From assembly GCA_902779845.1 (NCBI GenBank), contig CACZCZ010000003.1, positions 1 through 64,000 of the forward strand: DNA of 64,000 bases, written 5' to 3'. This DNA comes from an uncultured Bacteroidales bacterium (GTDB taxonomy: Bacteria; Bacteroidota; Bacteroidia; Bacteroidales; Bacteroidaceae). Positions 1-64,000 of the stretch are shown piece after piece (position 1 is the first letter of the stretch; every line of letters begins with the position of its first letter). Under the pieces are notes generated by a model. That model was not told the origin of the DNA. It was given only the letters and a program-made list of their open reading frames with translations, and ran no database searches. The position numbers were made by a program, and so were the translations under genes.

Positions 1-1
1 C

Positions 2-328
2 CACTGCATCAAGGAGGCCATCACCGAGGGCAACGCCATCGAGCTGGGCGACCTGGGCCGCTTCACGCCCTCCATCACCAGCGAGGGCGCACTGCCCGGC
101 ACCGACGCCGAGGGCAACCCCATCACCGCCATGGAGGCCTTCACCGAGGCTAACATCAAGGATGTCAACGTGAACTACGAACTCGGCAGTGGCCTCGACT
201 TCAAGCGCGACGACTTCGACTTCGAGTTCACCACCAGCCGCAAGGCACAGGCTGCCGCCAAGAAGGCCCAGAAGAAGGGTCAGAGCAGCGCCGACTGGAG
301 CGACGACGACGGCAACGACGAGCCCTAA
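2..328 (+). CDS. HU-family DNA-binding protein, 3' part
   Basis: The reading frame is open from the left edge, so the N-terminus lies outside the window. The visible part reads HCIKEAITEG...LGDLGRFTPSI, the conserved HU/IHF core with the GRF-x-P type beta-arm entry. It is followed by a Bacteroidales-type C-terminal extension with a Lys/Ala-rich stretch (SRKAQAAAKKAQKKGQ) and an acidic end (DWSDDDGNDEP). Family knowledge: this HU-like class binds DNA without strong sequence specificity and is often followed by a smalltalk mini-protein, as here at 812. The exact cellular role of this paralogue class is not known. Confidence 0.85.
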   Translation, partial: HCIKEAITEGNAIELGDLGRFTPSITSEGALPGTDAEGNPITAMEAFTEANIKDVNVNYELGSGLDFKRDDFDFEFTTSRKAQAAAKKAQKKGQSSADWSDDDGNDEP

Positions 329-811
329 ACCACGAAGGTGAGTGGCGCGCAAGCGCCACCACCGCTTTTCAAACACCACAGAACGCCTGATTTACACCAC
401 AGATTGCACAGATAACACAGATTTTTTCTTAGACAACGAATTATACGAATTAAACGAATTTTTGGGCTGGCGCACACAAACGATTAATATCGATTTTTAC
501 AAATTCGGGCGGCACGCTACGCGGGTGCCGAATGATAACAGATGATACTCAATGCGTGGCATTCGAAAGCCGCGAAGCCTTTCGCTCCGGAATCCGTGAA
601 ATTTGATTAAAATTGAATGATAACAAGTTGCTAAAAAATTCGTTTAATTCGTATAATTCGTTGTTTAAAAAAAGATTTAGGTCCTGATTTAAGCATGATT
701 TAAGTTCAGACCTGAATCCGTGTAATCTGTGGTTAAAAAAAGAATGCGGTGGTTTACTCTTGAATCCTGAATCCTGAATCTTGAATCCTGAATCCTTAAA
801 CTTTTTATTCT
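329..811. other. Intergenic stretch with nested inverted repeats
   Basis: There is no convincing gene between the HU-like ORF and the smalltalk ORF. The stretch contains a perfect inverted repeat of about 29 bp (434-462 against 636-664, motif ACGAATTAnACGAATTAA). Outer arms related to ACCACAGATT lie near 394-425 and 710-735. A short direct repeat (TGAATCCTGAATCC) occurs near 760-795 before the smalltalk start. Confidence 0.7.
434..664. repeat. AATTCG-class inverted-repeat element
   Basis: The left arm at 434-462 and the right arm at 636-664 are exact reverse complements; each contains ACGAATTAAACGAATT or its complement. The loop is about 170 bp and carries no gene. The same arm class recurs at 45893-46018, upstream of gcvPA. 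Confidence 0.85.
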
Positions 812-922
812 ATGAAGGAAAGTACTAAGAAGACACTGAAGAAGGTGGCGGAGATTGTGATTACGATCATTACCGCTCTGCTCACCACACTGGGCGCACA
901 TGCCGCCGGCATTGTGCAGTAA
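812..922 (+). CDS. smalltalk family mini-protein
   Basis: This is a 36-codon ORF, MKESTKKTLKKVAEIVITII... followed by TALLTTLGAHAAG. It has a basic N-terminus and one hydrophobic segment (about residues 13-30). That pattern and its position downstream of an HU-like gene match the Bacteroidetes smalltalk protein family, a set of roughly 30-40-residue proteins of unknown function. In other genomes an N-acetylmuramoyl-L-alanine amidase gene often follows; none is present before rsgA here. The family call rests on sequence pattern and context, because the protein is too short for stronger evidence. Confidence 0.75.
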   Translation: MKESTKKTLKKVAEIVITIITALLTTLGAHAAGIVQ

Positions 923-926
923 GGGA

Positions 927-963
927 CTCTCCCTAGCCCTCCCTAAACAGGGAGGGAACTTTG
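927..963. repeat. CCCTCCCT/AGGGAGGG palindrome
   Basis: GCCCTCCCTAAACAGGGAGGG forms a hairpin with a 3-4-nt loop just after the smalltalk stop. It is preceded by GGGACTCTCCCTA. It could act as a terminator, but the same palindrome class recurs between and inside genes throughout the window (for example 31436-31470, 43292-43404, 54484-54697). Confidence 0.7.
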
Positions 964-1087
964 CGAGGGGAAAATGAAAAGTGAAAAATGGACAATGATA
1001 CGCCTCGCTGCTCGAAGGAGTGGCGGGGCGTTCTGTGTAGTTCAAACCACTGTCCCGTCAGAGCAGTGGTTTTGAGTTGCAATGTGA

Positions 1088-2107
1088 TTAGAATTTCTCG
1101 CGGTATTTGCTTTCGTCCTCGTCCTCGAGCATGGAGAGGTAGGAGCGGTAGCGGCTCTCGGCAATCTCATGGTTGTCGAGGGCTTGGAGTACGGCACAGC
1201 CGGGCTCGTGGGTGTGGGTGCAGTTGCTGAAGCGGCAGTCGCGACCGATGGCGAAGATCTCACGGAAGTAGTGGGAGACTTCCTCGCGGCCGAAGTCGAA
1301 GGTGCCGAAGCCGCGGATGCCGGGGGTGTCGATGATGGCGCCTCCTCCAGCTAAATCGTACATCTCGGAGAAGGTGGTGGTGTGCTGGCCTTGGTCGTGG
1401 GCTTCGCTCAGGGGGGCGATTTTGGCGCGCGCCTCGGGGACGAGGCGGTTGAGGAGGGTGCTCTTGCCCACGCCGCTGTTGCCGCTGAAGAGGGTGGTCT
1501 TGCCGAGGAGGTAGGGGAGGAGGGCGTCCTCGGGGCCGGTGCCCATGATGCCCTCGCCTGTTTCAGCGGAGACGGCGAAGCAGGGGTAGTCGAGGTGGCG
1601 GTAGAGGGCCATGACGGCGTTGAGGTAGCGACGCTCGTCGGCATCGTAGAGGTCTGTCTTGTTGAAGATGAGGGCCACAGGGACGCGGTAGGCCTCGGCG
1701 GAGGCGAGGAAGCGGTCGATGAAGGTGGTGGCTGTCTCGGGGTGGGCGATGGTGACGATGAGGCAGGCGAGATCGACGTTGGCAGCGATGATGTGGCTCT
1801 GCTTAGAGAGGTTGGAGGCGCGGCGGATGATGTAGTTGCGGCGGTCGTGAATCTCGGTGATGAAAGCGGGGAGACCCGACGGTGACCCGTCGGGAGTGGT
1901 GGCTGTCTGACGGTCGGGAGTGGTGGAAGGGGTGCGGTCGGGAACTGCGGTTGGGGTGATTTCCACGCGGTCGCCAACGGCCACGGGGTTGGTGCTGCGG
2001 ATGCCGCGGAGGCGGAAGTTGCCCTTGACCTTGCATGCAAAAAGCTGGCCGTCGTCCGTGCGGACGTCGTACCAGCTTCCTGTACTACGAACCACTATAC
2101 CTTTCAC
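1088..2107 (-). CDS. rsgA: Ribosome biogenesis GTPase RsgA
   Basis: RsgA is a GTPase that acts in late maturation of the 30S subunit. The protein shows an N-terminal OB-fold, then a circularly permuted GTPase: the NKTD motif (about 149-152) comes before the P-loop GNSGVGKST (about 209-217) and DTPG (about 260-263). The C-terminus carries the zinc-binding pattern C-x4-C-x-H-...-C (about 291-304). All expected motifs are present. Residues about 52-80, between the OB fold and the next conserved block [11 protein letters not shown], are a low-complexity Pro/Thr/Asp stretch encoded by a GC-rich repeat, which looks like an in-frame insertion. It lies downstream of frr on the same strand and may be cotranscribed with it across the repeat-filled gap. 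Confidence 0.97.
1869..1955 (-). repeat. GC-rich in-frame insertion in rsgA
   Basis: The segment has repeated GACGGTCGGGAGTGGTGG-like units and a hairpin CCCGACGGTGACCCGTCGGG. It encodes about 29 residues rich in P, T and D ([14 protein letters not shown]...) that interrupt the OB-fold region of RsgA. Because it is in frame and sits at a loop, it is probably tolerated. Confidence 0.65.
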
Positions 2108-2125
2108 TTTGTTCAGGTCAATTGA

Positions 2126-2330
2126 TTATTTAATGTATAATTTTATTTAATGTATAATTGATAATGTATAATGTATAATTGATTATTTAATGTATAATTG
2201 ATAATTGATAATGTATAATTGATTATTACCCCCTGGTCAATCTCTTGGTGAAACCATAACGCCGGTACGGCGTACTAATTATACATTATACATTATCAAT
2301 TATACATTATCAATTATACATTGTACATTA
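2126..2330. repeat. TAATGTATAATTGA inverted-repeat element between frr and rsgA
   Basis: The left side (about 2126-2227) is a run of TAATGTATAATTGATAATG units. The right side (about 2276-2330) is their reverse complement (AATTATACATTATCAATTA). The roughly 50-bp centre is unrelated and contains the small palindrome CGCCGGTACGGCG. A single arm of the same class occurs at 3907-3948. Confidence 0.8.
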
Positions 2331-2888
2331 CACCGTCATGATCTCTTTCTCCTTCTCTGCGAGGAGGGCGTCGATTTGCTTGACGTACTTGTCGTGCATC
2401 TTCTGGAGGTCGGCTTCGCCGTCCTTCTGGAAGTCTTCGCTGAGTCCTTCCTTCACGGCTTTCTTGAGGGCTTCGATGCCGTCGCGGCGTGCGTTGCGGA
2501 CGCTCATCTTGGCGTTCTCGCCTTCCTTGCCGCACTGCTTGGCGAGCTGCTTGCGGCGCTCCTCGGTGAGGGGTGGTATGCCGATGCGTATGATCTCGCC
2601 GTTGTTCTCGGGCATAATGCCAAGTTCGCTGTTGATGATGGCTTTCTCGATGACTTTGAACATGGACTTGTCCCAGGGCTTGATGGCGATGGTGCGGGCG
2701 TCGGGTGTGGTGACGGCGGCGCAGTTGTTGATGGGCACCATGGCGCCGTAGTTATCTACGCGTATGCCGTCGAGGAGTTTGATGTTCGCTTTTCCTGCGC
2801 GGATGTGTGAGAGAGCTTCCTCCAGGTACATCACGGCCTCTTCCATGCGCTCTTCGGCGGCGGAGAGGATTTCTTTCATGTCAGCCAT
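2328..2888 (-). CDS. frr: Ribosome recycling factor
   Basis: RRF works with EF-G to split the post-termination ribosome. At 186 residues it has the usual family length. Family features include [18 protein letters not shown] near residues 32-49, [24 protein letters not shown] in the middle, and [19 protein letters not shown] near the start of the last third. The long three-helix bundle is evident from the heptad-like Glu/Lys-rich ends. A TAnnTTTG promoter lies about 55 bp upstream (2942-2949, minus strand), and the leader carries a TTTAAAG repeat array. Confidence 0.97.
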
Positions 2889-2898
2889 ATTTTTGAGG

Positions 2899-2926
2899 GT
2901 TTAAAGTTTAAAGTTTAAAGTTTAAG
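2899..2926. repeat. TTTAAAG repeat array in frr leader
   Basis: About four tandem 7-bp units TTTAAAG lie between the frr promoter and the frr start, so they should be transcribed into the 5' leader. The same units occur at 12203-12250, 16247-16285, 23349-23385, 49531-49560 and 53740-53775. Confidence 0.85.
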
Positions 2927-2941
2927 GGAACAAGTTGGGGA

Positions 2942-2949
2942 CAAAGATA
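2942..2949 (-). promoter_or_regulatory. Promoter -7 element of frr
   Basis: TATCTTTG on the minus strand matches the Bacteroidetes consensus TAnnTTTG, about 55 bp upstream of the frr start. Confidence 0.65.
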
Positions 2950-3045
2950 GGGCTTTTCGCCGAAAGTCAGGGGCTTTTCATTGAAAAAATCATCGAAAAG
3001 ACGTAAAAAGTGGGTCGGAATGGGTGTGAAGATGAAACAAATCGC

Positions 3046-3053
3046 TACATTTG
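3046..3053 (+). promoter_or_regulatory. Promoter -7 element of the VTC operon
   Basis: TACATTTG matches TAnnTTTG. It overlaps the TTG at 3051, which argues against that upstream start codon and for ATG at 3078. Confidence 0.7.
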
Positions 3054-3077
3054 CAGCGAAATTTGCACTTTTTCGTG

Positions 3078-3875
3078 ATGTCAGACGTCGATAGGAGCAT
3101 AGAGCGTTGGCTGTCGCAGCTGGACCCCATTTCGCTGGATGAGATGAGTGGTATCAAGCTGATGAACCGCACCGACACGAAGTTCGTCACCAGCAAGCAG
3201 AAGCTGGTGGGACTGTTGGAGTTGGCGCAGGGTAAGTACTACGCTCAGCAGATCGAGGGCTCGCGCATTGCCAACTACCGCACGGTGTACTGGGACACGA
3301 CGGGCCACCGCTTCTTTCTGGAGCATCACAACGGTCATGCGCCGCGGCAGAAGATACGCGTGCGTACCTATTTGGATAGTGACCTCACCTTTCTGGAGGT
3401 GAAGACGAAGAACAACCACGGCCGCACGAAGAAGAAGCGCATCTCGGTGCCCAACCACGACCGCGCGGACATCGTGGCGGCCGGCGGCAGCGACTTCACG
3501 GCGAAGCTCACGGGCGTGACCTTCGAGGACATCGGCCCTACGGTGCAGAACCGCTTCCAGCGCATCACGCTGGTGAACAAGGGCAAGACGGAGCGTCTGA
3601 CCATAGACTTCAACGTGGAGTTCCACAACTACGAGACCGAGGCGGATGCCGGTACGGGCGACCTGGTCATCATCGAGCTGAAGCGCGACGGCAATGTGTT
3701 CTCTCCCGTGCTGGATATCCTGCGCGAACTGCGCATCAAGCCCTCGGGCTTCTCGAAATACTGCATCGGCAGCGTCATCACCAACGGACGGCTGAAGAAC
3801 AATATGTTCAAGGAGAAGCTGGTGCGCATCAGCAAGTATTCGGGACACAGGTTTGAAATGAAGAAGGAAGAATGA
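3078..3875 (+). CDS. VTC-domain (polyphosphate-polymerase-like) protein
   Basis: The protein belongs to the VTC/CYTH-like triphosphate-tunnel fold. Members in eukaryotes make polyphosphate from ATP, and bacterial members are annotated as polyphosphate polymerase domain proteins. Tunnel-lining basic and acidic motifs are visible: NRTDTKF near the start, RQKIRVRTY, FLEVKTKNNHGRTKKKRI, LTIDFNVEF, VIIELKRDG and SGFSKYCIG near the C-terminus. There are no membrane segments. ATG 3078 is chosen because an in-frame TTG at 3051 lies inside the promoter element. It heads an operon with a DUF4956 membrane protein and a DUF2490 outer-membrane protein, a common Bacteroidetes arrangement. The biochemical activity here is inferred. 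Confidence 0.85.
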   Translation: MSDVDRSIERWLSQLDPISLDEMSGIKLMNRTDTKFVTSKQKLVGLLELAQGKYYAQQIEGSRIANYRTVYWDTTGHRFFLEHHNGHAPRQKIRVRTYLDSDLTFLEVKTKNNHGRTKKKRISVPNHDRADIVAAGGSDFTAKLTGVTFEDIGPTVQNRFQRITLVNKGKTERLTIDFNVEFHNYETEADAGTGDLVIIELKRDGNVFSPVLDILRELRIKPSGFSKYCIGSVITNGRLKNNMFKEKLVRISKYSGHRFEMKKEE

Positions 3876-3906
3876 GATAGACTTTGAACTTGGAACTTGG
3901 AACTTC

Positions 3907-3948
3907 AATTATACATTATACATTATCAATTATACATTATCAATTATA
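3907..3948. repeat. Single arm, TAATGTATAATTGA class
   Basis: ATTATACATTATCAATTATA repeats fill the gap between the VTC and DUF4956 genes. They extend the DUF4956 frame upstream by apparent codons (YIIHYQLYIINYT), which are repeat-derived and not part of the protein. Confidence 0.8.
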
Positions 3949-3968
3949 CGGCTTTTAAATCAACAACG

Positions 3969-4682
3969 ATGGACATAACCCAAATTAACTACGTCTTAGG
4001 TAACTTATTCGGCGTTACTCTGTTCGACCCGCAGCAGTTTATCTCGCTGGTCCTCCGCTTCCTCATCAACCTGATTGTTGTCAGCATCATCGCGCGCAGG
4101 TACTACTACCCCCACAGCAAGCGCCGCGACTATATGTTCATCTTCATCCTGATGTCCATGAGCATCTTCCTGCTCGTGAGCCTGATGGATGGCGGCGGGA
4201 TGCAGCTGGGCGCAGCGATGGGACTGTTCGCCATCTTCGGCATCATGCGCTTCCGCACGGAGGCCGTGCCCATCCGCGAGATGACCTATCTGTTTATGCT
4301 CATTGCGCTGAGTGTCATCAACGCCTTGGCCCACGGTGACTACCACCCGAAAGCCGACTACTGGGACGGCGTGGGTATCGTGACCATCCTCTTCGTGAAC
4401 ATCGCCTTCGTGGTGATGTGCGCCCTCTTCGAGAGCTCGAAGGTCATCAGCCAGGAGTGCTCCAGAATCATCCGCTATGACAACGTGTCCCTCATCACTC
4501 CCGAGAAACGCGAGGAACTGAAGGCTGACCTGGAGAAGCGCACGGGCTTGAAGATCACCCGCATAGAGGTGGGTATGATGGACTTGCTTAAAGACAGCAC
4601 CCTCATCCGCATCTTCTACAACGACCCCGAGGACGTGGGTAACAGCATCGCCCGCTACGGACGAATGCCGAAGGAGATGTAG
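3969..4682 (+). CDS. DUF4956 domain membrane protein
   Basis: The start at 3969 (MDITQINYVLGNLFG) excludes a repeat-derived upstream extension. About four hydrophobic segments occupy residues 20-150: LVLRFLINLIVVSIIA, MFIFILMSMSIFLLVSL, a glycine-rich stretch with MGLFAIFGIMRFRTEAVPIREM, and VTILFVNIAFVVMCALF. A cytosolic C-terminal domain follows, with LEKRTGLKITRIEVGMMDLLKDSTLIRIFY. The GIMRFRTE-x-IPIREMTY-like block is the family hallmark. Its position directly after a VTC-domain gene is conserved in many bacteria and suggests a joint membrane-linked function, possibly polyphosphate related. The function is unproven. Confidence 0.85.
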   Translation: MDITQINYVLGNLFGVTLFDPQQFISLVLRFLINLIVVSIIARRYYYPHSKRRDYMFIFILMSMSIFLLVSLMDGGGMQLGAAMGLFAIFGIMRFRTEAVPIREMTYLFMLIALSVINALAHGDYHPKADYWDGVGIVTILFVNIAFVVMCALFESSKVISQECSRIIRYDNVSLITPEKREELKADLEKRTGLKITRIEVGMMDLLKDSTLIRIFYNDPEDVGNSIARYGRMPKEM

Positions 4683-4695
4683 GGGGAGAAGGTCA

Positions 4696-5829
4696 ATGAA
4701 GAATATAACGGTGAAACACAGATTACTTCTTTTCATGCTTGTCCTGCCTCTTGCGGCCATGGCCCAGGAGGACGAGGTGGACTATGTGAGCGACGATGCA
4801 ACACGCACAACAGGTGCCGTGTGGACCGAGGTGGGTGTCACGAAGCTGCTGCCCTATGACCTGAGCATCGGCGTGGATGCCGGCTTCCGCACCGACGACT
4901 GGTTCAACGAGGCCAGCCGTGCGGACATCGGCGTGGGCCTGAGCTGGAAACCCGACAAGCACTGGAAGGTGGGCGTGGGCTACACCTTCCTGATGAAGTA
5001 CTACCGCACCGAGACGGAGCGCAAGACCACGCAGGAAACGGAGTGGCTCTATCGCAACCGTACGACCGGCGAGTTTGTGGAATATACCTCGTTCCAGGGT
5101 GCTCCGCAGTACCAGGATGAGGATGGCGTGAAATACAAGTACCAAGGCTACGACTATAAGATCAAGGACTACAAACGCGTCACCGATCCCTACTGGCGCC
5201 CGAAACACCGCATCTCGGTCGATGCTGCCTACACCACCAGCCGCCTGTGGGGCTGGCTGCGCGTTAGCGTGCGCGAACGCTACCAGCTGACCTTCGTGCC
5301 CTCGAAGTATGTGACCCGTCTGCGTACGCGTGTGAAAACGACAACGCAGTACCGCGACCCCGCCACGGACGAGGAGACGGGCGATCTCATCTACGATGAC
5401 AACGGTGAGCTCGTCTATAACGAGGTGACGCGCAAGTGGCAAGAGGGCAACCAGGTCTTCTCAGAAGTCACCGACGAAGACGGCGTCGTCACGACGACGA
5501 GCGAGGATGTGACCGAAGAGAACGCCATGATCACCTACGAACAGCGGGACAAGACCAAGTCCAACAAGACGCTGCATACCCTGCGCTCGCGCCTGACGCT
5601 GGAGCTGGACCGTAAGGGCTGGAAGTGGACCCCCTATGTCTATGCCGAGGCTTTCAACGATCTCACACGTCGCATGAAACTGGATAAGCTGCGCCTGTCA
5701 GCAGGCGTGGAGTACGCCGTGGCGAAGCAGCACAAGATAGGTCTCGGCTATGTCTTCAACCGCGAGAACGACGATGACGGCAACCAAACCATCCATGCCA
5801 TCAGCGCCAGCTATAAGTTTAAGTTCTGA
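4696..5829 (+). CDS. DUF2490-like outer-membrane beta-barrel protein
   Basis: The 377-residue product has a signal peptide (HRLLLFMLVLPLAAMAQ) and then alternating amphipathic strands rich in Trp, Tyr and Arg (LSWKPDKHWKVGVGYTF, HRISVDAAYTTS, WLRVSVRERYQLTF, RLTLELDRKGWKWTPYVYAE). It ends in KIGLGYVFNRE...ISASYKFKF, with a terminal Phe as in outer-membrane barrels. DUF2490 proteins often follow VTC/DUF4956 genes. An unusual charged insert of about 70 residues (residues about 210-280, rich in D, E and T) sits in one loop. It is 13 bp downstream of the DUF4956 gene, so the two are probably cotranscribed. Confidence 0.8.
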   Translation: MKNITVKHRLLLFMLVLPLAAMAQEDEVDYVSDDATRTTGAVWTEVGVTKLLPYDLSIGVDAGFRTDDWFNEASRADIGVGLSWKPDKHWKVGVGYTFLMKYYRTETERKTTQETEWLYRNRTTGEFVEYTSFQGAPQYQDEDGVKYKYQGYDYKIKDYKRVTDPYWRPKHRISVDAAYTTSRLWGWLRVSVRERYQLTFVPSKYVTRLRTRVKTTTQYRDPATDEETGDLIYDDNGELVYNEVTRKWQEGNQVFSEVTDEDGVVTTTSEDVTEENAMITYEQRDKTKSNKTLHTLRSRLTLELDRKGWKWTPYVYAEAFNDLTRRMKLDKLRLSAGVEYAVAKQHKIGLGYVFNRENDDDGNQTIHAISASYKFKF

Positions 5830-5848
5830 AACAAATTATTCACAGAAT

Positions 5849-6271
5849 ATGAAACACTTGTTCCTTGTCATGTGTCTGCTTGCAGGTAGCGTGTCGTTGC
5901 TGGCCGACGACTTCAACTACCTCGTATTGACGCAGACCAATGAATCCAGCGTGGGCTTTGCTTTGCGCAAGACACGCAGCATTACGTTTGACGGCAGTGC
6001 TCTCAAAGTGGTGACGGCCGACGGTGAGACGACAGTGCCCCTGTCAACCCTCAACGCCATCACCTTCACCGAGACGGTGCCCGTAGCGGTGCAGACCGTG
6101 CGCGGCACCTGGCCGACACAGCGCATAGTGGTCTATAACACCAGCGGTGTCGTGGTGCGCCAGTTCGACAGCGTCGATGCCCGCATGGAGAACATCAACC
6201 TGAAGAACCTGCCTGCCGGCGTGTATATCATCAAGGAAGGCACACAAACCCGTAAACTGCTGAAACGATGA
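5849..6271 (+). CDS. Small secreted protein with sorting-like C-terminus
   Basis: The 140-residue product begins MKHLFLVMCLLAGSVSLLADD, a clear signal peptide. A short domain follows (LRKTRSITFDGSALKVVTADG, LSTLNAITFTE). The C-terminal module VYNTSGVVVRQFDSVDA...LPAGVYIIKEGTQTRKLLKR resembles type-A type IX secretion sorting domains (N-x-x-G-x-x, LPAGVYI, basic end). Its stop overlaps the next gene start by 4 bp (ATGA), so the two are translationally coupled. The function is unknown, but the context points to the cell surface. Confidence 0.75.
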   Translation: MKHLFLVMCLLAGSVSLLADDFNYLVLTQTNESSVGFALRKTRSITFDGSALKVVTADGETTVPLSTLNAITFTETVPVAVQTVRGTWPTQRIVVYNTSGVVVRQFDSVDARMENINLKNLPAGVYIIKEGTQTRKLLKR

Positions 6272-7575
6272 AGAAGAGAATACTTTGCGGACTGCTGCTG
6301 ATGGCGGCAGTCAGCGGCGCGCAAGCCCAGTGGCTGCGCGTGTGGCAGGCTGGCGAGAGCACACGCTATGCACTCAGCGATGCCGCCTCGATTCCCTATG
6401 CTGCAGCGGGTTCCACGCTGACGATTAACGGCGACGTGTACAGCACCGCTGAAATAGACTCCATCACCATCGTGAACCCCGTGACCATCACGTGGACTGA
6501 GGCCGGTGCTGCGGTTGATATCCCCGAGAGCGTGGAGGGCGTGACGGCTCAGGTGGAGGGCGGCAATGTGGTCATCACCAATGTGAACACATGGAGCGAG
6601 CAGGAGTTCATCCTCTCGGGCGCCTCGTCGGCAGGCTCTTTCACCTACAACGGCGACTTCAAGGCCAAGTTCCATCTTCATGGCCTCAGCCTGACCAGCA
6701 CCAGCGGCGCAGCCTTCGACATCGAATGTGGCAAGCGCATAGACCTGATCCTGCAGGACGGCAGCACGAATACCTTTGCAGATGCCGCTGCGGGCGAGCA
6801 GAAGGCAGCGTTCTACTGCAGGGGCCACATGGAAGTCAGCGGCAGCGGTTCACTCACGGTGAGCGGCAACTGCAAGCACGCGCTGGCCACCAAGGAGTAC
6901 CTGTTCCTGAAGCAGAGCGTGGGCAACATCACCATCGCCAAAGCGGCCAGCGACGGCATCCATTGCGGCGAGTTCTTCCAGATGAATGGCGGCAACATCG
7001 TGCTCAGCAACATCGGCGGTGATGGCCTCCAGGTGGAAGCCGACACAGATTCCGAGGAAGAGCTGAACGGACAGTTCATCATGAACGGCGGCAGCATCAA
7101 CGTGACTGTGACGGCAGTGGACAGCAAGGGTATCCGTCTTGACGACGATGCCACAGACACCGCTGCGGCCACCATCACACCCGAGATGTACATCAACAAC
7201 GGCACCATCACCGTGGTCATCACGACGGCGGCAAAGGGTGCACGTGCGATTGCCTCGGATGGTCACATGACGATTGGCACCGCGGCAACCTCGCCCGTAC
7301 TGAATCTGACGGCAGGGGCTACACGCTATACCGACGCTTTGGGCGAGACCACCCGCACAACCGGATTGAAGGCCGAGAAAGACCTGATCATCATGGGCGG
7401 CACCACGACCATCAAGGCTACTGGCAATAAGAGCCGTGGCGTGCGTGCAGGAACCCTGACAGCCCTGGGCGGCACACTGAAGATTGAAGCCACCGGCACT
7501 GATGCCGAGGGCTACAAGCTGGACGACGATGGCGACCCCGTGATTGACGGCGGTTCCATTGTGGTTACATACTAA
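6268..7575 (+). CDS. Cthe_2159-like carbohydrate-binding beta-helix protein
   Basis: The 435-residue product has a signal peptide (MKKRILCGLLLMAAVSGAQAQ). An approximately 70-residue N-terminal domain is followed by a right-handed beta-helix with repeating rungs: FKAKFHLHGLSLTSTSGAAF, GSGSLTVSGNCKHALATKEYL, ASDGIHCGEFFQMNGGNIVL, NIGGDGLQVEAD, VTAVDSKGIRLDDD, GNKSRGVRAGTLTALGGTLKI. These Gly/Asn/Asp-rich turns match the Cthe_2159 family (formerly DUF4353), whose founding member binds cellulose and pectin-like polysaccharides. The N-terminal region also resembles the product of the preceding coupled gene. It overlaps the convergent EEP-family gene by 4 bp at their stop codons. Confidence 0.8.
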   Translation: MKKRILCGLLLMAAVSGAQAQWLRVWQAGESTRYALSDAASIPYAAAGSTLTINGDVYSTAEIDSITIVNPVTITWTEAGAAVDIPESVEGVTAQVEGGNVVITNVNTWSEQEFILSGASSAGSFTYNGDFKAKFHLHGLSLTSTSGAAFDIECGKRIDLILQDGSTNTFADAAAGEQKAAFYCRGHMEVSGSGSLTVSGNCKHALATKEYLFLKQSVGNITIAKAASDGIHCGEFFQMNGGNIVLSNIGGDGLQVEADTDSEEELNGQFIMNGGSINVTVTAVDSKGIRLDDDATDTAAATITPEMYINNGTITVVITTAAKGARAIASDGHMTIGTAATSPVLNLTAGATRYTDALGETTRTTGLKAEKDLIIMGGTTTIKATGNKSRGVRAGTLTALGGTLKIEATGTDAEGYKLDDDGDPVIDGGSIVVTY

Positions 7576-8441
7576 AAATGTATGCGCGCGAAGACGGGGT
7601 AGTGGTCGCTGAGATTGCGGCGGACCACTGCCCCGTTCTCGTTTTCTTGCCAGCGACCGTCGGTGAGGATGGCGTAGGCATCTACGACGGTGGTGGGAGT
7701 TACGAAGATGTGGTCGATGCGCTCGGCGGTGTAGGAATGGCTGTTGAAACCATTGAAGGTGCCGTTCTCAGCGAAGCGCATGGCGGCAGTGGCGTAGGTG
7801 TCTTTCAGGATGCCGGACTCCGTGAAGAGGGCGTAGAGCTTATCGGTCTGCGGCACGTTGAAATCGCCCGTTAGCACTGCCAGCTTCTTGCCGCCATCGG
7901 TCATCTGCGTGATGCGTTGCATTACCAGCTTGGCGGCTTCGCTGCGTGCGGTGACGCCGACGTGATCCATGTGCAGGTTGAGGAAGTAGAAGTCTTTCTG
8001 GGTCTGACGGTCGCGGAAATGGCCCCAGGTGCAGATGCGCACGCAGGCAGCATCCCATCCTAATGCCGGACGGTCGGGTGTCTCGTTGAGCCAGAAGTGG
8101 CCCTGTTCAATGAGCTCTACGCGATCAGGGCTGTAGAAGATGGCGGCATATTCGCCGTCCTGCTTGCCGTCGTCGCGTCCTACGCCAATCCAGCGGTAGC
8201 CGGGCAACCCCTTCTCAAGGTCGAGGAGCTGGGCGTGGAGCACTTCCTGAGTGCCGAAGATGTCGGGATGCTCCCACAGAATCTGGTGGCAGATGGACGG
8301 GCAGCGCTGCTGCCAGCCGTTGCCCTTGATGCTGTCACCCTTGTTCTTGTAGCGAATGTTATAGCTGCCCACGGTGAGCTCTTGGGCTGTGGCGCAGAGG
8401 CAGAACAAGGCGCCCAGCAGAAGCGGAAGGATATTTCTCAT
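7572..8441 (-). CDS. Secreted endonuclease/exonuclease/phosphatase-family protein
   Basis: At 289 residues with a signal peptide (LPLLLGALFCLCATAQ), this is a DNase I-like EEP fold. Metal and catalytic motifs are present: SYNIRY near residue 27, FGTQEV (catalytic Glu) near 62, NLHMDHVG near 155, TGDFNVP near 196, RIDHIFV and the terminal SDHYPV catalytic Asp-His. Members hydrolyse phosphodiesters of nucleic acids or sugar- and lipid-linked phosphates; the substrate cannot be read from the sequence. Being secreted, it is likely a nutrient-scavenging phosphodiesterase. It is convergent with the preceding operon. Confidence 0.85.
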   Translation of the reverse strand: MRNILPLLLGALFCLCATAQELTVGSYNIRYKNKGDSIKGNGWQQRCPSICHQILWEHPDIFGTQEVLHAQLLDLEKGLPGYRWIGVGRDDGKQDGEYAAIFYSPDRVELIEQGHFWLNETPDRPALGWDAACVRICTWGHFRDRQTQKDFYFLNLHMDHVGVTARSEAAKLVMQRITQMTDGGKKLAVLTGDFNVPQTDKLYALFTESGILKDTYATAAMRFAENGTFNGFNSHSYTAERIDHIFVTPTTVVDAYAILTDGRWQENENGAVVRRNLSDHYPVFARIHF

Positions 8442-8482
8442 GACTCGTTAGTTGTGTGTTGTGATTTCGTACACAAAAAGGG

Positions 8483-9883
8483 TTATCGCAGCAGACGCTG
8501 GCGTCCTGCATCGATGCGCAGGAAGATGAACAGCAGCAGCGTGAAGCCCCATAGCGAGGAACCGCCATAGCTGAAGAAGGGGAGGGGGATGCCGATGACG
8601 GGCATCAGGCCCAAGACCATCCCCACATTGATGAGGAGATGGAACAGGAAGATGGAGAAGACGCAGTAGCCATAGACGCGCCCGAAGGCGTAGGGCTGCC
8701 GCTCGGAAAGGTGAATGAGTCGAAGAAGCAGAAAGAGGAAGAGGATGAGCACCGCGGCGGAGCCGATGAAACCTTGCTCTTCGCCCACCGTGCAGAAGAT
8801 GAAGTCGGTCTCCTGCTCAGGCACATATTTCAGCTTCGTCTGTGTGCCATTGAGGAACCCTTTGCCCTCAAGACCGCCAGAGCCGATGGCAATCTTGGCC
8901 TGAATGACATTGTAGCCTACGCCGCTCGGGTCGTCGCGCAGTCCCAGCAGCACCTGTACACGCTTCTTCTGGTGCTCGGCCAGATGGTCCACCAGCGTGT
9001 TGGCGGAGAGATGGAGGATGACCGAGGCGATGGCGAAGAGGATGATGTAGGTGATGCGGCGATGACGGAGGCTGTGGTAGGTGGCGTTGCGGTTCTCGCT
9101 CATGGCATCGCGGATGGCCGTGGGACGGCAATAGACGAAGTAGAGAATGGCAACGAAGGCCACAATCAGCAGGCCCACCAAGACATCGCCCATCGACACC
9201 AGCCCCCACAGTGCAGGGTCCTCGGAGAAGCGGAGACCCACGACGACGTAGGTGACGGCGGAGATGCCCAAGAACAGGATGAAACCGGGCATGCCCTCGC
9301 GATAGAGCATCAGCACAAGGCTGGTATAGACGAGCGCCGAACCCGTCTCCTTCTGCATCACTATCAAGGCCATGGGCAGGAGAATGAGCAGAAGGCTGAT
9401 GGCCATATTCTTCCATGAGCCTTTCAGGTGGAAGCCATAGGAGTTCATGAATTTCGCCAGTGCCAAGGCCGTGGCGAATTTCGCGAACTCAGCGGGCTGT
9501 AGGCTGAAAGAGCCGATCTTGATCCATGACATGGAGCCCTTGATGTCGTGTGCCAGGAAGGGCGTGGCGGCAAGCAGCAGCATGAGGGCGCCATAGATGA
9601 GATAGGCAAAGGTGTCGAAGAAGCGCTCGTCCAGAAAGAGTATAACAGCACCGAGGAGCATGGACGAACCTATCCACACCAGCTGCATGCCTGTGCGAGT
9701 GCCGAAGTCGGCCAGCGACAGTAGGTCGCGCGGCTGGCCATATTCATAGCAGGCACCGCAGATGCTCATCCATCCCATCGCCAGCAGGGCGATGTAGATG
9801 ATGATGGTGAGCCAGTCGATGCTGTGGAATACGCTCTTCTGCTTATCGGATGTAGTCGCCATAGTTGATTGTTCTTTCTGCAA
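8483..9883 (-). CDS. rodA: Rod shape-determining protein RodA (SEDS glycosyltransferase)
   Basis: RodA polymerises lipid II into glycan strands during elongation together with PBP2. About ten hydrophobic segments and SEDS signatures are visible: WIKIGSFSLQPAEFAKFATAL, VMQKETGSALVYTSLVLMLYREG, the periplasmic loop with IAIGSGGLEGKGFLNGTQTKLKYVPEQETDFIFCTVGEEQG split over the second half, and the C-terminal GIPLPFFSYGGSSLW. The start overlaps the end of mrdA by 41 bp. An internal ATG at 9862 (MATTSDKQ) is an alternative start that still overlaps. It is the last gene of the elongation operon. Confidence 0.96.
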   Translation of the reverse strand: MQKEQSTMATTSDKQKSVFHSIDWLTIIIYIALLAMGWMSICGACYEYGQPRDLLSLADFGTRTGMQLVWIGSSMLLGAVILFLDERFFDTFAYLIYGALMLLLAATPFLAHDIKGSMSWIKIGSFSLQPAEFAKFATALALAKFMNSYGFHLKGSWKNMAISLLLILLPMALIVMQKETGSALVYTSLVLMLYREGMPGFILFLGISAVTYVVVGLRFSEDPALWGLVSMGDVLVGLLIVAFVAILYFVYCRPTAIRDAMSENRNATYHSLRHRRITYIILFAIASVILHLSANTLVDHLAEHQKKRVQVLLGLRDDPSGVGYNVIQAKIAIGSGGLEGKGFLNGTQTKLKYVPEQETDFIFCTVGEEQGFIGSAAVLILFLFLLLRLIHLSERQPYAFGRVYGYCVFSIFLFHLLINVGMVLGLMPVIGIPLPFFSYGGSSLWGFTLLLFIFLRIDAGRQRLLR

Positions 9884-11693
9884 TGCTGTTGGCTTTCGCC
9901 TTGCTGGCCTCGGAGAGCTGGCCGTTGATATATTGTTCCATCATCAGTGCGCCGATGGGAACGCCGTAGGTGGCACCCCATCCGCCGTTCTCGACATAAA
10001 CGGCGATGGCTATCTGGGGATTGTCGCGTGGCGCAAAGCCCATGAACACGGAGTGGTCGTGGCCGCGGTTCTGGGCAGTACCCGTCTTGCCGCACGTGAT
10101 ATATTGCGGCGTGTAGGCAGAACGGCATGTGCCGGCTTCTACGGCGCGCTGCATACCCTCGACCACGGTCTCATAGTTGGCAGGTGAGACCTTGGTGTAG
10201 TGCTTCTCTTTGTATTTCGGGTCGATTTCCTCGTCTTCCACATCCTTGACAACATGGGGCGTGATATACCATCCTCGGTTGGCGATGGTGGCTCCGAGAT
10301 TGGCAATCTGAAGGGGGGTGAGTGTCACCTCGCCCTGCCCGATGGAGATGGAGATGATGGTGAGGCCGTTCCAGGAAGGGTATTTGCTGTCATAGTAGTC
10401 GGCATTGGGTATCATGCCACGTGCCTCACTCGGGAGGTCTATGCCCAGAGGGTAGCCGAAGCCCATGGAGACCATGTAGTCGCGCCATGTGTTCATTGCT
10501 TTCTGCACGGTGCTGTATTTCGAGCGGTTCGAAAGCATATTCAGCAGACCCCAGCAGAAGTAGCCGTTGCAGGAGGTGCCGATGGCTGGCACCAGCGGCA
10601 GCGGCGAGCCGTGGCCGTGGCAGCCTACCTTGAGCCGACCATAGTGGAAACCACCCGAACAGGGGTAGGCGGTCTGCGGCGTGATGATGCCTTCTTCCAG
10701 GAAGGTGAGGGCCTGCGAGGTCTTGAAGGTGGAGCCCGGGGGATAGGTTCCCAGCACGGCGCGATTCAAGAGGGGGCGCATTGGGTCGAGGGAGAGCTCG
10801 CGATGTTTCTTGCCACGCTGACGACCGACCATCGAGCGCGGGTCGTAGGTGGGAGATGTCACCATGCACAGCACCTCTCCCGTGGCAGGCTCGATGGCCA
10901 CGATGCTACCGAGTTTATGTTCCATCAAGCGCTCACCGAGCTTTTGTAGCTCAATGTCGATGCTGAGGGTCAGGTTCTTGCCCGGGATGGGCTGCTGGTC
11001 GAAGCGGCCGTCCTGATAGCGACCCTTGATGCGGCCATGGACATCGCGCAGGAGAATCTCTGAACCTTTGATGCCGCGCAGCTGCCGCTCGTAGCTGCGC
11101 TCGATACCTTGTGTGCCGATGTAGTCGCCGGAGCGGTAGTAGTCGTCGCGCTCGATGTCCTTGGGGCTTACTTCACCCACATCGCCTAAGATGTGGGCAG
11201 CGTAAGGGTAGGCATACTGTCGGATACTGCGTTTCTGAACGTAGAAACCAGGGAAGCGGAACAGCTTCTCCTGGAAATTGCTGAACTCGGCAGCCGAGAG
11301 CTGACCCATGAACAGCTGTTGAGTGAAGCGCGAATAGCCGGGATTGCGGTTGCGGTCCTTGATCTCTGCCATACGGCGCTGATACCAAGTGGTGTCAATA
11401 CCGAGGCTCTCACATAGGTCCAGCGTATCAACGCCTATCTGCTCCTGCATGACGACCATGATGTCATAAGCGGGCTGGTTATAGACGAGAAGTTTGCCCT
11501 TGCGGTCGGTGATGGCTCCTCGGGCAGGGAATTGTATGCGCCGCATGAAGGCGTTGGAGTCGGCACGTGCCTTGTAGTCGTCCGAAGTGAGCTGCAGGAT
11601 GAAGAGGCGTGCGATGTAAATCACGACGATAAGCACCGCAGCCGCCCCTAAGACGTACTTGCGCTTGGAGAGATTGAAGTCGTCGTTACTCAT
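9843..11693 (-). CDS. mrdA: Penicillin-binding protein 2, elongation transpeptidase
   Basis: This 616-residue class B PBP cross-links peptidoglycan in the elongasome. It has one N-terminal membrane anchor (VLGAAAVLIVVIYIARLFIL) and then the pedestal domain with ARGAITDRKGKLLVYN. The transpeptidase domain carries STFK at about 321-324 (active-site Ser), SCN near 378, and KTGTAQ near 533. All three catalytic motifs are intact. It overlaps mreD by 8 bp at its start and rodA by 41 bp at its end, so expression is tightly coupled. Confidence 0.96.
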   Translation of the reverse strand: MSNDDFNLSKRKYVLGAAAVLIVVIYIARLFILQLTSDDYKARADSNAFMRRIQFPARGAITDRKGKLLVYNQPAYDIMVVMQEQIGVDTLDLCESLGIDTTWYQRRMAEIKDRNRNPGYSRFTQQLFMGQLSAAEFSNFQEKLFRFPGFYVQKRSIRQYAYPYAAHILGDVGEVSPKDIERDDYYRSGDYIGTQGIERSYERQLRGIKGSEILLRDVHGRIKGRYQDGRFDQQPIPGKNLTLSIDIELQKLGERLMEHKLGSIVAIEPATGEVLCMVTSPTYDPRSMVGRQRGKKHRELSLDPMRPLLNRAVLGTYPPGSTFKTSQALTFLEEGIITPQTAYPCSGGFHYGRLKVGCHGHGSPLPLVPAIGTSCNGYFCWGLLNMLSNRSKYSTVQKAMNTWRDYMVSMGFGYPLGIDLPSEARGMIPNADYYDSKYPSWNGLTIISISIGQGEVTLTPLQIANLGATIANRGWYITPHVVKDVEDEEIDPKYKEKHYTKVSPANYETVVEGMQRAVEAGTCRSAYTPQYITCGKTGTAQNRGHDHSVFMGFAPRDNPQIAIAVYVENGGWGATYGVPIGALMMEQYINGQLSEASKAKANSIAERTINYGDYIR

Positions 11694-12195
11694 GGCCTTT
11701 TTTGTGGAATCCTTCGAAGATGAGGCACAGAAGCAGGGTCAGCGCCCAGCTGGAGACAAAGGAGATGATGAAATCCAGAAAATGATGGAAGCTGAAGGAC
11801 AGCAACAGGAAATAGATGAGCGTGAAGAGAAACGTGAGCTGGGTGACATAGTACACGTAAGGCCAGAAGCCCAGGGTACGATAGCCCGGGCGGAAGTCTT
11901 CAACGGCATCCTTGGGCACCATCAGATTCAGCAACAGGGGCTGTACGAAGGCGGTCATCGTCATGGCGGCAGAGCCTATACCGGGGGTCAGCGAGATAAT
12001 GTCTGTGAGCAGACCACAGACGAAGCCCCACAGGAGAATGCTCCAGCGCTCGGTATTCAGCGGGAAACGTAGCAGGAAATAGACGAATGGCAGGGGCGTA
12101 GCATAGCCGAAGAGGTGGATATGATTGAACACCAACAACTGTGCCGCCACGAGGACAAGCATCCATAAGAGCCGCTGTAGGGAGGTTAGGAGCAC
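11686..12195 (-). CDS. mreD: Rod shape-determining protein MreD
   Basis: This is a 169-residue membrane protein with about five hydrophobic segments (LLWMLVLVAAQLLVFNHIHL, PLPFVYFLLRFPL, WSILLWGFVCGLLTDI, YVYYVTQLTFLFTLIYFLLL, IISFVSSWALTLLLCLIFEG). The placement MreC-MreD-PBP2 and the motif GFVCGLLTDIISLTPGIGSAAMT identify MreD, a scaffold of the elongasome. The overlap with mrdA is 8 bp. The roughly 125-bp gap to mreC holds a TTTAAAG repeat array. Confidence 0.92.
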   Translation of the reverse strand: MLLTSLQRLLWMLVLVAAQLLVFNHIHLFGYATPLPFVYFLLRFPLNTERWSILLWGFVCGLLTDIISLTPGIGSAAMTMTAFVQPLLLNLMVPKDAVEDFRPGYRTLGFWPYVYYVTQLTFLFTLIYFLLLSFSFHHFLDFIISFVSSWALTLLLCLIFEGFHKKGHE

Positions 12196-12202
12196 GGGGG
12201 GT

Positions 12203-12250
12203 AAAGTTTAAAGTTTAAAGTTTAAAGTTTAAGGTTTAAAGTTTAAAGTT
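12203..12250. repeat. TTTAAAG array between mreC and mreD
   Basis: About six TTTAAAGT units lie in the gap, and one more unit (GTTTAAAG) at about 12318-12326 contains the mreC stop codon. An element of this class therefore interrupts the otherwise compact operon. Confidence 0.8.
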
Positions 12251-12321
12251 AGCTTCGCTGACTTTTGTCACGACTCGGCCATTTAAAAGCAAGCTCTTAT
12301 GGCTCTCGCTGTTCCAAAAGT

Positions 12322-13176
12322 TTAAAGCTGGGCGATGGAGTCGGCCTGATGTTCCAGATTGTGAATCTCACTTTGGAAGCGCTGCTGCACGACGCTGACA
12401 TCCTGCAGGCGTGAGAAGTCGGTGCCCAGGTGCACTTTGAGCTGATAGCTGAGGCCGTCGTCGCTGTCCTCGATGGCAGCCACCTTGCCCACGAAGATAC
12501 CGGGGGGGAAGACAGAACTGAAGCCGCTGGTCTCCACCGTGTCACCGACCTTGAAGCGAGCGTGGCGGGGAATGTCGTCGAGGGTGGCGTAGAGCGGGTC
12601 GACGCCGTCCCATTTCAGATAACCGAAGTATTCCGAACCGCGCAGGCGACAGCTGATGCGGGAACCGCTGTTGAGCAGTGGCTGCACGATAGCGTAGTGC
12701 GCAGAGGCGATATAGACGATGCCTACGATGCCGGTGCCGCAGACAACACCCATCTCGGCCTGCACGCTGTCTGCGGTGCCACGGTCGATGGTGATGAAGT
12801 TGTCGCGGTGCATGACGCTATTGGTGATGACATGAGCGTGCAAGAGCCGTATGTCCTGCAGCTGGTCCGTCAGCTTGCGCTCTGCCTGTGTGCTGTCATG
12901 GGTGAGTTCGGCGATGCGGCGTCTCAAGACCTCATTGCTCTGTTCCAGGACGAGGTTGCGCTGCATCAGGTCTTCGTTGACCTGACCCAGCGAGATATAG
13001 CGCAGGGCTTCGTTTTCCCAAGCATAAAACTGGCCTACCACGGAATTGGCGGAGGTCATCCATACGCTGTTGTGATAACGATTGAACTGGAAGAGAAGCA
13101 CGAAGCTTATCCCTTCCAGAACAACTAACAGAAACCAATGGTTGTACTTGGTGATAAAGTCCAGTAAAGCGCGCAT
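12322..13176 (-). CDS. mreC: Rod shape-determining protein MreC
   Basis: The 284-residue protein has a single N-terminal membrane helix (NHWFLLVVLEGISFVLLFQF), a coiled coil (NEDLMQRNLVLEQSNEVLRR), and a periplasmic double beta-barrel with VVCGTGIVGIVYIASAHYAIVQPLLN and GDTVETSGFSSVFPPGIFVGKVA, the MreC signature GxFPxGI. MreC links MreB to PBP2. The last residues AQL and the TAA stop lie within a TTTAAAC repeat unit, so the repeat appears to have supplied the end of the gene. It sits 6 bp downstream of mreB. Confidence 0.95.
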   Translation of the reverse strand: MRALLDFITKYNHWFLLVVLEGISFVLLFQFNRYHNSVWMTSANSVVGQFYAWENEALRYISLGQVNEDLMQRNLVLEQSNEVLRRRIAELTHDSTQAERKLTDQLQDIRLLHAHVITNSVMHRDNFITIDRGTADSVQAEMGVVCGTGIVGIVYIASAHYAIVQPLLNSGSRISCRLRGSEYFGYLKWDGVDPLYATLDDIPRHARFKVGDTVETSGFSSVFPPGIFVGKVAAIEDSDDGLSYQLKVHLGTDFSRLQDVSVVQQRFQSEIHNLEHQADSIAQL

Positions 13177-13182
13177 CTAAGC

Positions 13183-14202
13183 CTACATGAGGAACGAGAA
13201 GTTGTGTATGTTCTTCAGTGCCACGCCCGTACCCTTGGCCACGCTGTGCAATGGGTCTTCGGCCACGTGGAAGGGGATATTGATTTTGTCGGTGAGGCGC
13301 TTGTCGAGACCGCGCAGAAGCGCACCGCCGCCGGTGAGGTAGATGCCGTTGTGTACGATATCGGCATACAGCTCGGGCGGTGTCTCCTCGAGGGCGTTGA
13401 GGACTGCGGCTTCTATCTTGGCGATGGTCTTCTCAAGGCAGTGCGCGATTTCCTGATAGCACACAGGTACGGCCATGGGGAGAGCTGTGATACGGTTTGG
13501 ACCATGCACCACATAGTCCTCGGGGGCATTGTCGCCGAGGTCGGTGAGGGCGGCGCCGACGTTGATCTTGATACGCTCTGCCATGCGCTCTGAAACCTTC
13601 ACGTTGTGCTGACGGCTCATGTACTCCTGAATGTCTGATGTGAGGTCGTCGCCGGCGATGCGCAGACTCTTGTCTGCCACGATACCGCCGAGCGAGATGA
13701 CGGCAATCTCGGTGCTGCCGCCGCCGATGTCAACAATCATGTTGCCCTGAGGCGCTACCACGTCCAGACCAATACCGATGGCTGCTGCCATAGGCTCATA
13801 AATAAGATAGACCTCGCGGCCTCCAGCGTGTTCGGCAGAGTCGCGTACGGCACGCAGCTCTACTTCGGTGCTGCCCGAGGGAACACCGATGACCATTCGC
13901 AGAGCGGGTGTGAACAGACGACTGCCCATGTGCACCATCTTGATGAGACCGCGCATCATCTGCTCGCAGGCGTTGAAGTCGGCGATGACACCGTCGCGCA
14001 GCGGACGGATGGTGCGGATGTCGGGGTGCGTCTTTTCGTACATCTGCTTGGCTTTCTCGCCCACGGCAATCATCTTCTCCGTGTGGCGGTCAAGTGCTAC
14101 CACAGACGGCTCATCAACCGCAATCTTACCATCGGCAAGGATGATGGTGTTGGCGGTGCCAAGGTCCATCGCTATTTCCTTTGTAAAAGAGAATAATCCC
14201 AT
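13183..14202 (-). CDS. mreB: Rod shape-determining actin-like protein MreB
   Basis: At 339 residues this is a standard MreB that polymerises under the membrane and guides elongation. Actin-fold motifs are present: MDLGTANTIILADGKI (phosphate 1), GVIADF, VIGVPSGSTEVELRAVRDSAEHAGGREVYLIYEPMAAAIG, DIGGGSTEIAVISLGGIV (phosphate 2) and LTGGGALLRGLDKRL (adenosine). It starts the mreBCD-pbp2-rodA set. An inverted-repeat element of the GTGAAAAATGA class lies in the 145-bp gap to the upstream IMP cyclohydrolase gene. Confidence 0.97.
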   Translation of the reverse strand: MGLFSFTKEIAMDLGTANTIILADGKIAVDEPSVVALDRHTEKMIAVGEKAKQMYEKTHPDIRTIRPLRDGVIADFNACEQMMRGLIKMVHMGSRLFTPALRMVIGVPSGSTEVELRAVRDSAEHAGGREVYLIYEPMAAAIGIGLDVVAPQGNMIVDIGGGSTEIAVISLGGIVADKSLRIAGDDLTSDIQEYMSRQHNVKVSERMAERIKINVGAALTDLGDNAPEDYVVHGPNRITALPMAVPVCYQEIAHCLEKTIAKIEAAVLNALEETPPELYADIVHNGIYLTGGGALLRGLDKRLTDKINIPFHVAEDPLHSVAKGTGVALKNIHNFSFLM

Positions 14203-14207
14203 TGTTA

Positions 14208-14355
14208 AATGAAAAGTGAAAGAATGGAATGTGAAAAATATAGATAACTTAACAAGTGATGCATGAAGAATGAAGAAGGAAGTTACAAGCAGTTTTCCAT
14301 CAGAGGATAGAGTAACTTGTATTTTTCACTTTTCATTCTTTCATTTTTCACTTTC
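14208..14355. repeat. GTGAAAAATGA-class inverted-repeat element at the purH end
   Basis: The left arm (about 14208-14241, AAATGAAAAGTGAAAGAATG...) and right arm (14321-14355, ATTTTTCACTTTTCATTCTT...) are inverted with a roughly 80-bp centre. The right arm overlaps the last codons and stop of the IMP cyclohydrolase gene. Its sequence is identical over about 31 bp to the left arm at 32411. Confidence 0.85.
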
Positions 14356-14938
14356 TAGTGAACCACCCGTGGATGGCGGTGTCGTAGTGGCTGCTGACAC
14401 CGAAGGCTGCGGTGGCGAACTCGCGGCGCTGCTCGAGGGTCGTCTCGGCACCCTGAGCGTTCAGGATATCCAGCAGGGGCTTGTACTGCTCCTTGGAGGG
14501 AACGATGACGACGTCGTTGAAGTTCTTGGCACCTGCGCGGATGAGGCTGATGCCGCCGATGTCAATCTTCTCGATGATGTCGGCTTCGCTGGCACCGCTG
14601 GCCACGGTCTGCTCAAAGGGATAGAGGTCAACGATGACGAGGTCGATTTCGGGAATCTCGTATTCCGACATCTGCTGGCGGTCGCCTTCCAGGTCGCGGC
14701 GACCGAGGATGCCACCGAAGATTTTGGGGTGCAGCGTCTTCACGCGTCCGCCGAGGATGCTGGGATAGGTGGTCACTCCCTCTACTTTCTGGCAGGGGTA
14801 GCCAAGGCTCTCGATGAAAGCTTGTGTGCCGCCGGTGCTGAGGAACTTCACGCCCTCGGCATTCAGCTTCTTGAGGATGTCCTCCAGGCCGTCCTTATGG
14901 AAGACGGAGATGAGGGCGGTGGAAATCTTTTTGGTCAT
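14348..14938 (-). CDS. purH: IMP cyclohydrolase domain only (PurH N-terminal half)
   Basis: The product matches the N-terminal IMP cyclohydrolase (MGS-like) domain of PurH: KISTALISVFHKDGL, FLSTGGTQAFIESLGYP, TTYPSILGGRVKTLHPKIFGG, DLVIVDLYPFEQTV and EKIDIGGISLIRAGAKN. Canonical bifunctional PurH is about 500-530 residues, but this ORF ends at 196, just after the domain (SSHYDTAIHGWF). The last residues RK and the stop codon lie inside the right arm of a repeat element. The AICAR formyltransferase half is absent from the gap before mreB. It must be encoded elsewhere or replaced, since the neighbouring purL suggests a working de novo pathway. The start codon gives a normal PurH N-terminus. Confidence 0.9.
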   Translation of the reverse strand: MTKKISTALISVFHKDGLEDILKKLNAEGVKFLSTGGTQAFIESLGYPCQKVEGVTTYPSILGGRVKTLHPKIFGGILGRRDLEGDRQQMSEYEIPEIDLVIVDLYPFEQTVASGASEADIIEKIDIGGISLIRAGAKNFNDVVIVPSKEQYKPLLDILNAQGAETTLEQRREFATAAFGVSSHYDTAIHGWFTRK

Positions 14939-15018
14939 ATTATTCTGGATTTTTGATTAGCGGATTGGGTTGATGGGCCCTTGAGGCGATGGGGATGGGA
15001 ACCTGTAGGGTTGTTCGC

Positions 15019-16212
15019 TTATTTGAGCCTGGCCAGTGTCTCTTTGATGCGGCGCATGGCCTCCACGATATTCTCATCGCTGGTGGCATAGCTCATGCGG
15101 AAACATTCAGGGCTGCCGAAGGCATCGCCACCGACGGTGGCGACATGGCCTACTTCCAGCAGATACATGGCTAAGTCGGTGCTGTTGTTGATGACGCGGT
15201 CGCCATCGCGCTTGCCGAAGTAGCTGCTGCACTTGGGGAAGAGGTAGAAGGCGCCCTGAGGATTGTTGACTTCCAAACCGGGAATCTCCTTGGCGAGCTT
15301 CACGATGAGGTTCTTGCGGCGCTCAAAGGCCTGACGCATATCCTCTACACACTGCTGGGAACCTGTGTAGGCTGCCTCAGCTGCCTTCTGGCTCACGGAG
15401 CAGGGGCCGCTGGTGTACTGGCCTTGCAACTTGTTGCAACCCTTGACGACCCATTCGGGAGCAGCGATGAAACCGATGCGCCAGCCTGTCATCGCGTATG
15501 CCTTGGAGACACCGTTGATGATGACCACGCGGTCACGAATCTCGGCGAACTGAGCGATGCTCTCATGCTTGCCTACGTAGTTGATGTGCTCGTAGATTTC
15601 ATCGGCCAGCACGATGATGTTCTCGTGACGGGCGATGACTTCAGCCAGACCTTTCAGCTCTTCTTTGCTATAGACGGAGCCGGTGGGGTTCGAGGGCGAG
15701 CAGAGGATGAGCGCGCGTGTCTTGGGTGTGATGGCTGCCTCTAACTGAGCAGGCGTAATCTTGAAGTCCTGCTCGATGGGGGCATCGATGAAGACGGGTG
15801 TGCCCTCGGCCAGCAGCACCATCTGCGGGTAGCTGACCCAATAGGGGGCAGGAATGATGACCTCGTCGCCAGCATTGACCAATGCCATGACGGCATTGCA
15901 CACGCTCTGCTTGGCGCCGTTGGAGCAGAGTATCTGCGAGGGCGCATACTCGAGGTTGTTCTCGTTCTTGAGTTTCTCCACGATGGCTTGCTTCAACGAG
16001 GGATAGCCCGGCACGGGGGAGTAGCGCGAGTAGTTCTCCTCGACAGCCTTGATGGCTGCGGCCTTGATATGGTCGGGGGTATTGAAGTCGGGCTCGCCGA
16101 CACTCATGTTGATGACATCCACGCCCTGTGCTTTCAGCTCGCTGCTACGTTGGCTCATGGCCAGCGTGGCGGAGGGGGCGAGGCGGTTCAAACGGTCTGA
16201 TAAGGTGTTCAT
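15019..16212 (-). CDS. Pyridoxal-phosphate-dependent aminotransferase (aspartate aminotransferase type)
   Basis: The 397-residue fold type I class I/II aminotransferase shows INMSVGEPDFNTPDHI, YSPVPGYPSLKQAI, CSNGAKQSVCNAVMAL, PAPYWVSYPQMV, LCSPSNPTGSVY, VLADEIYEHINY and the Schiff-base lysine in GVSKAYAMTGWRIGF. The SVGEPDF and GWRIG motifs are typical of the aspartate/prephenate aminotransferase subgroup (1-gamma). The exact amino donor is not certain. A TAnnTTTG promoter (16238-16245) lies 26 bp upstream, next to a TTTAAAG array. Confidence 0.92.
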   Translation of the reverse strand: MNTLSDRLNRLAPSATLAMSQRSSELKAQGVDVINMSVGEPDFNTPDHIKAAAIKAVEENYSRYSPVPGYPSLKQAIVEKLKNENNLEYAPSQILCSNGAKQSVCNAVMALVNAGDEVIIPAPYWVSYPQMVLLAEGTPVFIDAPIEQDFKITPAQLEAAITPKTRALILCSPSNPTGSVYSKEELKGLAEVIARHENIIVLADEIYEHINYVGKHESIAQFAEIRDRVVIINGVSKAYAMTGWRIGFIAAPEWVVKGCNKLQGQYTSGPCSVSQKAAEAAYTGSQQCVEDMRQAFERRKNLIVKLAKEIPGLEVNNPQGAFYLFPKCSSYFGKRDGDRVINNSTDLAMYLLEVGHVATVGGDAFGSPECFRMSYATSDENIVEAMRRIKETLARLK

Positions 16213-16237
16213 TGTATATCTTAAGTTATTTTGCGCG

Positions 16238-16245
16238 CAAAAGTA
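16238..16245 (-). promoter_or_regulatory. Promoter -7 element of the aminotransferase gene
   Basis: TACTTTTG on the minus strand. The upstream sequence AAACTTTTTCACTAC is shared with the L25 promoter at 53778, where a TTTAAAC repeat also abuts the -7 element. Confidence 0.65.
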
Positions 16246-16246
16246 G

Positions 16247-16285
16247 TGAAAAAGTTTAAAGTTGAAGGTTTAAAGTTTAAAGTTT
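16247..16285. repeat. TTTAAAG array upstream of the aminotransferase promoter
   Basis: Units AAAGTTTAAAGTTGAAGGTT and AAAGTTTAAAGTTTT occupy the -10 to -50 region of the aminotransferase promoter on the minus strand. Confidence 0.75.
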
Positions 16286-16342
16286 TTTATAAGGATGCAA
16301 GATTTTCCTATTTTCTATCAAGTAATCGTCATTCTTCATTCT

Positions 16343-17608
16343 TCACTTGTTAAGGTGAAGTGTATGTCCCATACGTTCCTGCTTGGTCTTCAGGTAGCGC
16401 TCATTATAGGGATTCGGTTGCACCTCGATGGGCACATTCTCGACGATTTCCAAGCCATAGGCCTCGAGTCCAACGCGTTTCACGGGGTTGTTCGTGAGTA
16501 GGCGAATCTTATGAACGCCCAGCTGTCGCAGGATTTGTGCGCCTACACCGTAGTCGCGTTCGTCGGGACGGAACCCTAGATGTACGTTGGCCTCCACGGT
16601 GTCATCGCCCTGCTCCTGCAGTTTGTAGGCTTTCATCTTGTTGAAGAGACCGATGCCACGACCCTCCTGGTTCATATACAGGACGATGCCTTTGCCGACT
16701 TGGTCTATCATCTGCATGGAACGGTGCAACTGCTCGCCGCAGTCGCAGCGCTGGCTGCCGAAGATGTCGCCCGTGGCACAGGAACTGTGAACGCGCACTA
16801 AAATGGGTTCGTCGGGCTCCCATGTGCCCTTGATGAGTGCCACGTGTTCGAGGCCGTTGGAAATCTGGCGGAAGGTGATGTCCTTGAAATGTCCGTATGC
16901 CGTGGGCAGATCCACTTCGGGCGCGGCTTCCACCATCTGTTCGCGCTGCAGGCGATAGGCGATAAGGTCTCGGATGGTGATGATCTTGATGCTGTGCTTT
17001 GCAGCCACCTCTTGCAGTTGTGGCATACGTGCCATAGTGCCATCGGGATTCAGAATCTCGATGAGGGCTGCAGCGGGTTGCAGCCCGCTCAGGCGTGCCA
17101 GGTCGATGGCAGCCTCTGTGTGACCTGCTCGGCGCAGCACACCACGGTCCTGAGCGTAGAGCGGGTTGATATGTCCGGGACGGCCGAAGTCAGCGGGCTT
17201 CGCCTCGGGGTTGGCCAGATGGCGGATGGTGGCAGCACGGTCGGCCGCGCTGACGCCGGTGGTGCAGCCTTCCAGCTTATCCACGGTGATGGTGAAGGGC
17301 GTTCCTAGCATCGAGGTGTTGTCCTGTACCTGATGTGGCAGTTCCAGCTGCTCGGCCCTGCTGATGGTGATGGGGGCACAGAGCACACCACGGCCTTCGC
17401 GCAGCATGAAATTCACCTTCTCGGGTGTAATCATCTCTGCGGCGGTGATGAAGTCGCCTTCGTTCTCGCGGTCTTCGTCATCTACCACAATGACAAACTT
17501 GCCTTCCTTAAAGTCCTGCAAGGCGGACTCGATGGATGAGAGGGTGGTCTCTCCCCCAGTCCCTGTCCCGTGAGGAATGGCTGAGCTATTGGATAATTCT
17601 TGCTTCAT
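16343..17608 (-). CDS. ribBA: Bifunctional DHBP synthase / GTP cyclohydrolase II
   Basis: This riboflavin-pathway enzyme makes 3,4-dihydroxy-2-butanone 4-phosphate and the pyrimidine precursor from GTP. The N-terminal RibB half has [27 protein letters not shown] and [12 protein letters not shown]. The C-terminal RibA half (from about residue 220) has the zinc site [33 protein letters not shown] and LLTNNPVKR. Both active sites look intact. The first ~23 residues ([18 protein letters not shown]) precede the normal family start. They are encoded by a GC-rich palindrome-like stretch (17546-17580), which suggests a repeat-derived N-terminal extension. Confidence 0.95.
17546..17580. repeat. GC-rich palindrome-like stretch at ribBA 5' end
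   Basis: CTCTCCCCCAGTCCCTGTCC followed by CGTGAGG lies inside the first codons of ribBA and resembles the CCCTCCCT class arms. It encodes the atypical N-terminal residues HGTGTGGET. Confidence 0.45.
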
Positions 17609-17661
17609 ATCTTTTCTTGTTGCTTTTGTATCTTGTTTTTTGAGCCCTCATCGCCCCTTTC

Positions 17662-19584
17662 CTACGCTGTGGCGGGGCTGGGCGAGGAGGCTTCCAATCT
17701 CTTGATGATATAGTTGCATTGTTTTTTCAACTGCTCCATATCGCGCCACAGGCGCAGACGGTAGCGCCAAATGCGGAACCACATGATGAAACCAATGGGC
17801 AGCAATACGCCCACGACCATGTTCAGTCGCGGCTGGCGGAAGGGACGTGTATGGGCATCAGGCACGAGGATGGGGACCTCGTTCAGCGAGGAGATGATGC
17901 GGCTGTCGCGGCTGTTGGCCAGTTCCTCCACAATCGTTTCCAAACGTTCACTGATGCTGATGACCTGGGTGTCAGGCTCATAGCGGAAGAAGACACGAAG
18001 GTAGTTGGGCATCTGCCACAGACGGCGGCTCTGCTCGTAGTTGTTGCAGTCGGCTACGATCTGTTGCAAAGCGGGGATGACGCGCTCGGGATTCACTTCG
18101 TTCATGATGATCTCCTTGCGGTTGATGACGCGTCTGATGCGCAGGCCAAACAGTCTGCGGAAGAAGCGCTGGTAGCCCTCGGCGTTGAAGACGGCAGAGT
18201 CCTGATTGGCTTTGTAGGTCAGCCACACACCAATGGGCGTCAGCACCATCGTGCTGAGCCAGCTGCCGAAGGTGACATCCCATTCGCCGCTCTTCGAGAG
18301 CTTCTCGCCCGAGACATTCACCATGTAGTAGAAGATGAAGATGATGACCGACACCACCACGGGGACACCCAGTCCTCCCTTGCGGATGATGGCACCGAGG
18401 GGCGCTCCGATGAAAAAGAAGATGAGGCAGGCCAGCGAGAGTGTGAACTTCTTGTTGCGTTCCAGATAGTGTATGCGCAACGAGCGGTTGACATAGAAGC
18501 TCATCTCCTTGAGCATCTCTGTCTGCACAATGCCACTGTGGCCGCGCTCCGAGGCAAGGCGCAGCACACGGGCGCGGTCGCCGTCGGGTAGGGCGGTGTA
18601 GAGCGTGTCGTAGTTCACGGGCGTGGTTTCAACAGCCTCCCTCATGCGAGCTGAATCGCGGTTCCCTTCCAAACGTGTGTTCTCGAGGAAGGTGTAGCGG
18701 TACTGTTCGTACTGTGCGTGACCCGTTGAGTCCAGATAATTCTGAATGGAGTCGATACCTCGGGTGAGGGCGAAGATGTCTTTCGTGCCGGCATTGTCGT
18801 TGAAGAGGTTCGCGTCCATGACGCTGAAGTTGTTGTCGAAGGGAATCAAATCCACCTCTTTCTTGAACGTCTCGCGCATATAAGGCACCGTGGAGCGGTC
18901 CATGGCACTGCCCGTGTTCTGCATATTGCGGAAGCGCTGCCCGTCGTAGAGCGTCAGCTGCAGGTGCATCTGGTCGGCTGTCGAACGGATGTGGCCGGAG
19001 TCGGCCAGCACAACTTGTGTGTCATCGAAGCTGGTGCCCTGCGTGTAAATCATGATACCATAGAGCATTCCTGTCTCCAAATCCTTGTGCTCGACGAATA
19101 GATTGTAGCCTGGTATCTCGTTATAGAAGATGCCTTCGGGGATTTCCAGCTCGGGCGATTTCTGCTTCATGGAGTAGAGCAGGGCGGCCAGCTGACGGCT
19201 GGACTCTGGCGTGACAACATTCTGGAAGTAGAACGAACCGAGGGCAAGCCCAGTTACAAAGATGGCCACGGGACGCAAGATTCGCAGTAGCGGTATGCCT
19301 GCAGCCTTCATGGACAAGAGCTCCAGACGTTCGCCCATATTGCCAAAGGTGATGAGCGATGCCAGCAGGATGGCCAACGGCAGCGACAGTGGCACCAGAT
19401 CCATGGCAGCGTGGAAGAAGAACTGCGCCAGCACGCTGAAAGAGAGTCCCTTGCCAATGAGGTCATCGACATACTTCCAGATAAACTGCATCAGGAAGAT
19501 GAAGAGGCAGATGAAGAATGTGCCCATAAACAGCAGGCAGAATTGCTTCAGGATGAATATGTCGATTTTCTTAATGATTCGCAT
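17662..19584 (-). CDS. LptF/LptG-family permease with C-terminal extension
   Basis: LptF/G permeases pull lipopolysaccharide out of the inner membrane as part of LptB2FG. The protein (640 residues from ATG 19584) begins MRIIKKIDIFILKQFCLLFMG. Three N-terminal helices come next, then a periplasmic jellyroll, then three further helices (LSLACLIFFFIGAPLGAIIRKGG, GVPVVVSVIIFIFYYMVN, WLSTMVLTPIGVWLTY). The PLGAIIRKGGLG motif is a family hallmark. A C-terminal region of about 190 residues with one more helix (VGVLLPIGFIMWFRIW) follows, a longer form common in Bacteroidetes. Start 19584 is preferred because a promoter element at 19604-19611 excludes the upstream ATG. Confidence 0.9.
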   Translation of the reverse strand: MRIIKKIDIFILKQFCLLFMGTFFICLFIFLMQFIWKYVDDLIGKGLSFSVLAQFFFHAAMDLVPLSLPLAILLASLITFGNMGERLELLSMKAAGIPLLRILRPVAIFVTGLALGSFYFQNVVTPESSRQLAALLYSMKQKSPELEIPEGIFYNEIPGYNLFVEHKDLETGMLYGIMIYTQGTSFDDTQVVLADSGHIRSTADQMHLQLTLYDGQRFRNMQNTGSAMDRSTVPYMRETFKKEVDLIPFDNNFSVMDANLFNDNAGTKDIFALTRGIDSIQNYLDSTGHAQYEQYRYTFLENTRLEGNRDSARMREAVETTPVNYDTLYTALPDGDRARVLRLASERGHSGIVQTEMLKEMSFYVNRSLRIHYLERNKKFTLSLACLIFFFIGAPLGAIIRKGGLGVPVVVSVIIFIFYYMVNVSGEKLSKSGEWDVTFGSWLSTMVLTPIGVWLTYKANQDSAVFNAEGYQRFFRRLFGLRIRRVINRKEIIMNEVNPERVIPALQQIVADCNNYEQSRRLWQMPNYLRVFFRYEPDTQVISISERLETIVEELANSRDSRIISSLNEVPILVPDAHTRPFRQPRLNMVVGVLLPIGFIMWFRIWRYRLRLWRDMEQLKKQCNYIIKRLEASSPSPATA

Positions 19585-19603
19585 ACGCGCGTAATAAGCG
19601 GCG

Positions 19604-19611
19604 CAAAGGTA
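19604..19611 (-). promoter_or_regulatory. Promoter -7 element of the LptF/G gene
   Basis: TACCTTTG on the minus strand, 20 bp upstream of ATG 19584. It sits inside a longer open frame, which shows the longer start would be wrong. Confidence 0.75.
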
Positions 19612-19683
19612 GTGCTTTTTCCCCATATTGCCCCCTTTTCTGCCAAAAAACTTGCGAAGAGGCCGAAAATAGTGATGTAACAC

Positions 19684-19715
19684 GAAGGCAGGGCTGCGGA
19701 TGCGGCCCTGCCTTC
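19684..19715 (-). terminator. Hairpin after tdh
   Basis: GAAGGCAGGGC and GCCCTGCCTTC form an 11-bp perfect stem about 20 bp after the tdh stop. The U-tract is weak, so Rho-independent action is likely but not certain. Confidence 0.6.
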
Positions 19716-19734
19716 TATGGTGTTGTATGGATTT

Positions 19735-20691
19735 TTATGCGTTCAGCTTCTCCTCCAGCTTCTCCAACATGTCGCGCGTCATGGAGGCAAGACCGAAGTT
19801 GGCGTGCCAGCCCCATTCCTCGCGGGCGGCGCTGTCGTCGAGGCTGTCAGGCCAGCTCTCGGCGATGGACTGCTTCAGGGGGTCCACCTGGTACTCCATC
19901 TTGAAGTCGGGCTTGCGGCGGCGGATCTCCGCATAGATCTTCTCGGGCGGGAAGCTCATGGCGGTGACGTTGAAGCCGTTGCGGTGGATGAGTTTGTCGG
20001 GGTTGGCCTCCATGAGCTCGGTGCAGGCGCGCAGGGCATCAGGCATATACATCATATCCATGCGGGTGCCTTTGGCGATGGGGCAGATGAACTTCTCGCC
20101 GCGCACGGCGGAGTAGAAGATATCGACGGCGTAGTCGGTGGTGCCGCCGCCCGGAGGGGTGACATAACTGATGAGGCCGGGGAAGCGCACGCTGCGCGTA
20201 TCGACGCCGTACTTGGTGAAGTAGTAGTCGGAGAGCAGTTCGGTGCAGACCTTCGAGACACCGTAGATGGTCTTGGGGCGCTGGATGGTGTCTTGCGGCG
20301 TGAGCTCGTGGGGCGTGTTGGGCCCGAAGCTGCCGATGCTGGAAGGCGTGAAGACGGCGCACTTATTCTCGCGCGCTACTTCGAGTACGTTCCACAGACC
20401 GTCGATGCCGATCTTCCAAGCCAGTCGCGGCTTCTGCTCGGCCACGACGCTGAGGAGGGCTGCGAGGTTGTAAATGGTGTCTATGTTATGTTGCTTGACG
20501 ATGTCGGTTAGCTGTTCGCCGTTGGTGACATCGGCGATGGCGGCCGGTCCGCTTTCAGCGAGTGCGCCCTTAGGTTCTGCACCAGGAATGTAACCTGCCA
20601 CGACATTCGATCCGCCATAACGATTGCGGAGCTCTGTAGTAAGCTCAGAGCCAATCTGGCCAGTTGAGCCAATCACAAGGATTTTTTTCAT
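19735..20691 (-). CDS. tdh: L-threonine 3-dehydrogenase, short-chain (SDR) type
   Basis: This 318-residue extended SDR has an NAD-binding GSTGQIGSELTTEL near the N-terminus, a TIYNLAALLSVVAEQKP block and the catalytic YGVSK (Tyr/Lys) near residue 142. The block RSVRFPGLISYVTPPGGGTTDYAV resembles short-chain threonine dehydrogenases rather than sugar epimerases. It would oxidise threonine to 2-amino-3-ketobutyrate, which Kbl (23393-24583) splits to glycine and acetyl-CoA. The two genes are divergent, separated by a GH2 gene. Its promoter element is at 20737-20744. Glycine produced could feed the glycine cleavage system encoded further right. Confidence 0.88.
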   Translation of the reverse strand: MKKILVIGSTGQIGSELTTELRNRYGGSNVVAGYIPGAEPKGALAESGPAAIADVTNGEQLTDIVKQHNIDTIYNLAALLSVVAEQKPRLAWKIGIDGLWNVLEVARENKCAVFTPSSIGSFGPNTPHELTPQDTIQRPKTIYGVSKVCTELLSDYYFTKYGVDTRSVRFPGLISYVTPPGGGTTDYAVDIFYSAVRGEKFICPIAKGTRMDMMYMPDALRACTELMEANPDKLIHRNGFNVTAMSFPPEKIYAEIRRRKPDFKMEYQVDPLKQSIAESWPDSLDDSAAREEWGWHANFGLASMTRDMLEKLEEKLNA

Positions 20692-20736
20692 CTATGTTTA
20701 ATGATTAGGGATACGTTAGTTTGTAGATTTGCGCCA

Positions 20737-20744
20737 CAAAGGTA
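20737..20744 (-). promoter_or_regulatory. Promoter -7 element of tdh
   Basis: TACCTTTG on the minus strand, about 46 bp upstream of the tdh start. Confidence 0.7.
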
Positions 20745-20807
20745 TGCAAAAAATAGGATATGCAAAAAATAATTATGCGAAAAATACATAATATAAATAA
20801 TAATGTA

Positions 20808-20815
20808 TATCTTTG
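20808..20815 (+). promoter_or_regulatory. Promoter -7 element of the GH2 gene
   Basis: TATCTTTG, 30 bp upstream of ATG 20846, in an AT-rich divergent intergenic region shared with the tdh promoter. Confidence 0.7.
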
Positions 20816-20845
20816 TGGCCAAAAAGTAAGATTTAACTTCCTATT

Positions 20846-23254
20846 ATGAGACATTTTCTTTTTTTCGTGTCCCTCATCTGGTGCTGCGCCTGCATGGCAG
20901 CCGGAGAGCGAGTTTCATTTGATGCAGGCTGGCGTTTCATGCTTGCTGATATGCAGGATGCTGCACAGTCGGATTATGTTGACAAGGATTGGTCGGCAGT
21001 GGAGCTGCCTCACGACTGGAGCATCGCAGCTAAGCCGCAGGCCGATGCCCCCGCAGGCAACGAAGGCGGATGGTACCCTACAGGCATTGGCTGGTACCGC
21101 AAGAGTTTTGTACTTCAGCGCGTAGCAGCGCACACAGAGCTTTATTTCGAAGGCGTTTATGAGAACGCGGACATCTATGTCAACGGTCAGAAGGCTGGTC
21201 ACCATGACTACGGCTATACCTCTTTCTCGGTGGACGTGACACCTTATCTCGTAAAAGGCCGCAACGTGGTGGCTGTGCGCGTGGATAACTCCCGCCAAAA
21301 GAACTGTCGTTGGTATTCGGGTTCCGGCATCTATCGCCACGTTTGGTTGGAAGAGAGCGGCGACATACATTTCGCTCCGCATCAAGGTGCGGGTATCCAA
21401 GTGACGACATTGGGTGTTGCCGACGGTCAGGCGCAGCTGCGCATCAATGCTACGATGGTGAACGAGAAGGGTGGCTTCCGCGACGGTATGGTCTTGACGG
21501 CTCGAGTGGGAGACCAGTCAGAGAAGGTGTATATCAAGTTCTTGGAGCAGCAGCCACGGATGACGCCAGTGGCTTTCCTGAAAATTCCCCAGCCACGTCT
21601 GTGGACACCTGAGAAGCCAGAGATGTACACGGCGCACCTGACGCTGGCACAGGAGGATGGCACGATCTTGGATGAGACCAACGTGTCCTTTGGCATTCGC
21701 ACCATAGAATACGACGCTAAGCAGGGCTTCCGTCTCAACGGCCAGCCTATTGTCTTCAATGGCGCTTGCCTGCATCATGACAATGGCTTGCTTGGGGCTG
21801 CAACCTTCGATGCTGCTGAGGTCCGCAAGGTGAGGCTGATGAAGGAGGCCGGCTTTAATCTGCTGCGCACATCCCATAACCCGCCGTCGCCAGCTTTCCT
21901 GGCGGCCTGCGACACCTTGGGGATGCTGGTCATCGACGAGGCTTTCGACGGATGGCGCACGCAGAAAAATCCGCATGACTTCCACCTCTTCTTCGACGAA
22001 CAGGCCGAACAGGAGATGCAGAGCATGGTGCGGCGCGACGCCAGCCATCCCAGCATCATCGCGTGGAGCATCGGCAACGAAGTCATCGAGCGCAAGGACA
22101 TCCGCGTGGTGCAAACGGCGAAGATGCTGAAGCGTGCAGCAAACCGCATCGACAGCTCGCGACCCGTCACCGAAGCGCTCTGCGCCTGGGATGCAGACTG
22201 GGAAATCTACGACCCTCATGCGGAAGTGCTGGACATCGCTGGCTATAACTATATGTTGCATAAACATAAGAGCGACCATGAGCGTGTGCCGGAGCGCGTC
22301 ATTTGGCAAACAGAGTCTTATCCTGCAGATGCCTTCAAGAACTGGCAGACTGTGCGTGATAACCGATATGTCATCGGCGACATCGTATGGACAGGTCTTG
22401 ACTACCTCGGCGAGAGCGGCATCGGCGGCTGGCGCTATGCCTCATGGCCACAAGGTGAATCCTGGCAACGCAGCCAGTGGCCGTGGCACGGTGCCTACTG
22501 CGGCGACGTGGATATTACGGGCTACCGCAAGCCTATCAGTTACTATAGGTCGTTGCTGTGGAATGGCAACGTAGGCATGATTGATGGGAAGACCTCTGGA
22601 TTGTACATGGCTGTGCGCGAACCCGACGGTTATGTGGAACCGATACGCACTACGATGTGGAGCACTTGGCCGACATGGGAGTCATGGAGCTGGCCGGGAT
22701 GGGAAGGCAAGGACATACAGGTGGAGGTGTATAGCCGCCATCCGCGTGTGCGCCTTACGTTGAACGGCACGGCAGTAGAGGAGAAGGCCTGTGACGAGAG
22801 CACAGCTTTCATGGCGACATTCACTTTGCCCTACGCCGCAGGCACCCTCGTGGCGGAAGCCTTGGACAGCCGTGGCGAGGTGGTTGAGAGCCGAACGCTG
22901 CACACTGCAGGCGCTCCCGCAGCCCTGCGTCTGACAGCCGATCGCACGCAGATGTGTGCCGATGGTCAGGATTTGGTATATGTCACCGTAGAGGTGGTGG
23001 ATGGCAGTGGCAACGTGTGCCCGCAGGCTGTAACCCCTCTGACTGCAAAGCTCACGGGGCCCGCCTCGTTGGCTGCCTTCGGCAATGCTGACCTCCGGGA
23101 GACTGACGGCGTGCAGGACAACAGTCATCCGGCGTGGCACGGAAGGGCGCAGCTGGTGGTGCGTGCAGCACATAAGAGTGGCAAGATTCGTGCCACCGTA
23201 ACGGCTACAGGTCTGCGCAGCGGCAACATCACCCTCAACAGCCGTACACAATGA
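20846..23254 (+). CDS. Glycoside hydrolase family 2 enzyme (beta-galactosidase-like), exported
   Basis: The 802-residue product has a signal peptide (HFLFFVSLIWCCACMAAGE). The GH2 architecture follows: a sugar-binding jellyroll (WSAVELPHDWSI, YFEGVYENADIYVNG), an immunoglobulin-like domain and a TIM barrel. The barrel carries the acid/base Glu in SWSIGNEV-like IAWSIGNEVIE (about residue 415) and the nucleophile region IWQTESYP (about 490). The C-terminal part contains a DUF4982-like segment (EVYSRHPRVRLTLNGTAV) and a final immunoglobulin-like domain (LRLTADRTQMCADGQDLVYV). It likely removes terminal beta-linked sugars from plant or host glycans in the periplasm. The exact sugar is not determined. 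Confidence 0.9.
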   Translation: MRHFLFFVSLIWCCACMAAGERVSFDAGWRFMLADMQDAAQSDYVDKDWSAVELPHDWSIAAKPQADAPAGNEGGWYPTGIGWYRKSFVLQRVAAHTELYFEGVYENADIYVNGQKAGHHDYGYTSFSVDVTPYLVKGRNVVAVRVDNSRQKNCRWYSGSGIYRHVWLEESGDIHFAPHQGAGIQVTTLGVADGQAQLRINATMVNEKGGFRDGMVLTARVGDQSEKVYIKFLEQQPRMTPVAFLKIPQPRLWTPEKPEMYTAHLTLAQEDGTILDETNVSFGIRTIEYDAKQGFRLNGQPIVFNGACLHHDNGLLGAATFDAAEVRKVRLMKEAGFNLLRTSHNPPSPAFLAACDTLGMLVIDEAFDGWRTQKNPHDFHLFFDEQAEQEMQSMVRRDASHPSIIAWSIGNEVIERKDIRVVQTAKMLKRAANRIDSSRPVTEALCAWDADWEIYDPHAEVLDIAGYNYMLHKHKSDHERVPERVIWQTESYPADAFKNWQTVRDNRYVIGDIVWTGLDYLGESGIGGWRYASWPQGESWQRSQWPWHGAYCGDVDITGYRKPISYYRSLLWNGNVGMIDGKTSGLYMAVREPDGYVEPIRTTMWSTWPTWESWSWPGWEGKDIQVEVYSRHPRVRLTLNGTAVEEKACDESTAFMATFTLPYAAGTLVAEALDSRGEVVESRTLHTAGAPAALRLTADRTQMCADGQDLVYVTVEVVDGSGNVCPQAVTPLTAKLTGPASLAAFGNADLRETDGVQDNSHPAWHGRAQLVVRAAHKSGKIRATVTATGLRSGNITLNSRTQ

Positions 23255-23328
23255 CCGCAGAAGTTAAACATTTCTTAATGTGGCATAAAAAGTGACGACA
23301 ATAGTGAACTTCCGATGAAAGTTTTCAT

Positions 23329-23336
23329 TACCTTTG
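23329..23336 (+). promoter_or_regulatory. Promoter -7 element of kbl
   Basis: TACCTTTG, 57 bp upstream of the kbl start. The leader then carries a TTTAAAC array. Confidence 0.75.
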
Positions 23337-23348
23337 TCACGCCAATCT

Positions 23349-23385
23349 TTAAACTTTAAACCTTAAACTTTAAACTTTAAACTAA
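23349..23385. repeat. TTTAAAC array in kbl leader
   Basis: About five CTTTAAA units lie between the promoter and the kbl start. The orientation is opposite to the arrays near mreC and the aminotransferase gene on the + strand, but the array is again in a 5' leader, as at frr. Confidence 0.85.
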
Positions 23386-23392
23386 AAATAAC

Positions 23393-24583
23393 ATGTACGG
23401 AAAAATGCAACAACATCTTCAGCAAACACTGAAGGAGATTCGCGAGGCAGGTCTCTACAAGGAAGAGCGCCTCATTGAGAGCCCGCAGGCTGCCGCCATC
23501 CAGGTGGCCGGCAAGGAAGTCCTGAATTTCTGCGCCAACAACTATCTGGGCCTGAGCAATCATCCCCGCCTCATCGAGGGCGCCAAGAAGATGATGGACC
23601 GCCGCGGCTACGGTATGTCCAGCGTGCGCTTCATCTGCGGCACACAGGATGTGCACAAGGAACTGGAGGCTGCCATCAGCAAGTTCTTCAAGACCGAGGA
23701 TACCATCCTCTACGCTGCCTGCTTCGATGCTAATGGCGGCGTCTTCGAGCCCCTGCTCACCGAGGAGGATGCCATCATCAGCGATGCCCTGAACCACGCC
23801 AGCATCATCGACGGCGTGCGCCTCTGCAAGGCTAAGCGCTACCGCTATGCCAACGCCGACATGGAGGACCTGGAGCGCCAGCTGCAGGCTGCTCAGGAGC
23901 AGCGCTTCCGCATCGTCGTCACCGACGGCGTGTTCTCCATGGACGGCAATGTAGCCCCGATGGATAAGATCTGCGATTTGGCTGAGAAGTACGATGCGCT
24001 TGTCATGGTCGATGAGAGCCATAGCGCAGGCGTCGTTGGGCCCACAGGCCGTGGCGTCAGCGAGTTCTTCAAGACCTACGGCCGCGTGGACATCTACACG
24101 GGTACATTAGGAAAAGCCTTTGGCGGTGCCATGGGCGGCTTCACCACTGGCCGCAAGGAGATCATCGACCTGCTGCGCCAGCGCTCGCGCCCGTACCTAT
24201 TTAGTAATAGCCTCGCTCCTGGCATCGTGGGCGCTGCCCTGGAGGTCTTCAAGATGTTGGACGAGAGCAACGAGCTGCACGACCGCCTCGTGGAGAACGT
24301 CAACTACTTCCGCGACAAGATGATGGCCAGCGGCTTCGACATCAAGCCTACGCAGAGCGCCATCTGCGCCGTGATGCTCTATGATGCTCCCCTCAGCCAG
24401 CGCTTCGCTGCCCGCCTGCAGGACGAAGGCATCTATGTCACGGGCTTCTACTATCCTGTGGTGCCGAAGGGACAGGCCCGCATCCGCGTGCAGATCTCCG
24501 CAGGCCACGACCGTGCTCAGCTCGACAAGTGCATCAATGCCTTCATCAAGGTGGGCAAGGAGCTGGGTGTGCTGAAAGGGTAG
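23393..24583 (+). CDS. kbl: Glycine C-acetyltransferase (2-amino-3-ketobutyrate CoA ligase)
   Basis: This 396-residue alpha-oxoamine synthase shows [92 protein letters not shown] and the PLP lysine in [16 protein letters not shown]. Length and motifs fit Kbl rather than BioF or HemA. It converts 2-amino-3-ketobutyrate and CoA to glycine and acetyl-CoA, completing threonine breakdown with Tdh. The promoter and repeat-bearing leader lie directly upstream. Confidence 0.93.
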
Positions 24584-24640
24584 GCCCCCGGACCCCCTGA
24601 AGGGGAGCGTAATGCCCCTGAGCCCCCTGAAGGGGAGCGT
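24584..24640. repeat. Direct repeat CCCCCTGAAGGGGAGCGTA
   Basis: Two copies of the 19-bp unit follow the kbl stop. Each carries its own small palindrome (CCCCtgaaGGGG). They belong to the GC-rich palindrome class of the window and may also help end kbl transcription. Confidence 0.75.
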
Positions 24641-24666
24641 AGGGAGTGTAGAATGAAGAATGAAAA

Positions 24667-24696
24667 ATGATAGTCAGGTTTCGGCCTGACTATCAT
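24667..24696 (-). terminator. Terminator overlapping the yihY stop codon
   Basis: ATGATAGTCAGG and CCTGACTATCAT form a perfect 12-bp stem with a 6-nt loop. On the minus strand it is followed by TTTTTCATT. The stop codon of the YihY gene (24674-24676) lies inside the stem. Confidence 0.85.
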
Positions 24697-25642
24697 ACTG
24701 ATTCACGATATCGCGAATGCGCGCGAGTGTCTCCTCAGCGAGATGCTCGCGCGTTGGCTTCTCGCCCTTGGGTGTCTTCTTCGCTGCCAGCAGCTCTGCC
24801 TCGTTCTGATGGACATAGCTGAGTTCGGCGCCGAACAGACAGATATACCATGAGAACTGAATGAATAGCATAAACAGAGGGATGGCAGCGAAGGAACCAT
24901 AGACGGCATTGTAGGTGGAGAGCCACATCTGGGAGTTGAAGTAGAACCACTGCAGCCCTTGGAAGGCGGCACCAGCCACCAAGCCCGGAACGATGGTGGA
25001 GCGCCAGCGTACCTCGGTGTTGGGCATCAGCTTGTATAGCAGGATGAAGGCCACCACGGCCAGAGCGTAGGGCGACAGCTGCAACAGGAATTCGATGCCG
25101 CCACTCACCAGCACGAAGTCGGGGAAGAAGCGGGTGATACCTGTGAGAAACAGCTGCAGACCGGATGTGATGAGCACCACGATGGGCAGCAGGAAGAAGG
25201 CACTGATGTAGTAGATGGCGCTGCGGTAGATGGCACGTGAGCGTTTCACCCGCCAGATGCTGTTGAAGGCTATTTCTACGTTGGAAACCAAGCTGTAAAG
25301 GGTATAGAACAGCATCAACAGACCTACACCGATGAACACCCCGCCGCGGGCACGCTCCAGATAGGAGTTCACGAAGCTCATGATGGTCTCTGTCATCTCT
25401 GGCGTGAAGCGGACGTTCTCCTTCAGCTTCTCTTCAATCAGAGCGCTGAAGCCGAAGCCGCGTGCGATGGCAAAGATGATGGCCAGAATGGGTACGGCAC
25501 CCAGAATGCAAGAGTAGGTGAGGGTGGCGGCGTGCCCCGACAGGTTGCGCTGCAGGAACTGGTCGCCGGCCAGCACAAGGCGCTGCAGAGCGCGCATAAT
25601 AAATTGTCTCACAGACTGGAAGTATGCACTGAATTGTTTCAT
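24674..25642 (-). CDS. YihY/BrkB-family inner-membrane protein
   Basis: The product has about six membrane segments, including AATLTYSCILGAVPILAIIFAIA, VFIGVGLLMLFYTLYSLVSNVE, IYYISAFFLLPIVVLITSGLQLFL, LLQLSPYALAVVAFILLYKL and FAAIPLFMLFIQFSWYICLFGAELSYV. The last is the characteristic C-terminal YihY signature (W-x-x-x-L-x-G-A-x-L). Early annotation as ribonuclease BN for this family is wrong; its true role is not known. ATG 25642 (MKQFSAYF) is selected because the promoter element at 25671-25678 falls within the longer open frame. Confidence 0.88.
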   Translation of the reverse strand: MKQFSAYFQSVRQFIMRALQRLVLAGDQFLQRNLSGHAATLTYSCILGAVPILAIIFAIARGFGFSALIEEKLKENVRFTPEMTETIMSFVNSYLERARGGVFIGVGLLMLFYTLYSLVSNVEIAFNSIWRVKRSRAIYRSAIYYISAFFLLPIVVLITSGLQLFLTGITRFFPDFVLVSGGIEFLLQLSPYALAVVAFILLYKLMPNTEVRWRSTIVPGLVAGAAFQGLQWFYFNSQMWLSTYNAVYGSFAAIPLFMLFIQFSWYICLFGAELSYVHQNEAELLAAKKTPKGEKPTREHLAEETLARIRDIVNQYDSQAET

Positions 25643-25670
25643 GACGGAAGCATTGCATTCATTTCGGCTG

Positions 25671-25678
25671 CAAAGGTA
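25671..25678 (-). promoter_or_regulatory. Promoter -7 element of the yihY gene
   Basis: TACCTTTG on the minus strand, 28 bp upstream of ATG 25642. Confidence 0.75.
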
Positions 25679-25787
25679 CGGATAATAATGAAAAGAGACG
25701 CAGGGAAAAGGGAAAATTTTATCCTCTTTGCTCTTACTGCGTAAAGACCTTGCTCTTTTTCGTTTTCTCACAAGTGAGAAAAGCCAT

Positions 25788-25843
25788 CACACCATGCTCT
25801 TTCTTGCTTCACACCATGCTCTTTCTTGCTTCACACCATGCTC
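25788..25843. repeat. 22-bp tandem repeat, 2.5 copies
   Basis: The unit CACACCATGCTCTTTCTTGC plus TT is repeated exactly twice, followed by 12 bases of a third copy. It has no coding potential, and a slippage-prone array is the simplest reading. Confidence 0.9.
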
Positions 25844-25906
25844 ATCAGTGGCTCACGTATAGTTGCATCAGCTGCGACCGGCAAGTTTAAGGCGCGTTTT
25901 GACTAT

Positions 25907-26032
25907 TTCAGAGTCATCTTTTAGCTCTTCCTGCGCCTGTAGAGGAGGCTGCCGATGGCAAGGAGGATGATGAGGACGGAGAGGATGCAGGCCCAGAGGT
26001 TGGTCTTGCGTGAGGTGGCGGTGATGGTGTAG
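25907..26032 (-). pseudogene. Orphan 3' gene tail encoding a membrane anchor
   Basis: On the minus strand this segment reads YTITATSRKTNLWACILSVL followed by IILLAIGSLLYRRRKS and a stop: a C-terminal transmembrane helix with a basic end, but no gene body upstream. It is about 96 percent identical (by eye) to 27059-27183, the end of the lipoprotein gene at 27073-28155. It is therefore a duplicated tail or the scar of a deleted paralogue. Confidence 0.75.
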
Positions 26033-26152
26033 TTGGAACGATTATTCTGTCATGATGGAATGATGGTAGGAACATTTTTATGGCGTAGATCTAATAATAA
26101 AATGCGAGTTGACCGCGTTATATAATCAGGAAACAATAAATCGTGCAGCAGT

Positions 26153-26983
26153 ATGAAAACGCCTCAAGTTCTTTGCCTCCTTTCTGTTATGACCTTTGCC
26201 AGTTCTTGTAGCGATGCAGACGACAGCGAAAAGGAAGAACCTTCTGTAGTTGAACAATCTTACCAGCTGACAGCCATATTGACGGACAAGCAAAGTCTTC
26301 ATTTTACTTATAACGAACAAGGGCAAGTCTCTCATAGTGAAGAGAAGGACACATTGTCGGAGAACACCCGGTACAATGTGGAACGGGATTATTCCTATGT
26401 GCTGACGGATGGGTTTATTTTCTCTCGGAGTGTATATCATCGTGAGGGGGAATGGGGAACGAATAACAGAGAACTGGATTATAGAGACACCTTGTTCTTG
26501 AACAAGCAACAAAGGGTAGATAGCATCCATCGTCATTTGATAGCAGATGGCCATATTCAACAGTGGTTTGTTCTTTGGTATAAGTATGATGACGATGGAC
26601 AACTGACAGAGCTAAGCATGAAATCAAGTCAGGGAACGGGGAGGTGGAGCCAATGGCAAAGGCGGGGAACACTGGTGTGGCAAGATGGATGTGTTATGAA
26701 GTACGCACAACCAGGTGGTCAGCCAGACATTACCTACACTTATACAAACTTGCCGAACGACTTGTACATTGATGCACGCAGCAATCTTGTGTGGAACGAT
26801 TGGATTCCTCTCCTGCAATGGTTTGGTATGCGACCGCTGTACTTGCAGAAAACTCGAGAAGAGAATGGTGCACTCAGACAATTCAGTTATCAATATAATG
26901 ATGACCGCATTGTTTCAGAGACAATAGAGTCCATCATTGGGAACAGAATGGAAACAGGCGTGCTAAATCTTGTTTGGGAATAA
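26153..26983 (+). CDS. Putative surface lipoprotein, unknown function
   Basis: The 276-residue protein has a lipoprotein signal peptide ending FASSC (Cys at about 19). The following acidic run SDADDSEKEEP fits lipoprotein export to the outer surface in Bacteroidetes. The body is rich in polar residues with repeating patterns such as LHFTYNEQGQVSHSEEKD, WYKYDDDGQLTELSMKSS and FSYQYNDDRIVSETIES. These resemble the YD/RHS-like short repeats of DUF4595-type lipoproteins, which is a weak resemblance. No catalytic motif is recognised. A terminator-like hairpin follows at 26990-27025. Confidence 0.7.
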   Translation: MKTPQVLCLLSVMTFASSCSDADDSEKEEPSVVEQSYQLTAILTDKQSLHFTYNEQGQVSHSEEKDTLSENTRYNVERDYSYVLTDGFIFSRSVYHREGEWGTNNRELDYRDTLFLNKQQRVDSIHRHLIADGHIQQWFVLWYKYDDDGQLTELSMKSSQGTGRWSQWQRRGTLVWQDGCVMKYAQPGGQPDITYTYTNLPNDLYIDARSNLVWNDWIPLLQWFGMRPLYLQKTREENGALRQFSYQYNDDRIVSETIESIIGNRMETGVLNLVWE

Positions 26984-26989
26984 GGAAAA

Positions 26990-27025
26990 ACGACAAGGGG
27001 AGCGTGAACACGCGCCCTTGTCGTT
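26990..27025. terminator. Bidirectional terminator-like hairpin
   Basis: ACGACAAGGG and CCCTTGTCGT form a 10-bp stem enclosing GCGTGAACACGCG. It stands between the convergent lipoprotein genes. The adjoining 27030-27061 copies the last bases of lpdA, and the hairpin inner motif GGGGAGCGTGAA also occurs in the lpdA terminator at 35514. Confidence 0.75.
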
Positions 27026-27029
27026 GCTT

Positions 27030-27061
27030 CTGTGCGGTTAGTTGACCTCGATGAGGACTTC
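27030..27061 (-). repeat. Copy of the lpdA 3' end
   Basis: GGTTAGTTGACCTCGATGAG and the next bases match the end of lpdA (35560-35585), including the VLIEVN-stop codons on the minus strand. Here it follows the tail of an unrelated gene. Confidence 0.8.
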
Positions 27062-27072
27062 AGAGTCATCTT

Positions 27073-28155
27073 TTAGCTCTTCTCCGCCTGTAGAGGAGGC
27101 TGCCGATGGCAAGGAGGATGATGAGGACGGAGAGGATGCAGGCCCAGAGGTTGGTCTTGCGTGAGGTGGCGGTGATGGTGTAGCGTGAAGGGATAGAAGA
27201 TGGTGCCGTCGGGTTGTAGCGTGCCGTTCCCGGAATCAACGACGGTGCCAGGCATCGTGAGGGTGTAGGGCACGTTGAACCAGAGGATGTTCAGGCTGTT
27301 CATGAACTCCTTGTTCAAGGCCTTGCCGCAGGACGTTTCATCATTGAAGAAGGGGGCGTAGGCGTCTGAGTGGAAGAAGTTGCGAAGGGCTTCCTCGATG
27401 TTCACTCCCAGAATCTCATCACCTTGCGACAGAAGGTAGTTCGCCAGCGAGTCGTGCAGCTCAATGAATTGTTCGCAGCTGACGGGTGGATTGGCGATGG
27501 AATCGTAGTGAGCGACGATGAAGTCAAAGCCCGTCTTGAAGAGGTTGTCGTTGAGCCACTTGGTGATTTTAGGCTCCATCTCACTGAGCTTCTGTGATGC
27601 CTCGGCACCGCTCAGTCCCTCCACCAGATTGGGCCGACCTGTAAACCAATAGCTGATCTCTGCCTTGTCGGCGTAGTCGGTGGCGGGTAGCTTGAACGTA
27701 TCGCCTACGCAGTAGAAGGTCTCCGTGAAGGTGTATTCGGTGTAGAACCAGCGGAACCGCTTCTCCAACTTAGCATTAGACCTCAGGTGTACGCCATTTA
27801 GCTGTAGGGGTGTCTTTTCGCACATCTCTTCCACGGTCTCAAAAGGACACCAGAAAGTGGTGGAAACGGTGTCGCCTTCTCCAATCTTTGTCTCTGAACT
27901 ACAGAAAGCATCTATGTTAAGGCATTCCGGCATGGGCTGCGACCAGCCAATGCTGTTCCCTCCCCACAGGGAGTCGCGCATCTCCTTGGACATCACATTG
28001 CTGTATGTAATCTCGCGGAAATGATGGTTCAGGAAGTTACTGTGACTTTTCCCTTCTATGACGGTGTGCATCATGACTCTTGACTGGTAACAGGATGTGA
28101 GTAGCAAGGCTGCACAAAGGAGAACGACATGGTAAATGAATCTACTTGTTTTCAT
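27073..28155 (-). CDS. Putative lipoprotein with frameshifted C-terminal anchor
   Basis: The 360-residue product has a lipobox LLLTSCY (Cys about 22) and a body of unknown family (FREITYSNVMSKEMRDSLWG, ETFYCVGDTFKLPATDYADK, FNVPYTLTMPGTVVDSGNGT). After TIFYPFTL the annotated frame runs into a His/Pro-rich end (HHHRHLTQDQPLGLHPLRP) that looks unnatural. The alternative frame there encodes YTITATSRKTNLWACILSVL and a basic end, a C-terminal membrane helix, with a stop at 27066-27068. A frameshift near 27183 has thus replaced the anchor. The gene is third in a unit after an ECF sigma factor and a membrane protein, with which it overlaps by 14 bp. Confidence 0.7.
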   Translation of the reverse strand: MKTSRFIYHVVLLCAALLLTSCYQSRVMMHTVIEGKSHSNFLNHHFREITYSNVMSKEMRDSLWGGNSIGWSQPMPECLNIDAFCSSETKIGEGDTVSTTFWCPFETVEEMCEKTPLQLNGVHLRSNAKLEKRFRWFYTEYTFTETFYCVGDTFKLPATDYADKAEISYWFTGRPNLVEGLSGAEASQKLSEMEPKITKWLNDNLFKTGFDFIVAHYDSIANPPVSCEQFIELHDSLANYLLSQGDEILGVNIEEALRNFFHSDAYAPFFNDETSCGKALNKEFMNSLNILWFNVPYTLTMPGTVVDSGNGTLQPDGTIFYPFTLHHHRHLTQDQPLGLHPLRPHHPPCHRQPPLQAEKS

Positions 28156-28534
28156 AAAGCTTAGATCTTATTTGAGTATAACGAATTGTTTTCTTGCAGT
28201 CTTGGCAAAGACGATGCTTGTAAACTTCTCTTAGCGTGGAGGCGCCACTTCCAGCGCCCTTTGTGGTGGGAAGGGACTCCTGCGCCACGGGGGTGACGGT
28301 GTTGAACTGCAGATAGATGAAGAAGCCGATGATCCACATTGCGGCAAGGGAGAGTGTCGTGCGGAGGATAAGGAGAGCGTTTCCCTTCAACCTTTCTGCG
28401 GGGGAGGGAGTGGCAACCTCTGAGTCCAGAGAGTTCAAACGCTCCATAATCCTGTCTGTCAGTTCTGCGGGATGCTCCAGCGCTGGCTGCTTTGCGGACT
28501 GCAGTCTTTCGAGTATATCGTCGATGTTATTCAT
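28142..28534 (-). CDS. Single-pass membrane protein, putative anti-sigma partner
   Basis: The 130-residue protein has a cytosolic N-terminus (MNNIDDILERLQSAKQPALE), a segment ELTDRIMERLNSL and one membrane helix (LLILRTTLSLAAMWIIGFFIYLQF). A basic C-terminus follows, with a CQDC pair. It overlaps the ECF sigma gene by 8 bp and the next lipoprotein by 14 bp. Position and topology suggest regulation of the sigma factor, but no known anti-sigma domain is evident. Confidence 0.6.
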   Translation of the reverse strand: MNNIDDILERLQSAKQPALEHPAELTDRIMERLNSLDSEVATPSPAERLKGNALLILRTTLSLAAMWIIGFFIYLQFNTVTPVAQESLPTTKGAGSGASTLREVYKHRLCQDCKKTIRYTQIRSKLYENK

Positions 28535-29075
28535 AACCTAAGCATTTTAAACGTTGGCGTATAGTTTGGCGAGCCACGTGGAGATTGCTCTTTACCTGGG
28601 TCGCCGTGAAACCTGTCGCTTCCTCCACTTCTTGCGATGAGAGGCCTTCCAGCTGGCTGAGCGTGAACACAAGTCGTTGCTTCGGGCTGAGCTCCTCTGC
28701 CAAGAGGCGCACGATGGCCACCCATTCGCGGTTTTCTAATTCGAGCTGTCCGTCGGCAGAGGCGTAGCGGCGCAGCACCACCTCGTCCTTGGGCATAGCG
28801 ATGATGCGGGAGTGGCTCTTCAGTCGGTCAAGACAGAGGCGGGAGGCAATGGCATAGAGCCAAGTGGTGAAACGATGACGGGCCTCGTATTTACCGATGT
28901 TCAGCCACACACGTAGGAAGGTTTCCTGTACGATGTCCTTTGCCTCCTCCTCGTCGGCCAGTATCTTCAGTGCGACAGAGAACACCATCCCCTGACATGT
29001 CTCAACCAACGACCGGAATGCGTCCTTGTCGCCCGCCTGACATCTGGTGATGAGTGCTTCGTCTATTTGTGTCAT
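28527..29075 (-). CDS. ECF-type RNA polymerase sigma factor
   Basis: This 182-residue sigma-70 family protein shows region 2 (GDKDAFRSLVETCQGMVFSV, ADEEEAKDIVQETFLRVWLN, ARHRFTTWLYAIASRLCLD). After a linker comes region 4 (LSPKQRLVFTLSQLEGLSSQ and EVEEATGFTATQVKSNLHVARQ). Length and domain set are those of ECF sigma factors. It is first in an overlapping three-gene unit with a membrane protein and a lipoprotein, so it probably responds to an envelope signal. Confidence 0.93.
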   Translation of the reverse strand: MTQIDEALITRCQAGDKDAFRSLVETCQGMVFSVALKILADEEEAKDIVQETFLRVWLNIGKYEARHRFTTWLYAIASRLCLDRLKSHSRIIAMPKDEVVLRRYASADGQLELENREWVAIVRLLAEELSPKQRLVFTLSQLEGLSSQEVEEATGFTATQVKSNLHVARQTIRQRLKCLGYE

Positions 29076-29684
29076 TGTTTTGGAGTGCTTTTACTGGTGA
29101 TACGACCAAAAGGTACAAAAGTCAAAAAGGACAATACACTTTTCGACTTGCAGCTGAGTATAAGAAACCGATGTCGGGGAAAAAATTCCCTGTCATCGGA
29201 AGGGGGGGATGTGCGGTTAGTTGACCTCGATGAGGACTTCGGAGAGGGTGGGATGGATGTGTACCGTCTCACGGAGTTGTCGCAGGGTGGCGCCACGGTG
29301 TTGATGTGCGGCTTCGGGTCTGCGTAGAGAGCCTGTACGTCCTTCGGAGCACACGCCTTGAGTTGCCAGATCATCCTGAGCACCTCTTCTTCTTTTGTTG
29401 TGAGCTTTTGCATCGTCGATATAGTTTTTGACGCTGCAAAGGAAGACACTTTATGTGAAATGACCAAACAATAGCCACTTCCTTTAACGTTCTTTTTACG
29501 TTGAATATGTTATTTTGTATTGTCTTTAGCCTTCATGTACACCAACGCTAAGAACATGTCGCTTTTTGAAGAAATAAATGTGTTTTTTCCGTTTTTTTGA
29601 TTGCGAATACAAATAATGTTCTTCAGGGATGAAGCGGCACAAGTGGATTAAGCCCCACACAAGTGCCCAGTGCTGACATTGCTT
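29076..29684. other. Gene-poor stretch with chimeric remnants
   Basis: There is no intact gene here. The stretch holds a truncated BlaI-like start fused to a copy of the lpdA tail (29210-29413) and an AT-rich segment to 29630. It ends in a remnant ParE tail (about 29632-29650, reading EAAQVD-stop on the + strand). Confidence 0.75.
29210..29413 (-). pseudogene. BlaI/MecI-like repressor fragment fused to an lpdA tail copy
   Basis: From ATG at 29413 the minus strand reads MQKLTTKEEEVLRMIWQLKA...VQALYADPKPHINTVA, the first ~35 residues of a BlaI/MecI/CopY winged-helix repressor. At 29294 the sequence switches to an 80-bp copy of the lpdA 3' end (29215-29294 against 35560-35639, about one mismatch), read out of the LpdA frame. 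The rest of the repressor and any BlaR partner are missing. It is a recombination scar joining two gene pieces in the same orientation. Confidence 0.85.
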
Positions 29685-29754
29685 CTATGACGCCTCTAAA
29701 CGAGTTCGCATCTGCAGAATGTCCTGGACATTGCTGACGATACTGATGAGGCCA
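29636..29754. repeat. Tail-to-tail block, copy 1 (copy 2 at 34773-34892)
   Basis: The two blocks are nearly identical over about 119 bp. Each contains the last codons of a ParE-type toxin on the + strand (AAQVD-stop) facing the last ~22 codons of the membrane-protein gene 29685-30098 on the minus strand. Confidence 0.9.
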
Positions 29755-30098
29755 AAGGACATCAGCAGCGAGAGACCGGCAGTGGCAATAAGGCGGGAGT
29801 TCTCGGACAGCCACAACAGGAAACCCGTCTGTACTTGGAAGCTGACGAGGGGCACTTGAATGGGCGTAGATAGGACAAAGGCGATAGCGACGCCACCGCT
29901 GATGATGCCCACTACGAAGGCTGCCACCATCATCATCTTGTAGCGGCGGATGGTCCGTTCCTGATACTGTTTGAGGTATTCTACGGCATCCAATCGCTTG
30001 GTGAGTGAGGCCATGAAACGGTCGCTGTCCGTGAAATGCGGAGTCTGAGCGAGGAAGAGTTCCTCGAGGGCTTTATCTTTTGTCATAGTCATAGTCAA
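29685..30098 (-). CDS. Two-pass membrane protein next to an ECF sigma factor
   Basis: The 137-residue protein has a polar N-terminus (KALEELFLAQTPHFTDSDRF), a basic patch (QERTIRRYKMM) and two hydrophobic segments (MVAAFVVGIISGGVAIAFVL and LIATAGLSLLMSFGLISIV). It starts 25 bp after the sigma gene at 30124-30606, so they are probably cotranscribed and it may control that sigma factor. The gap between the two is filled by ATTAAAGATTAAGG repeats. Its 3' end is duplicated at 34773-34892. Confidence 0.65.
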   Translation of the reverse strand: MTMTMTKDKALEELFLAQTPHFTDSDRFMASLTKRLDAVEYLKQYQERTIRRYKMMMVAAFVVGIISGGVAIAFVLSTPIQVPLVSFQVQTGFLLWLSENSRLIATAGLSLLMSFGLISIVSNVQDILQMRTRLEAS

Positions 30099-30112
30099 TT
30101 ATCAATTTTTCA

Positions 30113-30146
30113 ACCCTTAATCTTTAATCCTTAATCTTTAATCTTT
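30113..30146. repeat. TTAATCTTTAATCC repeat at the sigma gene end
   Basis: Units of TTAATCTTTAATCCTTAATC overlap the C-terminal codons and the stop of the sigma factor gene at 30124. The terminal residues ERLKIKD are encoded by the repeat. Confidence 0.75.
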
Positions 30147-30606
30147 CCTTGAGCTTATCGCGGCCTCGTGAGAGTTGCTTCTTGACGGCATCCTCTGAGG
30201 TATCGGTAATTGCGGCTATCTCCTTGATATTGTAGCCGCTCAGGTAGAACAGCGTGATGGCCGAGCGCTCTTTAGGCGGCAAGGTGCTCAGCGCCAAGTA
30301 GAGGTCTTGATGCTGAAACGAGGAGTCAGCAGAGGAACTGCTGACCACTGTTCTCGCCTCATCGATGCTCTCCATCGTCCGTAGGCTCGCCCGATGATTA
30401 AGGAATGTGTTGTGGGCAATCTTGAAGAGCCACGAACGGAAGCGCCCTTTGTCCTGATAGCCAGCCGACGAGAGATAAGCCTTCACCAGCGCGTCCTGCG
30501 CCAAATCGTCAGCATCGCGTTGGTTGCCGCAGCAGAGGGCGAGCAAGAAGCCTCTGAGTGCCTCCTGCTCACGCTCCACATGTGCTATGAAAACTTCGCG
30601 GGTCAC
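30124..30606 (-). CDS. ECF-type RNA polymerase sigma factor
   Basis: This 160-residue sigma factor has region 2 (LCCGNQRDADDLAQDALVKA, KGRFRSWLFKIAHNTFLNHR) and region 4 (LSTLPPKERSAITLFYLSGY and NIKEIAAITDTSEDAVKKQL). The last codons and the stop lie in an ATTAAAGATTAAGG repeat. It begins 3 bp after the DUF6249-like gene and precedes a two-pass membrane protein. It is the second of three sigma cassettes in about 5 kb. Confidence 0.93.
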   Translation of the reverse strand: MTREVFIAHVEREQEALRGFLLALCCGNQRDADDLAQDALVKAYLSSAGYQDKGRFRSWLFKIAHNTFLNHRASLRTMESIDEARTVVSSSSADSSFQHQDLYLALSTLPPKERSAITLFYLSGYNIKEIAAITDTSEDAVKKQLSRGRDKLKERLKIKD

Positions 30607-30609
30607 AGG

Positions 30610-31071
30610 TTATGCCTGCTCTAACAGTTTTGCTTGCTCTGCCTCTATCTCCTTGGCCAACAACTTCTTTCCTACAAAGTAATTGACAAGGAAGGCGATG
30701 CCGATAGCCAATAGCGGGAAGCCTATTAAACTGCACATTATAAGCATTTCAGTAGGTGCTCCGCCTACTATACCTGCAGAGGCACAGAATGCTAAAATAC
30801 TAAGCCCTAAGAAACCCATGACACATCCCCACAGCAGTTTCGTGAGCAGCTTTTCCTTCAGCAGTTTCTTCTGGGGAGCCATTTTCTTGAGTAAATCCTC
30901 AATGTCTGTCTCAGCATTTTTCTCAATGGCTGCCAGCACAATCTGTGTGCGTTGGCTTGTCTCGTTGATTTTCTTGCGATTATCCAACCATACGATTAAG
31001 ATGGGAAGCCCAATACCACAAATGATAGCAATGATCTTAACAATCGACTCCATTAAAACAACGTCATTCAT
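30610..31071 (-). CDS. DUF6249-like membrane protein
   Basis: The 153-residue protein has an N-terminal helix (VKIIAIICGIGLPILIVWLD) and a charged middle (KNAETDIEDLLKKMAPQKKL). A pair of helices follows (LLWGCVMGFLGLSILAFCAS and MLIMCSLIGFPLLAIGIAFLVNY split around a short loop), with a Lys/Glu-rich tail. The pattern matches DUF6249 proteins, small membrane proteins often coupled to ECF sigma genes in Bacteroidales. It lies 3 bp before the sigma gene. The function is unknown. Confidence 0.65.
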   Translation of the reverse strand: MNDVVLMESIVKIIAIICGIGLPILIVWLDNRKKINETSQRTQIVLAAIEKNAETDIEDLLKKMAPQKKLLKEKLLTKLLWGCVMGFLGLSILAFCASAGIVGGAPTEMLIMCSLIGFPLLAIGIAFLVNYFVGKKLLAKEIEAEQAKLLEQA

Positions 31072-31239
31072 AGTTTTGTTTATTTATTGGTTTATACTTT
31101 TGTTTTCTTGACCTGGTCACTAATATAACAAGTCAGAAAGACAAAAGGTGACATCCCTCTTGTATTTTTCTTTCTCACAAAGCGGTTGTCCCTGTCTCAT
31201 TCGTCAATCCTCCTTTCTGAAGGTACGGGCCTTAATTCC

Positions 31240-31728
31240 TTAGTTCCCTGCAAGCAGGTCGTAGCGAATATCATCGCAGAGCATGGAACAGCCAGGGGAG
31301 GGGACTGGTTCGGCTTGGGCGGTCTGTAGCTGCTGAGATGGAGTGGGAACTCGTACAATGCGGGCCTCGTAGATGGTATCGTGAACGACTTCGTGGATGA
31401 CTTCGCGGATGATGGCGGACTCTCCCCCCGAAGACTCTCCCCCCGCCCTCCCTATCAGGGAGGGAGCAGAATGATTTTGACTATGTGAAAGGTGACTGTA
31501 TTCTAAGGTAATTGCCCCCTCCCTCACAGGGAGGGTTGGGGTGGGTCCGCTGGGTAAGCCTTTCCCCACAAGGAATCCCACCACTAAGGCGGCAGCTGTG
31601 GCTGCCCACCACAGTGGAGTGGGTGTGCGGCGTCCTTTCAAGGGGCTTGGTGCCACGTAGAGTTGCTCGTTCTGCTCGTCGCGAAGGTCGCGGGCGGCGG
31701 AGATGATATCAGAATCTTGAAGCTGCAT
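31240..31728 (-). CDS. Single-pass membrane protein after an ECF sigma factor, with repeat-derived insertions
   Basis: The 162-residue protein has a cytosolic part (QLQDSDIISAARDLRDEQNE), one membrane helix (LWWAATAAALVVGFLVG) and a periplasmic part with HEVVHDTIYEARIVRV. It ends in CDDIRYDLLAGN. It lies downstream of the sigma gene at 31842 and is a candidate anti-sigma partner. Two stretches just after the helix (GPTPTLPVREG and SAPSLIGRAGGESSGGES) are encoded by CCCTCCCT/AGGGAGGG palindromes, so they look like in-frame insertions. The 3' end is copied at 34892-34919. Confidence 0.65.
   Translation of the reverse strand: MQLQDSDIISAARDLRDEQNEQLYVAPSPLKGRRTPTPLWWAATAAALVVGFLVGKGLPSGPTPTLPVREGAITLEYSHLSHSQNHSAPSLIGRAGGESSGGESAIIREVIHEVVHDTIYEARIVRVPTPSQQLQTAQAEPVPSPGCSMLCDDIRYDLLAGN
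31418..31549. repeat. Two CCCTCCCT palindromes inside the anti-sigma-like gene
   Basis: GCCCTCCCTATCAGGGAGGG (near 31443-31463) and CCCTCCCTCACAGGGAGGG (near 31516-31536) are separate hairpins. Both are flanked by pyrimidine- or purine-rich arms and kept in frame in the gene at 31240-31728. Confidence 0.8.
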
Positions 31729-31841
31729 AAGTCGAAAATATTAATGGTTAATTCGTGGATCTAATTGATGGTGATTTGTGTGAAAAGGTTCTTTCACATG
31801 AATGACCATGAATGGGGTACATATAATTATTCATGAATACA

Positions 31842-32408
31842 TTAAGTTCGGTACTGCTTTAACTGCTGCCGAATGAGTTGCATGGTCTTATGCAGTCGGC
31901 TTTTGACGGTGCCCATGGGTATTTCGAGGATGGAGGCGATTTGCGGAACGGTGAGTTCTTCCTCGTAGTGGAGAGAGAAGAGCAGGCGCAGGGGTGGCGG
32001 CAGATTGTCGAGGACTGCGACAAGGGCGCGCTTTAACGTCTCGCGGTCCATCTCTATTTCGATGTTCTCCGTAGCGAGGGGTTCTGCATCGAGAGTGGCG
32101 AGATAATCTGTCTCATAGGCATTGCGGCGATAGCGGTTGCGGCAGAGGTTGTAGGCAATGGTGAAGAGCCATGTGGCGAAGTCACGCCCTTCGACATAGC
32201 GGTCGCGTGCCTCAAAGAGCCGGAGGAAGGCATCGTGCGTGGCATCTGCTGCTGCATCTTCATCGCCGCCCAGCTGACGAAAGAAGAATCCTTGCAGCCG
32301 ACGGGCATAGCGGCGGTACAACTCCTCAAAAGCCGCATCACTACCAGCGCCGACGCGCAGCATCAGCTGCTCGTCAGACTGCTGGCGGAGTGGATGGAAG
32401 CTTATCAT
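31842..32408 (-). CDS. ECF-type RNA polymerase sigma factor
   Basis: The 188-residue protein shows region 2 (VGAGSDAAFEELYRRYARRL, GGDEDAAADATHDAFLRLFE, GRDFATWLFTIAYNLCRNRY) and region 4 (DNLPPPLRLLFSLHYEEELT and VPQIASILEIPMGTVKSRLH). It is preceded, 38 bp away, by a secreted-protein gene and followed by a single-pass membrane protein that is probably its regulator. It is the third sigma cassette of the region. Confidence 0.93.
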   Translation of the reverse strand: MISFHPLRQQSDEQLMLRVGAGSDAAFEELYRRYARRLQGFFFRQLGGDEDAAADATHDAFLRLFEARDRYVEGRDFATWLFTIAYNLCRNRYRRNAYETDYLATLDAEPLATENIEIEMDRETLKRALVAVLDNLPPPLRLLFSLHYEEELTVPQIASILEIPMGTVKSRLHKTMQLIRQQLKQYRT

Positions 32409-32410
32409 TA

Positions 32411-32513
32411 GTGAAAAATGAAAGAATGAAAAGTGAAAAATGTGATTTACTTTTGATGAACGGAGGGTTGGCTCCAGTTAATTCTATTTTTCACTCCTTC
32501 ACTCTTCACTTCT
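32411..32513. repeat. GTGAAAAATGA-class inverted-repeat element
   Basis: The left arm (32411-32443) and right arm (about 32487-32513) are inverted around a roughly 45-bp centre. The element spans the end of the gene at 32447, whose last ~25 residues (including EVKSEGVKNRIN) are encoded by the right arm and the centre. Confidence 0.8.
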
Positions 32514-33931
32514 ATCGGTTCCGTCTTCAAAATAACATGGGTGTGTATCGGTTCTCCTGTCAGATACTTGAGCCCTTCTTCAGGAGCTGATCCATAAAGT
32601 CCCGTGAAAGCTTCGTTGGGTCGGACGTTACCTTCCTCCACCTCATAGTGCGTGCCTCGCTCATCTTCCACTTTGTGAATGTTGAAAACGCTCGAACCGA
32701 TCACGAAGCCGTACTTGTCGGCTTCCATCTGAGCTAATATATCGTGAAACAAATGGTTCAGCCAACAGAAGCGTTCAGGGTTGTTCTTCTTATAATAAGG
32801 TAAGAGATCTTGCAACAAGATAAGATAGTGGAACGAAAGATTTCTATCATGAAGACAATCCTTCTCATTTGGATGAAATGTGAATCGCAAATATTCCATC
32901 ATGTAACGTTCTTCCACATTACGACGCTTCACGGCCAGGTTGTCGTAAGGCTTGGCCGAGTAGCGGATGGTCAACCCCTCGTTGTACAAATGTTCCTTCA
33001 AGTCGTCAGGCACACCTTCACCATATAGAAGCATGGAAATACTACTGGATGACAGATAAACAGGGCGCTTGGCATTGTCGAGAATGTAACGAAGCACACG
33101 CTCCAGTCCTTTAGAATCCGATATACTGTAACGCAAGCTGTCAGCTGTTTGGGCAGAAAATCCCATTCGCTGGATACAGGCATGGAAGAAAGGAGTGTCA
33201 CTGATGGCAGCCGCTTCGCTATAGAGAATCTTGTCACGATGCACGCCCTTCACCAGTTGCAGGATGAGTTTTCCTGTGATGTTGCCATTATGCTGTCCAA
33301 GATAGATGGCCCCCTCATCCATGCCTTGAAGTTCGTTGTAGTGGTATTGTAGATCTTCAGCAGGATATCGTCCACTATTGAAATATTGTGTCAGCAGGCG
33401 GGTGAGCCTTACGGTGTCCATTTGATTCATCAGGTACCACGACCAAACCTCGTAGTCTGCACGTTCTGCAGTGTCGGGTAGCAGTTCGATGGCACGGCTG
33501 GCGTATTTGTGAGAGATGCTGTCAGGTATGTCGTCAGGGTCATCATATTTCTGCCATTCATAGTCATAGTCGTGGGCACAATAGTTGAATGTATAGCTAT
33601 CGGGAATGGCCTGCTCCATCCGTCTCATCAAGTCAAACTTGCGGCGCATCTCTTGCTGGGCTTCGAAAAACTCATCGCCAGTCTTGAAGTGTTTGGGGCT
33701 TACCAAATACTGATACTCATAATGAATGTAAACTTCATATAGATTGCGCCACGCCACTTCGTCTTTCGGATGTATTTGGACAAATTCGTTCCAATAGTTA
33801 TACATACTATCTAACTGCAGGCTGTCAGCCCTATACAGAGTTATGCTCCGATTGATGCGTTCTGTCTGTTGTGCGCCTGCACCTATGAATGTGGTTGCAG
33901 CGAGTATGAGGGTTAATAGCGTTCGTTTCAT
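32447..33931 (-). CDS. Secreted protein of unknown function, possibly helical-repeat
   Basis: The 494-residue protein begins with a signal peptide (RTLLTLILAATTFIGAGAQQ). The remainder is mostly alpha-helical and rich in Tyr, Leu and Glu (LQLDSMYNYWNEFVQIHPKD, EVAWRNLYEVYIHYEYQYLV, KYASRAIELLPDTAERADYE, VWSWYLMNQMDTVRLTRLL). The spacing suggests TPR-like repeats, though none is canonical. Its last residues are encoded by a repeat element. It lies upstream of and close to an ECF sigma gene (38 bp). Its own promoter element is at 34040-34047, so it may be the first gene of the sigma unit. Confidence 0.7.
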   Translation of the reverse strand: MKRTLLTLILAATTFIGAGAQQTERINRSITLYRADSLQLDSMYNYWNEFVQIHPKDEVAWRNLYEVYIHYEYQYLVSPKHFKTGDEFFEAQQEMRRKFDLMRRMEQAIPDSYTFNYCAHDYDYEWQKYDDPDDIPDSISHKYASRAIELLPDTAERADYEVWSWYLMNQMDTVRLTRLLTQYFNSGRYPAEDLQYHYNELQGMDEGAIYLGQHNGNITGKLILQLVKGVHRDKILYSEAAAISDTPFFHACIQRMGFSAQTADSLRYSISDSKGLERVLRYILDNAKRPVYLSSSSISMLLYGEGVPDDLKEHLYNEGLTIRYSAKPYDNLAVKRRNVEERYMMEYLRFTFHPNEKDCLHDRNLSFHYLILLQDLLPYYKKNNPERFCWLNHLFHDILAQMEADKYGFVIGSSVFNIHKVEDERGTHYEVEEGNVRPNEAFTGLYGSAPEEGLKYLTGEPIHTHVILKTEPIEVKSEGVKNRINWSQPSVHQK

Positions 33932-34039
33932 TGTTTTCTGTTTCGTTTTAGTGTTACTGTTTATGGAAAGCAGTGTGACGTCGTTTGCCTTTCTACTACA
34001 GCATACACACGAGACGGGAATCGTTCACGGAAATCACCA

Positions 34040-34047
34040 CAAAAGTA
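34040..34047 (-). promoter_or_regulatory. Promoter -7 element upstream of the 33931 gene
   Basis: TACTTTTG on the minus strand, about 108 bp upstream of the secreted-protein start. The leader is otherwise empty. Confidence 0.5.
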
Positions 34048-34132
34048 CAATCTTTCCAGAGAAAATGCAGACCTTTCCACAATTTCCTTCATTCAGAGAT
34101 GCGTTTTTTCCCTTTTTTCATCCTCTTCCCCC

Positions 34133-34180
34133 TTTTTTCCTCATTTTATGATTATGATTTAGAGAAATGTTGTACTTTTG
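34133..34180 (+). promoter_or_regulatory. Promoter block of the ParE-type TA operon (duplicated at 35060-35105)
   Basis: The block CATTTTATGATTATGATTTA, then GAGAAATGTTGTACTTTTGC, ends in the -7 element TACTTTTG at 34173-34180. It lies 22 bp before the antitoxin start. Nearly the same ~46 bp stand before the second antitoxin gene at 35129. Confidence 0.8.
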
Positions 34181-34202
34181 CAGGCAGAAAAAGGAAAACA
34201 AT

Positions 34203-34481
34203 ATGAGTACTGTCGCATTAAATGGCCTGTTTGAATACATCACGAATTCTCTTTCAGAGGAAGAGTTGAAGTGGTTGGTTGCAGAACTAAATACAGTTAC
34301 CTCCAAGTCCCACAGGAAGTTGGAGCCATATACTATGGAAGAGATCAATGCCCGCATAGATGAATCAGAGCGGCAGATAGCAGCAGGAGAGTGCAGCACA
34401 ACGGACGATGTGTTCAGCAGAATACGCAGAAAGTATGAAAAGAAAGCTGCAGGACAATTAGAAGAGGCTTTGGCTGTATGA
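34203..34481 (+). CDS. Putative antitoxin of a ParE/RelE-type pair
   Basis: The 92-residue protein reads MSTVALNGLFEYITNSLSEE and ELKWLVAELNTV near the N-terminus and EPYTMEEINARIDESERQIA near residue 50, followed by a basic end. It overlaps the toxin gene by 4 bp (ATGA), the typical antitoxin-first layout. A YefM/Axe-like fold is not evident, so the call rests on size, order, coupling and the toxin downstream. ATG 34203 is preferred because the promoter -7 element is at 34173. Confidence 0.8.
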   Translation: MSTVALNGLFEYITNSLSEEELKWLVAELNTVTSKSHRKLEPYTMEEINARIDESERQIAAGECSTTDDVFSRIRRKYEKKAAGQLEEALAV

Positions 34482-34789
34482 ATGTAGAATGGACAAAACA
34501 GGCAGAACGGGCTCTTGATGAAGCTGTAGATTATGTGTTTGAAGAGTATGGATGGGATGCCTGTGATAGATTTCTCTTTCGGGTGCATCATGCAGCACAG
34601 TTATTGGAGGACCACCCTCACCTTGGCCCAGAAGAGCCTTTGCTCTCAGAACGCCAAGTGAAATATCGCAGTGTCGTGGTAGGGCATCTGAACAAGATTG
34701 TCTATTGTATTCTCGATAATCATATTTCAATTGTAGACTTCTGGGACACTCGTCGTGAACCAGAAGCATTGGCCGCACAAGTGGATTAA
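34478..34789 (+). CDS. ParE/RelE-superfamily toxin
   Basis: This 103-residue protein of the ParE/RelE fold has VEWTKQAERALDEAVDYVFE at the N-terminus (the characteristic W-x-x-x-A-x-x-x-L helix). Then come LEDHPHLGPEEPLLSERQVK and the strand run YRSVVVGHLNKIVYCILDNH and ISIVDFWDTRREPEAL. The DFWDTRR end matches the conserved C-terminal strand and basic residues of this family. Members inhibit gyrase (ParE) or cleave mRNA on the ribosome (RelE); which applies here is unclear. Its tail codons are shared with the remnant near 29632. Confidence 0.88.
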   Translation: MNVEWTKQAERALDEAVDYVFEEYGWDACDRFLFRVHHAAQLLEDHPHLGPEEPLLSERQVKYRSVVVGHLNKIVYCILDNHISIVDFWDTRREPEALAAQVD

Positions 34790-34919
34790 GCCCCACACAA
34801 GTGCCCTGTGCTGACATTGCTTCTATGACGCCTCTAAACGAGTTCGCATCTGCAGAATGTCCTGGACATTGCTGACGATACTGATGAGGCCATAGTTCCC
34901 TGCAAGCAGGTCGTAGCGA
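34773..34919. repeat. Composite of two copied gene tails
   Basis: Positions 34773-34892 copy 29636-29754 (the tail block of the two-pass membrane protein gene and the ParE tail). Positions 34892-34919 copy 31241-31267 (the end of the gene at 31240). The two pieces are joined at TTCCCTGCA/TGGCCATAG without a spacer. Confidence 0.88.
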
Positions 34920-34957
34920 AGCTCATCGGCGATATATGTGAACTCTTTTTGCGTCAT
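34823..34957 (-). CDS. Chimeric 44-residue ORF made of two gene tails
   Basis: On the minus strand from ATG 34957 the frame reads MTQKEFTYIADELRYDLLAGN, then YGLISIVSNVQDILQMRTRL and EAS-stop. The first half ends like the gene at 31240 (IRYDLLAGN-stop there). The second half equals the end of the gene at 29685 (GLISIVSNVQDILQM...). The original stop of the first is lost, so both tails are in one frame. Upstream a TATATTTTG motif near 34990 could be a promoter. Whether it is expressed is unknown. Confidence 0.45.
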   Translation of the reverse strand: MTQKEFTYIADELRYDLLAGNYGLISIVSNVQDILQMRTRLEAS

Positions 34958-35059
34958 TACACTTATATAACGAACAAGCTCCTGCAAAATATACAAGAAA
35001 TAACGACTTTTTTCACGCTACGCTATCTTTTTCTTCATTTTCCCCCCTCATCCCTTCTT

Positions 35060-35105
35060 TTTTCTTCATTTTATGATTATGATTTAGAGAATTGTTGTAC
35101 TTTTG
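35060..35105 (+). promoter_or_regulatory. Duplicated TA promoter block
   Basis: It matches 34133-34180 at nearly every base, including ATTTTATGATTATGATTTAG and the -7 element TACTTTTG (35098-35105), and lies 23 bp before the antitoxin start. Confidence 0.8.
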
Positions 35106-35128
35106 CGGCAAGTAACAAAAACAATAGT

Positions 35129-35344
35129 ATGCAAGCAGCCACTTTAACCCCAACCCAACAGCATTTGCTCAAGCTGTTTTCTTTCAACAACAGTGAGGCT
35201 TTTGCTCGTGAAATACAAATGGTGCTCACCAAGCACTTTCAGGCTCTTCTTGATGCTGAGGCTGACAAACTCTGGGACGAGGGTATCCTGAATCAAGAGC
35301 GTCTTGATGCAATGCGTTTCGAGGACTTCCATGCAAAGAAGTGA
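35129..35344 (+). CDS. Putative antitoxin of a PIN-type pair
   Basis: The 71-residue protein reads MQAATLTPTQQHLLKLFSFN and NSEAFAREIQMVLTKHFQAL, followed by DAEADKLWDEGILNQERLDA. This resembles the short helical antitoxin-like proteins that precede PIN-domain toxins in Bacteroidales (pattern of an alpha-helical L-x-x-x-x-x-F domain ending in DKLWDEG). ATG 35129 is chosen over an earlier start because the promoter element is at 35098. The toxin gene downstream is broken (35352-35471). Confidence 0.7.
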   Translation: MQAATLTPTQQHLLKLFSFNNSEAFAREIQMVLTKHFQALLDAEADKLWDEGILNQERLDAMRFEDFHAKK

Positions 35345-35351
35345 TTATTGA

Positions 35352-35471
35352 GCAGTAGCTGCCAATGCTCATTTTATTGTTACTGATGATCATCATTATA
35401 ATGTACTCTTAGGAATGGAGTTCCCAAAAGTGTCGATCATTAAGCTGGATTCGATGATGAATCTCCTATAA
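35352..35471 (+). pseudogene. Remnant of a PIN-family toxin C-terminus
   Basis: Beginning 8 bp after the antitoxin stop, the + strand reads AVAANAHFIVTDDHHYNVLL and then GMEFPKVSIIKLDSMMNLL-stop. The A-x-x-x-V-T-D-D-x-x-x-x-x-L and FPKV-x-I-I blocks are the C-terminal core of PIN toxins of the COG1569 type. The frame has no start and the N-terminal ~90 residues, with the first catalytic Asp, are gone. An orphaned antitoxin remains upstream. Confidence 0.8.
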
Positions 35472-35513
35472 AGGTTGATGCACAGAGGACAACAAATGTG
35501 AAGAGGATGCATT

Positions 35514-35542
35514 AAAAAGGGGAGCGTGAAACGCCCCCCTTT
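35514..35542 (-). terminator. Terminator of lpdA
   Basis: AAAAGGGGAGCGT and ACGCCCCCCTTT form a stem with a GAA loop about 20 bp after the lpdA stop on the minus strand. On the other strand it could also end the TA unit. Confidence 0.75.
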
Positions 35543-35561
35543 ATATGTTGTTTTTGTGAGG

Positions 35562-36905
35562 TTAGTTGACCTCGATGAGGACTTCGGAGAGGGTGGGATG
35601 GATGTGTACCGTCTCACGGAGTTGGCGCAGGGTGGCGCCGAGGGTGATGTAGGCCGTCACCTCCTGCACGAGGTCGGCAGCATGGGCTCCGAAGATGTGG
35701 GCGCTGAGGATGCGGCCCTCGCCGGGTTCGGTGCACAGCTTCACCATGCCCTCTGTCTCGTTCATCGCCAAAGCCTTTCCGTTGGCGCGGTAGAAGGATT
35801 TGTGACACTCATAGGGTGTGCCCTGTTCCTTTAGCTGGTCCTCGCTGGGGCCTACGCAGGCGGCTTCGGGTGTGGTGAAGATGGCGGCGGGCATCACGTC
35901 GAAACGGATGTGGTCCTCGATGCCGAGGATGCGGTTCACAACGTGTAAGCCCTGCATCTCGGCGGCGTGAGCCAGCATCTGACGCCCGTTGACATCGCCG
36001 ATGGCGTAGAGGTGAGGAGAATTAGAAAATGTGAAATTAAGAGAATTAGAAGGGGCTGGAGCATCGCCTTTCTTATTTTCTTCATTTCTTATTTTCTTCA
36101 CTTCATAGTGCTCATCGACGGGGATGGCACCGTTGCGCTGGAGGGTGATGCCGAGGGCTTCGAGGTTCAGCCCCTCTGTGCGCGGCTTGCGCCCTGTGGC
36201 TACCAGAATGATGTCGGCAGCGACGCTGTCAGTCTGTCCCTTCTTGTTTTCGAAGAACACTTGGCCGTCGGCAATCTGCTTCACGCCACATTGCAGGTTG
36301 AAGGTAATCCCCTCTTTCTCCATCTGTTTGCGCAGACGCTTGGCGATGTCGCTGTCGAGGGCAGGCAGACACTCCTTGAGGAACTCAATGACCGTCACCT
36401 CAGCGCCAAAGCGGTTGAAGACGCTGGCGAACTCCATCCCGATGACGCCGGCACCGATGATGCAGAGGCGCTTGGGGAGGGTGTCCAGGTTCAAGAGACC
36501 GGTGGAATCGACCACATTGGGGCTCTCGATGCCCGGCACGGGAATCAGCTTGCTGTCGGAACCGGTGGCAATGATGATGTTGTCGGCAGTGAAGGTTTCG
36601 TCGCTGACACGAACGGTGTGGGCATCGACGAAGGAGGCTTTGCCGCGCACCAGCGTGATGTTGGGGTGGGTGAGGAGTGTCTCTATTCCGCTGCGCAGTT
36701 GCTCCACCACTTGCGGTTGCCGCTCGATAGCCTCCTCGAAGGACACCGAGTGGACGAAGGTCTTGGTAGGGATACAGCCCACGTTGAGGCAGGTGCCTCC
36801 GACATGTTCCTGCTCGAAGATGGTGACTTGAAGTCCGTGCTGTGCGGCGTGGAGGGCGGTCTTGTAGCCCCCGGGGCCTGCTCCGATGATGATAAGTTGT
36901 GACAT
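35562..36905 (-). CDS. lpdA: Dihydrolipoyl dehydrogenase
   Basis: This E3 flavoenzyme reoxidises the lipoyl arm of GcvH and of 2-oxoacid dehydrogenases. FAD-binding IIGAGPGGYKTALHAAQHG, the redox disulfide GGTCLNVGCIPTK (about 38-50), the NAD-binding IIGAGVIGMEFASVFNRFG and the C-terminal active-site HIHPTLSEV (His-Glu) are all present. ATG 36905 is preferred; the promoter element lies at 36933-36940. Residues about 267-296 (KIRNEENKKGDAPAPSNSLN...) interrupt the normal run between DEHYEV and LYAIGDVNGRQM. They are encoded by a repeat found also in gcvPB, so LpdA carries an in-frame insertion of about 27 residues in a surface loop. Confidence 0.95.
   Translation of the reverse strand: MSQLIIIGAGPGGYKTALHAAQHGLQVTIFEQEHVGGTCLNVGCIPTKTFVHSVSFEEAIERQPQVVEQLRSGIETLLTHPNITLVRGKASFVDAHTVRVSDETFTADNIIIATGSDSKLIPVPGIESPNVVDSTGLLNLDTLPKRLCIIGAGVIGMEFASVFNRFGAEVTVIEFLKECLPALDSDIAKRLRKQMEKEGITFNLQCGVKQIADGQVFFENKKGQTDSVAADIILVATGRKPRTEGLNLEALGITLQRNGAIPVDEHYEVKKIRNEENKKGDAPAPSNSLNFTFSNSPHLYAIGDVNGRQMLAHAAEMQGLHVVNRILGIEDHIRFDVMPAAIFTTPEAACVGPSEDQLKEQGTPYECHKSFYRANGKALAMNETEGMVKLCTEPGEGRILSAHIFGAHAADLVQEVTAYITLGATLRQLRETVHIHPTLSEVLIEVN
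36017..36104. repeat. In-frame element in lpdA, homologous to the one in gcvPB
   Basis: The + strand reads GAGAATTAGAAAATGTGAAA, then TTAAGAGAATTAGAAG, then a short GC-rich centre and TTCTTATTTTCTTCATTTC. It is nearly identical over about 83 bp to 43845-43930, with differences mainly in the centre. Arms are purine-rich against pyrimidine-rich (imperfect inverted repeat). Confidence 0.92.
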
Positions 36906-36932
36906 AAACGATGATTGCCTGGTTTGTTGGCA

Positions 36933-36940
36933 CAAAGGTA
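36933..36940 (-). promoter_or_regulatory. Promoter -7 element of lpdA
   Basis: TACCTTTG on the minus strand, 27 bp upstream of ATG 36905. A TTG at 36961-36963 (minus strand) stands 20 bp further upstream, fitting the -33 element. Confidence 0.8.
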
Positions 36941-37035
36941 CAAATCAATGACTTTGTCGCCAAATGAAAGGAGGTTTTTTTAGCGCTGAACTCATATTTA
37001 TAGGTGTAATCTTTGGTCATTCAACAAATAACGTA

Positions 37036-37043
37036 TAAATTTG
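37036..37043 (+). promoter_or_regulatory. Promoter -7 element of the 37083 lipoprotein gene
   Basis: TAAATTTG matches TAnnTTTG, 39 bp upstream of the start. Confidence 0.7.
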
Positions 37044-37082
37044 TGCCGTTTTTAACTTTAATCATCAAAAATTTTAATTAAA

Positions 37083-38057
37083 ATGAAAAGCGTAAAATTC
37101 TTTTCTCTGTTAGTATTGGCAATGGCTGCTGGTCTGGCCTTCTCTTCATGTAGCAAGGACAATGACGGCGGCAGCGGTAGCGGAATCCTCCCTCCCGCAG
37201 TTAAACCTCAGACACCTGCCGATGCCCGCTATGTCATCACAGACATGAGCAGCGACATCGATTTCATTGAACTCACAAAAGACATGCATTATATTGTGTC
37301 TGAGTCAGATTCCTACATGACCAAGTCCGATGCCGAGCCACGTATCGTCGAAGGTATATACACCATCAAGGACGGTGTTTACTACCTCGAGGGCTGGGGT
37401 ACCATGGTTATTAGAACTGTGGAAGAGGGCGTTGAGCTCGATGTGACACCTATAGGCGCCACACAGGCTGTTACCCTGACGGCTGAATACGAAGAGCCTA
37501 TCATCACTGACAATAATGCAAAGAAGCTTTGCAAGTCATGGATGTACAAAGCATTTAACATCAAGATGCGTATATTCTTGAAGAAGTTCGATAAGGATTA
37601 TACCCCGCAGGAGATGCAGCAAATGCCGGCAGATATCAAGGCATTCATGTTAAGTGCTGTTCCGGCAGCAATGCGTCCGGCCATTGAGGAAATGGATTTT
37701 GGAGAAATCGCTCATTCGATTGACATGGAAGGCTTCGACATGAAGCGTACCTTCACCACCTACGGCACCGTTGTAGGTCAGAACGAGAGACGTACTGAAA
37801 TTGACTACTGGCGTTGGTACGACCAGAAGAACGGTATTATCTGGATTGGACATAATCTGGACAGATTTGAAAATCTCGGTGATAAAGAGGTTGAGTCAAT
37901 TTTTGCTGTCAGCTACCGCGGCACTCAGCTTTGCCTCACCTTGGCAGGTTTCGATATGCAAACCATGATGGGGGTTCAATTACCTGATATCCTAAAGAAT
38001 CTCCTGGATGCAAGCATGGACTTCAGCGCAGCCATGATATTCGATCCTGCTAAGTAA
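37083..38057 (+). CDS. Surface lipoprotein of unknown function
   Basis: The 324-residue product has a lipoprotein signal (LVLAMAAGLAFSSC; Cys about 23). The acidic/Gly start of the mature protein (SKDNDGGSGSG) suits outer-surface export. The rest is a soluble domain of unknown family. A beta-rich part (YVITDMSSDIDFIELTKDMH, YLEGWGTMVIRTVEEGVELD) resembles DUF4923/lipocalin-like proteins only loosely. A helical part follows (EMQQMPADIKAFMLSAVPAA). The terminator at 38081-38114 closes a single-gene unit. It stands between lpdA and the TA cluster. Confidence 0.75.
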   Translation: MKSVKFFSLLVLAMAAGLAFSSCSKDNDGGSGSGILPPAVKPQTPADARYVITDMSSDIDFIELTKDMHYIVSESDSYMTKSDAEPRIVEGIYTIKDGVYYLEGWGTMVIRTVEEGVELDVTPIGATQAVTLTAEYEEPIITDNNAKKLCKSWMYKAFNIKMRIFLKKFDKDYTPQEMQQMPADIKAFMLSAVPAAMRPAIEEMDFGEIAHSIDMEGFDMKRTFTTYGTVVGQNERRTEIDYWRWYDQKNGIIWIGHNLDRFENLGDKEVESIFAVSYRGTQLCLTLAGFDMQTMMGVQLPDILKNLLDASMDFSAAMIFDPAK

Positions 38058-38080
38058 GCAGACTTTTCGATTCCAAATAG

Positions 38081-38114
38081 AAAAGGGGCCTTGCCAATTG
38101 GCAAAGCCCCTTTC
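38081..38114 (+). terminator. Rho-independent terminator
   Basis: AAAAGGGGCCTTGCC, loop AATT, GGCAAAGCCCCTTT, then CTTAATG: a strong hairpin 24 bp after the lipoprotein stop. Confidence 0.85.
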
Positions 38115-38135
38115 TTAATGTCGAAGAGTTAGGGA

Positions 38136-38391
38136 TTAGTCTTCATGGAAGAGTTGGGGGAAGTAGATGGTGGATTTGCCGATACGAAGTGCACCCTTGC
38201 ACCCATAAAGGCGACTTTCCATTGTTTGTATCCTTCCATTTCAGCAGGCGGTCGTAGATTTTACGTTTGAATACTCTGCCAGTATCCACATCATATTTTT
38301 TTGCAAGGATAACGCTTTCATTCATTTCTTCAAAATTTATTTGAGTGTTTTTCCCGAAATCCTCAAAATTTAGGGTAATGTGATAGTGCAC
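38136..38391 (-). pseudogene. Truncated AAA-family ATPase with frameshift
   Basis: From ATG 38391 the minus strand has TGRVFKRKIYDRLLKWKDTN and NGKSPLWVQG, the N-terminal lead-in of the Bacteroidales AAA ATPases that carry a DUF4143 C-terminal domain. After the frame shifts by one base near 38195, the other frame gives GALRIGKSTIYFPQLF-stop (stop at 38136), which contains the Walker A motif (G-x-x-x-x-G-K-S-T). The rest, about 350 residues, is missing. The gene is clearly dead. Confidence 0.75.
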
Positions 38392-38515
38392 GACGCTGGT
38401 ATCGCCCCGATAAATACTGAAGCTTTATACAGAATTAATCATCATGAAAAGAAGGGAATGATAGTAAAATAGTTATTTTTCTTGAAAAATGTTTGGCTGT
38501 TCGTAGTAATATTAC

Positions 38516-38523
38516 TACCTTTG
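38516..38523 (+). promoter_or_regulatory. Promoter -7 element of hicAB
   Basis: TACCTTTG, 14-15 bp upstream of ATG 38538. Confidence 0.75.
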
Positions 38524-38537
38524 CGGCAGAAAACATA

Positions 38538-38747
38538 ATGAAAGTTCTTATGAAAGTGATTAAAGCTAGAAAGATCCTGAAGGCGTTGAAAGATGACGGA
38601 TGGATACTCAAGCATCAGGTAGGGAGTCATGCCCAATATGTTCACCCAACTAAACCAGGAAAAGTTACAATTAATGGCACTGGCAACGATGACGTGTATG
38701 GTGATCTTCTGAAAAGCATTGAAGAGCAATCGGGGCTGGAGTTTTAA
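38538..38747 (+). CDS. hicA: HicA-type mRNA interferase toxin
   Basis: This small double-stranded-RNA-binding-like toxin shows KARKILKALKDDGWILKHQV, the catalytic GSHAQYVHPTKPGKVTI and the closing GDLLKSIEEQSGL. The G-S-H motif carries the catalytic His. ATG 38538 is chosen because the promoter lies at 38516; ATG 38550 is a possible alternative. It precedes hicB by about 125 bp, with no overlap. Family knowledge: HicA cleaves mRNA and is neutralised by HicB. Confidence 0.92.
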   Translation: MKVLMKVIKARKILKALKDDGWILKHQVGSHAQYVHPTKPGKVTINGTGNDDVYGDLLKSIEEQSGLEF

Positions 38748-38872
38748 TAAACTTCTTCCCCACTACTAATAATACTTCCACGATTCGAATATCGAGGTTG
38801 TTCAAATTGGCAGCAAAGAGTTCAAATGATTCTTGCCACTCTATAAAAAGAAAGCTACAAAGACATTATATT

Positions 38873-39280
38873 ATGGCAACCGTTATTATGAACACCGCAC
38901 GTACCGAAAACGGGTATAGTTGCGCTTGCGACCTTCTCCCTGGGTGGGTTGTCGCATGCTCAGGCGACTTTGAGCAGTTCAAGAAAGAAGTCGAAGATAG
39001 TATCAAGTTTTATGTTGACTGTGCAAAAGAGGACGGTGACGAATATCCTGCAGTGTTTGACGGGGAATATGAAATCATCTACAAGTTCAATGTTCAGTCG
39101 CTCCTAGATTTTTACAGAGGGATATTTTCTTTCTCATCTCTGGAAGCTATTACAGGAATCAACCAAAAACAACTTGCACACTATGCTTCAGGCATCAGCA
39201 GGCCACGACCTAAGCAGGCTCAGAAGATAGCAGAAGGTCTGCATCGATTGGCACACGAAATGATGGTGGTAACGGTATAG
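38873..39280 (+). CDS. hicB: HicB-type antitoxin
   Basis: The 135-residue product has an N-terminal partial RNase H-like HicB domain (TARTENGYSCACDLLPGWVV, AKEDGDEYPAVFDGEYEIIY). The C-terminal helix-turn-helix (SLEAITGINQKQLAHYASGI, SRPRPKQAQKIAEGLHRLAH) would let the complex repress its own promoter. ATG 38873 gives MATVIMNTARTENGYS. The order toxin-first is usual for hicAB. A terminator-like hairpin follows at 39319-39346. Confidence 0.88.
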   Translation: MATVIMNTARTENGYSCACDLLPGWVVACSGDFEQFKKEVEDSIKFYVDCAKEDGDEYPAVFDGEYEIIYKFNVQSLLDFYRGIFSFSSLEAITGINQKQLAHYASGISRPRPKQAQKIAEGLHRLAHEMMVVTV

Positions 39281-39318
39281 AAAAAAAGGAACCATTTATT
39301 AATTCCGTTCTTTATTTA

Positions 39319-39346
39319 AAGGAGCATCCACATCGGGTGCTCCTTC
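39319..39346 (+). terminator. Terminator after hicB
   Basis: AAGGAGCATCC, loop ACATC, GGGTGCTCCTT: a stable hairpin 38 bp after the hicB stop, followed by CTTCG. Confidence 0.75.
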
Positions 39347-39710
39347 TTCGATTGTGCAATTATGTTTTCATTGGACTCAGACAAATACGCGAGCTGGTGC
39401 CGAGCGATCTTTCAATGATTCGTTTGCAAATATAGTGCATATTCTTCAATCTTGCCCAACTTCTTATGCTAAAATGCAGCATTAAATATCGAGAAATACT
39501 TAGGACTAGGCAGTTCCGAGGCCTCTGGGTCTAAGCCTGCGGACTGTGGCGCTCTACTATCGGACTTCAAAAAAAATCGAATAGTAACGACACAGGTTGA
39601 ATCAGGAAGAAAGTACACTCGCAAGAGTGATTAAATCTTTTGTGCCAGCCCTGTTGGTTTAGTTTTTTATTAGAAGTTTTTAAACCAACATAGTCCCGCT
39701 CTTTAGTGGC

Positions 39711-39743
39711 TCCCCGTGACAGTAATATCGCGGGGATTTTTTT
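39711..39743 (+). terminator. Hairpin with T-tract
   Basis: TCCCCG (39711-39716) pairs with CGGGGA (39731-39736), followed by seven Ts. No gene on this strand ends nearby, so it may terminate an unrecognised small RNA or be a relic. Confidence 0.5.
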
Positions 39744-40066
39744 GTGTATATATTCTTGCCCTTGACTCCGAGATTCCATATTCGTATAATGCTAGAAAAA
39801 GTATTGATGACACAAGAAATGAACAAAATGCTTAGTGGAGTTATGAGTGGCATTCGTTATCGCCTCTTTATGTTTTCGTACCAAATTTGTATTAGAATTT
39901 GGTTGATATGTATGCGTATAACTATCTGGCTTATGGAACATCCGATTGTAATCCATTTTGCGGGTAATATTGGCGACTATATTGAACTGTACAATTTCCT
40001 TTTTGCATAAAAATAGTTCATCTTTATATGGCTAGACGATATAAATCTCCCAGAGAGAAATTTCTG

Positions 40067-40954
40067 TTAATCAATTAATAACTGACTCAGAAAATTATTG
40101 ATACGGCTTAAATCTTGTACATAGAAAGAGCGATATGACTCTTTGTATTTGCAAAAATCTTTCATAAAACGAACAAGAGAAATTAATGCACCTTCCAATA
40201 TCTCCTTCATAAAATTGTCTTCTGCTTTGAGATTATACATTTTCCAGAAGTGCTCCACGCCCAAATAACTAGGATGCGAATGAGCGGAGAAATGTGGATA
40301 TGTAAACCTTGTTTGTGTAAAATCCTTAGCAGCATCACTGAAGCTCAAAGCACAAAAAGACGTAATGTTACCACTTTGCTCAGAGTGCTCAAACTTAAAT
40401 CCTCTTAAAGATGCATCGCCATCCTTAATCCATTTTTCAATAGAATCACAGACTGATTGAGATAACGAAAGCTCACACATCAATTTATGGATATCCTTTC
40501 TTAGTTCATCGTTTTCTTCAACTTTTGCAAGTTGTTTTTCCTGTTCTTCTTCATTCAATTCTGATTTGGGAATTTTTATCAGATTGTTGTTTCCTCGAAT
40601 CTTCCAAATTCTTAGCAACAGCTCCCGTTCCGTATCATTTATAGAAGAAGCGTAAATGCACCTGAAGATGATATTCATCTCAAGCATACTCCTAAGAACA
40701 GGGTATATATTAGATGGGTCGATAATACAGACTATTTGTTCAGATTGCATAGTAATCCCACCGCTCATGAGCCAAACATTCTTTGCTTTGCATACCATCA
40801 TCTGATACATGCTTTCTGCCATACATTCACAATCTGAAAGTGTAGTAGATTGCTCCTTTTTCCACTCAATGTAAATATCAAGCATAATATCGGACAGCTC
40901 ATTTACAGAATGTCTCAATAGTTCTAATGTTTTGTTGTTTTCAATCTTATCCAT
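40067..40954 (-). CDS. Hypothetical helical protein in AT-rich island
   Basis: I do not recognise this 295-residue protein with confidence. It is alpha-helical and contains VYPVLRSMLEMNIIFRCIYA-like SNIYPVLRSMLEMNIIFRCI, a Lys/Glu-rich middle (SELNEEEQEKQLAKVEENDE), and HSHPSYLGVEHFWKMYNL near the C-terminus. The H-x-H plus helical layout is reminiscent of DUF5677-type proteins of defence-like islands, which is a weak guess. ATG 40954 (MDKIENN) is preferred over 41002, which would overlap the upstream gene. Base composition is clearly more AT-rich than neighbouring housekeeping genes, consistent with acquisition. Confidence 0.6.
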   Translation of the reverse strand: MDKIENNKTLELLRHSVNELSDIMLDIYIEWKKEQSTTLSDCECMAESMYQMMVCKAKNVWLMSGGITMQSEQIVCIIDPSNIYPVLRSMLEMNIIFRCIYASSINDTERELLLRIWKIRGNNNLIKIPKSELNEEEQEKQLAKVEENDELRKDIHKLMCELSLSQSVCDSIEKWIKDGDASLRGFKFEHSEQSGNITSFCALSFSDAAKDFTQTRFTYPHFSAHSHPSYLGVEHFWKMYNLKAEDNFMKEILEGALISLVRFMKDFCKYKESYRSFYVQDLSRINNFLSQLLID

Positions 40955-40982
40955 TTTCCCAGTATAATATAATCGTATATAA

Positions 40983-42122
40983 TCAATAATCTGTATAATC
41001 AACTCTATCGTCTAACTCTTCTCCTGATAACACAATCTTTTTCCCGCTCATATATTCAATAGTCACAGACGAGAGTCGGAACTTTTGAGCATTCTTTGAA
41101 TAAAACAGTGGATCTGAATGGAAATATTTAATATAAGACCCAAATCTATCAGGTGTATTAGGAATTCGACTTACTGGCCCTACACCAGTATACTTCCATA
41201 CAGTGCTTCCATTTATTTCGTTTTTACATTTATCTCCTACAGCATTTAAGAAATAACCTGTGAAATAAATATATTTGATTTTAAATGAACTGCAATTTGT
41301 GAATTTTATAGTAACTTCATTTCCACCTGCATAATCCATCTTAATTTTTTTAACTTCTATATACGCTGGATCCATAAGCTTTAAATTCTCTAATTCTTTT
41401 TCTTCTAAAGCTTTTCGCTGAGCTTCCTGTTCTTCTCTTTGTTTTCGTGCTTTTTCTTCGAGAGCTTGCATTTCTGCGGCTTTACGTTCTTTTATGGCTT
41501 GTTTTTCTTTAGCAATGAAGGTATTAACTTGCTGGTCGTCAGTAGATGGAAGAAAAGGAAGTGGAACGTTATTTATTTTGAATTTATCAAAGGAAGATAA
41601 GTCACAGACACCAGCTCCGTTCTTATTATAAACTGCAAAATGAAAATAGAAAACACCCGAAATGCTCTGTACTGCTTTGTATCCAAGAACTATAACTGGC
41701 TCATTCTTTGATGCAATTATATCATAATCTTTAGTCGACAATATTTCTGGTGCGTTAGTTTGATATTTACCTGAGAATGCTTTTTCGCGAGCTTTTGTAC
41801 ACGCCATCGGTGTATATGTCTTTAGACCCTTTTTCGAATTTTTGGGCAGCTTTTTTAGCTGTTTGGAATCCACGTTAAACGGAATGCCTCTCAGATCTAT
41901 TTCACCTGCATAATCATCAGAATAGATACCAAAGGAATGTGTATCTCCATTCTGTTTATATGAAAAGATGGTAACGGAATCTCCAGCCTTAAGCATTTTA
42001 GTCCAAACACCCCCATTTATTGTTAAATCCTGAGTTATCGTTGTTTGAATTTGCGCTATGGCGTTTGTACTATAAGCTATAACGGCTATTACAGCCATAA
42101 CAATTATTCCTAAGTGCTTCAT
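40983..42122 (-). CDS. Exported protein with central coiled coil, unknown function
   Basis: The 379-residue product has a signal peptide (LGIIVMAVIAVIAYSTNAIA) and an N-terminal domain with VWTKMLKAGDSVTIFSYKQN and FGIYSDDYAGEIDLRGIPFN, SH3-like in pattern. A strongly charged coiled coil (residues about 205-245, KEKQAIKERKAAEMQALEEK and repeats) is followed by a C-terminal beta domain (MDYAGGNEVTIKFTNCSSFK, VTIEYMSGKKIVLSGEELDD). It is AT-rich like its downstream neighbour. The two may be cotranscribed, and their role is unknown. Confidence 0.65.
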   Translation of the reverse strand: MKHLGIIVMAVIAVIAYSTNAIAQIQTTITQDLTINGGVWTKMLKAGDSVTIFSYKQNGDTHSFGIYSDDYAGEIDLRGIPFNVDSKQLKKLPKNSKKGLKTYTPMACTKAREKAFSGKYQTNAPEILSTKDYDIIASKNEPVIVLGYKAVQSISGVFYFHFAVYNKNGAGVCDLSSFDKFKINNVPLPFLPSTDDQQVNTFIAKEKQAIKERKAAEMQALEEKARKQREEQEAQRKALEEKELENLKLMDPAYIEVKKIKMDYAGGNEVTIKFTNCSSFKIKYIYFTGYFLNAVGDKCKNEINGSTVWKYTGVGPVSRIPNTPDRFGSYIKYFHSDPLFYSKNAQKFRLSSVTIEYMSGKKIVLSGEELDDRVDYTDY

Positions 42123-42786
42123 TCTATAATCTCATTTATTGGTTAGTATTCATTTAACAATTGACAAAAAAACGTGAGCAATCTACTTCGCTTGCGTATT
42201 CCGAGGTATTGGGGATAACCTATACTGCTTAAACGAGTAAATGCTCACGCCGAGCGGCGTGAACTATCTACTTCAGTTCTTGCAGTATTCGTATAATTCC
42301 CCAATTATCGGAATACAAGAATCAAAAGTGGAGGTCCAGTCTTATGTCCTTATGTTTGTTTTATGTTACCATACACAGTTCCTTTGTTATTTCATTGGCA
42401 TTTTTTCTTGGAAACCGCTATCTATGCTGAAATCTGTGGGCAAATATACTCAATATTCTTGATGATGGAGAACATTTTGAATAGAATTTGTGGATTGAAC
42501 GCTGATTTTTGCTCCTGAGCCATCATAATATGCAGGAAAATAAGTAATCTTGCACAGGTATTTCATAAATATGGCACTACCAATTTACAAAGAAGGCTTG
42601 CTGAATAATCGGAAGAAAGAAGGTAATCACATTGAGCTATCTGATTAGAGAATACTTAACACCTGATCAGAGGACCTAAGTTTCTGATGTGATGGGACTA
42701 ATTACAACGACCTGCATGACAAACGCCCCAACGTACGGACACGTGGGGCGTTCATAATAGAGGTAAAAGAATAAAATGTGGATGTC
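42123..42786. other. Gene-poor stretch with imperfect inverted repeats
   Basis: It has related segments GTATTCCGAGGTATTGGGGA (42198 region) and, inverted, TTCCCCAATTATCGGAATAC (42296-42316). Inside them is a perfect hairpin (42245-42262, TCACGCCG AG CGGCGTGA). The gcvPB terminator stands at 42722-42752. No gene is recognised; this may be the right boundary of the AT-rich island. Confidence 0.65.
42722..42752 (-). terminator. Terminator after gcvPB
   Basis: AACGCCCC and GGGGCGTT with inner ACGT/ACGT pairs form a strong hairpin about 35 bp downstream of the gcvPB stop. Confidence 0.75.
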
Positions 42787-44406
42787 TTATTCCTGGAGGG
42801 CCTTCCAATACGTTGTAATAGGCTGCTTAGCCGCCAGCACATCGTCCACACGTCCGATGGGCGTGTTGTGGGGAGCGGTCTTGACCAGCTCGGGGTCGCT
42901 CTTGGCCTCGGCGGCAATCTTGTGCATCACATCGATGAAGGCATCGATGGTCTCCTTGCTTTCGTTCTCCGTGGGCTCAATCATGAGGCTCTCATGGAAG
43001 AGGAGGGGGAAGTAGATGGTGGGAGCATGGTAGCCGTAGTCGAGGAGGCGCTTGGCAACGTCCATCGTGGTGACGCCCGTGCTCTTATCTACGAGGCCGT
43101 CGAAGACACATTCGTGCTTGCACAGGCCCTCGATGGGGAGGAGGTAGTCATCGCGCAGGCGTTCCTTAATATAATTAGCGTTGAGCGTGGCCAACGGTCC
43201 TACCATCTTCACGTTCTCACGACCGAGACTGAGGATGTAAGCGTAGGCCTTCAGCATCACGCCGTAGTTGCCGAAGAAGGAGCCGACAGAAAGACCCTCT
43301 CCCCGCTCCCCCGTTAGGGGGAGAGCCTCGCTCCGCTCGTTGGCTGGCGCTGTAACAATGCGCAGCTCAGCCCCTCCCTGACGGGAGGGGTCGGGGGTGG
43401 GTCTAGTGACGCGTGGATAAGGCAGGAACTGCTCCAAACCCTTACGCACGCCGACAGGGCCGCTGCCGGGACCGCCACCGCCGTGGGGCGTGGAGAAGGT
43501 CTTGTGCAGGTTGATGTGCATGACGTCGAAGCCCATGTCGCCCGGACGGCATTCGCCGAGGAGCGCGTTGAGGTTAGCACCGTCGTAGTACATCAGGCCG
43601 CCGGCTTTGTGCACCATCTCCGTAATCTCCATCACGCGCGGCTCGAAGATACCAAGGGTGTTGGGGTTGGTCATCATCATGGCTGCCACCTGGTCGCCCA
43701 ACTCATCAAGGAGCTGGCGGAGGTGCTCGACATCCACGGTGCCATCGGCCAGGCTCTTCACCTCTACGACCTCAAGGCCGCAGACAGCGGCAGAGGCGGG
43801 GTTGGTGCCATGGGCTGAATCGGGGATGAGGACTTTGGTCCTTTGAGAATTAGAAAATGTGAAATTAAGAGAATTAGAAGCGGCAGGCGCTTCGCCTTCC
43901 TTATTTTCTTCATTTCTTATTTTCTCATTTCCCATCGCCTCATGATAGGCACGGATGACCATCAAGCCGGTCAGCTCGCCGTGGGCACCGGCACAGGGAT
44001 TCAGCGTGAACTCGCTGAGGCCGGCCAGTTCCGCAAGGGACTGCTGAAGGTTGTAATAGACTTCGAGGGCGCCCTGACACGTCTCAGCGGGCTGCAAGGG
44101 ATGCAAGCCGGCAAAGGCCTTCATGGCAGCAATCTCCTCGTTGATGACGGGGTTGTACTTCATCGTGCAGGAACCGAGGGGGTAGAAGCCGTCGTTGACG
44201 CCGAAGTTGTTATGGCTGAGGTTCGTGTAGTGACGCACCACGGTCAGCTCGTCGCACTCCGGCAGACGGGCAGCCTCCTTGCGGCGCAGCGCCTCGGGCA
44301 GTTCGGCGGTGCTGTGCGAGCGGTCGTAGTCCTGAGGCAGGGAGTAACCTTTGCGTCCTTTCTTTGAGAGTTCAAAGATAAGTTTTCCGTATAATGTTCT
44401 GTTCAT
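42787..44406 (-). CDS. gcvPB: Glycine dehydrogenase (decarboxylating) subunit 2
   Basis: This is the catalytic half of the split P-protein; it decarboxylates glycine and passes the aminomethyl group to lipoyl-GcvH. Motifs include YPLGSCTMKYNP, LTGLMVIRAYHEAMG, IPDSAHGTNPASAAVCG and the PLP lysine in HINLHKTFSTPHGGGGPGSG (about residue 300). At 539 residues it is longer than the usual ~480-490. Two stretches account for this: residues about 159-187 (KIRNEENKEGEAPAASNSLN...) and about 334-371 (TRPTPDPSRQGGAELRIVTA...). Both are encoded by repeat elements, the first shared with lpdA. Its start overlaps the small ORF upstream by 4 bp (ATGA). Confidence 0.95.
   Translation of the reverse strand: MNRTLYGKLIFELSKKGRKGYSLPQDYDRSHSTAELPEALRRKEAARLPECDELTVVRHYTNLSHNNFGVNDGFYPLGSCTMKYNPVINEEIAAMKAFAGLHPLQPAETCQGALEVYYNLQQSLAELAGLSEFTLNPCAGAHGELTGLMVIRAYHEAMGNEKIRNEENKEGEAPAASNSLNFTFSNSQRTKVLIPDSAHGTNPASAAVCGLEVVEVKSLADGTVDVEHLRQLLDELGDQVAAMMMTNPNTLGIFEPRVMEITEMVHKAGGLMYYDGANLNALLGECRPGDMGFDVMHINLHKTFSTPHGGGGPGSGPVGVRKGLEQFLPYPRVTRPTPDPSRQGGAELRIVTAPANERSEALPLTGERGEGLSVGSFFGNYGVMLKAYAYILSLGRENVKMVGPLATLNANYIKERLRDDYLLPIEGLCKHECVFDGLVDKSTGVTTMDVAKRLLDYGYHAPTIYFPLLFHESLMIEPTENESKETIDAFIDVMHKIAAEAKSDPELVKTAPHNTPIGRVDDVLAAKQPITTYWKALQE
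43292..43404. repeat. GC-rich inverted-repeat element inside gcvPB
   Basis: Outer arms AGACCCTCTCCCCGCTCCCC and GAGGGGTCGGGGGTGGGTCT enclose a nested palindrome CCCCCGTTAGGGGG and a centre with CTCGCTCCGCTCGTTGG. It is in frame and adds about 37 residues between PYPRV and LSVGSFFGNYG. Confidence 0.88.
43845..43930. repeat. In-frame element in gcvPB, homologous to the one in lpdA
   Basis: Nearly identical to 36017-36104. It interrupts the conserved run between YHEAMGN and RTKVLIPDSAHG, which is contiguous in other GcvPB proteins (HRTKV-x-IPDSAHG). Confidence 0.92.
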
Positions 44407-44540
44407 TGTTTCTCGCTTTTGCTCTTTCGCTTCTTTAGCTCGTAAATCACAGAAATGATGCTAATCACTACGCCGATGATGCCGACAAGGAGCGTGATCA
44501 GATCGAAGTTGTTCTTTGCAAAAGAAATGAAAGCATCCAT
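44403..44540 (-). CDS. 45-residue single-pass membrane protein between gcvPA and gcvPB
   Basis: ATG 44540 gives MDAFISFAKNNFDLITLLVG, then IIGVVISIISVIYELKKRKS and KSEKQ-stop. It has one hydrophobic helix (about 14-33) with a strongly basic tail. It starts 4 bp after the gcvPA stop and overlaps the gcvPB start by 4 bp (ATGA), so it is set in the operon like a true gene and translationally coupled to gcvPB. I do not recognise a family. It could be a membrane tether or a coupling leader peptide. Confidence 0.75.
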   Translation of the reverse strand: MDAFISFAKNNFDLITLLVGIIGVVISIISVIYELKKRKSKSEKQ

Positions 44541-44544
44541 GTTT

Positions 44545-45879
44545 TTAGTGATTAGCTTTGTCTAAGATCTCACATAGTTCCTCGATTTCCTCGGGAGTGC
44601 GTTGCTCTGTGACGGCGAGCATGAGCGTCTTCTCGCCCACTTTCACACCTGCGAGGTAGCCGCATTCGGTGGCTTCATCCAAAAGGGCATCGAGGTCGCC
44701 GTCGTAGTCGAGGCAGAACTCGTTGAAGAAAGGCTGGCCGGGGAAGGTGTCCTTGAACTTGCCCGTGGCGATGAGCTTGTCGTGGAGACTGTGGGCGTTG
44801 GCATAGCTCATCTCAGCCACCTCGCGCAGACCTTCCTTGCCCATGAGCGAGAGGTAGATGGTCACGTAGAGTGCCATGAGACTCTGGTTGGAACAGATAT
44901 TAGAGGTCGCCTTCTGACGACGGATGTGCTGTTCGCGAGCCTGGAGTGTCAGCACGAAGGCGCGCTGGCCGCGGTTGTCAAGGGTTTGTCCCACGATACG
45001 CCCGGGCATCTTGCGGATGAGCTTCTCGGTGCAAGCCATGAAGCCTACGCCAGGGCCGCCGAAGGTCATGGGGATGCCGAGGCTCTGGCCTTCGCCAACA
45101 GCCACGTCAGCCCCCCACTCACCCGGCGTCTTCAGGATGGCGAGGTCGCTGGGGTTGGCATTGACGACGAAGATGCCCTTCTGCTCATGCACAGCATCGG
45201 CGATGCCTGTGTAGTCTTCCATGATGCCATAGTAGTTGGGCTGCTGCACGATGACACCAGCCACGCCGCCTTCGGCCAGCTCCTTGTCGAGCGCTTCGCG
45301 GTCAAGGGCGCCGTTCTTGGCGGGGATGAGCTGGAGGGGCACACCGTGGAAGTGAGCGTAGGTATTGACGACGCGTCGCACCTTCGGGTCGAGGGTCTCG
45401 CTGATGAGCACGCGTGTGGCCTTCTTGGCATTGCCCCAAGCCATCATCATGGCCTCGGCAGTGGCGGTGGCACCGTCGTACATCGAGGCGTTGGAGATGT
45501 CCATGCCCGTGAGTTCGGCAACCATCGACTGATATTCGAAGATGTAGTGCAGCGTGCCTTGAGAGATCTCTGCCTGATACGGTGTGTAGGAGGTCAGGAA
45601 CTCGCTGCGCTGGATGATGTTCTGCACCACGCTGGGGGCGTAGTGGTCGTAGCACCCGGCACCGGCAAAGCAGATGAGCTGTTGGGTGTTCAACGGGTGT
45701 GTCAGTTGCTCGAAGAAGAGGCGCAGGTCGGTCTCGGAGAGTGCATCGGGCAGGTTGTAGTCACGCTTGAAGCGTGCAGCCTCGGGCACGTCGGCGAAGA
45801 GGTCATGGACAGACGACACGCCCGTCACCTTCAGCATCTCCTGCAGATCTTCTTCGGTATGTGGAAAATACTTAAACAT
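44545..45879 (-). CDS. gcvPA: Glycine dehydrogenase (decarboxylating) subunit 1
   Basis: This is the other half of the split P-protein, 444 residues, the usual length. Motifs: MFKYFPHTEEDLQEML, FAGAGCYDHYAPSVV, FLTSYTPYQAEISQGTLHYI, YDGATATAEAMMMAW and GEGQSLGIPMTFGGPGVGFM, then TQALREQHIRR-like LTLQAREQHIRRQKATSNIC. It works with GcvPB, GcvT, GcvH and LpdA. It is followed by a small membrane ORF after 4 bp. Upstream, an AATTCG-class inverted-repeat element separates it from gcvH. Confidence 0.95.
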   Translation of the reverse strand: MFKYFPHTEEDLQEMLKVTGVSSVHDLFADVPEAARFKRDYNLPDALSETDLRLFFEQLTHPLNTQQLICFAGAGCYDHYAPSVVQNIIQRSEFLTSYTPYQAEISQGTLHYIFEYQSMVAELTGMDISNASMYDGATATAEAMMMAWGNAKKATRVLISETLDPKVRRVVNTYAHFHGVPLQLIPAKNGALDREALDKELAEGGVAGVIVQQPNYYGIMEDYTGIADAVHEQKGIFVVNANPSDLAILKTPGEWGADVAVGEGQSLGIPMTFGGPGVGFMACTEKLIRKMPGRIVGQTLDNRGQRAFVLTLQAREQHIRRQKATSNICSNQSLMALYVTIYLSLMGKEGLREVAEMSYANAHSLHDKLIATGKFKDTFPGQPFFNEFCLDYDGDLDALLDEATECGYLAGVKVGEKTLMLAVTEQRTPEEIEELCEILDKANH

Positions 45880-45892
45880 ACTTTTTCTTTTT

Positions 45893-46018
45893 TACAGCGA
45901 ATTACAGCGAATTAAACGAATTATTCATTGCCTCTCATATGATGAATACGTACAGAAAAGTGTACATCCAAATGATGAATGTGGAATAATTCGTTTAATT
46001 CGTGAAATTCGTTGTGTT
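45893..46018. repeat. AATTCG-class inverted-repeat element between gcvH and gcvPA
   Basis: Left arm 45893-45923 (ACAGCGAATTAAACGAATTA) and right arm 45986-46018 (GGAATAATTCGTTTAATTCG) are inverted with a roughly 65-bp centre. It is the same class as 434-664. Confidence 0.85.
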
Positions 46019-46026
46019 GAATAAAA

Positions 46027-46407
46027 TTACTCTGCGCAATGCTTCTTATATGCCTCCACATCCATGAGGTTGTCGAGCTCGGATGGGTCGGAGAGCTGAA
46101 CCTTGATGATCCAGTTTCCGAAAGCGTCCTTGTTGAGGAGCTCGGGCTCGTCCTCGAGGGCTTCGTTGATTTCCACGACGGTGCCGCTGACGGGAGCAAT
46201 CAGGTCGCTGGCGGCCTTCACGCTCTCCACGGCGCCGAACTCTTCGCCTGCGGTGACTTCGTCGTCCACCTCGGGCATATCGACATACACGACATTACCC
46301 AGTGCGTGCTGAGCATAGTCAGAAATACCAATGTAACCAAATTCGCCTTCTACGCGAACGTACTCGTGTGACTCACTGTAGTAGAGTCCTGATTCAAAGT
46401 TTGCCAT
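46027..46407 (-). CDS. gcvH: Glycine cleavage system H protein
   Basis: This 126-residue lipoyl carrier shows SESHEYVRVEGEFGYIGISD, HALGNVVYVDMPEVDDEVTA, the lipoylated lysine in GAVESVKAASDLIAPVSGTV (Lys about 64), and ELLNKDAFGNWIIKVQLSD. It shuttles the aminomethyl group between GcvP and GcvT. It is flanked on both sides by inverted-repeat elements. Confidence 0.96.
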   Translation of the reverse strand: MANFESGLYYSESHEYVRVEGEFGYIGISDYAQHALGNVVYVDMPEVDDEVTAGEEFGAVESVKAASDLIAPVSGTVVEINEALEDEPELLNKDAFGNWIIKVQLSDPSELDNLMDVEAYKKHCAE

Positions 46408-46425
46408 GATTGTTAAAGGAGCGGC

Positions 46426-46590
46426 CTCACCCCCCTGTCCCCCTCTCCAAAGGGCGAGGGGGAGTATATACTTACGAGAAGCGGGCGGGGTCGCATGTTA
46501 AAGTGTTATTATTAATATGTTTCTATATAATGTTATTTTGCGATAGTGATCACTCCCCCTCGCCCTTTGGAGAGGGGGTTGGGGGGTGAG
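46426..46590. repeat. GC-rich inverted-repeat element between gcvT and gcvH
   Basis: Left arm GCCTCACCCCCCTGTCCCCC, then TCTCCAAAGGGCGAGGGGGA. The right arm (46549-46590) is its near-perfect reverse complement (CCCCTCGCCCTTTGGAGAGG...). The arms are about 41 nt, and each carries the inner CCCTTTGG/CCAAAGGG palindrome. The centre is about 75-80 bp and AT-rich. Confidence 0.9.
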
Positions 46591-46594
46591 GCTT

Positions 46595-47701
46595 TTATTT
46601 CTTGTAATGCTTGTCGTAGAACTTCTTCTTCACCACCACGCCGGGGAACACCTTCTTGCGAATCTGCACCTGCAAGGGGGTGCCGAGCTTGGCATAGTCG
46701 GCTTTGACGAGCGCCATGCAGACGCTCTTATCGACGCTGAGGCAGTGGTAGCCGGTCGTGACCTCGCCGATGACTTCGCCCTCGGGGGTGAGGACCGGGT
46801 ATCCATGGCGGGGGATGGCTTTGTCGGCGAGCTCGATGCCCACAATCTTCTGTGCCACGCCGTTGGCTTTCTGCTCTGCGAGAGCTTCCTTGCCGATGAA
46901 CTCGGGTTTGTCGAGCTTCACGAAGATGCCCAGACCGGCCATGATGGGGCTGATGTCGGCGCTGAGTTCGTCGCCGTAGAGCGGCAGACCCACCTCGAAG
47001 CGCAGCGTGTCGCGGCAGCCGAGGCCGCAGGGCTTGCAGCGTCCGCTCTCCATGAGCATATCCCATGTCTTCTGCGTGAACTCGTGGGAGCCGTAGATCT
47101 CGAAACCATCCTCGCCAGTATAGCCAGTGCGGGAGATGATGATGGAAGAGCTGGTCCCCCCTACTGCCCCCGAGGGGGCTACTTTTGCCGTGTAGAACTT
47201 CAGCTCTGCGCAGGACAGACCGAGGACTTCCTCGACGACAGCCTGAGCCTCGGGACCTTGCACGGCGAGCTGGCCGTAGTAGTCGCTCTGGTGCTCGAAG
47301 TGGATATTGAAGCCCTGCATCTGCTGTTGCATCCACTCGACATCCTTGTCGATATTGGCGGCATTGATGACGAGGAAGAAGTCGTTGTCGCCCATCTTAT
47401 AGACGAGCAGGTCATCGACCGTGCCGCCGTTGGGGTAGCACATCATCCCATAGTAGATTTGTCCGACGGGCGCATTGGTGACATCATTGGTGAAGATGTG
47501 CTGCACGTAGCGCTCTGCATCGGGCCCTGTGATGCGCACTTCGCCCATGTGCGAGACATCGAAGACACCGCAGTGCTGGCGCACGGCGTTGTGCTCATCG
47601 GTGATGTTCGAGTACTGGATGGGCATGATGAATCCGCCGAAGGGCGACATCAGTGCGCCGAGTGCCACGTGGCGGTCATAGAGACAGGTTTTCTTTTCCA
47701 T
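46595..47701 (-). CDS. gcvT: Aminomethyltransferase (glycine cleavage T protein)
   Basis: GcvT moves the one-carbon unit from lipoyl-GcvH to tetrahydrofolate. Motifs: LYDRHVALGALMSPFGGFIM, VFDVSHMGEVRITGPDAERY, QIYYGMMCYPNGGTVDDLLV, SRTGYTGEDGFEIYG, LGCRDTLRFEVGLPLYGDEL. ATG 47701 is preferred (MEKKTCLYD) and overlaps lplA by 26 bp. A short stretch just before SSSIIISRTGYTGEDGF (VAPSGAVGGT) is encoded by a CCCCCGAGGGGG palindrome and may be a small in-frame insertion. Confidence 0.95.
   Translation of the reverse strand: MEKKTCLYDRHVALGALMSPFGGFIMPIQYSNITDEHNAVRQHCGVFDVSHMGEVRITGPDAERYVQHIFTNDVTNAPVGQIYYGMMCYPNGGTVDDLLVYKMGDNDFFLVINAANIDKDVEWMQQQMQGFNIHFEHQSDYYGQLAVQGPEAQAVVEEVLGLSCAELKFYTAKVAPSGAVGGTSSSIIISRTGYTGEDGFEIYGSHEFTQKTWDMLMESGRCKPCGLGCRDTLRFEVGLPLYGDELSADISPIMAGLGIFVKLDKPEFIGKEALAEQKANGVAQKIVGIELADKAIPRHGYPVLTPEGEVIGEVTTGYHCLSVDKSVCMALVKADYAKLGTPLQVQIRKKVFPGVVVKKKFYDKHYKK
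47154..47182. repeat. Small palindrome inside gcvT
   Basis: TGCCCCCGAGGGGGCT, preceded by TCCCCCC, encodes APSGAVGG in GcvT. It belongs with the GC-rich palindromes seen in gcvPB and next to gcvH. Confidence 0.6.
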
Positions 47702-48401
47702 ATATAAAGTTGGGGTTAAGGTATTCTTGTTCGAGGACTTCAATGGCTTTTACATCCTCATTGGTCAAAAGTATCTCCTGATGGCAAAGATGCCTGATGG
47801 CGAAGTGCTTGAAGTCTTCGATGGAGATGTCGGTATGCTCTTTCAGCAGGGTGATGCGCTGACGCACGCTCTGCACGCCGTGCTTCGAGAGCTTCACCTG
47901 TGGCGGTGTGATGGCGTGGAGCATGTGCTCCATGTCCGTGTCGAAGAGCATGGTGCCATGCACGATGCTGTGTCCGGGAATGTGGTAGAAGGCATTGCCC
48001 GACACCTTACGGCCGTCAATGAGGACATCGTTGTTCTCGGTGGACGTGGCGGAGAGGCCGAGCTCGCGAAGCATCTGGCATACCATCTCCATGTAGCGGG
48101 CAAAGGTCGTCTGCACCTCATCGGAACGTGTGATGTAGCTCATCATCACATTCGACATGTCTGCATAGACACAGCCGCCGCCGCTCTTGCGACGAAAGAA
48201 CTGGATGCCGTGCTCGCGACAGTAGTCGAGGTTGACCTCGTTCTCGATGACCTGATTGCGCCCGAAGATGACCGATGGCTGCACCTGCCACAGGAAGAAT
48301 AAATCATCGCCTTCGTTGAGTTGACGCGCTGCGTACTCCTCCATCGCCAGATAGAAACTCAGGCGGCGGTTTTCCTCAAAGGGCAATGATAAATAAGTCA
48401 T
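47676..48401 (-). CDS. lplA: Lipoate-protein ligase A type
   Basis: This protein attaches lipoate to GcvH and similar carriers. From ATG 48401 (MTYLSLPFEENRRLSFYLAM) it shows the family motifs LFFLWQVQPSVIFGRNQV, FFRRKSGGGCVYADMSNVMM (catalytic RRxSGGG), VLIDGRKVSGNAFYHIPGHS and HGTMLFDTDMEHML, but it lacks the ~90-residue C-terminal accessory domain of E. coli LplA. The promoter element is at 48431-48438. It is the first gene of the glycine cleavage unit, directly upstream of gcvT with a 26-bp overlap, which supports a role in GcvH lipoylation. Confidence 0.9.
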   Translation of the reverse strand: MTYLSLPFEENRRLSFYLAMEEYAARQLNEGDDLFFLWQVQPSVIFGRNQVIENEVNLDYCREHGIQFFRRKSGGGCVYADMSNVMMSYITRSDEVQTTFARYMEMVCQMLRELGLSATSTENNDVLIDGRKVSGNAFYHIPGHSIVHGTMLFDTDMEHMLHAITPPQVKLSKHGVQSVRQRITLLKEHTDISIEDFKHFAIRHLCHQEILLTNEDVKAIEVLEQEYLNPNFIYGKENLSL

Positions 48402-48430
48402 AAAAAGGTGGTAAAGTGCATTTCGGGTGC

Positions 48431-48438
48431 AAATATAC
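48431..48438 (-). promoter_or_regulatory. Promoter -7 element of the lplA-gcv unit
   Basis: TATATTTG on the minus strand, 29 bp upstream of ATG 48401. It probably drives lplA-gcvT and perhaps the whole set. Confidence 0.7.
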
Positions 48439-48487
48439 TTATTTCCTTTTGAATGCACCTTATTTTTGAGAAAGATTTATCATCTTT

Positions 48488-49528
48488 TCACGTGTTCCGT
48501 GTGATTTCCCCGCAAAGAGGACGACACATCTGTTGCCGAATGAACTCTGCGTCGTTGCTGTGGGCCAATAAATGCATGAGTTTGGCGATGGCGCATTCAA
48601 CAGTGCCGTCGTAGCCAGAAATGACTCCGGCGTTCCTCAGAAGGAAACCGCCACTATAGCGTGCCATCTGCACAGGGCCTGCAGCGCATTGTGTGATATT
48701 GATGATGACGATGCCGCGTTGTGTGGCTTCCGTGAGCATTTCCATGAGCCAGGGCAACTGGGGCGCATTGCCGCTACCGTAGGTCCGCATCACGACGCCC
48801 CGCAGATTGGGAATGGTGAGGAGATAACGAACTGTTTCCTCTTGAATACCTGGGAATAGTGTGAATACAACGACGCCCGTATTCATGGCGAAGTGAGGTG
48901 TCATTGGACGCTCATAATCAGGGCGCAGGATGAGGTCTTCATGGTAGATGATATTGACACCTGCGTCTGCCAGAGGCGGCAGGTTGAAACTGTCGAAGGC
49001 ATTGAAGCCCTCGCTGTTGATTTTCGTGGCGCGGTTGCCGCGCAGCAGTTTGCCACTGAAATAGATGCAGACCTCCGGAACGCGCGGTGTGCCGTCGGCG
49101 TGGTGTGCTGCAGCAATCTCGATACTGGTGATGAGGTTCTCCTTGCCATCGGTGCGCAACTGGTTGATGGGCAACTGCGAACCGGTCAGGATGACGGGTT
49201 TCGTCAGGTTCTCCAACATGAAGCTGAGGGCCGAGGCCGTGAAGGCCATCGTGTCGGTGCCGTGGAGGATGACGAAGCCGTCGTAGCGGTCATAGCCGCC
49301 CACGATGATCTCCACGATGCGGGCCCATAGCCGCGGACTCATGTCGCTGCTGTCGATGGGTTCGGCGAACTGATAGACATCGATGCCGACAGGGATAGCC
49401 TGCAACTCAGGCATACGCTGCACGAGATGGTTGAAGTCAAGAGGCTCCAACGCATCAGTGGCGGGGTTGCGGCCCATGCCGATGGTGCCGCCGGTGTAGA
49501 TGAGAAGTACGCGACCTGTGCGGGGCAA
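48488..49528 (-). CDS. ansA: Type I L-asparaginase
   Basis: The enzyme hydrolyses asparagine to aspartate and ammonia. It has GRVLLIYTGGTIGMGRNPAT near the N-terminus (first catalytic Thr), VILHGTDTMAFTASALSFML near residue 85 (second catalytic Thr and Asp), PVILTGSQLPI, and a C-terminal GVVMRTYGSGNAP. At 346 residues without a signal peptide it is the cytosolic type I form. It has no obvious link to the gcv genes except amino-acid breakdown. A repeat cluster precedes its start. Confidence 0.92.
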   Translation of the reverse strand: MPRTGRVLLIYTGGTIGMGRNPATDALEPLDFNHLVQRMPELQAIPVGIDVYQFAEPIDSSDMSPRLWARIVEIIVGGYDRYDGFVILHGTDTMAFTASALSFMLENLTKPVILTGSQLPINQLRTDGKENLITSIEIAAAHHADGTPRVPEVCIYFSGKLLRGNRATKINSEGFNAFDSFNLPPLADAGVNIIYHEDLILRPDYERPMTPHFAMNTGVVVFTLFPGIQEETVRYLLTIPNLRGVVMRTYGSGNAPQLPWLMEMLTEATQRGIVIINITQCAAGPVQMARYSGGFLLRNAGVISGYDGTVECAIAKLMHLLAHSNDAEFIRQQMCRPLCGEITRNT

Positions 49529-49530
49529 TT

Positions 49531-49583
49531 TTTAGTTTAAAGTTTAAGGTTTAAAGTTTCAGGTTTCAGGTTTCAAGTTTCAG
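49531..49583. repeat. TTTAAAG / TTTCAGG arrays before ansA
   Basis: AGTTTAAAGTTTAAGGTTTA changes into TTTCAGGTTTCAGGTTTCAA units. It fills the 61 bp between the end of the large secreted-protein gene and the asparaginase start. Confidence 0.8.
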
Positions 49584-49589
49584 GTTTTG

Positions 49590-52500
49590 TCAGCGCATGA
49601 GCTTCTGGCCGTTGCGGATGAAGATGCCCTTCTGTGGGACCTGGGACAATCGGCGTCCGCTGAGGTCATACATCGCGCCAGCCTCTCCCTTCTTTGAAAG
49701 AGAGGGGGCGGGGGTGAGTCGAATGCCCACCGGCACCGTTTCCTTCTGCTGCCACAGTCGCACATTGTCAATATAGACGCGTGTCTGATTGGCGGCACCT
49801 TGGTTGGCTGTTGTCTGAAGGCCGAGGCGCAGGGTGACATCTTTGATATCAGCTGTGTAGGACAGCTCAAAGGGCACCGTCATCTGTTCCCATGTGCCGG
49901 CCGCAGCGGGAAAAGGGGCGTAGTACTCCTTGCCTTCTGCCACCACGCCGCAGAGCAGGGTGTTGACATTACCTCCGGTGGTGGCAATCACGTTGGGGGC
50001 CGTGTGACGGCTCTCATTGGCGCAGTCATAGCGCAGGTCAAAGGTCAGGGCGAAGCTTCCGCTCTGAGGTATCTGGATGGTCTGGCTGATGGCATTCGTG
50101 CCTATCGTCCAGGAATTGAGGATGCTGAGGCAGCGAGCGCCCACTTCCTCTTCAAACGCAGCAGGCACAGCCATGATGCTGGCGCTGTTGCCTACGTTAG
50201 AGGGCGAGACGCAGTATTGCGTGAAGCTGTAGGGCATGGAGTAGAGGAGGCAAAATTTGCTGGCAGGAGAAAGGTTGGACTCTGCCTTCCATCCCTTCAC
50301 GGGCAGCACCTGCGGAAAGTTACTGCTGGCGGCACTCACCGACTGTGTGTAGCAGGGGTTATAGGTTACGTTGTTCAGGGTGATGTTGCCTGTCGTGCCC
50401 CACGTGATGTCCTCCTCGAAGCTCGGGTTTGCGATGTAGTTCTCGGTGATGTCCTCGTAATAAAAAGGCGCTGGCTCTTCGGTGTAGGCGTGGATTTGTC
50501 CATTGTCCAGACGAACCACCACGGTGCCCTCAATGGTCTCGGTCTTGGAGATGGTCTTGCCATCCACCAGTGCCGTAATGGTAATGGTCTCCGGCTCGTT
50601 GCCGAGTGTGCGGACGTAGAACTGCAGGTCATCGTAGGGGTTGAAACCCTTGACGGCGATGCCGCTGCCCTTGATGAACACCTTGAGCGGCTGCATCAGT
50701 GTGTGGTTCTCATCGAGGGCGATGATGCTGGAGCCCTTGCTGTCGGTGATGAAGGTCTCTGTGGTGAGCACGGGCGCGCCGTGTTCGGTGGTGACGTCCT
50801 TCATCTCGGCTTTGTTGTTGCTGCCGCCTGCGAGGTTGGCAACGATGAGGTAGCGGGTGCCGTCGGGGTCGGCGCAGACGAGGCCGTTCCAGCCATTGGG
50901 CAGTTGCTCGGTGAGGCTCATCACCCGGGCTGCCAGCTTCTTGGTGGTGGCGCTATCCACCTGGCTGTAATAGATGACAGCCGCACGGTCCACCACCTTT
51001 CCCTTCGTGAAGCTCTCGCTCTTTGCGGAGTACATGGGATAGAACTTCGAGCAGTTGATGCTGTTGTTGTTGGCCTGTTCGCCGAAGGCCATCTTGCCGG
51101 TGCCGCCCACGGTGACCACGCCGATGCTGTTGTCGATGTTGGCCCAGTCGGCATCGAACTGCGTCGTCTGCTTGCCGTCTGTCTGCACGCGGCCGGCGGC
51201 GTGGTAGAGGGTGCGCTGCGGACGTGTGAACTCATCGGTGGTGATGGCCAGCATGCCGCCGCGACGACCTGTGATGGCGCCGCTCTGCAGCCCCTTCACA
51301 TGGTTCATATAGACGATGGCATTGCCGGGTGTGGCTGCCAGCACGAAGCTGTTCTCCAAGGTGGCATCGTTGGTGTTGATGCGTCCGTTCATCGTGAAGG
51401 CATTGTCCTTCAGGTCGTAGATACCGCTCACGACAGGCGTGGCGTTGGTGCCCTTGCCGCTGACGTTGTACCATCCCAGGAAGTTACCCGTGTTGTTGGC
51501 GCGGTAGGGGCAGACAATCTTGTTGCGGTCGGGTGTGGTGTCGGTGAAGTAGCCGGTGTAGCTGCTCAGCCCCGTGCTCCATGAGAAGGTGACGAAGCGG
51601 TCCTTGCTGGAAGCGCGCACGATGTTCTGGCTCTTGAAGAGATGGGCATCCTGATACTCGGCGCTGAACTCCTGCCATGTGGCGGGCTTCAGGTCGGCGG
51701 TGGAGGCCACGGAGTGCATGAGATAGGTCATCATCACGCGGTGTGCCTCCACACCCATGCGGCGGCTGCCGACATCGGAGCGCAGGAGCCATGAGCCGTC
51801 GGTGGTCGTCGTCTGGCGTGCCTTGATGAACTTATAGGCCATGTTCTCCAGCAGCAGGGCGTTCTTGTCGCGCAGGAAGCAGGCCATGGTGGAGTAGGAG
51901 GTGATCTGGTCGAAGAGGAACAGGCTCCAGTCGTTGCCGTTGGGCATCGCCAGCTCGCCGTCGGCCAGTGCCAGCCAGTTTAGCACGTCGTTCTGCACAT
52001 GCTGCTGGTTGTGCATCAGCGCATTAGTCTTCCACTTCGGGTCGCCGCCTTGGAACAGCAACATCGCCAGATGGGCCTCGCCCAGCTCCTGCTGCACCAC
52101 GTTCTGATAGCTGGTGTGGAACAGGTTGTGGTTCTGCAGCGTGTAGTCGTCGTAGAGGTTCTGTCCGCGGTAGTAGCTGGCCACCGTCTTCTGGTCGTAG
52201 TCGGGGTCGATGACTGTCTGGTCATTGGCGTCATCCACCTGTGAGTAGCTGTTGATGGCAAACGCACGCAGGCGGTCGAACCACTGGCTGGCCAGCGCAT
52301 CGTTGGGGTAGAGGCCCAGGGCGCAGGCCAGGATGTCAGCCTCCCAACCGTTCTCTTCCGCTTTCGTGTCGCCTGCATAGCCCGTGGGGATGCTGCGGCC
52401 GAGCTCATAGTTGCATTCGGCCTTCACCATATTATATATATAGGTCTTCTGGTCGGCCGTCAGCTCATCCATCAGGAAATGGGCGGAGTAGCAGAGCGAC

Positions 52501-53624
52501 ATCGCCCACAGCGAGCTCTCCCAGGTGAATTGCGATGTGGAGGTGCTGCCCCAGTAGGCGTTGCGGCTGGTGACCTTGAACTTGTTGGCATTGTGGCTGC
52601 TGTAGCCCCAGATGAGGCTCTTCAGCGCCATCTCCTTCACCTCGTCCCATGTGAAGCCGGCGGGCAGGCTTGTCTTGCCTTTGGCGTATTTGTAGAGGAA
52701 GGCGCAGACCATCGAGAAGTCTGCGTTCGGGCGCACCACCTTCTCATCGTTGCCAGATCCCTCTGTGTCCTTGAAGTAGCCGCAGTCCTCACCCTTGGAG
52801 GTGGGCGATGCGCAGGGCGTGTAGCGGCTCTTCATGTAGGGCAGGTGGTTCGTCAGCATCTGCAGCAGATCCTGCATCATGGCTGCTTCGCCCACGAAGT
52901 CATGCGTGATGACGCCCTCTGTGGGCGATGGCACATCGGTCTCCTTGCCGCCGATGATGGTGGGCTCCACGTAGTCGTCGGGGATGCTGATGAGGCGCAC
53001 GTCATCGATGGCGATGCTGCTGCCGCCGTTGCCGAAGGTGTTGGTGATGATGAGCGTCACAGCCTCTGGAGCTGCTACCGTGAACACCACTTTACCCGTG
53101 CTCCAGTTCGTTGTGCCCATGATATCCGTGCTGCCGGCTTCAAAGGAATAGGTCTCCGAGCCCAGCGTCGTCGTGGCCCTCACCTCCGGCGTGCAGGAGG
53201 ACACAGCGCCGTTAGCGGCAAACGCCTTGTAGCGGAAGGTCATCTGGTACTTGCCTGCCGGCAGTGCGGCTGTGGTCTTCTGTGACAGCGTGCCTGTGGC
53301 GGAGCCCCAGCCGAAACGCTGGTAGAAGGCATAGGTGCCGTCGGCGATGGCTGTCTTTCCGAAGCTGTTGTCCGTAGCGCAGTCGGCCGAGATGAGCAGC
53401 TGCTTGCCGGGGCTTGTGGTGGTCCACCCTGTAATGCTGCTGAGGTTCCAGCCGCGCAGCCCTTCCGTGCCTTCCCGGACTTCTGTGCTGCTGTTGCATT
53501 GCGCTGCATCCGCCTCGAACGACGGATTCGTGAGATAGGTTGCCGTGACGTCGGTTTGTGCTGAGGCATTCAGGGACAGCATGGTGCCCAATGCCATGAA
53601 GATGAAATGAGAGAAGCGTTTCAT
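49590..53624 (-). CDS. Large secreted protein, putative polysaccharide-active enzyme
   Basis: The 1344-residue product has a signal peptide (HFIFMALGTMLSLNASAQ). Layout: an N-terminal jellyroll resembling carbohydrate-binding modules (YLTNPSFEADA, YQMTFRYKAFAA, SSIAIDDVRLISIP; about 25-215), a long helical alpha/alpha-toroid-like region (about 240-640, e.g. FLYKYAKGKTSLPAGFTWDE, NLFHTSYQNVVQQELGEAHL), and a beta-rich domain (about 640-1010) like the C-terminal part of polysaccharide lyases. A second jellyroll follows (YIANPSFEEDITWG...), then a C-terminal signature (AMYDLSGRRLSQVPQKGIFI). The toroid plus beta-sandwich order resembles PL8-like lyases, but I cannot assign a family. A GC-rich palindrome near 49680-49720 adds RLTPAPSLSKKGEAGA before the tail. 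Confidence 0.65.
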   Translation of the reverse strand: MKRFSHFIFMALGTMLSLNASAQTDVTATYLTNPSFEADAAQCNSSTEVREGTEGLRGWNLSSITGWTTTSPGKQLLISADCATDNSFGKTAIADGTYAFYQRFGWGSATGTLSQKTTAALPAGKYQMTFRYKAFAANGAVSSCTPEVRATTTLGSETYSFEAGSTDIMGTTNWSTGKVVFTVAAPEAVTLIITNTFGNGGSSIAIDDVRLISIPDDYVEPTIIGGKETDVPSPTEGVITHDFVGEAAMMQDLLQMLTNHLPYMKSRYTPCASPTSKGEDCGYFKDTEGSGNDEKVVRPNADFSMVCAFLYKYAKGKTSLPAGFTWDEVKEMALKSLIWGYSSHNANKFKVTSRNAYWGSTSTSQFTWESSLWAMSLCYSAHFLMDELTADQKTYIYNMVKAECNYELGRSIPTGYAGDTKAEENGWEADILACALGLYPNDALASQWFDRLRAFAINSYSQVDDANDQTVIDPDYDQKTVASYYRGQNLYDDYTLQNHNLFHTSYQNVVQQELGEAHLAMLLFQGGDPKWKTNALMHNQQHVQNDVLNWLALADGELAMPNGNDWSLFLFDQITSYSTMACFLRDKNALLLENMAYKFIKARQTTTTDGSWLLRSDVGSRRMGVEAHRVMMTYLMHSVASTADLKPATWQEFSAEYQDAHLFKSQNIVRASSKDRFVTFSWSTGLSSYTGYFTDTTPDRNKIVCPYRANNTGNFLGWYNVSGKGTNATPVVSGIYDLKDNAFTMNGRINTNDATLENSFVLAATPGNAIVYMNHVKGLQSGAITGRRGGMLAITTDEFTRPQRTLYHAAGRVQTDGKQTTQFDADWANIDNSIGVVTVGGTGKMAFGEQANNNSINCSKFYPMYSAKSESFTKGKVVDRAAVIYYSQVDSATTKKLAARVMSLTEQLPNGWNGLVCADPDGTRYLIVANLAGGSNNKAEMKDVTTEHGAPVLTTETFITDSKGSSIIALDENHTLMQPLKVFIKGSGIAVKGFNPYDDLQFYVRTLGNEPETITITALVDGKTISKTETIEGTVVVRLDNGQIHAYTEEPAPFYYEDITENYIANPSFEEDITWGTTGNITLNNVTYNPCYTQSVSAASSNFPQVLPVKGWKAESNLSPASKFCLLYSMPYSFTQYCVSPSNVGNSASIMAVPAAFEEEVGARCLSILNSWTIGTNAISQTIQIPQSGSFALTFDLRYDCANESRHTAPNVIATTGGNVNTLLCGVVAEGKEYYAPFPAAAGTWEQMTVPFELSYTADIKDVTLRLGLQTTANQGAANQTRVYIDNVRLWQQKETVPVGIRLTPAPSLSKKGEAGAMYDLSGRRLSQVPQKGIFIRNGQKLMR
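49680..49722. repeat. GC-rich palindrome in the 3' end of the large secreted-protein gene
   Basis: CCTCTCCCTTCTTTGAAAGA followed by GAGGGGGCGGGGGTGAGTC is an imperfect hairpin in frame. It is similar to the arms at 46426-46590. Confidence 0.65.
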
Positions 53625-53653
53625 ATCTTAGTTAGTGTAGTCTATTTTGGCCT

Positions 53654-53661
53654 CAAAGGTA
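53654..53661 (-). promoter_or_regulatory. Promoter -7 element of the large secreted-protein gene
   Basis: TACCTTTG on the minus strand, about 30 bp upstream of its start. Confidence 0.75.
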
Positions 53662-53739
53662 CACATTATTATTTATTGCGAGCGTAAAAAACGGCACAAA
53701 AGGGCTTAAAATACGAAAAAATGATGCAAAAGAGCAAAA

Positions 53740-53775
53740 ACTTTCAACTTTAAACCATCAACTTTAAACTTTTTC
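53740..53775. repeat. TTTAAAC array abutting the L25 promoter
   Basis: AACTTTCAACTTTAAACCAT and CAACTTTAAACTTTTT end 2 bp before the promoter -7 element, the same arrangement as in the aminotransferase promoter. Confidence 0.75.
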
Positions 53776-53777
53776 AC

Positions 53778-53785
53778 TACCTTTG
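53778..53785 (+). promoter_or_regulatory. Promoter -7 element of rplY
   Basis: TACCTTTG, about 95 bp upstream of the L25 start. It is embedded in TTTTTCACTACCTTTGCGCC. Confidence 0.75.
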
Positions 53786-53879
53786 CGCCCGCTTTCGGAG
53801 TACATCCCTGTCGAGAGGCAGCAAGTGTGATGGCGAATGAAGCAAAATTCATTTAGAGTAACACAAAAACTAAAAGAAA

Positions 53880-54482
53880 ATGAAAACAATCGAAATCAAA
53901 GGCACAGCACGTGTCGCCGGCGGCAAGAAGGCTGCCAAGCAACTGCGTAAGCAGGGCATTATTCCCTGCAACCTCTATGGTGAGCTCAAGGATGAGAAAG
54001 GTCTCCCCCAGGCTGTTTCGTTCAGCGCTACCGAGGCCGAGCTCCGCAAGCTCCTCTATTCTCCCGACATCTACACTGTTAAGCTCGACGTTGATGGCCA
54101 GCAGTGCCTCGCCATCCTCAAGGAGGCTCAGTTCCACCCCGTGAAGGACAACGTGCTCCACGTTGACTTCTACCAGATCACCGACAAGAAGCCCATCGTG
54201 ATGGAAGTGCCCATCAAGCTGAACGGTCTCGCAGAAGGTGTCAGGGCCGGTGGTAAGCTCGCTGCCAGCGTCCGCAAACTCAAGGTGAAGGCTGTCCACA
54301 CCGCCATCCCCGAGCGTCTGGATATCGACGTCACCAACCTCGAACTCGGTAAGACCATCAAGGTCGGCGAACTCAGCTTCGAAGGCCTCGAACTCGTCAC
54401 CAGCCCCAGCGTTGTCGTTTGCCAGGTCAAGATGACCCGTAACGCACGTAGTGCTGCTGCCGCTGAGGAAGCTCAGGCATAA
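53880..54482 (+). CDS. rplY: 50S ribosomal protein L25, long (Ctc) form
   Basis: L25 binds 5S rRNA. The 200-residue protein has the N-terminal L25 fold (IEIKGTARVAGGKKAAKQLR, KQGIIPCNLYGELK, KEAQFHPVKDNVLHVDFYQI) and the C-terminal TL5/Ctc domain (VPIKLNGLAEGVRAGGKLAA, LDIDVTNLELGKTIKVGELS) with an Ala/Glu-rich end. Length and order are those of the Ctc-like form. It is followed by a hairpin terminator at 54543 and then pth and the S4 gene. Confidence 0.97.
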   Translation: MKTIEIKGTARVAGGKKAAKQLRKQGIIPCNLYGELKDEKGLPQAVSFSATEAELRKLLYSPDIYTVKLDVDGQQCLAILKEAQFHPVKDNVLHVDFYQITDKKPIVMEVPIKLNGLAEGVRAGGKLAASVRKLKVKAVHTAIPERLDIDVTNLELGKTIKVGELSFEGLELVTSPSVVVCQVKMTRNARSAAAAEEAQA

Positions 54483-54483
54483 C

Positions 54484-54697
54484 AGACTCACCCTCAACCC
54501 CTCCCTAAGCAAAGAGGGGAGTATATACCTAAGATTATGTGAGGCGCAAGGAACCAACAAGACTTGCGCCTTCATTCGTTAGTGAATCAATCATTTTTTA
54601 TTATTCCCCAGACGCCATGTTTTCTTTCATCCGCAAGCTATTTGCTAAAGATTCTACTCCCCTCCCTGCACATAGGGAGGGGCTGGGGGAGAGTCCT
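54484..54697. repeat. GC-rich inverted-repeat element between rplY and pth
   Basis: Left arm 54484-54506 (AGACTCACCCTCAACCCCTC...) and right arm 54674-54697 (GGGAGGGGCTGGGGGAGAGT...) are inverted. The right arm also pairs with a close CTCCCCTCCCT to make a compact hairpin at 54656-54684. The right arm reads through in frame with Pth. Confidence 0.75.
54543..54575 (+). terminator. Terminator of rplY
   Basis: GGCGCAAG and CTTGCGCC with a 12-nt loop, followed by TTCATTCGTT, about 60 bp after the L25 stop. Confidence 0.7.
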
Positions 54698-55285
54698 ATG
54701 GAAAAATATCTCATCGTGGGCCTCGGCAACATTGGCCCTGACTACGAGGGCACGCGCCACAACATCGGCTTCCGCGTCGTAGATGCCCTGGCGGCATCTG
54801 TCAATGAAGAGAAGGGTAAGCCCACTGTGTGGGAGGACAAGCGCTACGGCTTCGTCACCCGCATCAGCGTCAAGGGCCGCCAGCTCATCCTCCTCAAGCC
54901 CAGCACCTTCATGAACCTCAGCGGCAATGCCGTGCGCTACTGGATGCAGCAGGAGAAGATCGAGCTGGACCACCTCCTCATCTGCGTCGATGACCTCGCC
55001 CTGCCCTTCGGACAGCTGCGTCTGAAGCCCGGTGGCAGTGATGCCGGCCACAACGGCCTCAAGCACATCGCCCAGATCCTCGGCACACAGCAGTATGCCC
55101 GTCTGCGCTTCGGCATCGGCAGCGATTTCTACAAAGGCCAGCAGGTGGACTTCGTCCTCGGCAAGATACCCCCCGAGGAGGAAACCCTCATCCCCGAGTG
55201 CACCAAGCAAACCACCGCCGCCATCAAGACCTTCTGCCTCGCCGGCATACAGATGGCCATGAATCAGTTGAATAGGAAGAAATGA
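54617..55285 (+). CDS. pth: Peptidyl-tRNA hydrolase
   Basis: Pth recycles peptidyl-tRNA dropped from ribosomes. The core begins at [20 protein letters not shown] (54698) with the catalytic His in TRHNIGF. Other motifs are [35 protein letters not shown] and [12 protein letters not shown]. The start is ambiguous. ATG 54617 adds [20 protein letters not shown] and more, of which the second half is encoded by a GC-rich palindrome; ATG 54698 gives the canonical length of about 195. The 3' end overlaps the S4-domain gene by 4 bp (ATGA). Confidence 0.93.
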
Positions 55286-55716
55286 ATACCGCCCGTCTCG
55301 ACAAATTTCTTTGGGCCGCCCGCATCTTCAAGACGCGCAGCATAGCGGCCGCCGCCTGCAAGAAAGGGCAGGTGGCTATCGGCGGTGTGCAGATGAAGCC
55401 CTCGCGAATGGTGAAGGTTGGTGATGTCGTTGATGTCCGCAAGCCGCCCATCACCTACAGCTTCCGAGTCCTCCAGGCCATCGAGCACCGCGTGGGCGCC
55501 AAGCTCATCCCCGAGATACTGGAGAATGTCACGCCCCCCGAGCAGTATGAACTCTTAGAGATGAACCGCATCAGCGGCTTTGTCGGACGAGCCCGCGGCA
55601 CAGGGCGCCCCACCAAGAAGGACCGTCGCGCGCTCGACGACTTCGATGCTCAAACCGGTGATATTCCCATATTCTTTTCCGACTTCGACTTTGATTTAGA
55701 TGACGACGAAGAATAA
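55282..55716 (+). CDS. S4-domain RNA-binding protein (Hsp15-like)
   Basis: The 144-residue protein starts [20 protein letters not shown], the S4 RNA-binding fold (R-L-D-K-x-L-W-x-x-R-x-x-K-x-R). It continues [20 protein letters not shown] and [20 protein letters not shown], as in Hsp15/HslR proteins, which in E. coli rescue 50S subunits blocked with nascent chains. The end is very acidic ([11 protein letters not shown]). Coupling to pth by ATGA overlap fits a shared ribosome-rescue role. Confidence 0.9.
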
Positions 55717-55721
55717 GAAGC

Positions 55722-55761
55722 AAAAGGTGTGTTTTTGGATGTACAAAATACACCTTTTTTT
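55722..55761 (+). terminator. Terminator after the S4 gene
   Basis: AAAAGGTGTGTTTT pairs with AAAATACACCTTTT, followed by a run of Ts. Confidence 0.85.
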
Positions 55762-55835
55762 GTGCTTTTTAAGGAAAAATGTTCTCTTATAGTGAAGATT
55801 TTTACATTTTATGATGTCAATTGATAAAAACTATA

Positions 55836-55843
55836 TATCTTTG
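55836..55843 (+). promoter_or_regulatory. Promoter -7 element of the 55893 gene
   Basis: TATCTTTG, 50 bp upstream of ATG 55893. It lies within a longer open frame and so rules out ATG 55821. Confidence 0.75.
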
Positions 55844-55892
55844 GCACTTGAAAGTTAAAAAAAACATTATATTCATCATAATTTTTGTTCCT

Positions 55893-57965
55893 ATGAGAAA
55901 ACAAATTCTAACACAGGCGCTCTTAGCCCTCTGCGGAGGCGCATTAGTGCTAACAGCTTGCGTTGACAAGGACTATGATTTTGGAAATCTTGACACGACG
56001 GTGAAAATTGGAGATGGCTCCCTGATGCTGCCTACGAGTAGTACAGAGGACATCCAGCTTAACAATTTGTTCTCTTTGACAGACGATGGTGCTGTGATGG
56101 AGTCCGCCGATGGTTTCTATTACTTGCACAAGGGAGGCTCCTCCACGGAGCAGACGATTCACATCGGTGAGATCAAGTTTGAATCGCCAAACATTAAGGG
56201 CTTTGAAAATGTTTCCCTTTATGGGCAGGATGTCTCTGCTTCGACAAAGGCATACGCTCCTAGCCCCGTATCAGATCCAGCTCCTGCTGTTATTCTGTGG
56301 GAATATCCTTTTGAAGAAAAGACAGAGATTAAGTTTAATGAAAAAAGCTCAACTCAGATTAATGCTGACGTGCTGGATATCAAGGAAATCGCATTGGGGA
56401 ACGACCAGACGGTAACTTTCAAACTTACCGTAAAAGATTATGGCACAAAGCTCAAGAGTCTGCGCTTTGGAACACTAAGGATTGAGCTTCCCCTTGGCTT
56501 TGACATTGAAAAAGCAATCTATAACGACAATCATCCAGACTATAAAGATAAAGATCCGAAAGACTCGGAGAACCACGTCATAGTAACCACTCCCCAACTG
56601 GAAACTAACAAGCAGGTATTACTCTTCGACACAGCACCTTTAGAATTGGCCAAGACCAATAAGGCAAACATCGTGTTGAAACTCAAAGGTGCATATATGG
56701 GCAACAACGGTTGTTTCTCTTTCGAGCCCGGTGCTACTCCTATGAAGGACATGGGTAAGGTGAACATGCTGGAGAGCGAGGTCAAGATTCTTGGTGACCT
56801 GCATGTTGCAAACGTGGACATCAACTATGATGCGCTGTCCGCGGCTGATTTAGTACAGATTAATATGGGCAACTATGGTGCGGTACTTCCCACATCCATA
56901 AAATTTGATGGCAGAGGCGAGTTCAAGAATAGCGTCTCTCCCTCAGATAATAACTTATATGTCAGTAAGTTCACCGGCTCTATTCACCACGCCATTGACA
57001 AGATTGATGACATTCAGTTGAATAACCTCCCCGACTTCCTCACCGAGGACGATGTCTGCTTAGACCTCTCTGCTCCCCAGCTTTTCCTGAAGGTGAACAC
57101 CAACCTGCCCGTAACAGCTACTGTTCGCGATTTGGTGATGACCTCTTACCCCAAGAATGGCGCAGCTCCGTGTGATGTTGTCATTGCCAAGCAGGGCGTA
57201 ACGCCGAGCATCTCATTCCTGAGCAAAGAGAATGGATACGTCGTACCTTTGGTGAAGCAACTTGAAAACATCGAATATCCCAGCGAATATGCAAACAGCA
57301 CTTTTGGTGCTCCCGTTCAGGTGAGCAATCTGGAACAGCTGCTGGTTAAGGTGCCTGATCATCTTTCTATCATGGGCGGTGGCAACAATGGCCGCCTGGT
57401 GGTTGAGCTGAACAACTGTGTCGATCTTCCCGTCAACTCAGACTACAAAGTTCAGTTTGACTATATGGCCCACTGTAAGCTGACATTCGGCCCCAACTTC
57501 AAGTTGGTGTATCGTTCTGACGAGACCGGCATCGACCTCGGTTCAGGTCTCGACAAGATTTCCTTTGATGCTCTTATCATCGAGGCTCAGATGAAGACCA
57601 CAATACCTCTCGAGGCTCTCTTGGAGGCTACCCCCATCGATAAGGATGGTAATGTCATCAATGGTATGGAGATTTCCAAGCAGGTTCGTTCGGGCGGCTC
57701 TTACAAGGTTGTCAATCCGTTGACGATTCGTGCCAATGCCGACGGCAGTCAGGAAGCTGATAACATCCGTCTTGTCTTAAAGGCCAAGCAGGGCAGTATT
57801 AATGATTATCTGAAGGAATCTGCACATCAGTTTGATGGCCTCAAGTTGAAGGCTACTCTCCAGAACACCCATAATATTGATGCATCTCTCCGAGCAACCT
57901 CCTATATCAAACTGACCAATGTCCGCATCGGCGTGGACGGCGGTGTCACCATTATAGATAAGTAA
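55893..57965 (+). CDS. Large lipoprotein, beta-rich, unknown function
   Basis: From ATG 55893 (MRKQILTQALLALCGGALVL) the product has a lipobox LTAC and the mature start VDKDYDFGNLDTTVKIGDGS. The acidic residues near the Cys suit outer-surface export. The rest (~690 residues) is rich in beta strands: VTFKLTVKDYGTKLKSLRFG, LRIELPLGFDIEKAI, MLESEVKILGDLHVANVDIN, RLVVELNNCVDLPVNSDYKV. There is no catalytic motif. It is followed 53 bp later by a DUF5723 outer-membrane-like protein, so the two may form a cell-surface unit. I do not recognise its family. Confidence 0.75.
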   Translation: MRKQILTQALLALCGGALVLTACVDKDYDFGNLDTTVKIGDGSLMLPTSSTEDIQLNNLFSLTDDGAVMESADGFYYLHKGGSSTEQTIHIGEIKFESPNIKGFENVSLYGQDVSASTKAYAPSPVSDPAPAVILWEYPFEEKTEIKFNEKSSTQINADVLDIKEIALGNDQTVTFKLTVKDYGTKLKSLRFGTLRIELPLGFDIEKAIYNDNHPDYKDKDPKDSENHVIVTTPQLETNKQVLLFDTAPLELAKTNKANIVLKLKGAYMGNNGCFSFEPGATPMKDMGKVNMLESEVKILGDLHVANVDINYDALSAADLVQINMGNYGAVLPTSIKFDGRGEFKNSVSPSDNNLYVSKFTGSIHHAIDKIDDIQLNNLPDFLTEDDVCLDLSAPQLFLKVNTNLPVTATVRDLVMTSYPKNGAAPCDVVIAKQGVTPSISFLSKENGYVVPLVKQLENIEYPSEYANSTFGAPVQVSNLEQLLVKVPDHLSIMGGGNNGRLVVELNNCVDLPVNSDYKVQFDYMAHCKLTFGPNFKLVYRSDETGIDLGSGLDKISFDALIIEAQMKTTIPLEALLEATPIDKDGNVINGMEISKQVRSGGSYKVVNPLTIRANADGSQEADNIRLVLKAKQGSINDYLKESAHQFDGLKLKATLQNTHNIDASLRATSYIKLTNVRIGVDGGVTIIDK

Positions 57966-58018
57966 TAGTAATGGATAGCTCCAGTTAAATTTTGAACGAA
58001 ATTGAAATATCTACGAAT

Positions 58019-59476
58019 ATGAAAACAACTATAAGACTGACATTGGCCGCTTTCTCTTTCATGCTGACTGCTCCGGCCTTTGCACAACAATTCAGTAGCA
58101 GCTATTTCATGGAGGGATCCATGTACCGTCATGAGCTGAACCCCGCATTCCAGGCACCCCAGAACTATGTGGCTATGCCCCTTCTTGGCAATCTGAACAT
58201 AGGTCTGAAGGGTAATCTGGGCATCGGCGACGTTTTCTTCAACCGTAATGGAAAGACTGTCACCTATCTCCACCCGGATGTGACTCCCGCTGATGCACTG
58301 AAAAACATCAATGATAAGAACAAGTTCATCCTGGATGTTCGCACGCCAATTCTTGCTGGTGGCTTTGCAGCATGGAAGGGTTATAACACTGTCGGAATCA
58401 ACCTTCGTGTGATGGCAGGTGTACACTTCGGCAAAGAACTTTTTGACCTGACGAAGAACCTCCAGAACCAGAACTATAATATCGGTAGCGCAGCCCTTAT
58501 GTCGCAGGCATTCGTGGAAGTGGCTTTCGGACACAGTCATAAGATTGATGATAACTGGACGGTCGGTGGTAAACTGAAGTTCCTCTTTGGCGCTGCCCGC
58601 CTCAACGCTGAACTCCAGAACTTGCAGATGAACCTGGAAAGCCCCAACCAATGGAGGGCAACAGCAAAAGCTCGCGTGGAGGGTAATGTTACCGGTCTGG
58701 AACTGTTGAGCAAGCATGCGAAATACAACGACGAGACCAAGAACACGAAGGTGGATCCTGCCACAGGCGAACGCTATGGCTACGACACCATTGACGATGT
58801 TAAGTTGGACAAGCCGGGTCTGGGTGGCTTTGGTCTGGCTCTTGACCTTGGTGCTGTCTATGACTTCAAGGATCTCGTTCCTGGTTTGAAGGCCAGCCTC
58901 AGCTTCATTGACCTCGGTTTCATCCACTGGGAGGAGACCCACGTCATTGAGAACAGCGGCGAGGAGTTTGTCTTCGACGGCTTCCAGAATATCCGTGTCA
59001 AGGACGGCAACGAGAACAACAAGACGCTCAGCAACCAGATTGATGACCTCGGCGATCGTCTTCAGGACCTCTATCGCTTAGAGAATAAGGGCAACACCGG
59101 TGGCTCCACCCACGGCATTGGCCTTACCATGAATGTTGGCGTGGAATACACACTCCAGGCTTATGACAAGATCCGTTTCGGTTTGCTCTCCACCACTCGC
59201 TTCCATGGTGACTACACATGGAACGAGGAGCGCCTAAGTGTCAACTATGCTCCCTGCAACTGGTTTGACATGAACATCAACGGTGGTATCGGCACCTTCG
59301 GACCGTGCCTGGGCTGGATGCTGAATGTCCATCCCGTAGGCTTCAACTTCTTCATTGGCATGGACCACACCTTCTTCAAGGCTGCTAAGCCTTACATCCC
59401 CATGAACAAGAATGCCGACTTCACCATCGGCATCAACTTCCCGTTCTCCAAGCCTAAGAAAGCTTCTAACAGTTGA
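58019..59476 (+). CDS. DUF5723 family protein, predicted outer-membrane beta-barrel
   Basis: The 485-residue product has a signal peptide (RLTLAAFSFMLTAPAFAQQ). The mature start FSSSYFMEGSMYRHELNPAF followed by GNLNIGLKGNLGIGDVFF is typical of DUF5723. Amphipathic strands follow (GINLRVMAGVHFGKELFDLT, AFVEVAFGHSHKIDDNWTVG, GFGLALDLGAVYDFKDLVPG) and the end TIGINFPF fits a barrel. The function is unknown. ATG 58019 is chosen over 57992 since it gives a clean signal peptide. A strong terminator follows at 59528. Confidence 0.85.
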   Translation: MKTTIRLTLAAFSFMLTAPAFAQQFSSSYFMEGSMYRHELNPAFQAPQNYVAMPLLGNLNIGLKGNLGIGDVFFNRNGKTVTYLHPDVTPADALKNINDKNKFILDVRTPILAGGFAAWKGYNTVGINLRVMAGVHFGKELFDLTKNLQNQNYNIGSAALMSQAFVEVAFGHSHKIDDNWTVGGKLKFLFGAARLNAELQNLQMNLESPNQWRATAKARVEGNVTGLELLSKHAKYNDETKNTKVDPATGERYGYDTIDDVKLDKPGLGGFGLALDLGAVYDFKDLVPGLKASLSFIDLGFIHWEETHVIENSGEEFVFDGFQNIRVKDGNENNKTLSNQIDDLGDRLQDLYRLENKGNTGGSTHGIGLTMNVGVEYTLQAYDKIRFGLLSTTRFHGDYTWNEERLSVNYAPCNWFDMNINGGIGTFGPCLGWMLNVHPVGFNFFIGMDHTFFKAAKPYIPMNKNADFTIGINFPFSKPKKASNS

Positions 59477-59527
59477 TGACTACCACCTGAGTGATATACT
59501 CAGCGAATAAAGAATCTTAAAAATATT

Positions 59528-59567
59528 CGGGGAACAGAGATTTTTGCAAAAAAACTCTGTTCCCCGT
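59528..59567 (+). terminator. Terminator after the DUF5723 gene
   Basis: CGGGGAACAGAG pairs with CTCTGTTCCCCG around an AT-rich loop, followed by TTTCTCTTTC. Confidence 0.88.
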
Positions 59568-59610
59568 TTCTCTTTCTGATGTTTCTTTTGGTTTTCCAAG
59601 AGCTTTAATG

Positions 59611-59618
59611 TACCTTTG
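59611..59618 (+). promoter_or_regulatory. Promoter -7 element of purL
   Basis: TACCTTTG, with TTG at 59588-59590 exactly 20 bp upstream, matching the Bacteroidetes -33/-7 promoter pattern. It lies 31 bp before ATG 59649. Confidence 0.85.
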
Positions 59619-59648
59619 CAGCCGAAATCTAATTCTTACATCATACTC

Positions 59649-62600
59649 ATGGCCATTTCTTTCTTTAGAACCCCGCAAAAAACGATTATCGCCACGCAGG
59701 CGAATCATCAGTTAACTCCCGAAGAAATCCAGAAACTGTGTTGGCTCTATGGTGGTGCCACGCTCATCGAAGCCTCTACCCTTGACGGCACCTTCGTAGG
59801 TCCCCGCCGCGAGATGATAACACCATGGAGCACCAACGCTGTGGAGATCACGCAGAACATGGCCATCCAGGGCATTCAGCGCATCGAGGAATACTATCCG
59901 ATTGAACAATTGGACAATTTACAATTGGACAATTCTAATAGCAGTTCACAGCAATCTTCGGAGCCTAAATCGTCAAATGGTAAATCGTCAAATAGTCAAA
60001 TTGATCCGATGCTCCAACGTCTCTACAAAGGCCTCAATCAGGACATCTTCACGGTCAACATCCAGCCCGCTCCCATCCAGCACATCGAGAACTTGGAGGA
60101 GTACAACGAGCAGGAGGGCTTAGCCTTGTCGCCCGAGGAGATTGAATACCTGCACAAGGTGGAAGGGCAGCTGGGCCGCAAGCTCACAGACTCCGAGGTC
60201 TTCGGCTTCGCACAAATCAACAGTGAGCACTGCCGCCACAAGATCTTCGGCGGCACCTTCATCATCGACGGCAAGGAGATGCCCAGCAGCCTCTTTGCGA
60301 TGATCAAGCGCACGACACAGGAGAACCCGCATAAGATCATCTCCGCATATAAAGATAATGTGGCGTTTGCCGAAGGCCCCGTCGTGGAGCAGTTTGCACC
60401 CGCCGACCACGCCACCAGCGACTGGTTCCGCGTGAAGCCCATCGAGAGTGTCATCAGCATCAAAGCCGAGACGCATAACTTCCCTACGACCGTAGAGCCG
60501 TTCAACGGTGCTTCCACCGGTACGGGCGGCGAGATCCGCGACCGCATGGGCGGCGGCGTAGGCTCATGGCCCATCGCCGGCACGGCGGTGTATATGACTT
60601 CGTACCCGAGGTCGGATGAGGGTTTAGGGTTTATGGATGAGGGAAAAGAACCCTCACCCCTCCGCTCGGCGCCATGCGACGCTTCACGCTTGAAGAACCC
60701 TCAACCCTCAACCATGAAGCCACGTCAGTGGCTCTACCAGACGCCGGAGCAGATTCTCATCAAGGCTTCAAATGGCGCCAGCGACTTTGGCAACAAGTTC
60801 GGCCAACCGCTCATCACTGGTTCTGTGCTCACCTTCGAGCACGAGGAGAACGGCGAGCAGTATGGCTACGACAAGGTCATCATGCTGGCCGGCGGCGTGG
60901 GCTACGGCACAAAGCGCGACTGTCTGAAGGGCACGCCCGAGAAGGGCAACAAGATTGTCGTCGTGGGCGGCGACAACTACCGCATTGGTCTCGGCGGCGG
61001 CTCCGTTAGCAGTGTAGATACAGGCCGCTACAGCAGCGGCATCGAGCTGAATGCCGTCCAGCGTGCTAACCCTGAGATGCAGAAACGCGCTTACAACCTC
61101 GTGCGTTCGCTCTGCGAAGAAGATGTCAATCCCGTCGTCAGCATCCATGACCACGGCTCGGCAGGTCATGTGAACTGCTTGAGCGAACTCGTGGAGGAGT
61201 GCGGCGGTCTCATTGATATGACCAAACTGCCCATCGGCGACCCGACGCTCTCCAGCAAGGAGATCATCGCCAACGAGAGCCAGGAGCGCATGGGCCTGCT
61301 GATTCAAGAGGAACACATCGATCACGTCCGCAAGATTGCCGAGCGCGAGCGCGCTCCGCTGTATGTCGTCGGCGAGACCACAGGCGACGCCCACTTCGCC
61401 TTCGAGCAGGGCGACGGTGTCCGTCCCTTCGACCTTGACGTGGCCCAGATGTTCGGTCACTCCCCGAAAACGGTGATGACCGACGAAACCGTCGAGAGGC
61501 GCTACGCAGACGTTTCGACGGAAGTGAAAAATGAGAAAGTGAAAAGTGAAAAATATAATATACCTGGTTCCTTCGAGAAACAAACCACCTTTGCAGGAAA
61601 CTCTGATTTTTCACTTTTCACTCATTCACTTTTCACTTCGCTTCAAGCCGTTCTCTCGCTGGAAGCCGTGGCTTGCAAGGACTGGTTGACAAACAAAGTC
61701 GATCGTTCTGTGACGGGTAAGGTGGCACGCCAGCAATGTCAGGGCGAGCTGCAGCTGCCGCTCTCGGACTGCGGCGTCGTAGCCCTCGACTACAAAGGAG
61801 AGAAAGGTATTGCTACAGCCCTCGGTCATGCGCCGCAAGCCGGTCTTGCCGACCCCGCCGCAGGCTCCGTCCTCTCTGTGGCTGAGAGCCTGACGAACAT
61901 CGTATGGGCTCCGCTGGCGGAAGGTCTCGACAGCGTCAGCCTCAGTGCCAACTGGATGTGGCCGTGCCGCTCGCAGAAGGGCGAGGATGCCCGTCTGTAC
62001 AAGGCCGTAGAAGCCCTCTCGGAGTTCTGCTGTGCGCTGGAAATCAATGTCCCGACAGGTAAGGACAGTCTCTCCATGACCCAGAAATATCCCGATGGCA
62101 CGAAGGTCATCGCGCCGGGCACCGTCATCGTCACTTCCGGCGGTGAGGTCAGCGACATCCGCAAGGTTGTGAGCCCCGTGCTGGCTGATGAACCTAAGAG
62201 CGCCCTCTACCATATCGACTTCTCATTCGATGAGCTGCGTCTCGGTGGCAGCGCCTATGCCCAGAGCAAAGGCAAGGTGGGCAGCGATGTGCCGACGTGC
62301 ACGAACCCCGAATACTTCCGTGATGCCTTCGATGCCGTGCAGGACTGCGTGAAGAAGGGACTGCTGCTGGCTGGTCATGACATCAGTGCCGGCGGTCTTA
62401 TCACCACGCTCCTGGAGATGTGCTTCGCCAACACGAAGGGCGGCCTGAAGGTCAACCTCAACAACTTCGCCTGCGAAGACCTCACGAAAATCCTCTTCGC
62501 CGAGAATCCCGGTGTCGTGGTGCAGGTCAGCACCAAGCACGAGGAGGAGTTCAAGAAGCTGATGGACGAAGCCGGCGTGGGCTATATATATATAGGTGTA

Positions 62601-63581
62601 CCTGCCAAGGAGCGTTCGCTGCGCATCCGCAAGGGCGACTTCGAGGAGACGCTCGACATCGACCAGCTGCGCGATGTCTGGTATCGCCCGTCCTACCTGC
62701 TCGACACGAAGCAGAGCATGAACGGCTGTGCCGCAGAGCGCTTCAAGAACTATAAGAACCAGCCTTTGGAATGGCGCTTTGCGCACACCATAAACCATAA
62801 ACCCTCATCCCTCAACCGCCGCCCCAAGGCCGCTATCATCCGCGAGAAAGGTACGAACGGTGAGCGTGAGATGGCCTACAGCCTCTACCTCGCCGGCTTC
62901 GACGTGAAGGATGTCATGATGACCGACCTCATCACGGGCCGCGAGACGCTGGACGACATTCAGATGATTGTCTTCTGCGGCGGCTTCTCGAACTCCGACG
63001 TCCTCGGCTCTGCCAAGGGCTGGGCCGGTGCCTTCCTCTACAATCCTAAGGCCAAGTCAGCCCTCGACCGCTTCTATGCCCGTCCCGACACCCTCTCGCT
63101 GGGCATCTGCAACGGATGCCAGCTGATGGTGGAGTTGGGACTGCTGGGCTACAAGAGCGGCGAAAAGATGCTCCACAATACCTCGCACAAGTTCGAGTCC
63201 GCCTTCCTCGGCCTCACCATCCCCCAGAACAACAGCGTGATGCTCGGCTCGCTGGCCGGCTCGAAGCTGGGCATCTGGGTGGCTCACGGCGAGGGTAAGT
63301 TCCATCTGCCGCAGCCCGAGAGCGACTATCATGTGGTGGCCAAGTACAGCTACGACCAGTACCCCGGCAACCCCAATGGCTCCGACTATAGCGTCGCCGG
63401 CCTCTGCTCTGCCGACGGCCGTCATCTGGCCATGATGCCTCACCTCGAGCGCGCCATCTTCCCCTGGCAGTGCGCCTACTATCCCGCAGACCGCCGCAAG
63501 GACGAGGTGACACCGTGGCTCGAGGCGTTCGTGAATGCAAGGAAGTGGTGCGAGCGCGCCAAAGGCGCGGTTGAGGGTTGA
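59649..63581 (+). CDS. purL: Phosphoribosylformylglycinamidine synthase, large single-chain form
   Basis: PurL makes FGAM from FGAR and glutamine. The N-terminal domain is followed by the AIR-synthase-like ATP-binding halves (FAQINSEHCRHKIFGGTFII, SIKAETHNFPTTVEPFNGAS, TGTGGEIRDRMGGGVGSWPI, SAGHVNCLSELVEECGG, TLSSKEIIANESQERMGLLI). The C-terminal glutaminase domain has Cys in LGICNGCQLMVELG (about residue 1154) and the end HLERAIFPWQCAYYP. The length (1310 from ATG 59649) exceeds the usual ~1230-1240. Four stretches are low-complexity, non-conserved and repeat-encoded: about 86-119, 320-357, 625-665 and 1047-1058. They sit in loops and keep the frame. The last codons also run into a GGTTGAGGG repeat. 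Confidence 0.96.
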   Translation: MAISFFRTPQKTIIATQANHQLTPEEIQKLCWLYGGATLIEASTLDGTFVGPRREMITPWSTNAVEITQNMAIQGIQRIEEYYPIEQLDNLQLDNSNSSSQQSSEPKSSNGKSSNSQIDPMLQRLYKGLNQDIFTVNIQPAPIQHIENLEEYNEQEGLALSPEEIEYLHKVEGQLGRKLTDSEVFGFAQINSEHCRHKIFGGTFIIDGKEMPSSLFAMIKRTTQENPHKIISAYKDNVAFAEGPVVEQFAPADHATSDWFRVKPIESVISIKAETHNFPTTVEPFNGASTGTGGEIRDRMGGGVGSWPIAGTAVYMTSYPRSDEGLGFMDEGKEPSPLRSAPCDASRLKNPQPSTMKPRQWLYQTPEQILIKASNGASDFGNKFGQPLITGSVLTFEHEENGEQYGYDKVIMLAGGVGYGTKRDCLKGTPEKGNKIVVVGGDNYRIGLGGGSVSSVDTGRYSSGIELNAVQRANPEMQKRAYNLVRSLCEEDVNPVVSIHDHGSAGHVNCLSELVEECGGLIDMTKLPIGDPTLSSKEIIANESQERMGLLIQEEHIDHVRKIAERERAPLYVVGETTGDAHFAFEQGDGVRPFDLDVAQMFGHSPKTVMTDETVERRYADVSTEVKNEKVKSEKYNIPGSFEKQTTFAGNSDFSLFTHSLFTSLQAVLSLEAVACKDWLTNKVDRSVTGKVARQQCQGELQLPLSDCGVVALDYKGEKGIATALGHAPQAGLADPAAGSVLSVAESLTNIVWAPLAEGLDSVSLSANWMWPCRSQKGEDARLYKAVEALSEFCCALEINVPTGKDSLSMTQKYPDGTKVIAPGTVIVTSGGEVSDIRKVVSPVLADEPKSALYHIDFSFDELRLGGSAYAQSKGKVGSDVPTCTNPEYFRDAFDAVQDCVKKGLLLAGHDISAGGLITTLLEMCFANTKGGLKVNLNNFACEDLTKILFAENPGVVVQVSTKHEEEFKKLMDEAGVGYIYIGVPAKERSLRIRKGDFEETLDIDQLRDVWYRPSYLLDTKQSMNGCAAERFKNYKNQPLEWRFAHTINHKPSSLNRRPKAAIIREKGTNGEREMAYSLYLAGFDVKDVMMTDLITGRETLDDIQMIVFCGGFSNSDVLGSAKGWAGAFLYNPKAKSALDRFYARPDTLSLGICNGCQLMVELGLLGYKSGEKMLHNTSHKFESAFLGLTIPQNNSVMLGSLAGSKLGIWVAHGEGKFHLPQPESDYHVVAKYSYDQYPGNPNGSDYSVAGLCSADGRHLAMMPHLERAIFPWQCAYYPADRRKDEVTPWLEAFVNARKWCERAKGAVEG
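59905..60006. repeat. In-frame element 1 in purL
   Basis: Left arm units ACAATTTACAATTGGACAAT and right arm units AATCGTCAAATGGTAAATCG are imperfect inverted repeats. The insert encodes QLDNLQLDNSNSSSQQSSEP and more, a polar low-complexity stretch. Confidence 0.8.
60606..60720. repeat. In-frame element 2 in purL
   Basis: Left arm GGATGAGGGTTTAGGGTTTA and right arm AACCCTCAACCCTCAACCAT are inverted (GGTTGAGGG class). The insert encodes about 37 residues (RSDEGLGFMDEGKEPSPLRS...) between AVYMTSYP and RQWLYQTP. Confidence 0.88.
61520..61645. repeat. In-frame element 3 in purL
   Basis: Left arm 61521-61554 and right arm 61606-61639 are each 34 nt and match at 30 of 34 positions as reverse complements (GAAGTGAAAA... 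class). The centre is about 51 bp. It encodes VSTEVKNEKVKSEKYNIPGS and a hydrophobic end FSLFTHSLFTSLQAV. Confidence 0.92.
62786..62822. repeat. In-frame single arm in purL
   Basis: CCATAAACCATAAACCCTCA then TCCCTCAACC encodes THTINHKPSSLNRRP-like residues at the linker before the glutaminase domain. It is related to the right arm of element 2. Confidence 0.65.
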
Positions 63582-64000
63582 AGGTTGAGGGTTGAGAGTT
63601 TAGATAAAACATCTATGAAATCAAATGGAAAGACTTTTTAATTTCCAGAAATTAGAAGTTTACCAATTCTCTAAGGAGTTGGTTAAGATGGTCTATCAGT
63701 TTCTCAAACGATATCCACAAGAAGAGAAATATGCGTTATGTGACCAACTCAGACGCGCCACTATGTCCATCCCGTCCAACATAGCAGAAGGGATGTCACA
63801 TTCCTCCCCAAAAGAGAAGGCATATTTTCTTGAAACGGCATATGGTTCGTTGATGGAAGTTGTTTGCCAATTGGAAATTTCAAGTGAGCTCGGATATATT
63901 ACCCCAGAAGATTATTCAAATGCAGATACTTTAATGAGAAGAATTGCAAAAATGTTATCTCGCTTGAAGGAAGTAACCCTTACCCCTCAACCCTCAACCC
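63566..64000. mobile_element. Putative IVS-like element: four-helix-bundle ORF between inverted arms
   Basis: The left arm 63569-63594 (GGTTGAGGGTTGAAGGTTGA...) lies at the end of purL. The right arm begins at about 63977 (CCCTTACCCCTCAACCCTCA) and is cut by the window edge. The only ORF between them encodes an S23-type four-helix-bundle protein. Arms of the same class occur without ORF inside purL (60606-60720). Confidence 0.5.
63625..64000 (+). CDS. Four-helix-bundle protein (S23/23S rRNA intervening-sequence type), 3' end missing
   Basis: The frame starts MERLFNFQKLEVYQFSKELV and runs to the window edge (125 codons). Family landmarks: FQKLEVYQFSKELVKMVYQF, DQLRRATMSIPSNIAEGMSH (R-R-A-x-x-S-I-P-x-N-I-A-E-G is diagnostic), KAYFLETAYGSLMEVVCQLE, and the final helix MRRIAKMLSRLKE. 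Members were first described as proteins encoded by intervening sequences in 23S rRNA genes; many orphans exist, and their function is unknown. The last codons read TLTPQPST, encoded by a CCCTCAACCC repeat, so the protein probably ends within the flanking repeat arm. Confidence 0.88.
   Translation, partial: MERLFNFQKLEVYQFSKELVKMVYQFLKRYPQEEKYALCDQLRRATMSIPSNIAEGMSHSSPKEKAYFLETAYGSLMEVVCQLEISSELGYITPEDYSNADTLMRRIAKMLSRLKEVTLTPQPST

What the first reader, a model, noticed from the sequence alone, without database searches (positions are those of the whole stretch)
36017..36104. Near-identical in-frame element in lpdA and gcvPB
Seen: about 83 bp at 36017-36104 (lpdA) and 43845-43930 (gcvPB) are nearly identical. 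In both genes they add the peptide K-I-R-N-E-E-N-K-x-G-x-A-P-A-x-S-N-S-L-N-F-T-F-S-N-S, read in the same frame and orientation. The two proteins are unrelated in fold, so homology must come from a mobile or copied element. Both belong to the glycine cleavage pathway, which may be coincidence or may reflect gene conversion between nearby loci.
Basis: seen in the sequence. Interest (0 to 1): 0.9.

Follow-up and report, generated by a model that had tools for sequence, protein, structure and literature searches.

The report
Palindromic repeats translated inside bacterial enzymes
In a rumen bacterium, a short hairpin-forming DNA repeat sits, still in frame, inside two glycine-cleavage enzymes, and other repeat families of the same sort sit inside further core enzymes of the same genus, a habit best known from Rickettsia.

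Summary
81 bp at 36017-36097 (lpdA) and 43845-43925 (gcvPB) are 94% identical, on the same strand and in the same frame, and add about 26 residues to each enzyme. The insert is not ancestral: solved relatives and most aligned relatives lack it exactly at its borders. It is an imperfect palindrome (arms of about 30 nt made of A-rich octamers around a G+C-rich centre). In its own genome only these two copies were found. In congeners the same subfamily lies in frame in gcvPB (two sites), lpdA (two sites) and gcvT. More distant copies are mostly intergenic; many end 3-6 nt before the next ATG. Unrelated palindromic or tandem-repeat families occupy the same lpdA and gcvPB loops in sister species. 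A G+C-rich family is in frame in mfd-, carA-, metH-, dnaG- and yidC-like genes of this genome, and purL carries three in-frame repeats. Best reading: translated, non-autonomous palindromic repeats that work like Rickettsia palindromic elements, in rumen Bacteroidaceae. Local copying within the gcv cluster is likely; gene conversion as such, and the copying enzyme, are not shown.

The parts
35562..36905 (-). lpdA (dihydrolipoamide dehydrogenase), carrier gene 1
   Evidence: Pfam Pyr_redox_2 and Pyr_redox_dim; PDB homologues 3urh, 1dxl
36017..36100 (-). in-frame palindromic element, copy 1 (81-nt core 36017-36097), peptide KKIRNEENKKGDAPAPSNSLNFTFSNS
   Evidence: RNA hairpin z -3.5 and -3.0
36069..36097 (-). 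5' A-rich octamer arm of copy 1
   Evidence: read; period 8/16; paired
36052..36068 (-). G+C-rich centre of copy 1
   Evidence: read; alignment A2
36017..36051 (-). 3' T-rich arm of copy 1
   Evidence: read; paired with the 5' arm
42787..44406 (-). gcvPB (glycine dehydrogenase subunit 2), carrier gene 2
   Evidence: Pfam GcvP2_C; PDB homologue 1wyt_B
43845..43928 (-). in-frame palindromic element, copy 2 (81-nt core 43845-43925), peptide EKIRNEENKEGEAPAASNSLNFTFSNS
   Evidence: RNA hairpin z -2.5 and -2.9
43288..43404 (-). second in-frame insert in gcvPB, of another (G+C-rich, variable-centre) family: RPTPDPSRQGGAELRIVTAPANERSEALPLTGERGEGLS
   Evidence: other copies in long open frames of the same genome
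61521..61639 (+). in-frame palindromic insert of a third (heptad) family in purL
   Evidence: ungapped inverted repeat 30/34; an insertion here against the partial G003 orthologue
59901..60001 (+). in-frame tandem-repeat insert in purL
   Evidence: TRF rows; insertion against the partial G003 orthologue
60619..60713 (+). in-frame insert in purL bounded by AGGGTTT/AACCCTC units
   Evidence: TRF rows; insertion against the partial G003 orthologue

Best explanation
The 81-84-bp stretch is a copy of a non-autonomous, imperfectly palindromic repeat. Its arms are tandem A-rich octamers, roughly (TAAGAAAA)n and the complement, around a short G+C-rich centre. It has been inserted in frame into loop positions of lpdA and gcvPB and is translated as a flexible spacer of about 26 residues. 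Shown: the repeat, its palindromic fold, its frame, its absence from homologues, its presence in frame at five sites of three gcv genes in this and sister species, and the existence of many intergenic relatives. Inferred: that it is translated and tolerated because it is in frame, free of stops and in a loop; that copies spread by short-range copying inside the gcv gene cluster; that the intergenic stock of hairpins is the source. It works like a Rickettsia palindromic element. The enzyme that copies it is unknown.
For: Absence in relatives: the insert stands between residues that are contiguous or 4 residues apart in solved homologues, and the peptide is missing at gcvPB site 1 in 32 of 35 aligned sequences (partial row L021 was dropped before that count and carries a different repeat there). 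Family: 50 of 139 genus genomes have covariance-model matches at E<=0.01. Of 85 distinct places that I classified (a part of all matches), 70 were intergenic and 15 in an ORF, 11 of these clear in-frame copies in gcvPB, lpdA or gcvT. Palindrome: RNA z -3.5 and -2.5, DNA z -3.4 and -3.8; of 40 intergenic-list copies tested, median z -3.3, 31 below -2. Spacer-like evolution: differences between copies fall about evenly on the codon positions, while flank differences are mostly at third positions. Flexible loop: block-mean pLDDT 50-72 over residues 271-300 of the LpdA model against a mean of 90. Not an isolated case: in the same genome another palindromic family is in frame in 9 of 10 scanned ORFs that have Pfam domains (RumA/TrmA-, Mfd-, YidC-, sulfatase, CarA-, inositol monophosphatase, DnaG-, MetH-, S9-peptidase-like), and purL carries three repeat inserts.
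Against: No target-site duplication, transposase or clean empty-site junction was found that would show transposition. The subfamily has only two places in this genome, both in nearby genes, so 'mobile' rests on relatives. Hairpins of coding copies are weaker (12 tested, median z -2.4, 6 below -2). The consensus fold kept only 9 pairs, with a change on both sides in 1. Openness of coding copies is partly an ascertainment effect. The concentration in gcv genes is biased by how the models were built. In 5 of the 9 Pfam-supported genes the other family's insert lies outside or between domain matches, so the gene bodies there are less directly shown to be interrupted. No protein evidence of translation. 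The own genome and many relatives are draft metagenome assemblies.
Confidence: 0.85

Rival explanations
1. A one-off gene conversion or short duplication between two nearby genes, with no mobile family behind it: one gene acquired the stretch and passed it to the other.
For: The genes are adjacent in G003 and close together in G016, and 5.9 kb apart here. The G000 copies are 94% identical over 81 nt. The window also holds other short near-identical duplications.
Against: The same subfamily is in gcvT, a second gcvPB site and a second lpdA site in congeners, and related palindromes are dispersed through genomes. Local copying may still be how this pair arose.
Confidence: 0.1
2. The peptide is an ancestral or functionally selected module of glycine-cleavage proteins (for example a docking segment).
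For: In-frame copies of this subfamily sit in three proteins of one pathway.
Against: Absent from solved homologues and most aligned relatives; substitutions are not concentrated at third positions; the same loops hold unrelated repeat peptides in sister species; other families sit in unrelated enzymes.
Confidence: 0.03
3. The hairpin is removed or skipped at the RNA level (intron-like excision or ribosomal bypass), so the proteins are normal.
For: The RNA is predicted to fold into a hairpin that could bring the flanks together.
Against: The 11 gcv coding copies keep the frame and have no stop, which a skipped element would not need.
Confidence: 0.03
4. Assembly or binning artefact.
For: The genome is a draft of 47 contigs, 85.9% complete.
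Against: The copies differ from each other at 5 of 78 aligned sites, sit in flanks that match relatives, and orthologous inserts occur in other assemblies.
Confidence: 0.01

Closest known systems
Rickettsia palindromic elements (RPE) and their Wolbachia counterparts
   Same: Short palindromic repeats found between genes and also in frame inside conserved protein genes (PMC2229807, passages; PMC10969869, section 4.2); RPE-4, -6 and -7 loci can hold different RPE groups in different species (PMC3767692, passages), much as the lpdA and gcvPB loops here hold different families.
   Different: Other phylum; 81-92 bp against 105-146 bp (PMC2229807; but 68-192 bp in the R. japonica table, PMC3767692); arms built of tandem octamers or heptamers; many intergenic copies end a few nt before a start codon. 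No RPE sequence was compared here.
REP elements (GTAG/CGTC super-families, RAYT transposases)
   Same: Short palindromes, mostly intergenic, some inside ORFs; CGTC repeats are reported from Bacteroidetes too (PMC3733652, passages).
   Different: No GTAG or CGTC tag at the end of the consensus; longer than 20-40 bp; a Y1 transposase is only borderline in this genome.
Bacterial MITEs, e.g. ERIC, Correia/NEMIS, and BrickBuilt of Porphyromonas gingivalis
   Same: Small, non-autonomous, inverted repeat; some are fused in frame to ORFs (PMC2229807, passages); BrickBuilt combines a minisatellite with a MITE in another Bacteroidetes species (PMC4596501, passages).
   Different: No target-site duplication or parental IS found here; the BrickBuilt paper states that prokaryotic MITEs are almost exclusively intergenic (PMC4596501, passages).
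Coding palindromes of nematomorph mitochondria
   Same: Inverted repeats inside protein-coding genes.
   Different: There both arms encode conserved protein sequence (PMC6649704, abstract); here the repeat is an added spacer.

Membership tests
Rickettsia palindromic element | palindromic repeat predicted to form a long hairpin | tested here: met
Rickettsia palindromic element | found both between genes and in frame inside genes whose outside homologues lack it | tested here: met
Rickettsia palindromic element | length 105-146 bp | tested here: not met
   81-92 bp for the gcv coding copies; some R. japonica RPEs are listed at 68-192 bp
Rickettsia palindromic element | sequence membership in an RPE family, genus Rickettsia | not tested
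   no RPE sequences compared; the nearest named relatives are rumen Bacteroidaceae/Prevotellaceae
REP / RAYT system | GTAG or CGTC tag at one end of the palindrome | tested here: not met
   consensus begins TAAGAAAA and ends TAATTCTC; tag definition from PMC3733652
REP / RAYT system | associated Y1 (RAYT) transposase | tested here: inconclusive
   PF01797 matches in 14 of 41 genomes; own genome borderline (24.1 bits, 22.8, cut-off 23); no match in element-bearing G016, G020, G064 (incomplete drafts)
MITE | terminal inverted repeats | tested here: met
   (imperfect)
MITE | target-site duplication | tested here: inconclusive
   none evident by eye in filled versus empty gcvPB and lpdA sites, but borders are degenerate
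MITE | cognate autonomous element | not tested
   no IS search beyond PF01797 was run

The most novel reading that the evidence does not exclude
The intergenic form is a dedicated inter-gene RNA linker: it often ends 3-6 nt before the next ATG and in part starts with the upstream gene's own stop codon, so its hairpin would bring stop and start side by side and keep the two genes translationally coupled. A copying process that targets such junctions would supply the stock, and copies that fall into genes survive only in frame and in loops. The genus would thus have an active, multi-family source of in-frame insertions in core enzymes.
Probability: 0.22. Interest if true: 0.87.

Novelty: new variant of a known kind. 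Interest (0 to 1): 0.73.

Why it matters
In-frame palindromic insertions are best documented in Rickettsia and Wolbachia; [quoted passage not shown] A genus of rumen bacteria in which several unrelated palindromic families sit in frame in core enzymes gives a second system with many species, in which insertion, shrinkage and replacement at one loop can be followed. It also warns that insertions in proteins from this group can be translated repeats rather than domains.

Tried and rejected
Ancestral segment: rejected by solved homologues and relatives. Phage origin: no match in phage records by peptide and none in viral contigs by exact 35-mer. Known RNA family: no Rfam match at gathering score in 34000-46500. 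RAYT-driven spread: not supported. Gene conversion: pairwise identities do not decide it, and the gcvPB tree is too weakly resolved to count gains and losses. I first thought the element more conserved than its flanks. Against whole-gene third positions this holds, but the 180 nt on either side of the gcvPB insert are themselves 320 of 360 identical between G000 and G003, and by third positions alone only lpdA is significant (p 0.0001; gcvPB p 0.08), so I do not lean on it. RNAalifold found few covarying pairs. A proteome estimate from 20 reciprocal pairs between part of G000 and part of G003 gave 2 pairs with an insertion of 10 aa or more, too few to generalise; the gcv genes do not show there because both genomes carry inserts. 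The gcvPB structure model was poor (mean pLDDT 65.8) and was not used. A strict ungapped inverted-repeat scan of the window and 240 kb found few palindromes. Rows dropped: gcvPB rows L021, L045, L046, L066, L068 and lpdA rows L023, L024, L043 as partial or distant, with near-identical and short rows; L021 (G018) has another in-frame repeat at gcvPB site 1.

Literature: 9 searches of an open-licence library; in the listings and the passages I read I saw no report of in-frame palindromic elements in Bacteroidetes. Most subscription papers are not held. CGTC-type REPs are reported from Bacteroidetes, and I did not see whether any lie inside genes there.

Full report
What is there. The two 81-nt stretches at 36017-36097 and 43845-43925 are 94% identical (E 1.9e-29), lie on the minus strand inside lpdA and gcvPB, and are read in the same frame. 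No other good copy was found in the 2.92-Mb draft genome. The closest named relatives found are rumen Bacteroidaceae/Prevotellaceae MAGs, and one unnamed congener (G016) lies on a contig of the same length as that of Tb.RUG.375.

Not ancestral. In solved dihydrolipoamide dehydrogenases the residues on either side of the insert are close together (3urh: 4 residues between query 268 and 298), and in the glycine dehydrogenase subunit 1wyt_B they are contiguous. Among 35 aligned gcvPB sequences 3 carry this peptide at site 1, and one other (G027) carries a different repeat there; among 39 aligned lpdA sequences 2 carry it at site A. In a second set of named loci 2 of 81 gcvPB rows (G000 itself and Tb.RUG.375) and 1 of 76 lpdA rows (G000 itself) carry it, and four other gcvPB rows have other inserts at site 1. 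The empty lpdA loop reads FETTVKGIYAIGDV or similar. In sister species the same loop holds heptad repeats (GTCAATG, CTCAACT, AAATGGT), G+C-rich palindromes, or what look like shrunken remnants (MRNDASASSNTPHI, KIIRDGENPHL). gcvPB site 1 likewise holds a heptad insert in G018. These loops tolerate, and repeatedly receive, unrelated repeats.

Anatomy. The stretch folds on itself: RNA z -3.5 and -2.5, DNA z -3.4 and -3.8. The arms are built of A-rich octamers and their complement around a G+C-rich centre. The fold of coding copies is weaker (12 tested, median z -2.4) than that of 40 copies chosen from the intergenic list (median z -3.3). In the lpdA model the insert region has low confidence (block means 50-72) while the protein averages 90, and the model matches E3 structures.

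The family. A peptide profile searched in 139 genus genomes gave 10 hits at E<1e-5, in gcvPB, lpdA or gcvT; the next, in G035 and G135, lie upstream of a dapA-like gene. A covariance model found matches in 50 of 139 genomes at E<=0.01, many on both strands as expected of palindromes. I classified 85 distinct places from the genomes whose stretches I took or whose loci were returned, not all matches: 15 fell in an ORF and 70 between genes. Of the 15, 11 are clear in-frame insertions in gcv genes: gcvPB site 1 in G000, G003, G016, G064; gcvPB site 2 in G003 and G091; lpdA site A in G000, G003, G087; lpdA site B in G064; gcvT in G155. One more is in the C-terminal tail of a GH53 protein (G026). 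Three I regard as probably spurious ORFs (L214, L227, L248). All 11 use the same orientation and frame. The models were made from gcv copies and a few others, so the gcv bias of the best hits is partly built in.

Intergenic copies. For 72 places (the 70 intergenic ones plus L214 and L248) I looked for the nearest downstream ATG gene. Grouped by downstream protein there are 29 clusters; keeping for each the value nearest 5 nt (a choice that favours the pattern), 17 of 29 lie at -3 to 12 nt and 13 of 29 at 3-6 nt. In 14 of 72 the element's first triplet is a stop codon that ends an upstream frame; some of these are orthologous loci. Examples with the 3' end 4 nt before the ATG are gcvPA in G003 and a glycosyltransferase-like gene in four genomes (gene name judged from its sequence, recalled). 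Several distant values are probably antisense ORFs. The frame used in genes is open in 7 of the 40 intergenic-list copies and in all 12 coding ones; the latter is partly true by definition.

How it evolves inside genes. Differences between copies are spread over the three codon positions, whereas in the gcvPB flank 169 of 254 differences between G000 and G003 are at third positions. The peptide therefore looks like a spacer and not a selected module; the pairs compared are not independent. The G000 gcvPB copy is 88-90% identical to lpdA copies and 86-88% to its orthologues, so conversion from lpdA is possible but retention of an ancestral form is equally so. The gcvPB tree is not resolved enough to count events.

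A wider habit. gcvPB has a second in-frame insert (43288-43404) from another palindromic family with constant ends and a variable centre. Forty matches to it occur in the own genome at E<=1; 7 of these, gcvPB's own included, are at E<1e-4, all in frames without stops. Of 10 ORFs scanned, 9 have Pfam domains: RumA/TrmA-like, Mfd-like, YidC-like, sulfatase, CarA-like, inositol monophosphatase, DnaG-like, MetH-like, S9 peptidase (gene names inferred from domains); several of these inserts scored weakly. In the Mfd-like and inositol monophosphatase ORFs the insert lies within one domain match; in the sulfatase and CarA-like ORFs it lies next to a broken domain match; in the other five it lies outside or between matches. 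In G155 a third family gave 118 matches at E<=1, many being the two strands of one place because the palindrome encodes a similar peptide either way. It is in frame in lpdA and in a nearby lplA-like gene of that genome (peptides 86% identical), a second case of alike inserts in two genes of this cluster. purL in the window has three repeat inserts against the partial (664-aa, cut by the stretch end) G003 orthologue.

Comparison. The closest known thing is the Rickettsia palindromic element. It is the same in working: palindrome, in frame, in conserved genes, between genes too, different groups at one locus (PMC2229807 and PMC3767692, passages; PMC10969869, section 4.2). It differs in host, length and arm structure, and I did not compare sequences, so I do not file it as an RPE. 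The REP tag was tested and not met. I saw no report of such elements in Bacteroidetes in nine searches of an open-licence library or in the passages read.

Verdict. A real, translated-looking palindromic repeat, one of several families that insert in frame in this genus; local spread in the gcv cluster is likely; the copying machinery is unknown.

Noticed in passing
window 25900-35640: Patchwork of short near-identical duplications: 25907-26032 = 27059-27183, 29637-29754 = 34775-34892, 31241-31276 = 34893-34928, and lpdA 3'-end fragments at 29210-29294 and 27031-27065. Could be decayed tandem duplication of the region.
   Followed up: partly
window 59616-63578: purL (FGAR amidotransferase) with three in-frame repeat inserts of different families against a partial G003 orthologue.
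   Followed up: partly
window 31240-31728: 162-aa ORF without Pfam match containing a G+C-rich palindrome-like peptide (PTPTLPVREG...APSLIGRAGGESSGGES).
   Followed up: no
window 36906-42786: 5.9 kb with other ORFs separate lpdA and gcvPB here, while the two are adjacent in G003.
   Followed up: no
L284 1261-2565 (G000 contig C7): 434-aa ORF with a borderline Y1 transposase domain that itself carries tandem in-frame repeats (AAEVHGGERD)n.
   Followed up: partly
G155 genome, loci L346-L368: A roughly 110-bp palindrome family (SPLPAPPLGE...NEALPQRGSGEGA) with many places, coding a similar peptide on both strands, in frame in several genes.
   Followed up: partly
window 32410-32511 and 23347-23383: Heptad-repeat arrays directly upstream of start codons (an ORF starting at 32408 minus, and one at 23393 plus), a placement like that of the intergenic octamer palindromes.
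   Followed up: no
L224 245-1648 (G026): GH53 protein whose C-terminal tail carries an in-frame palindromic insert.
   Followed up: no
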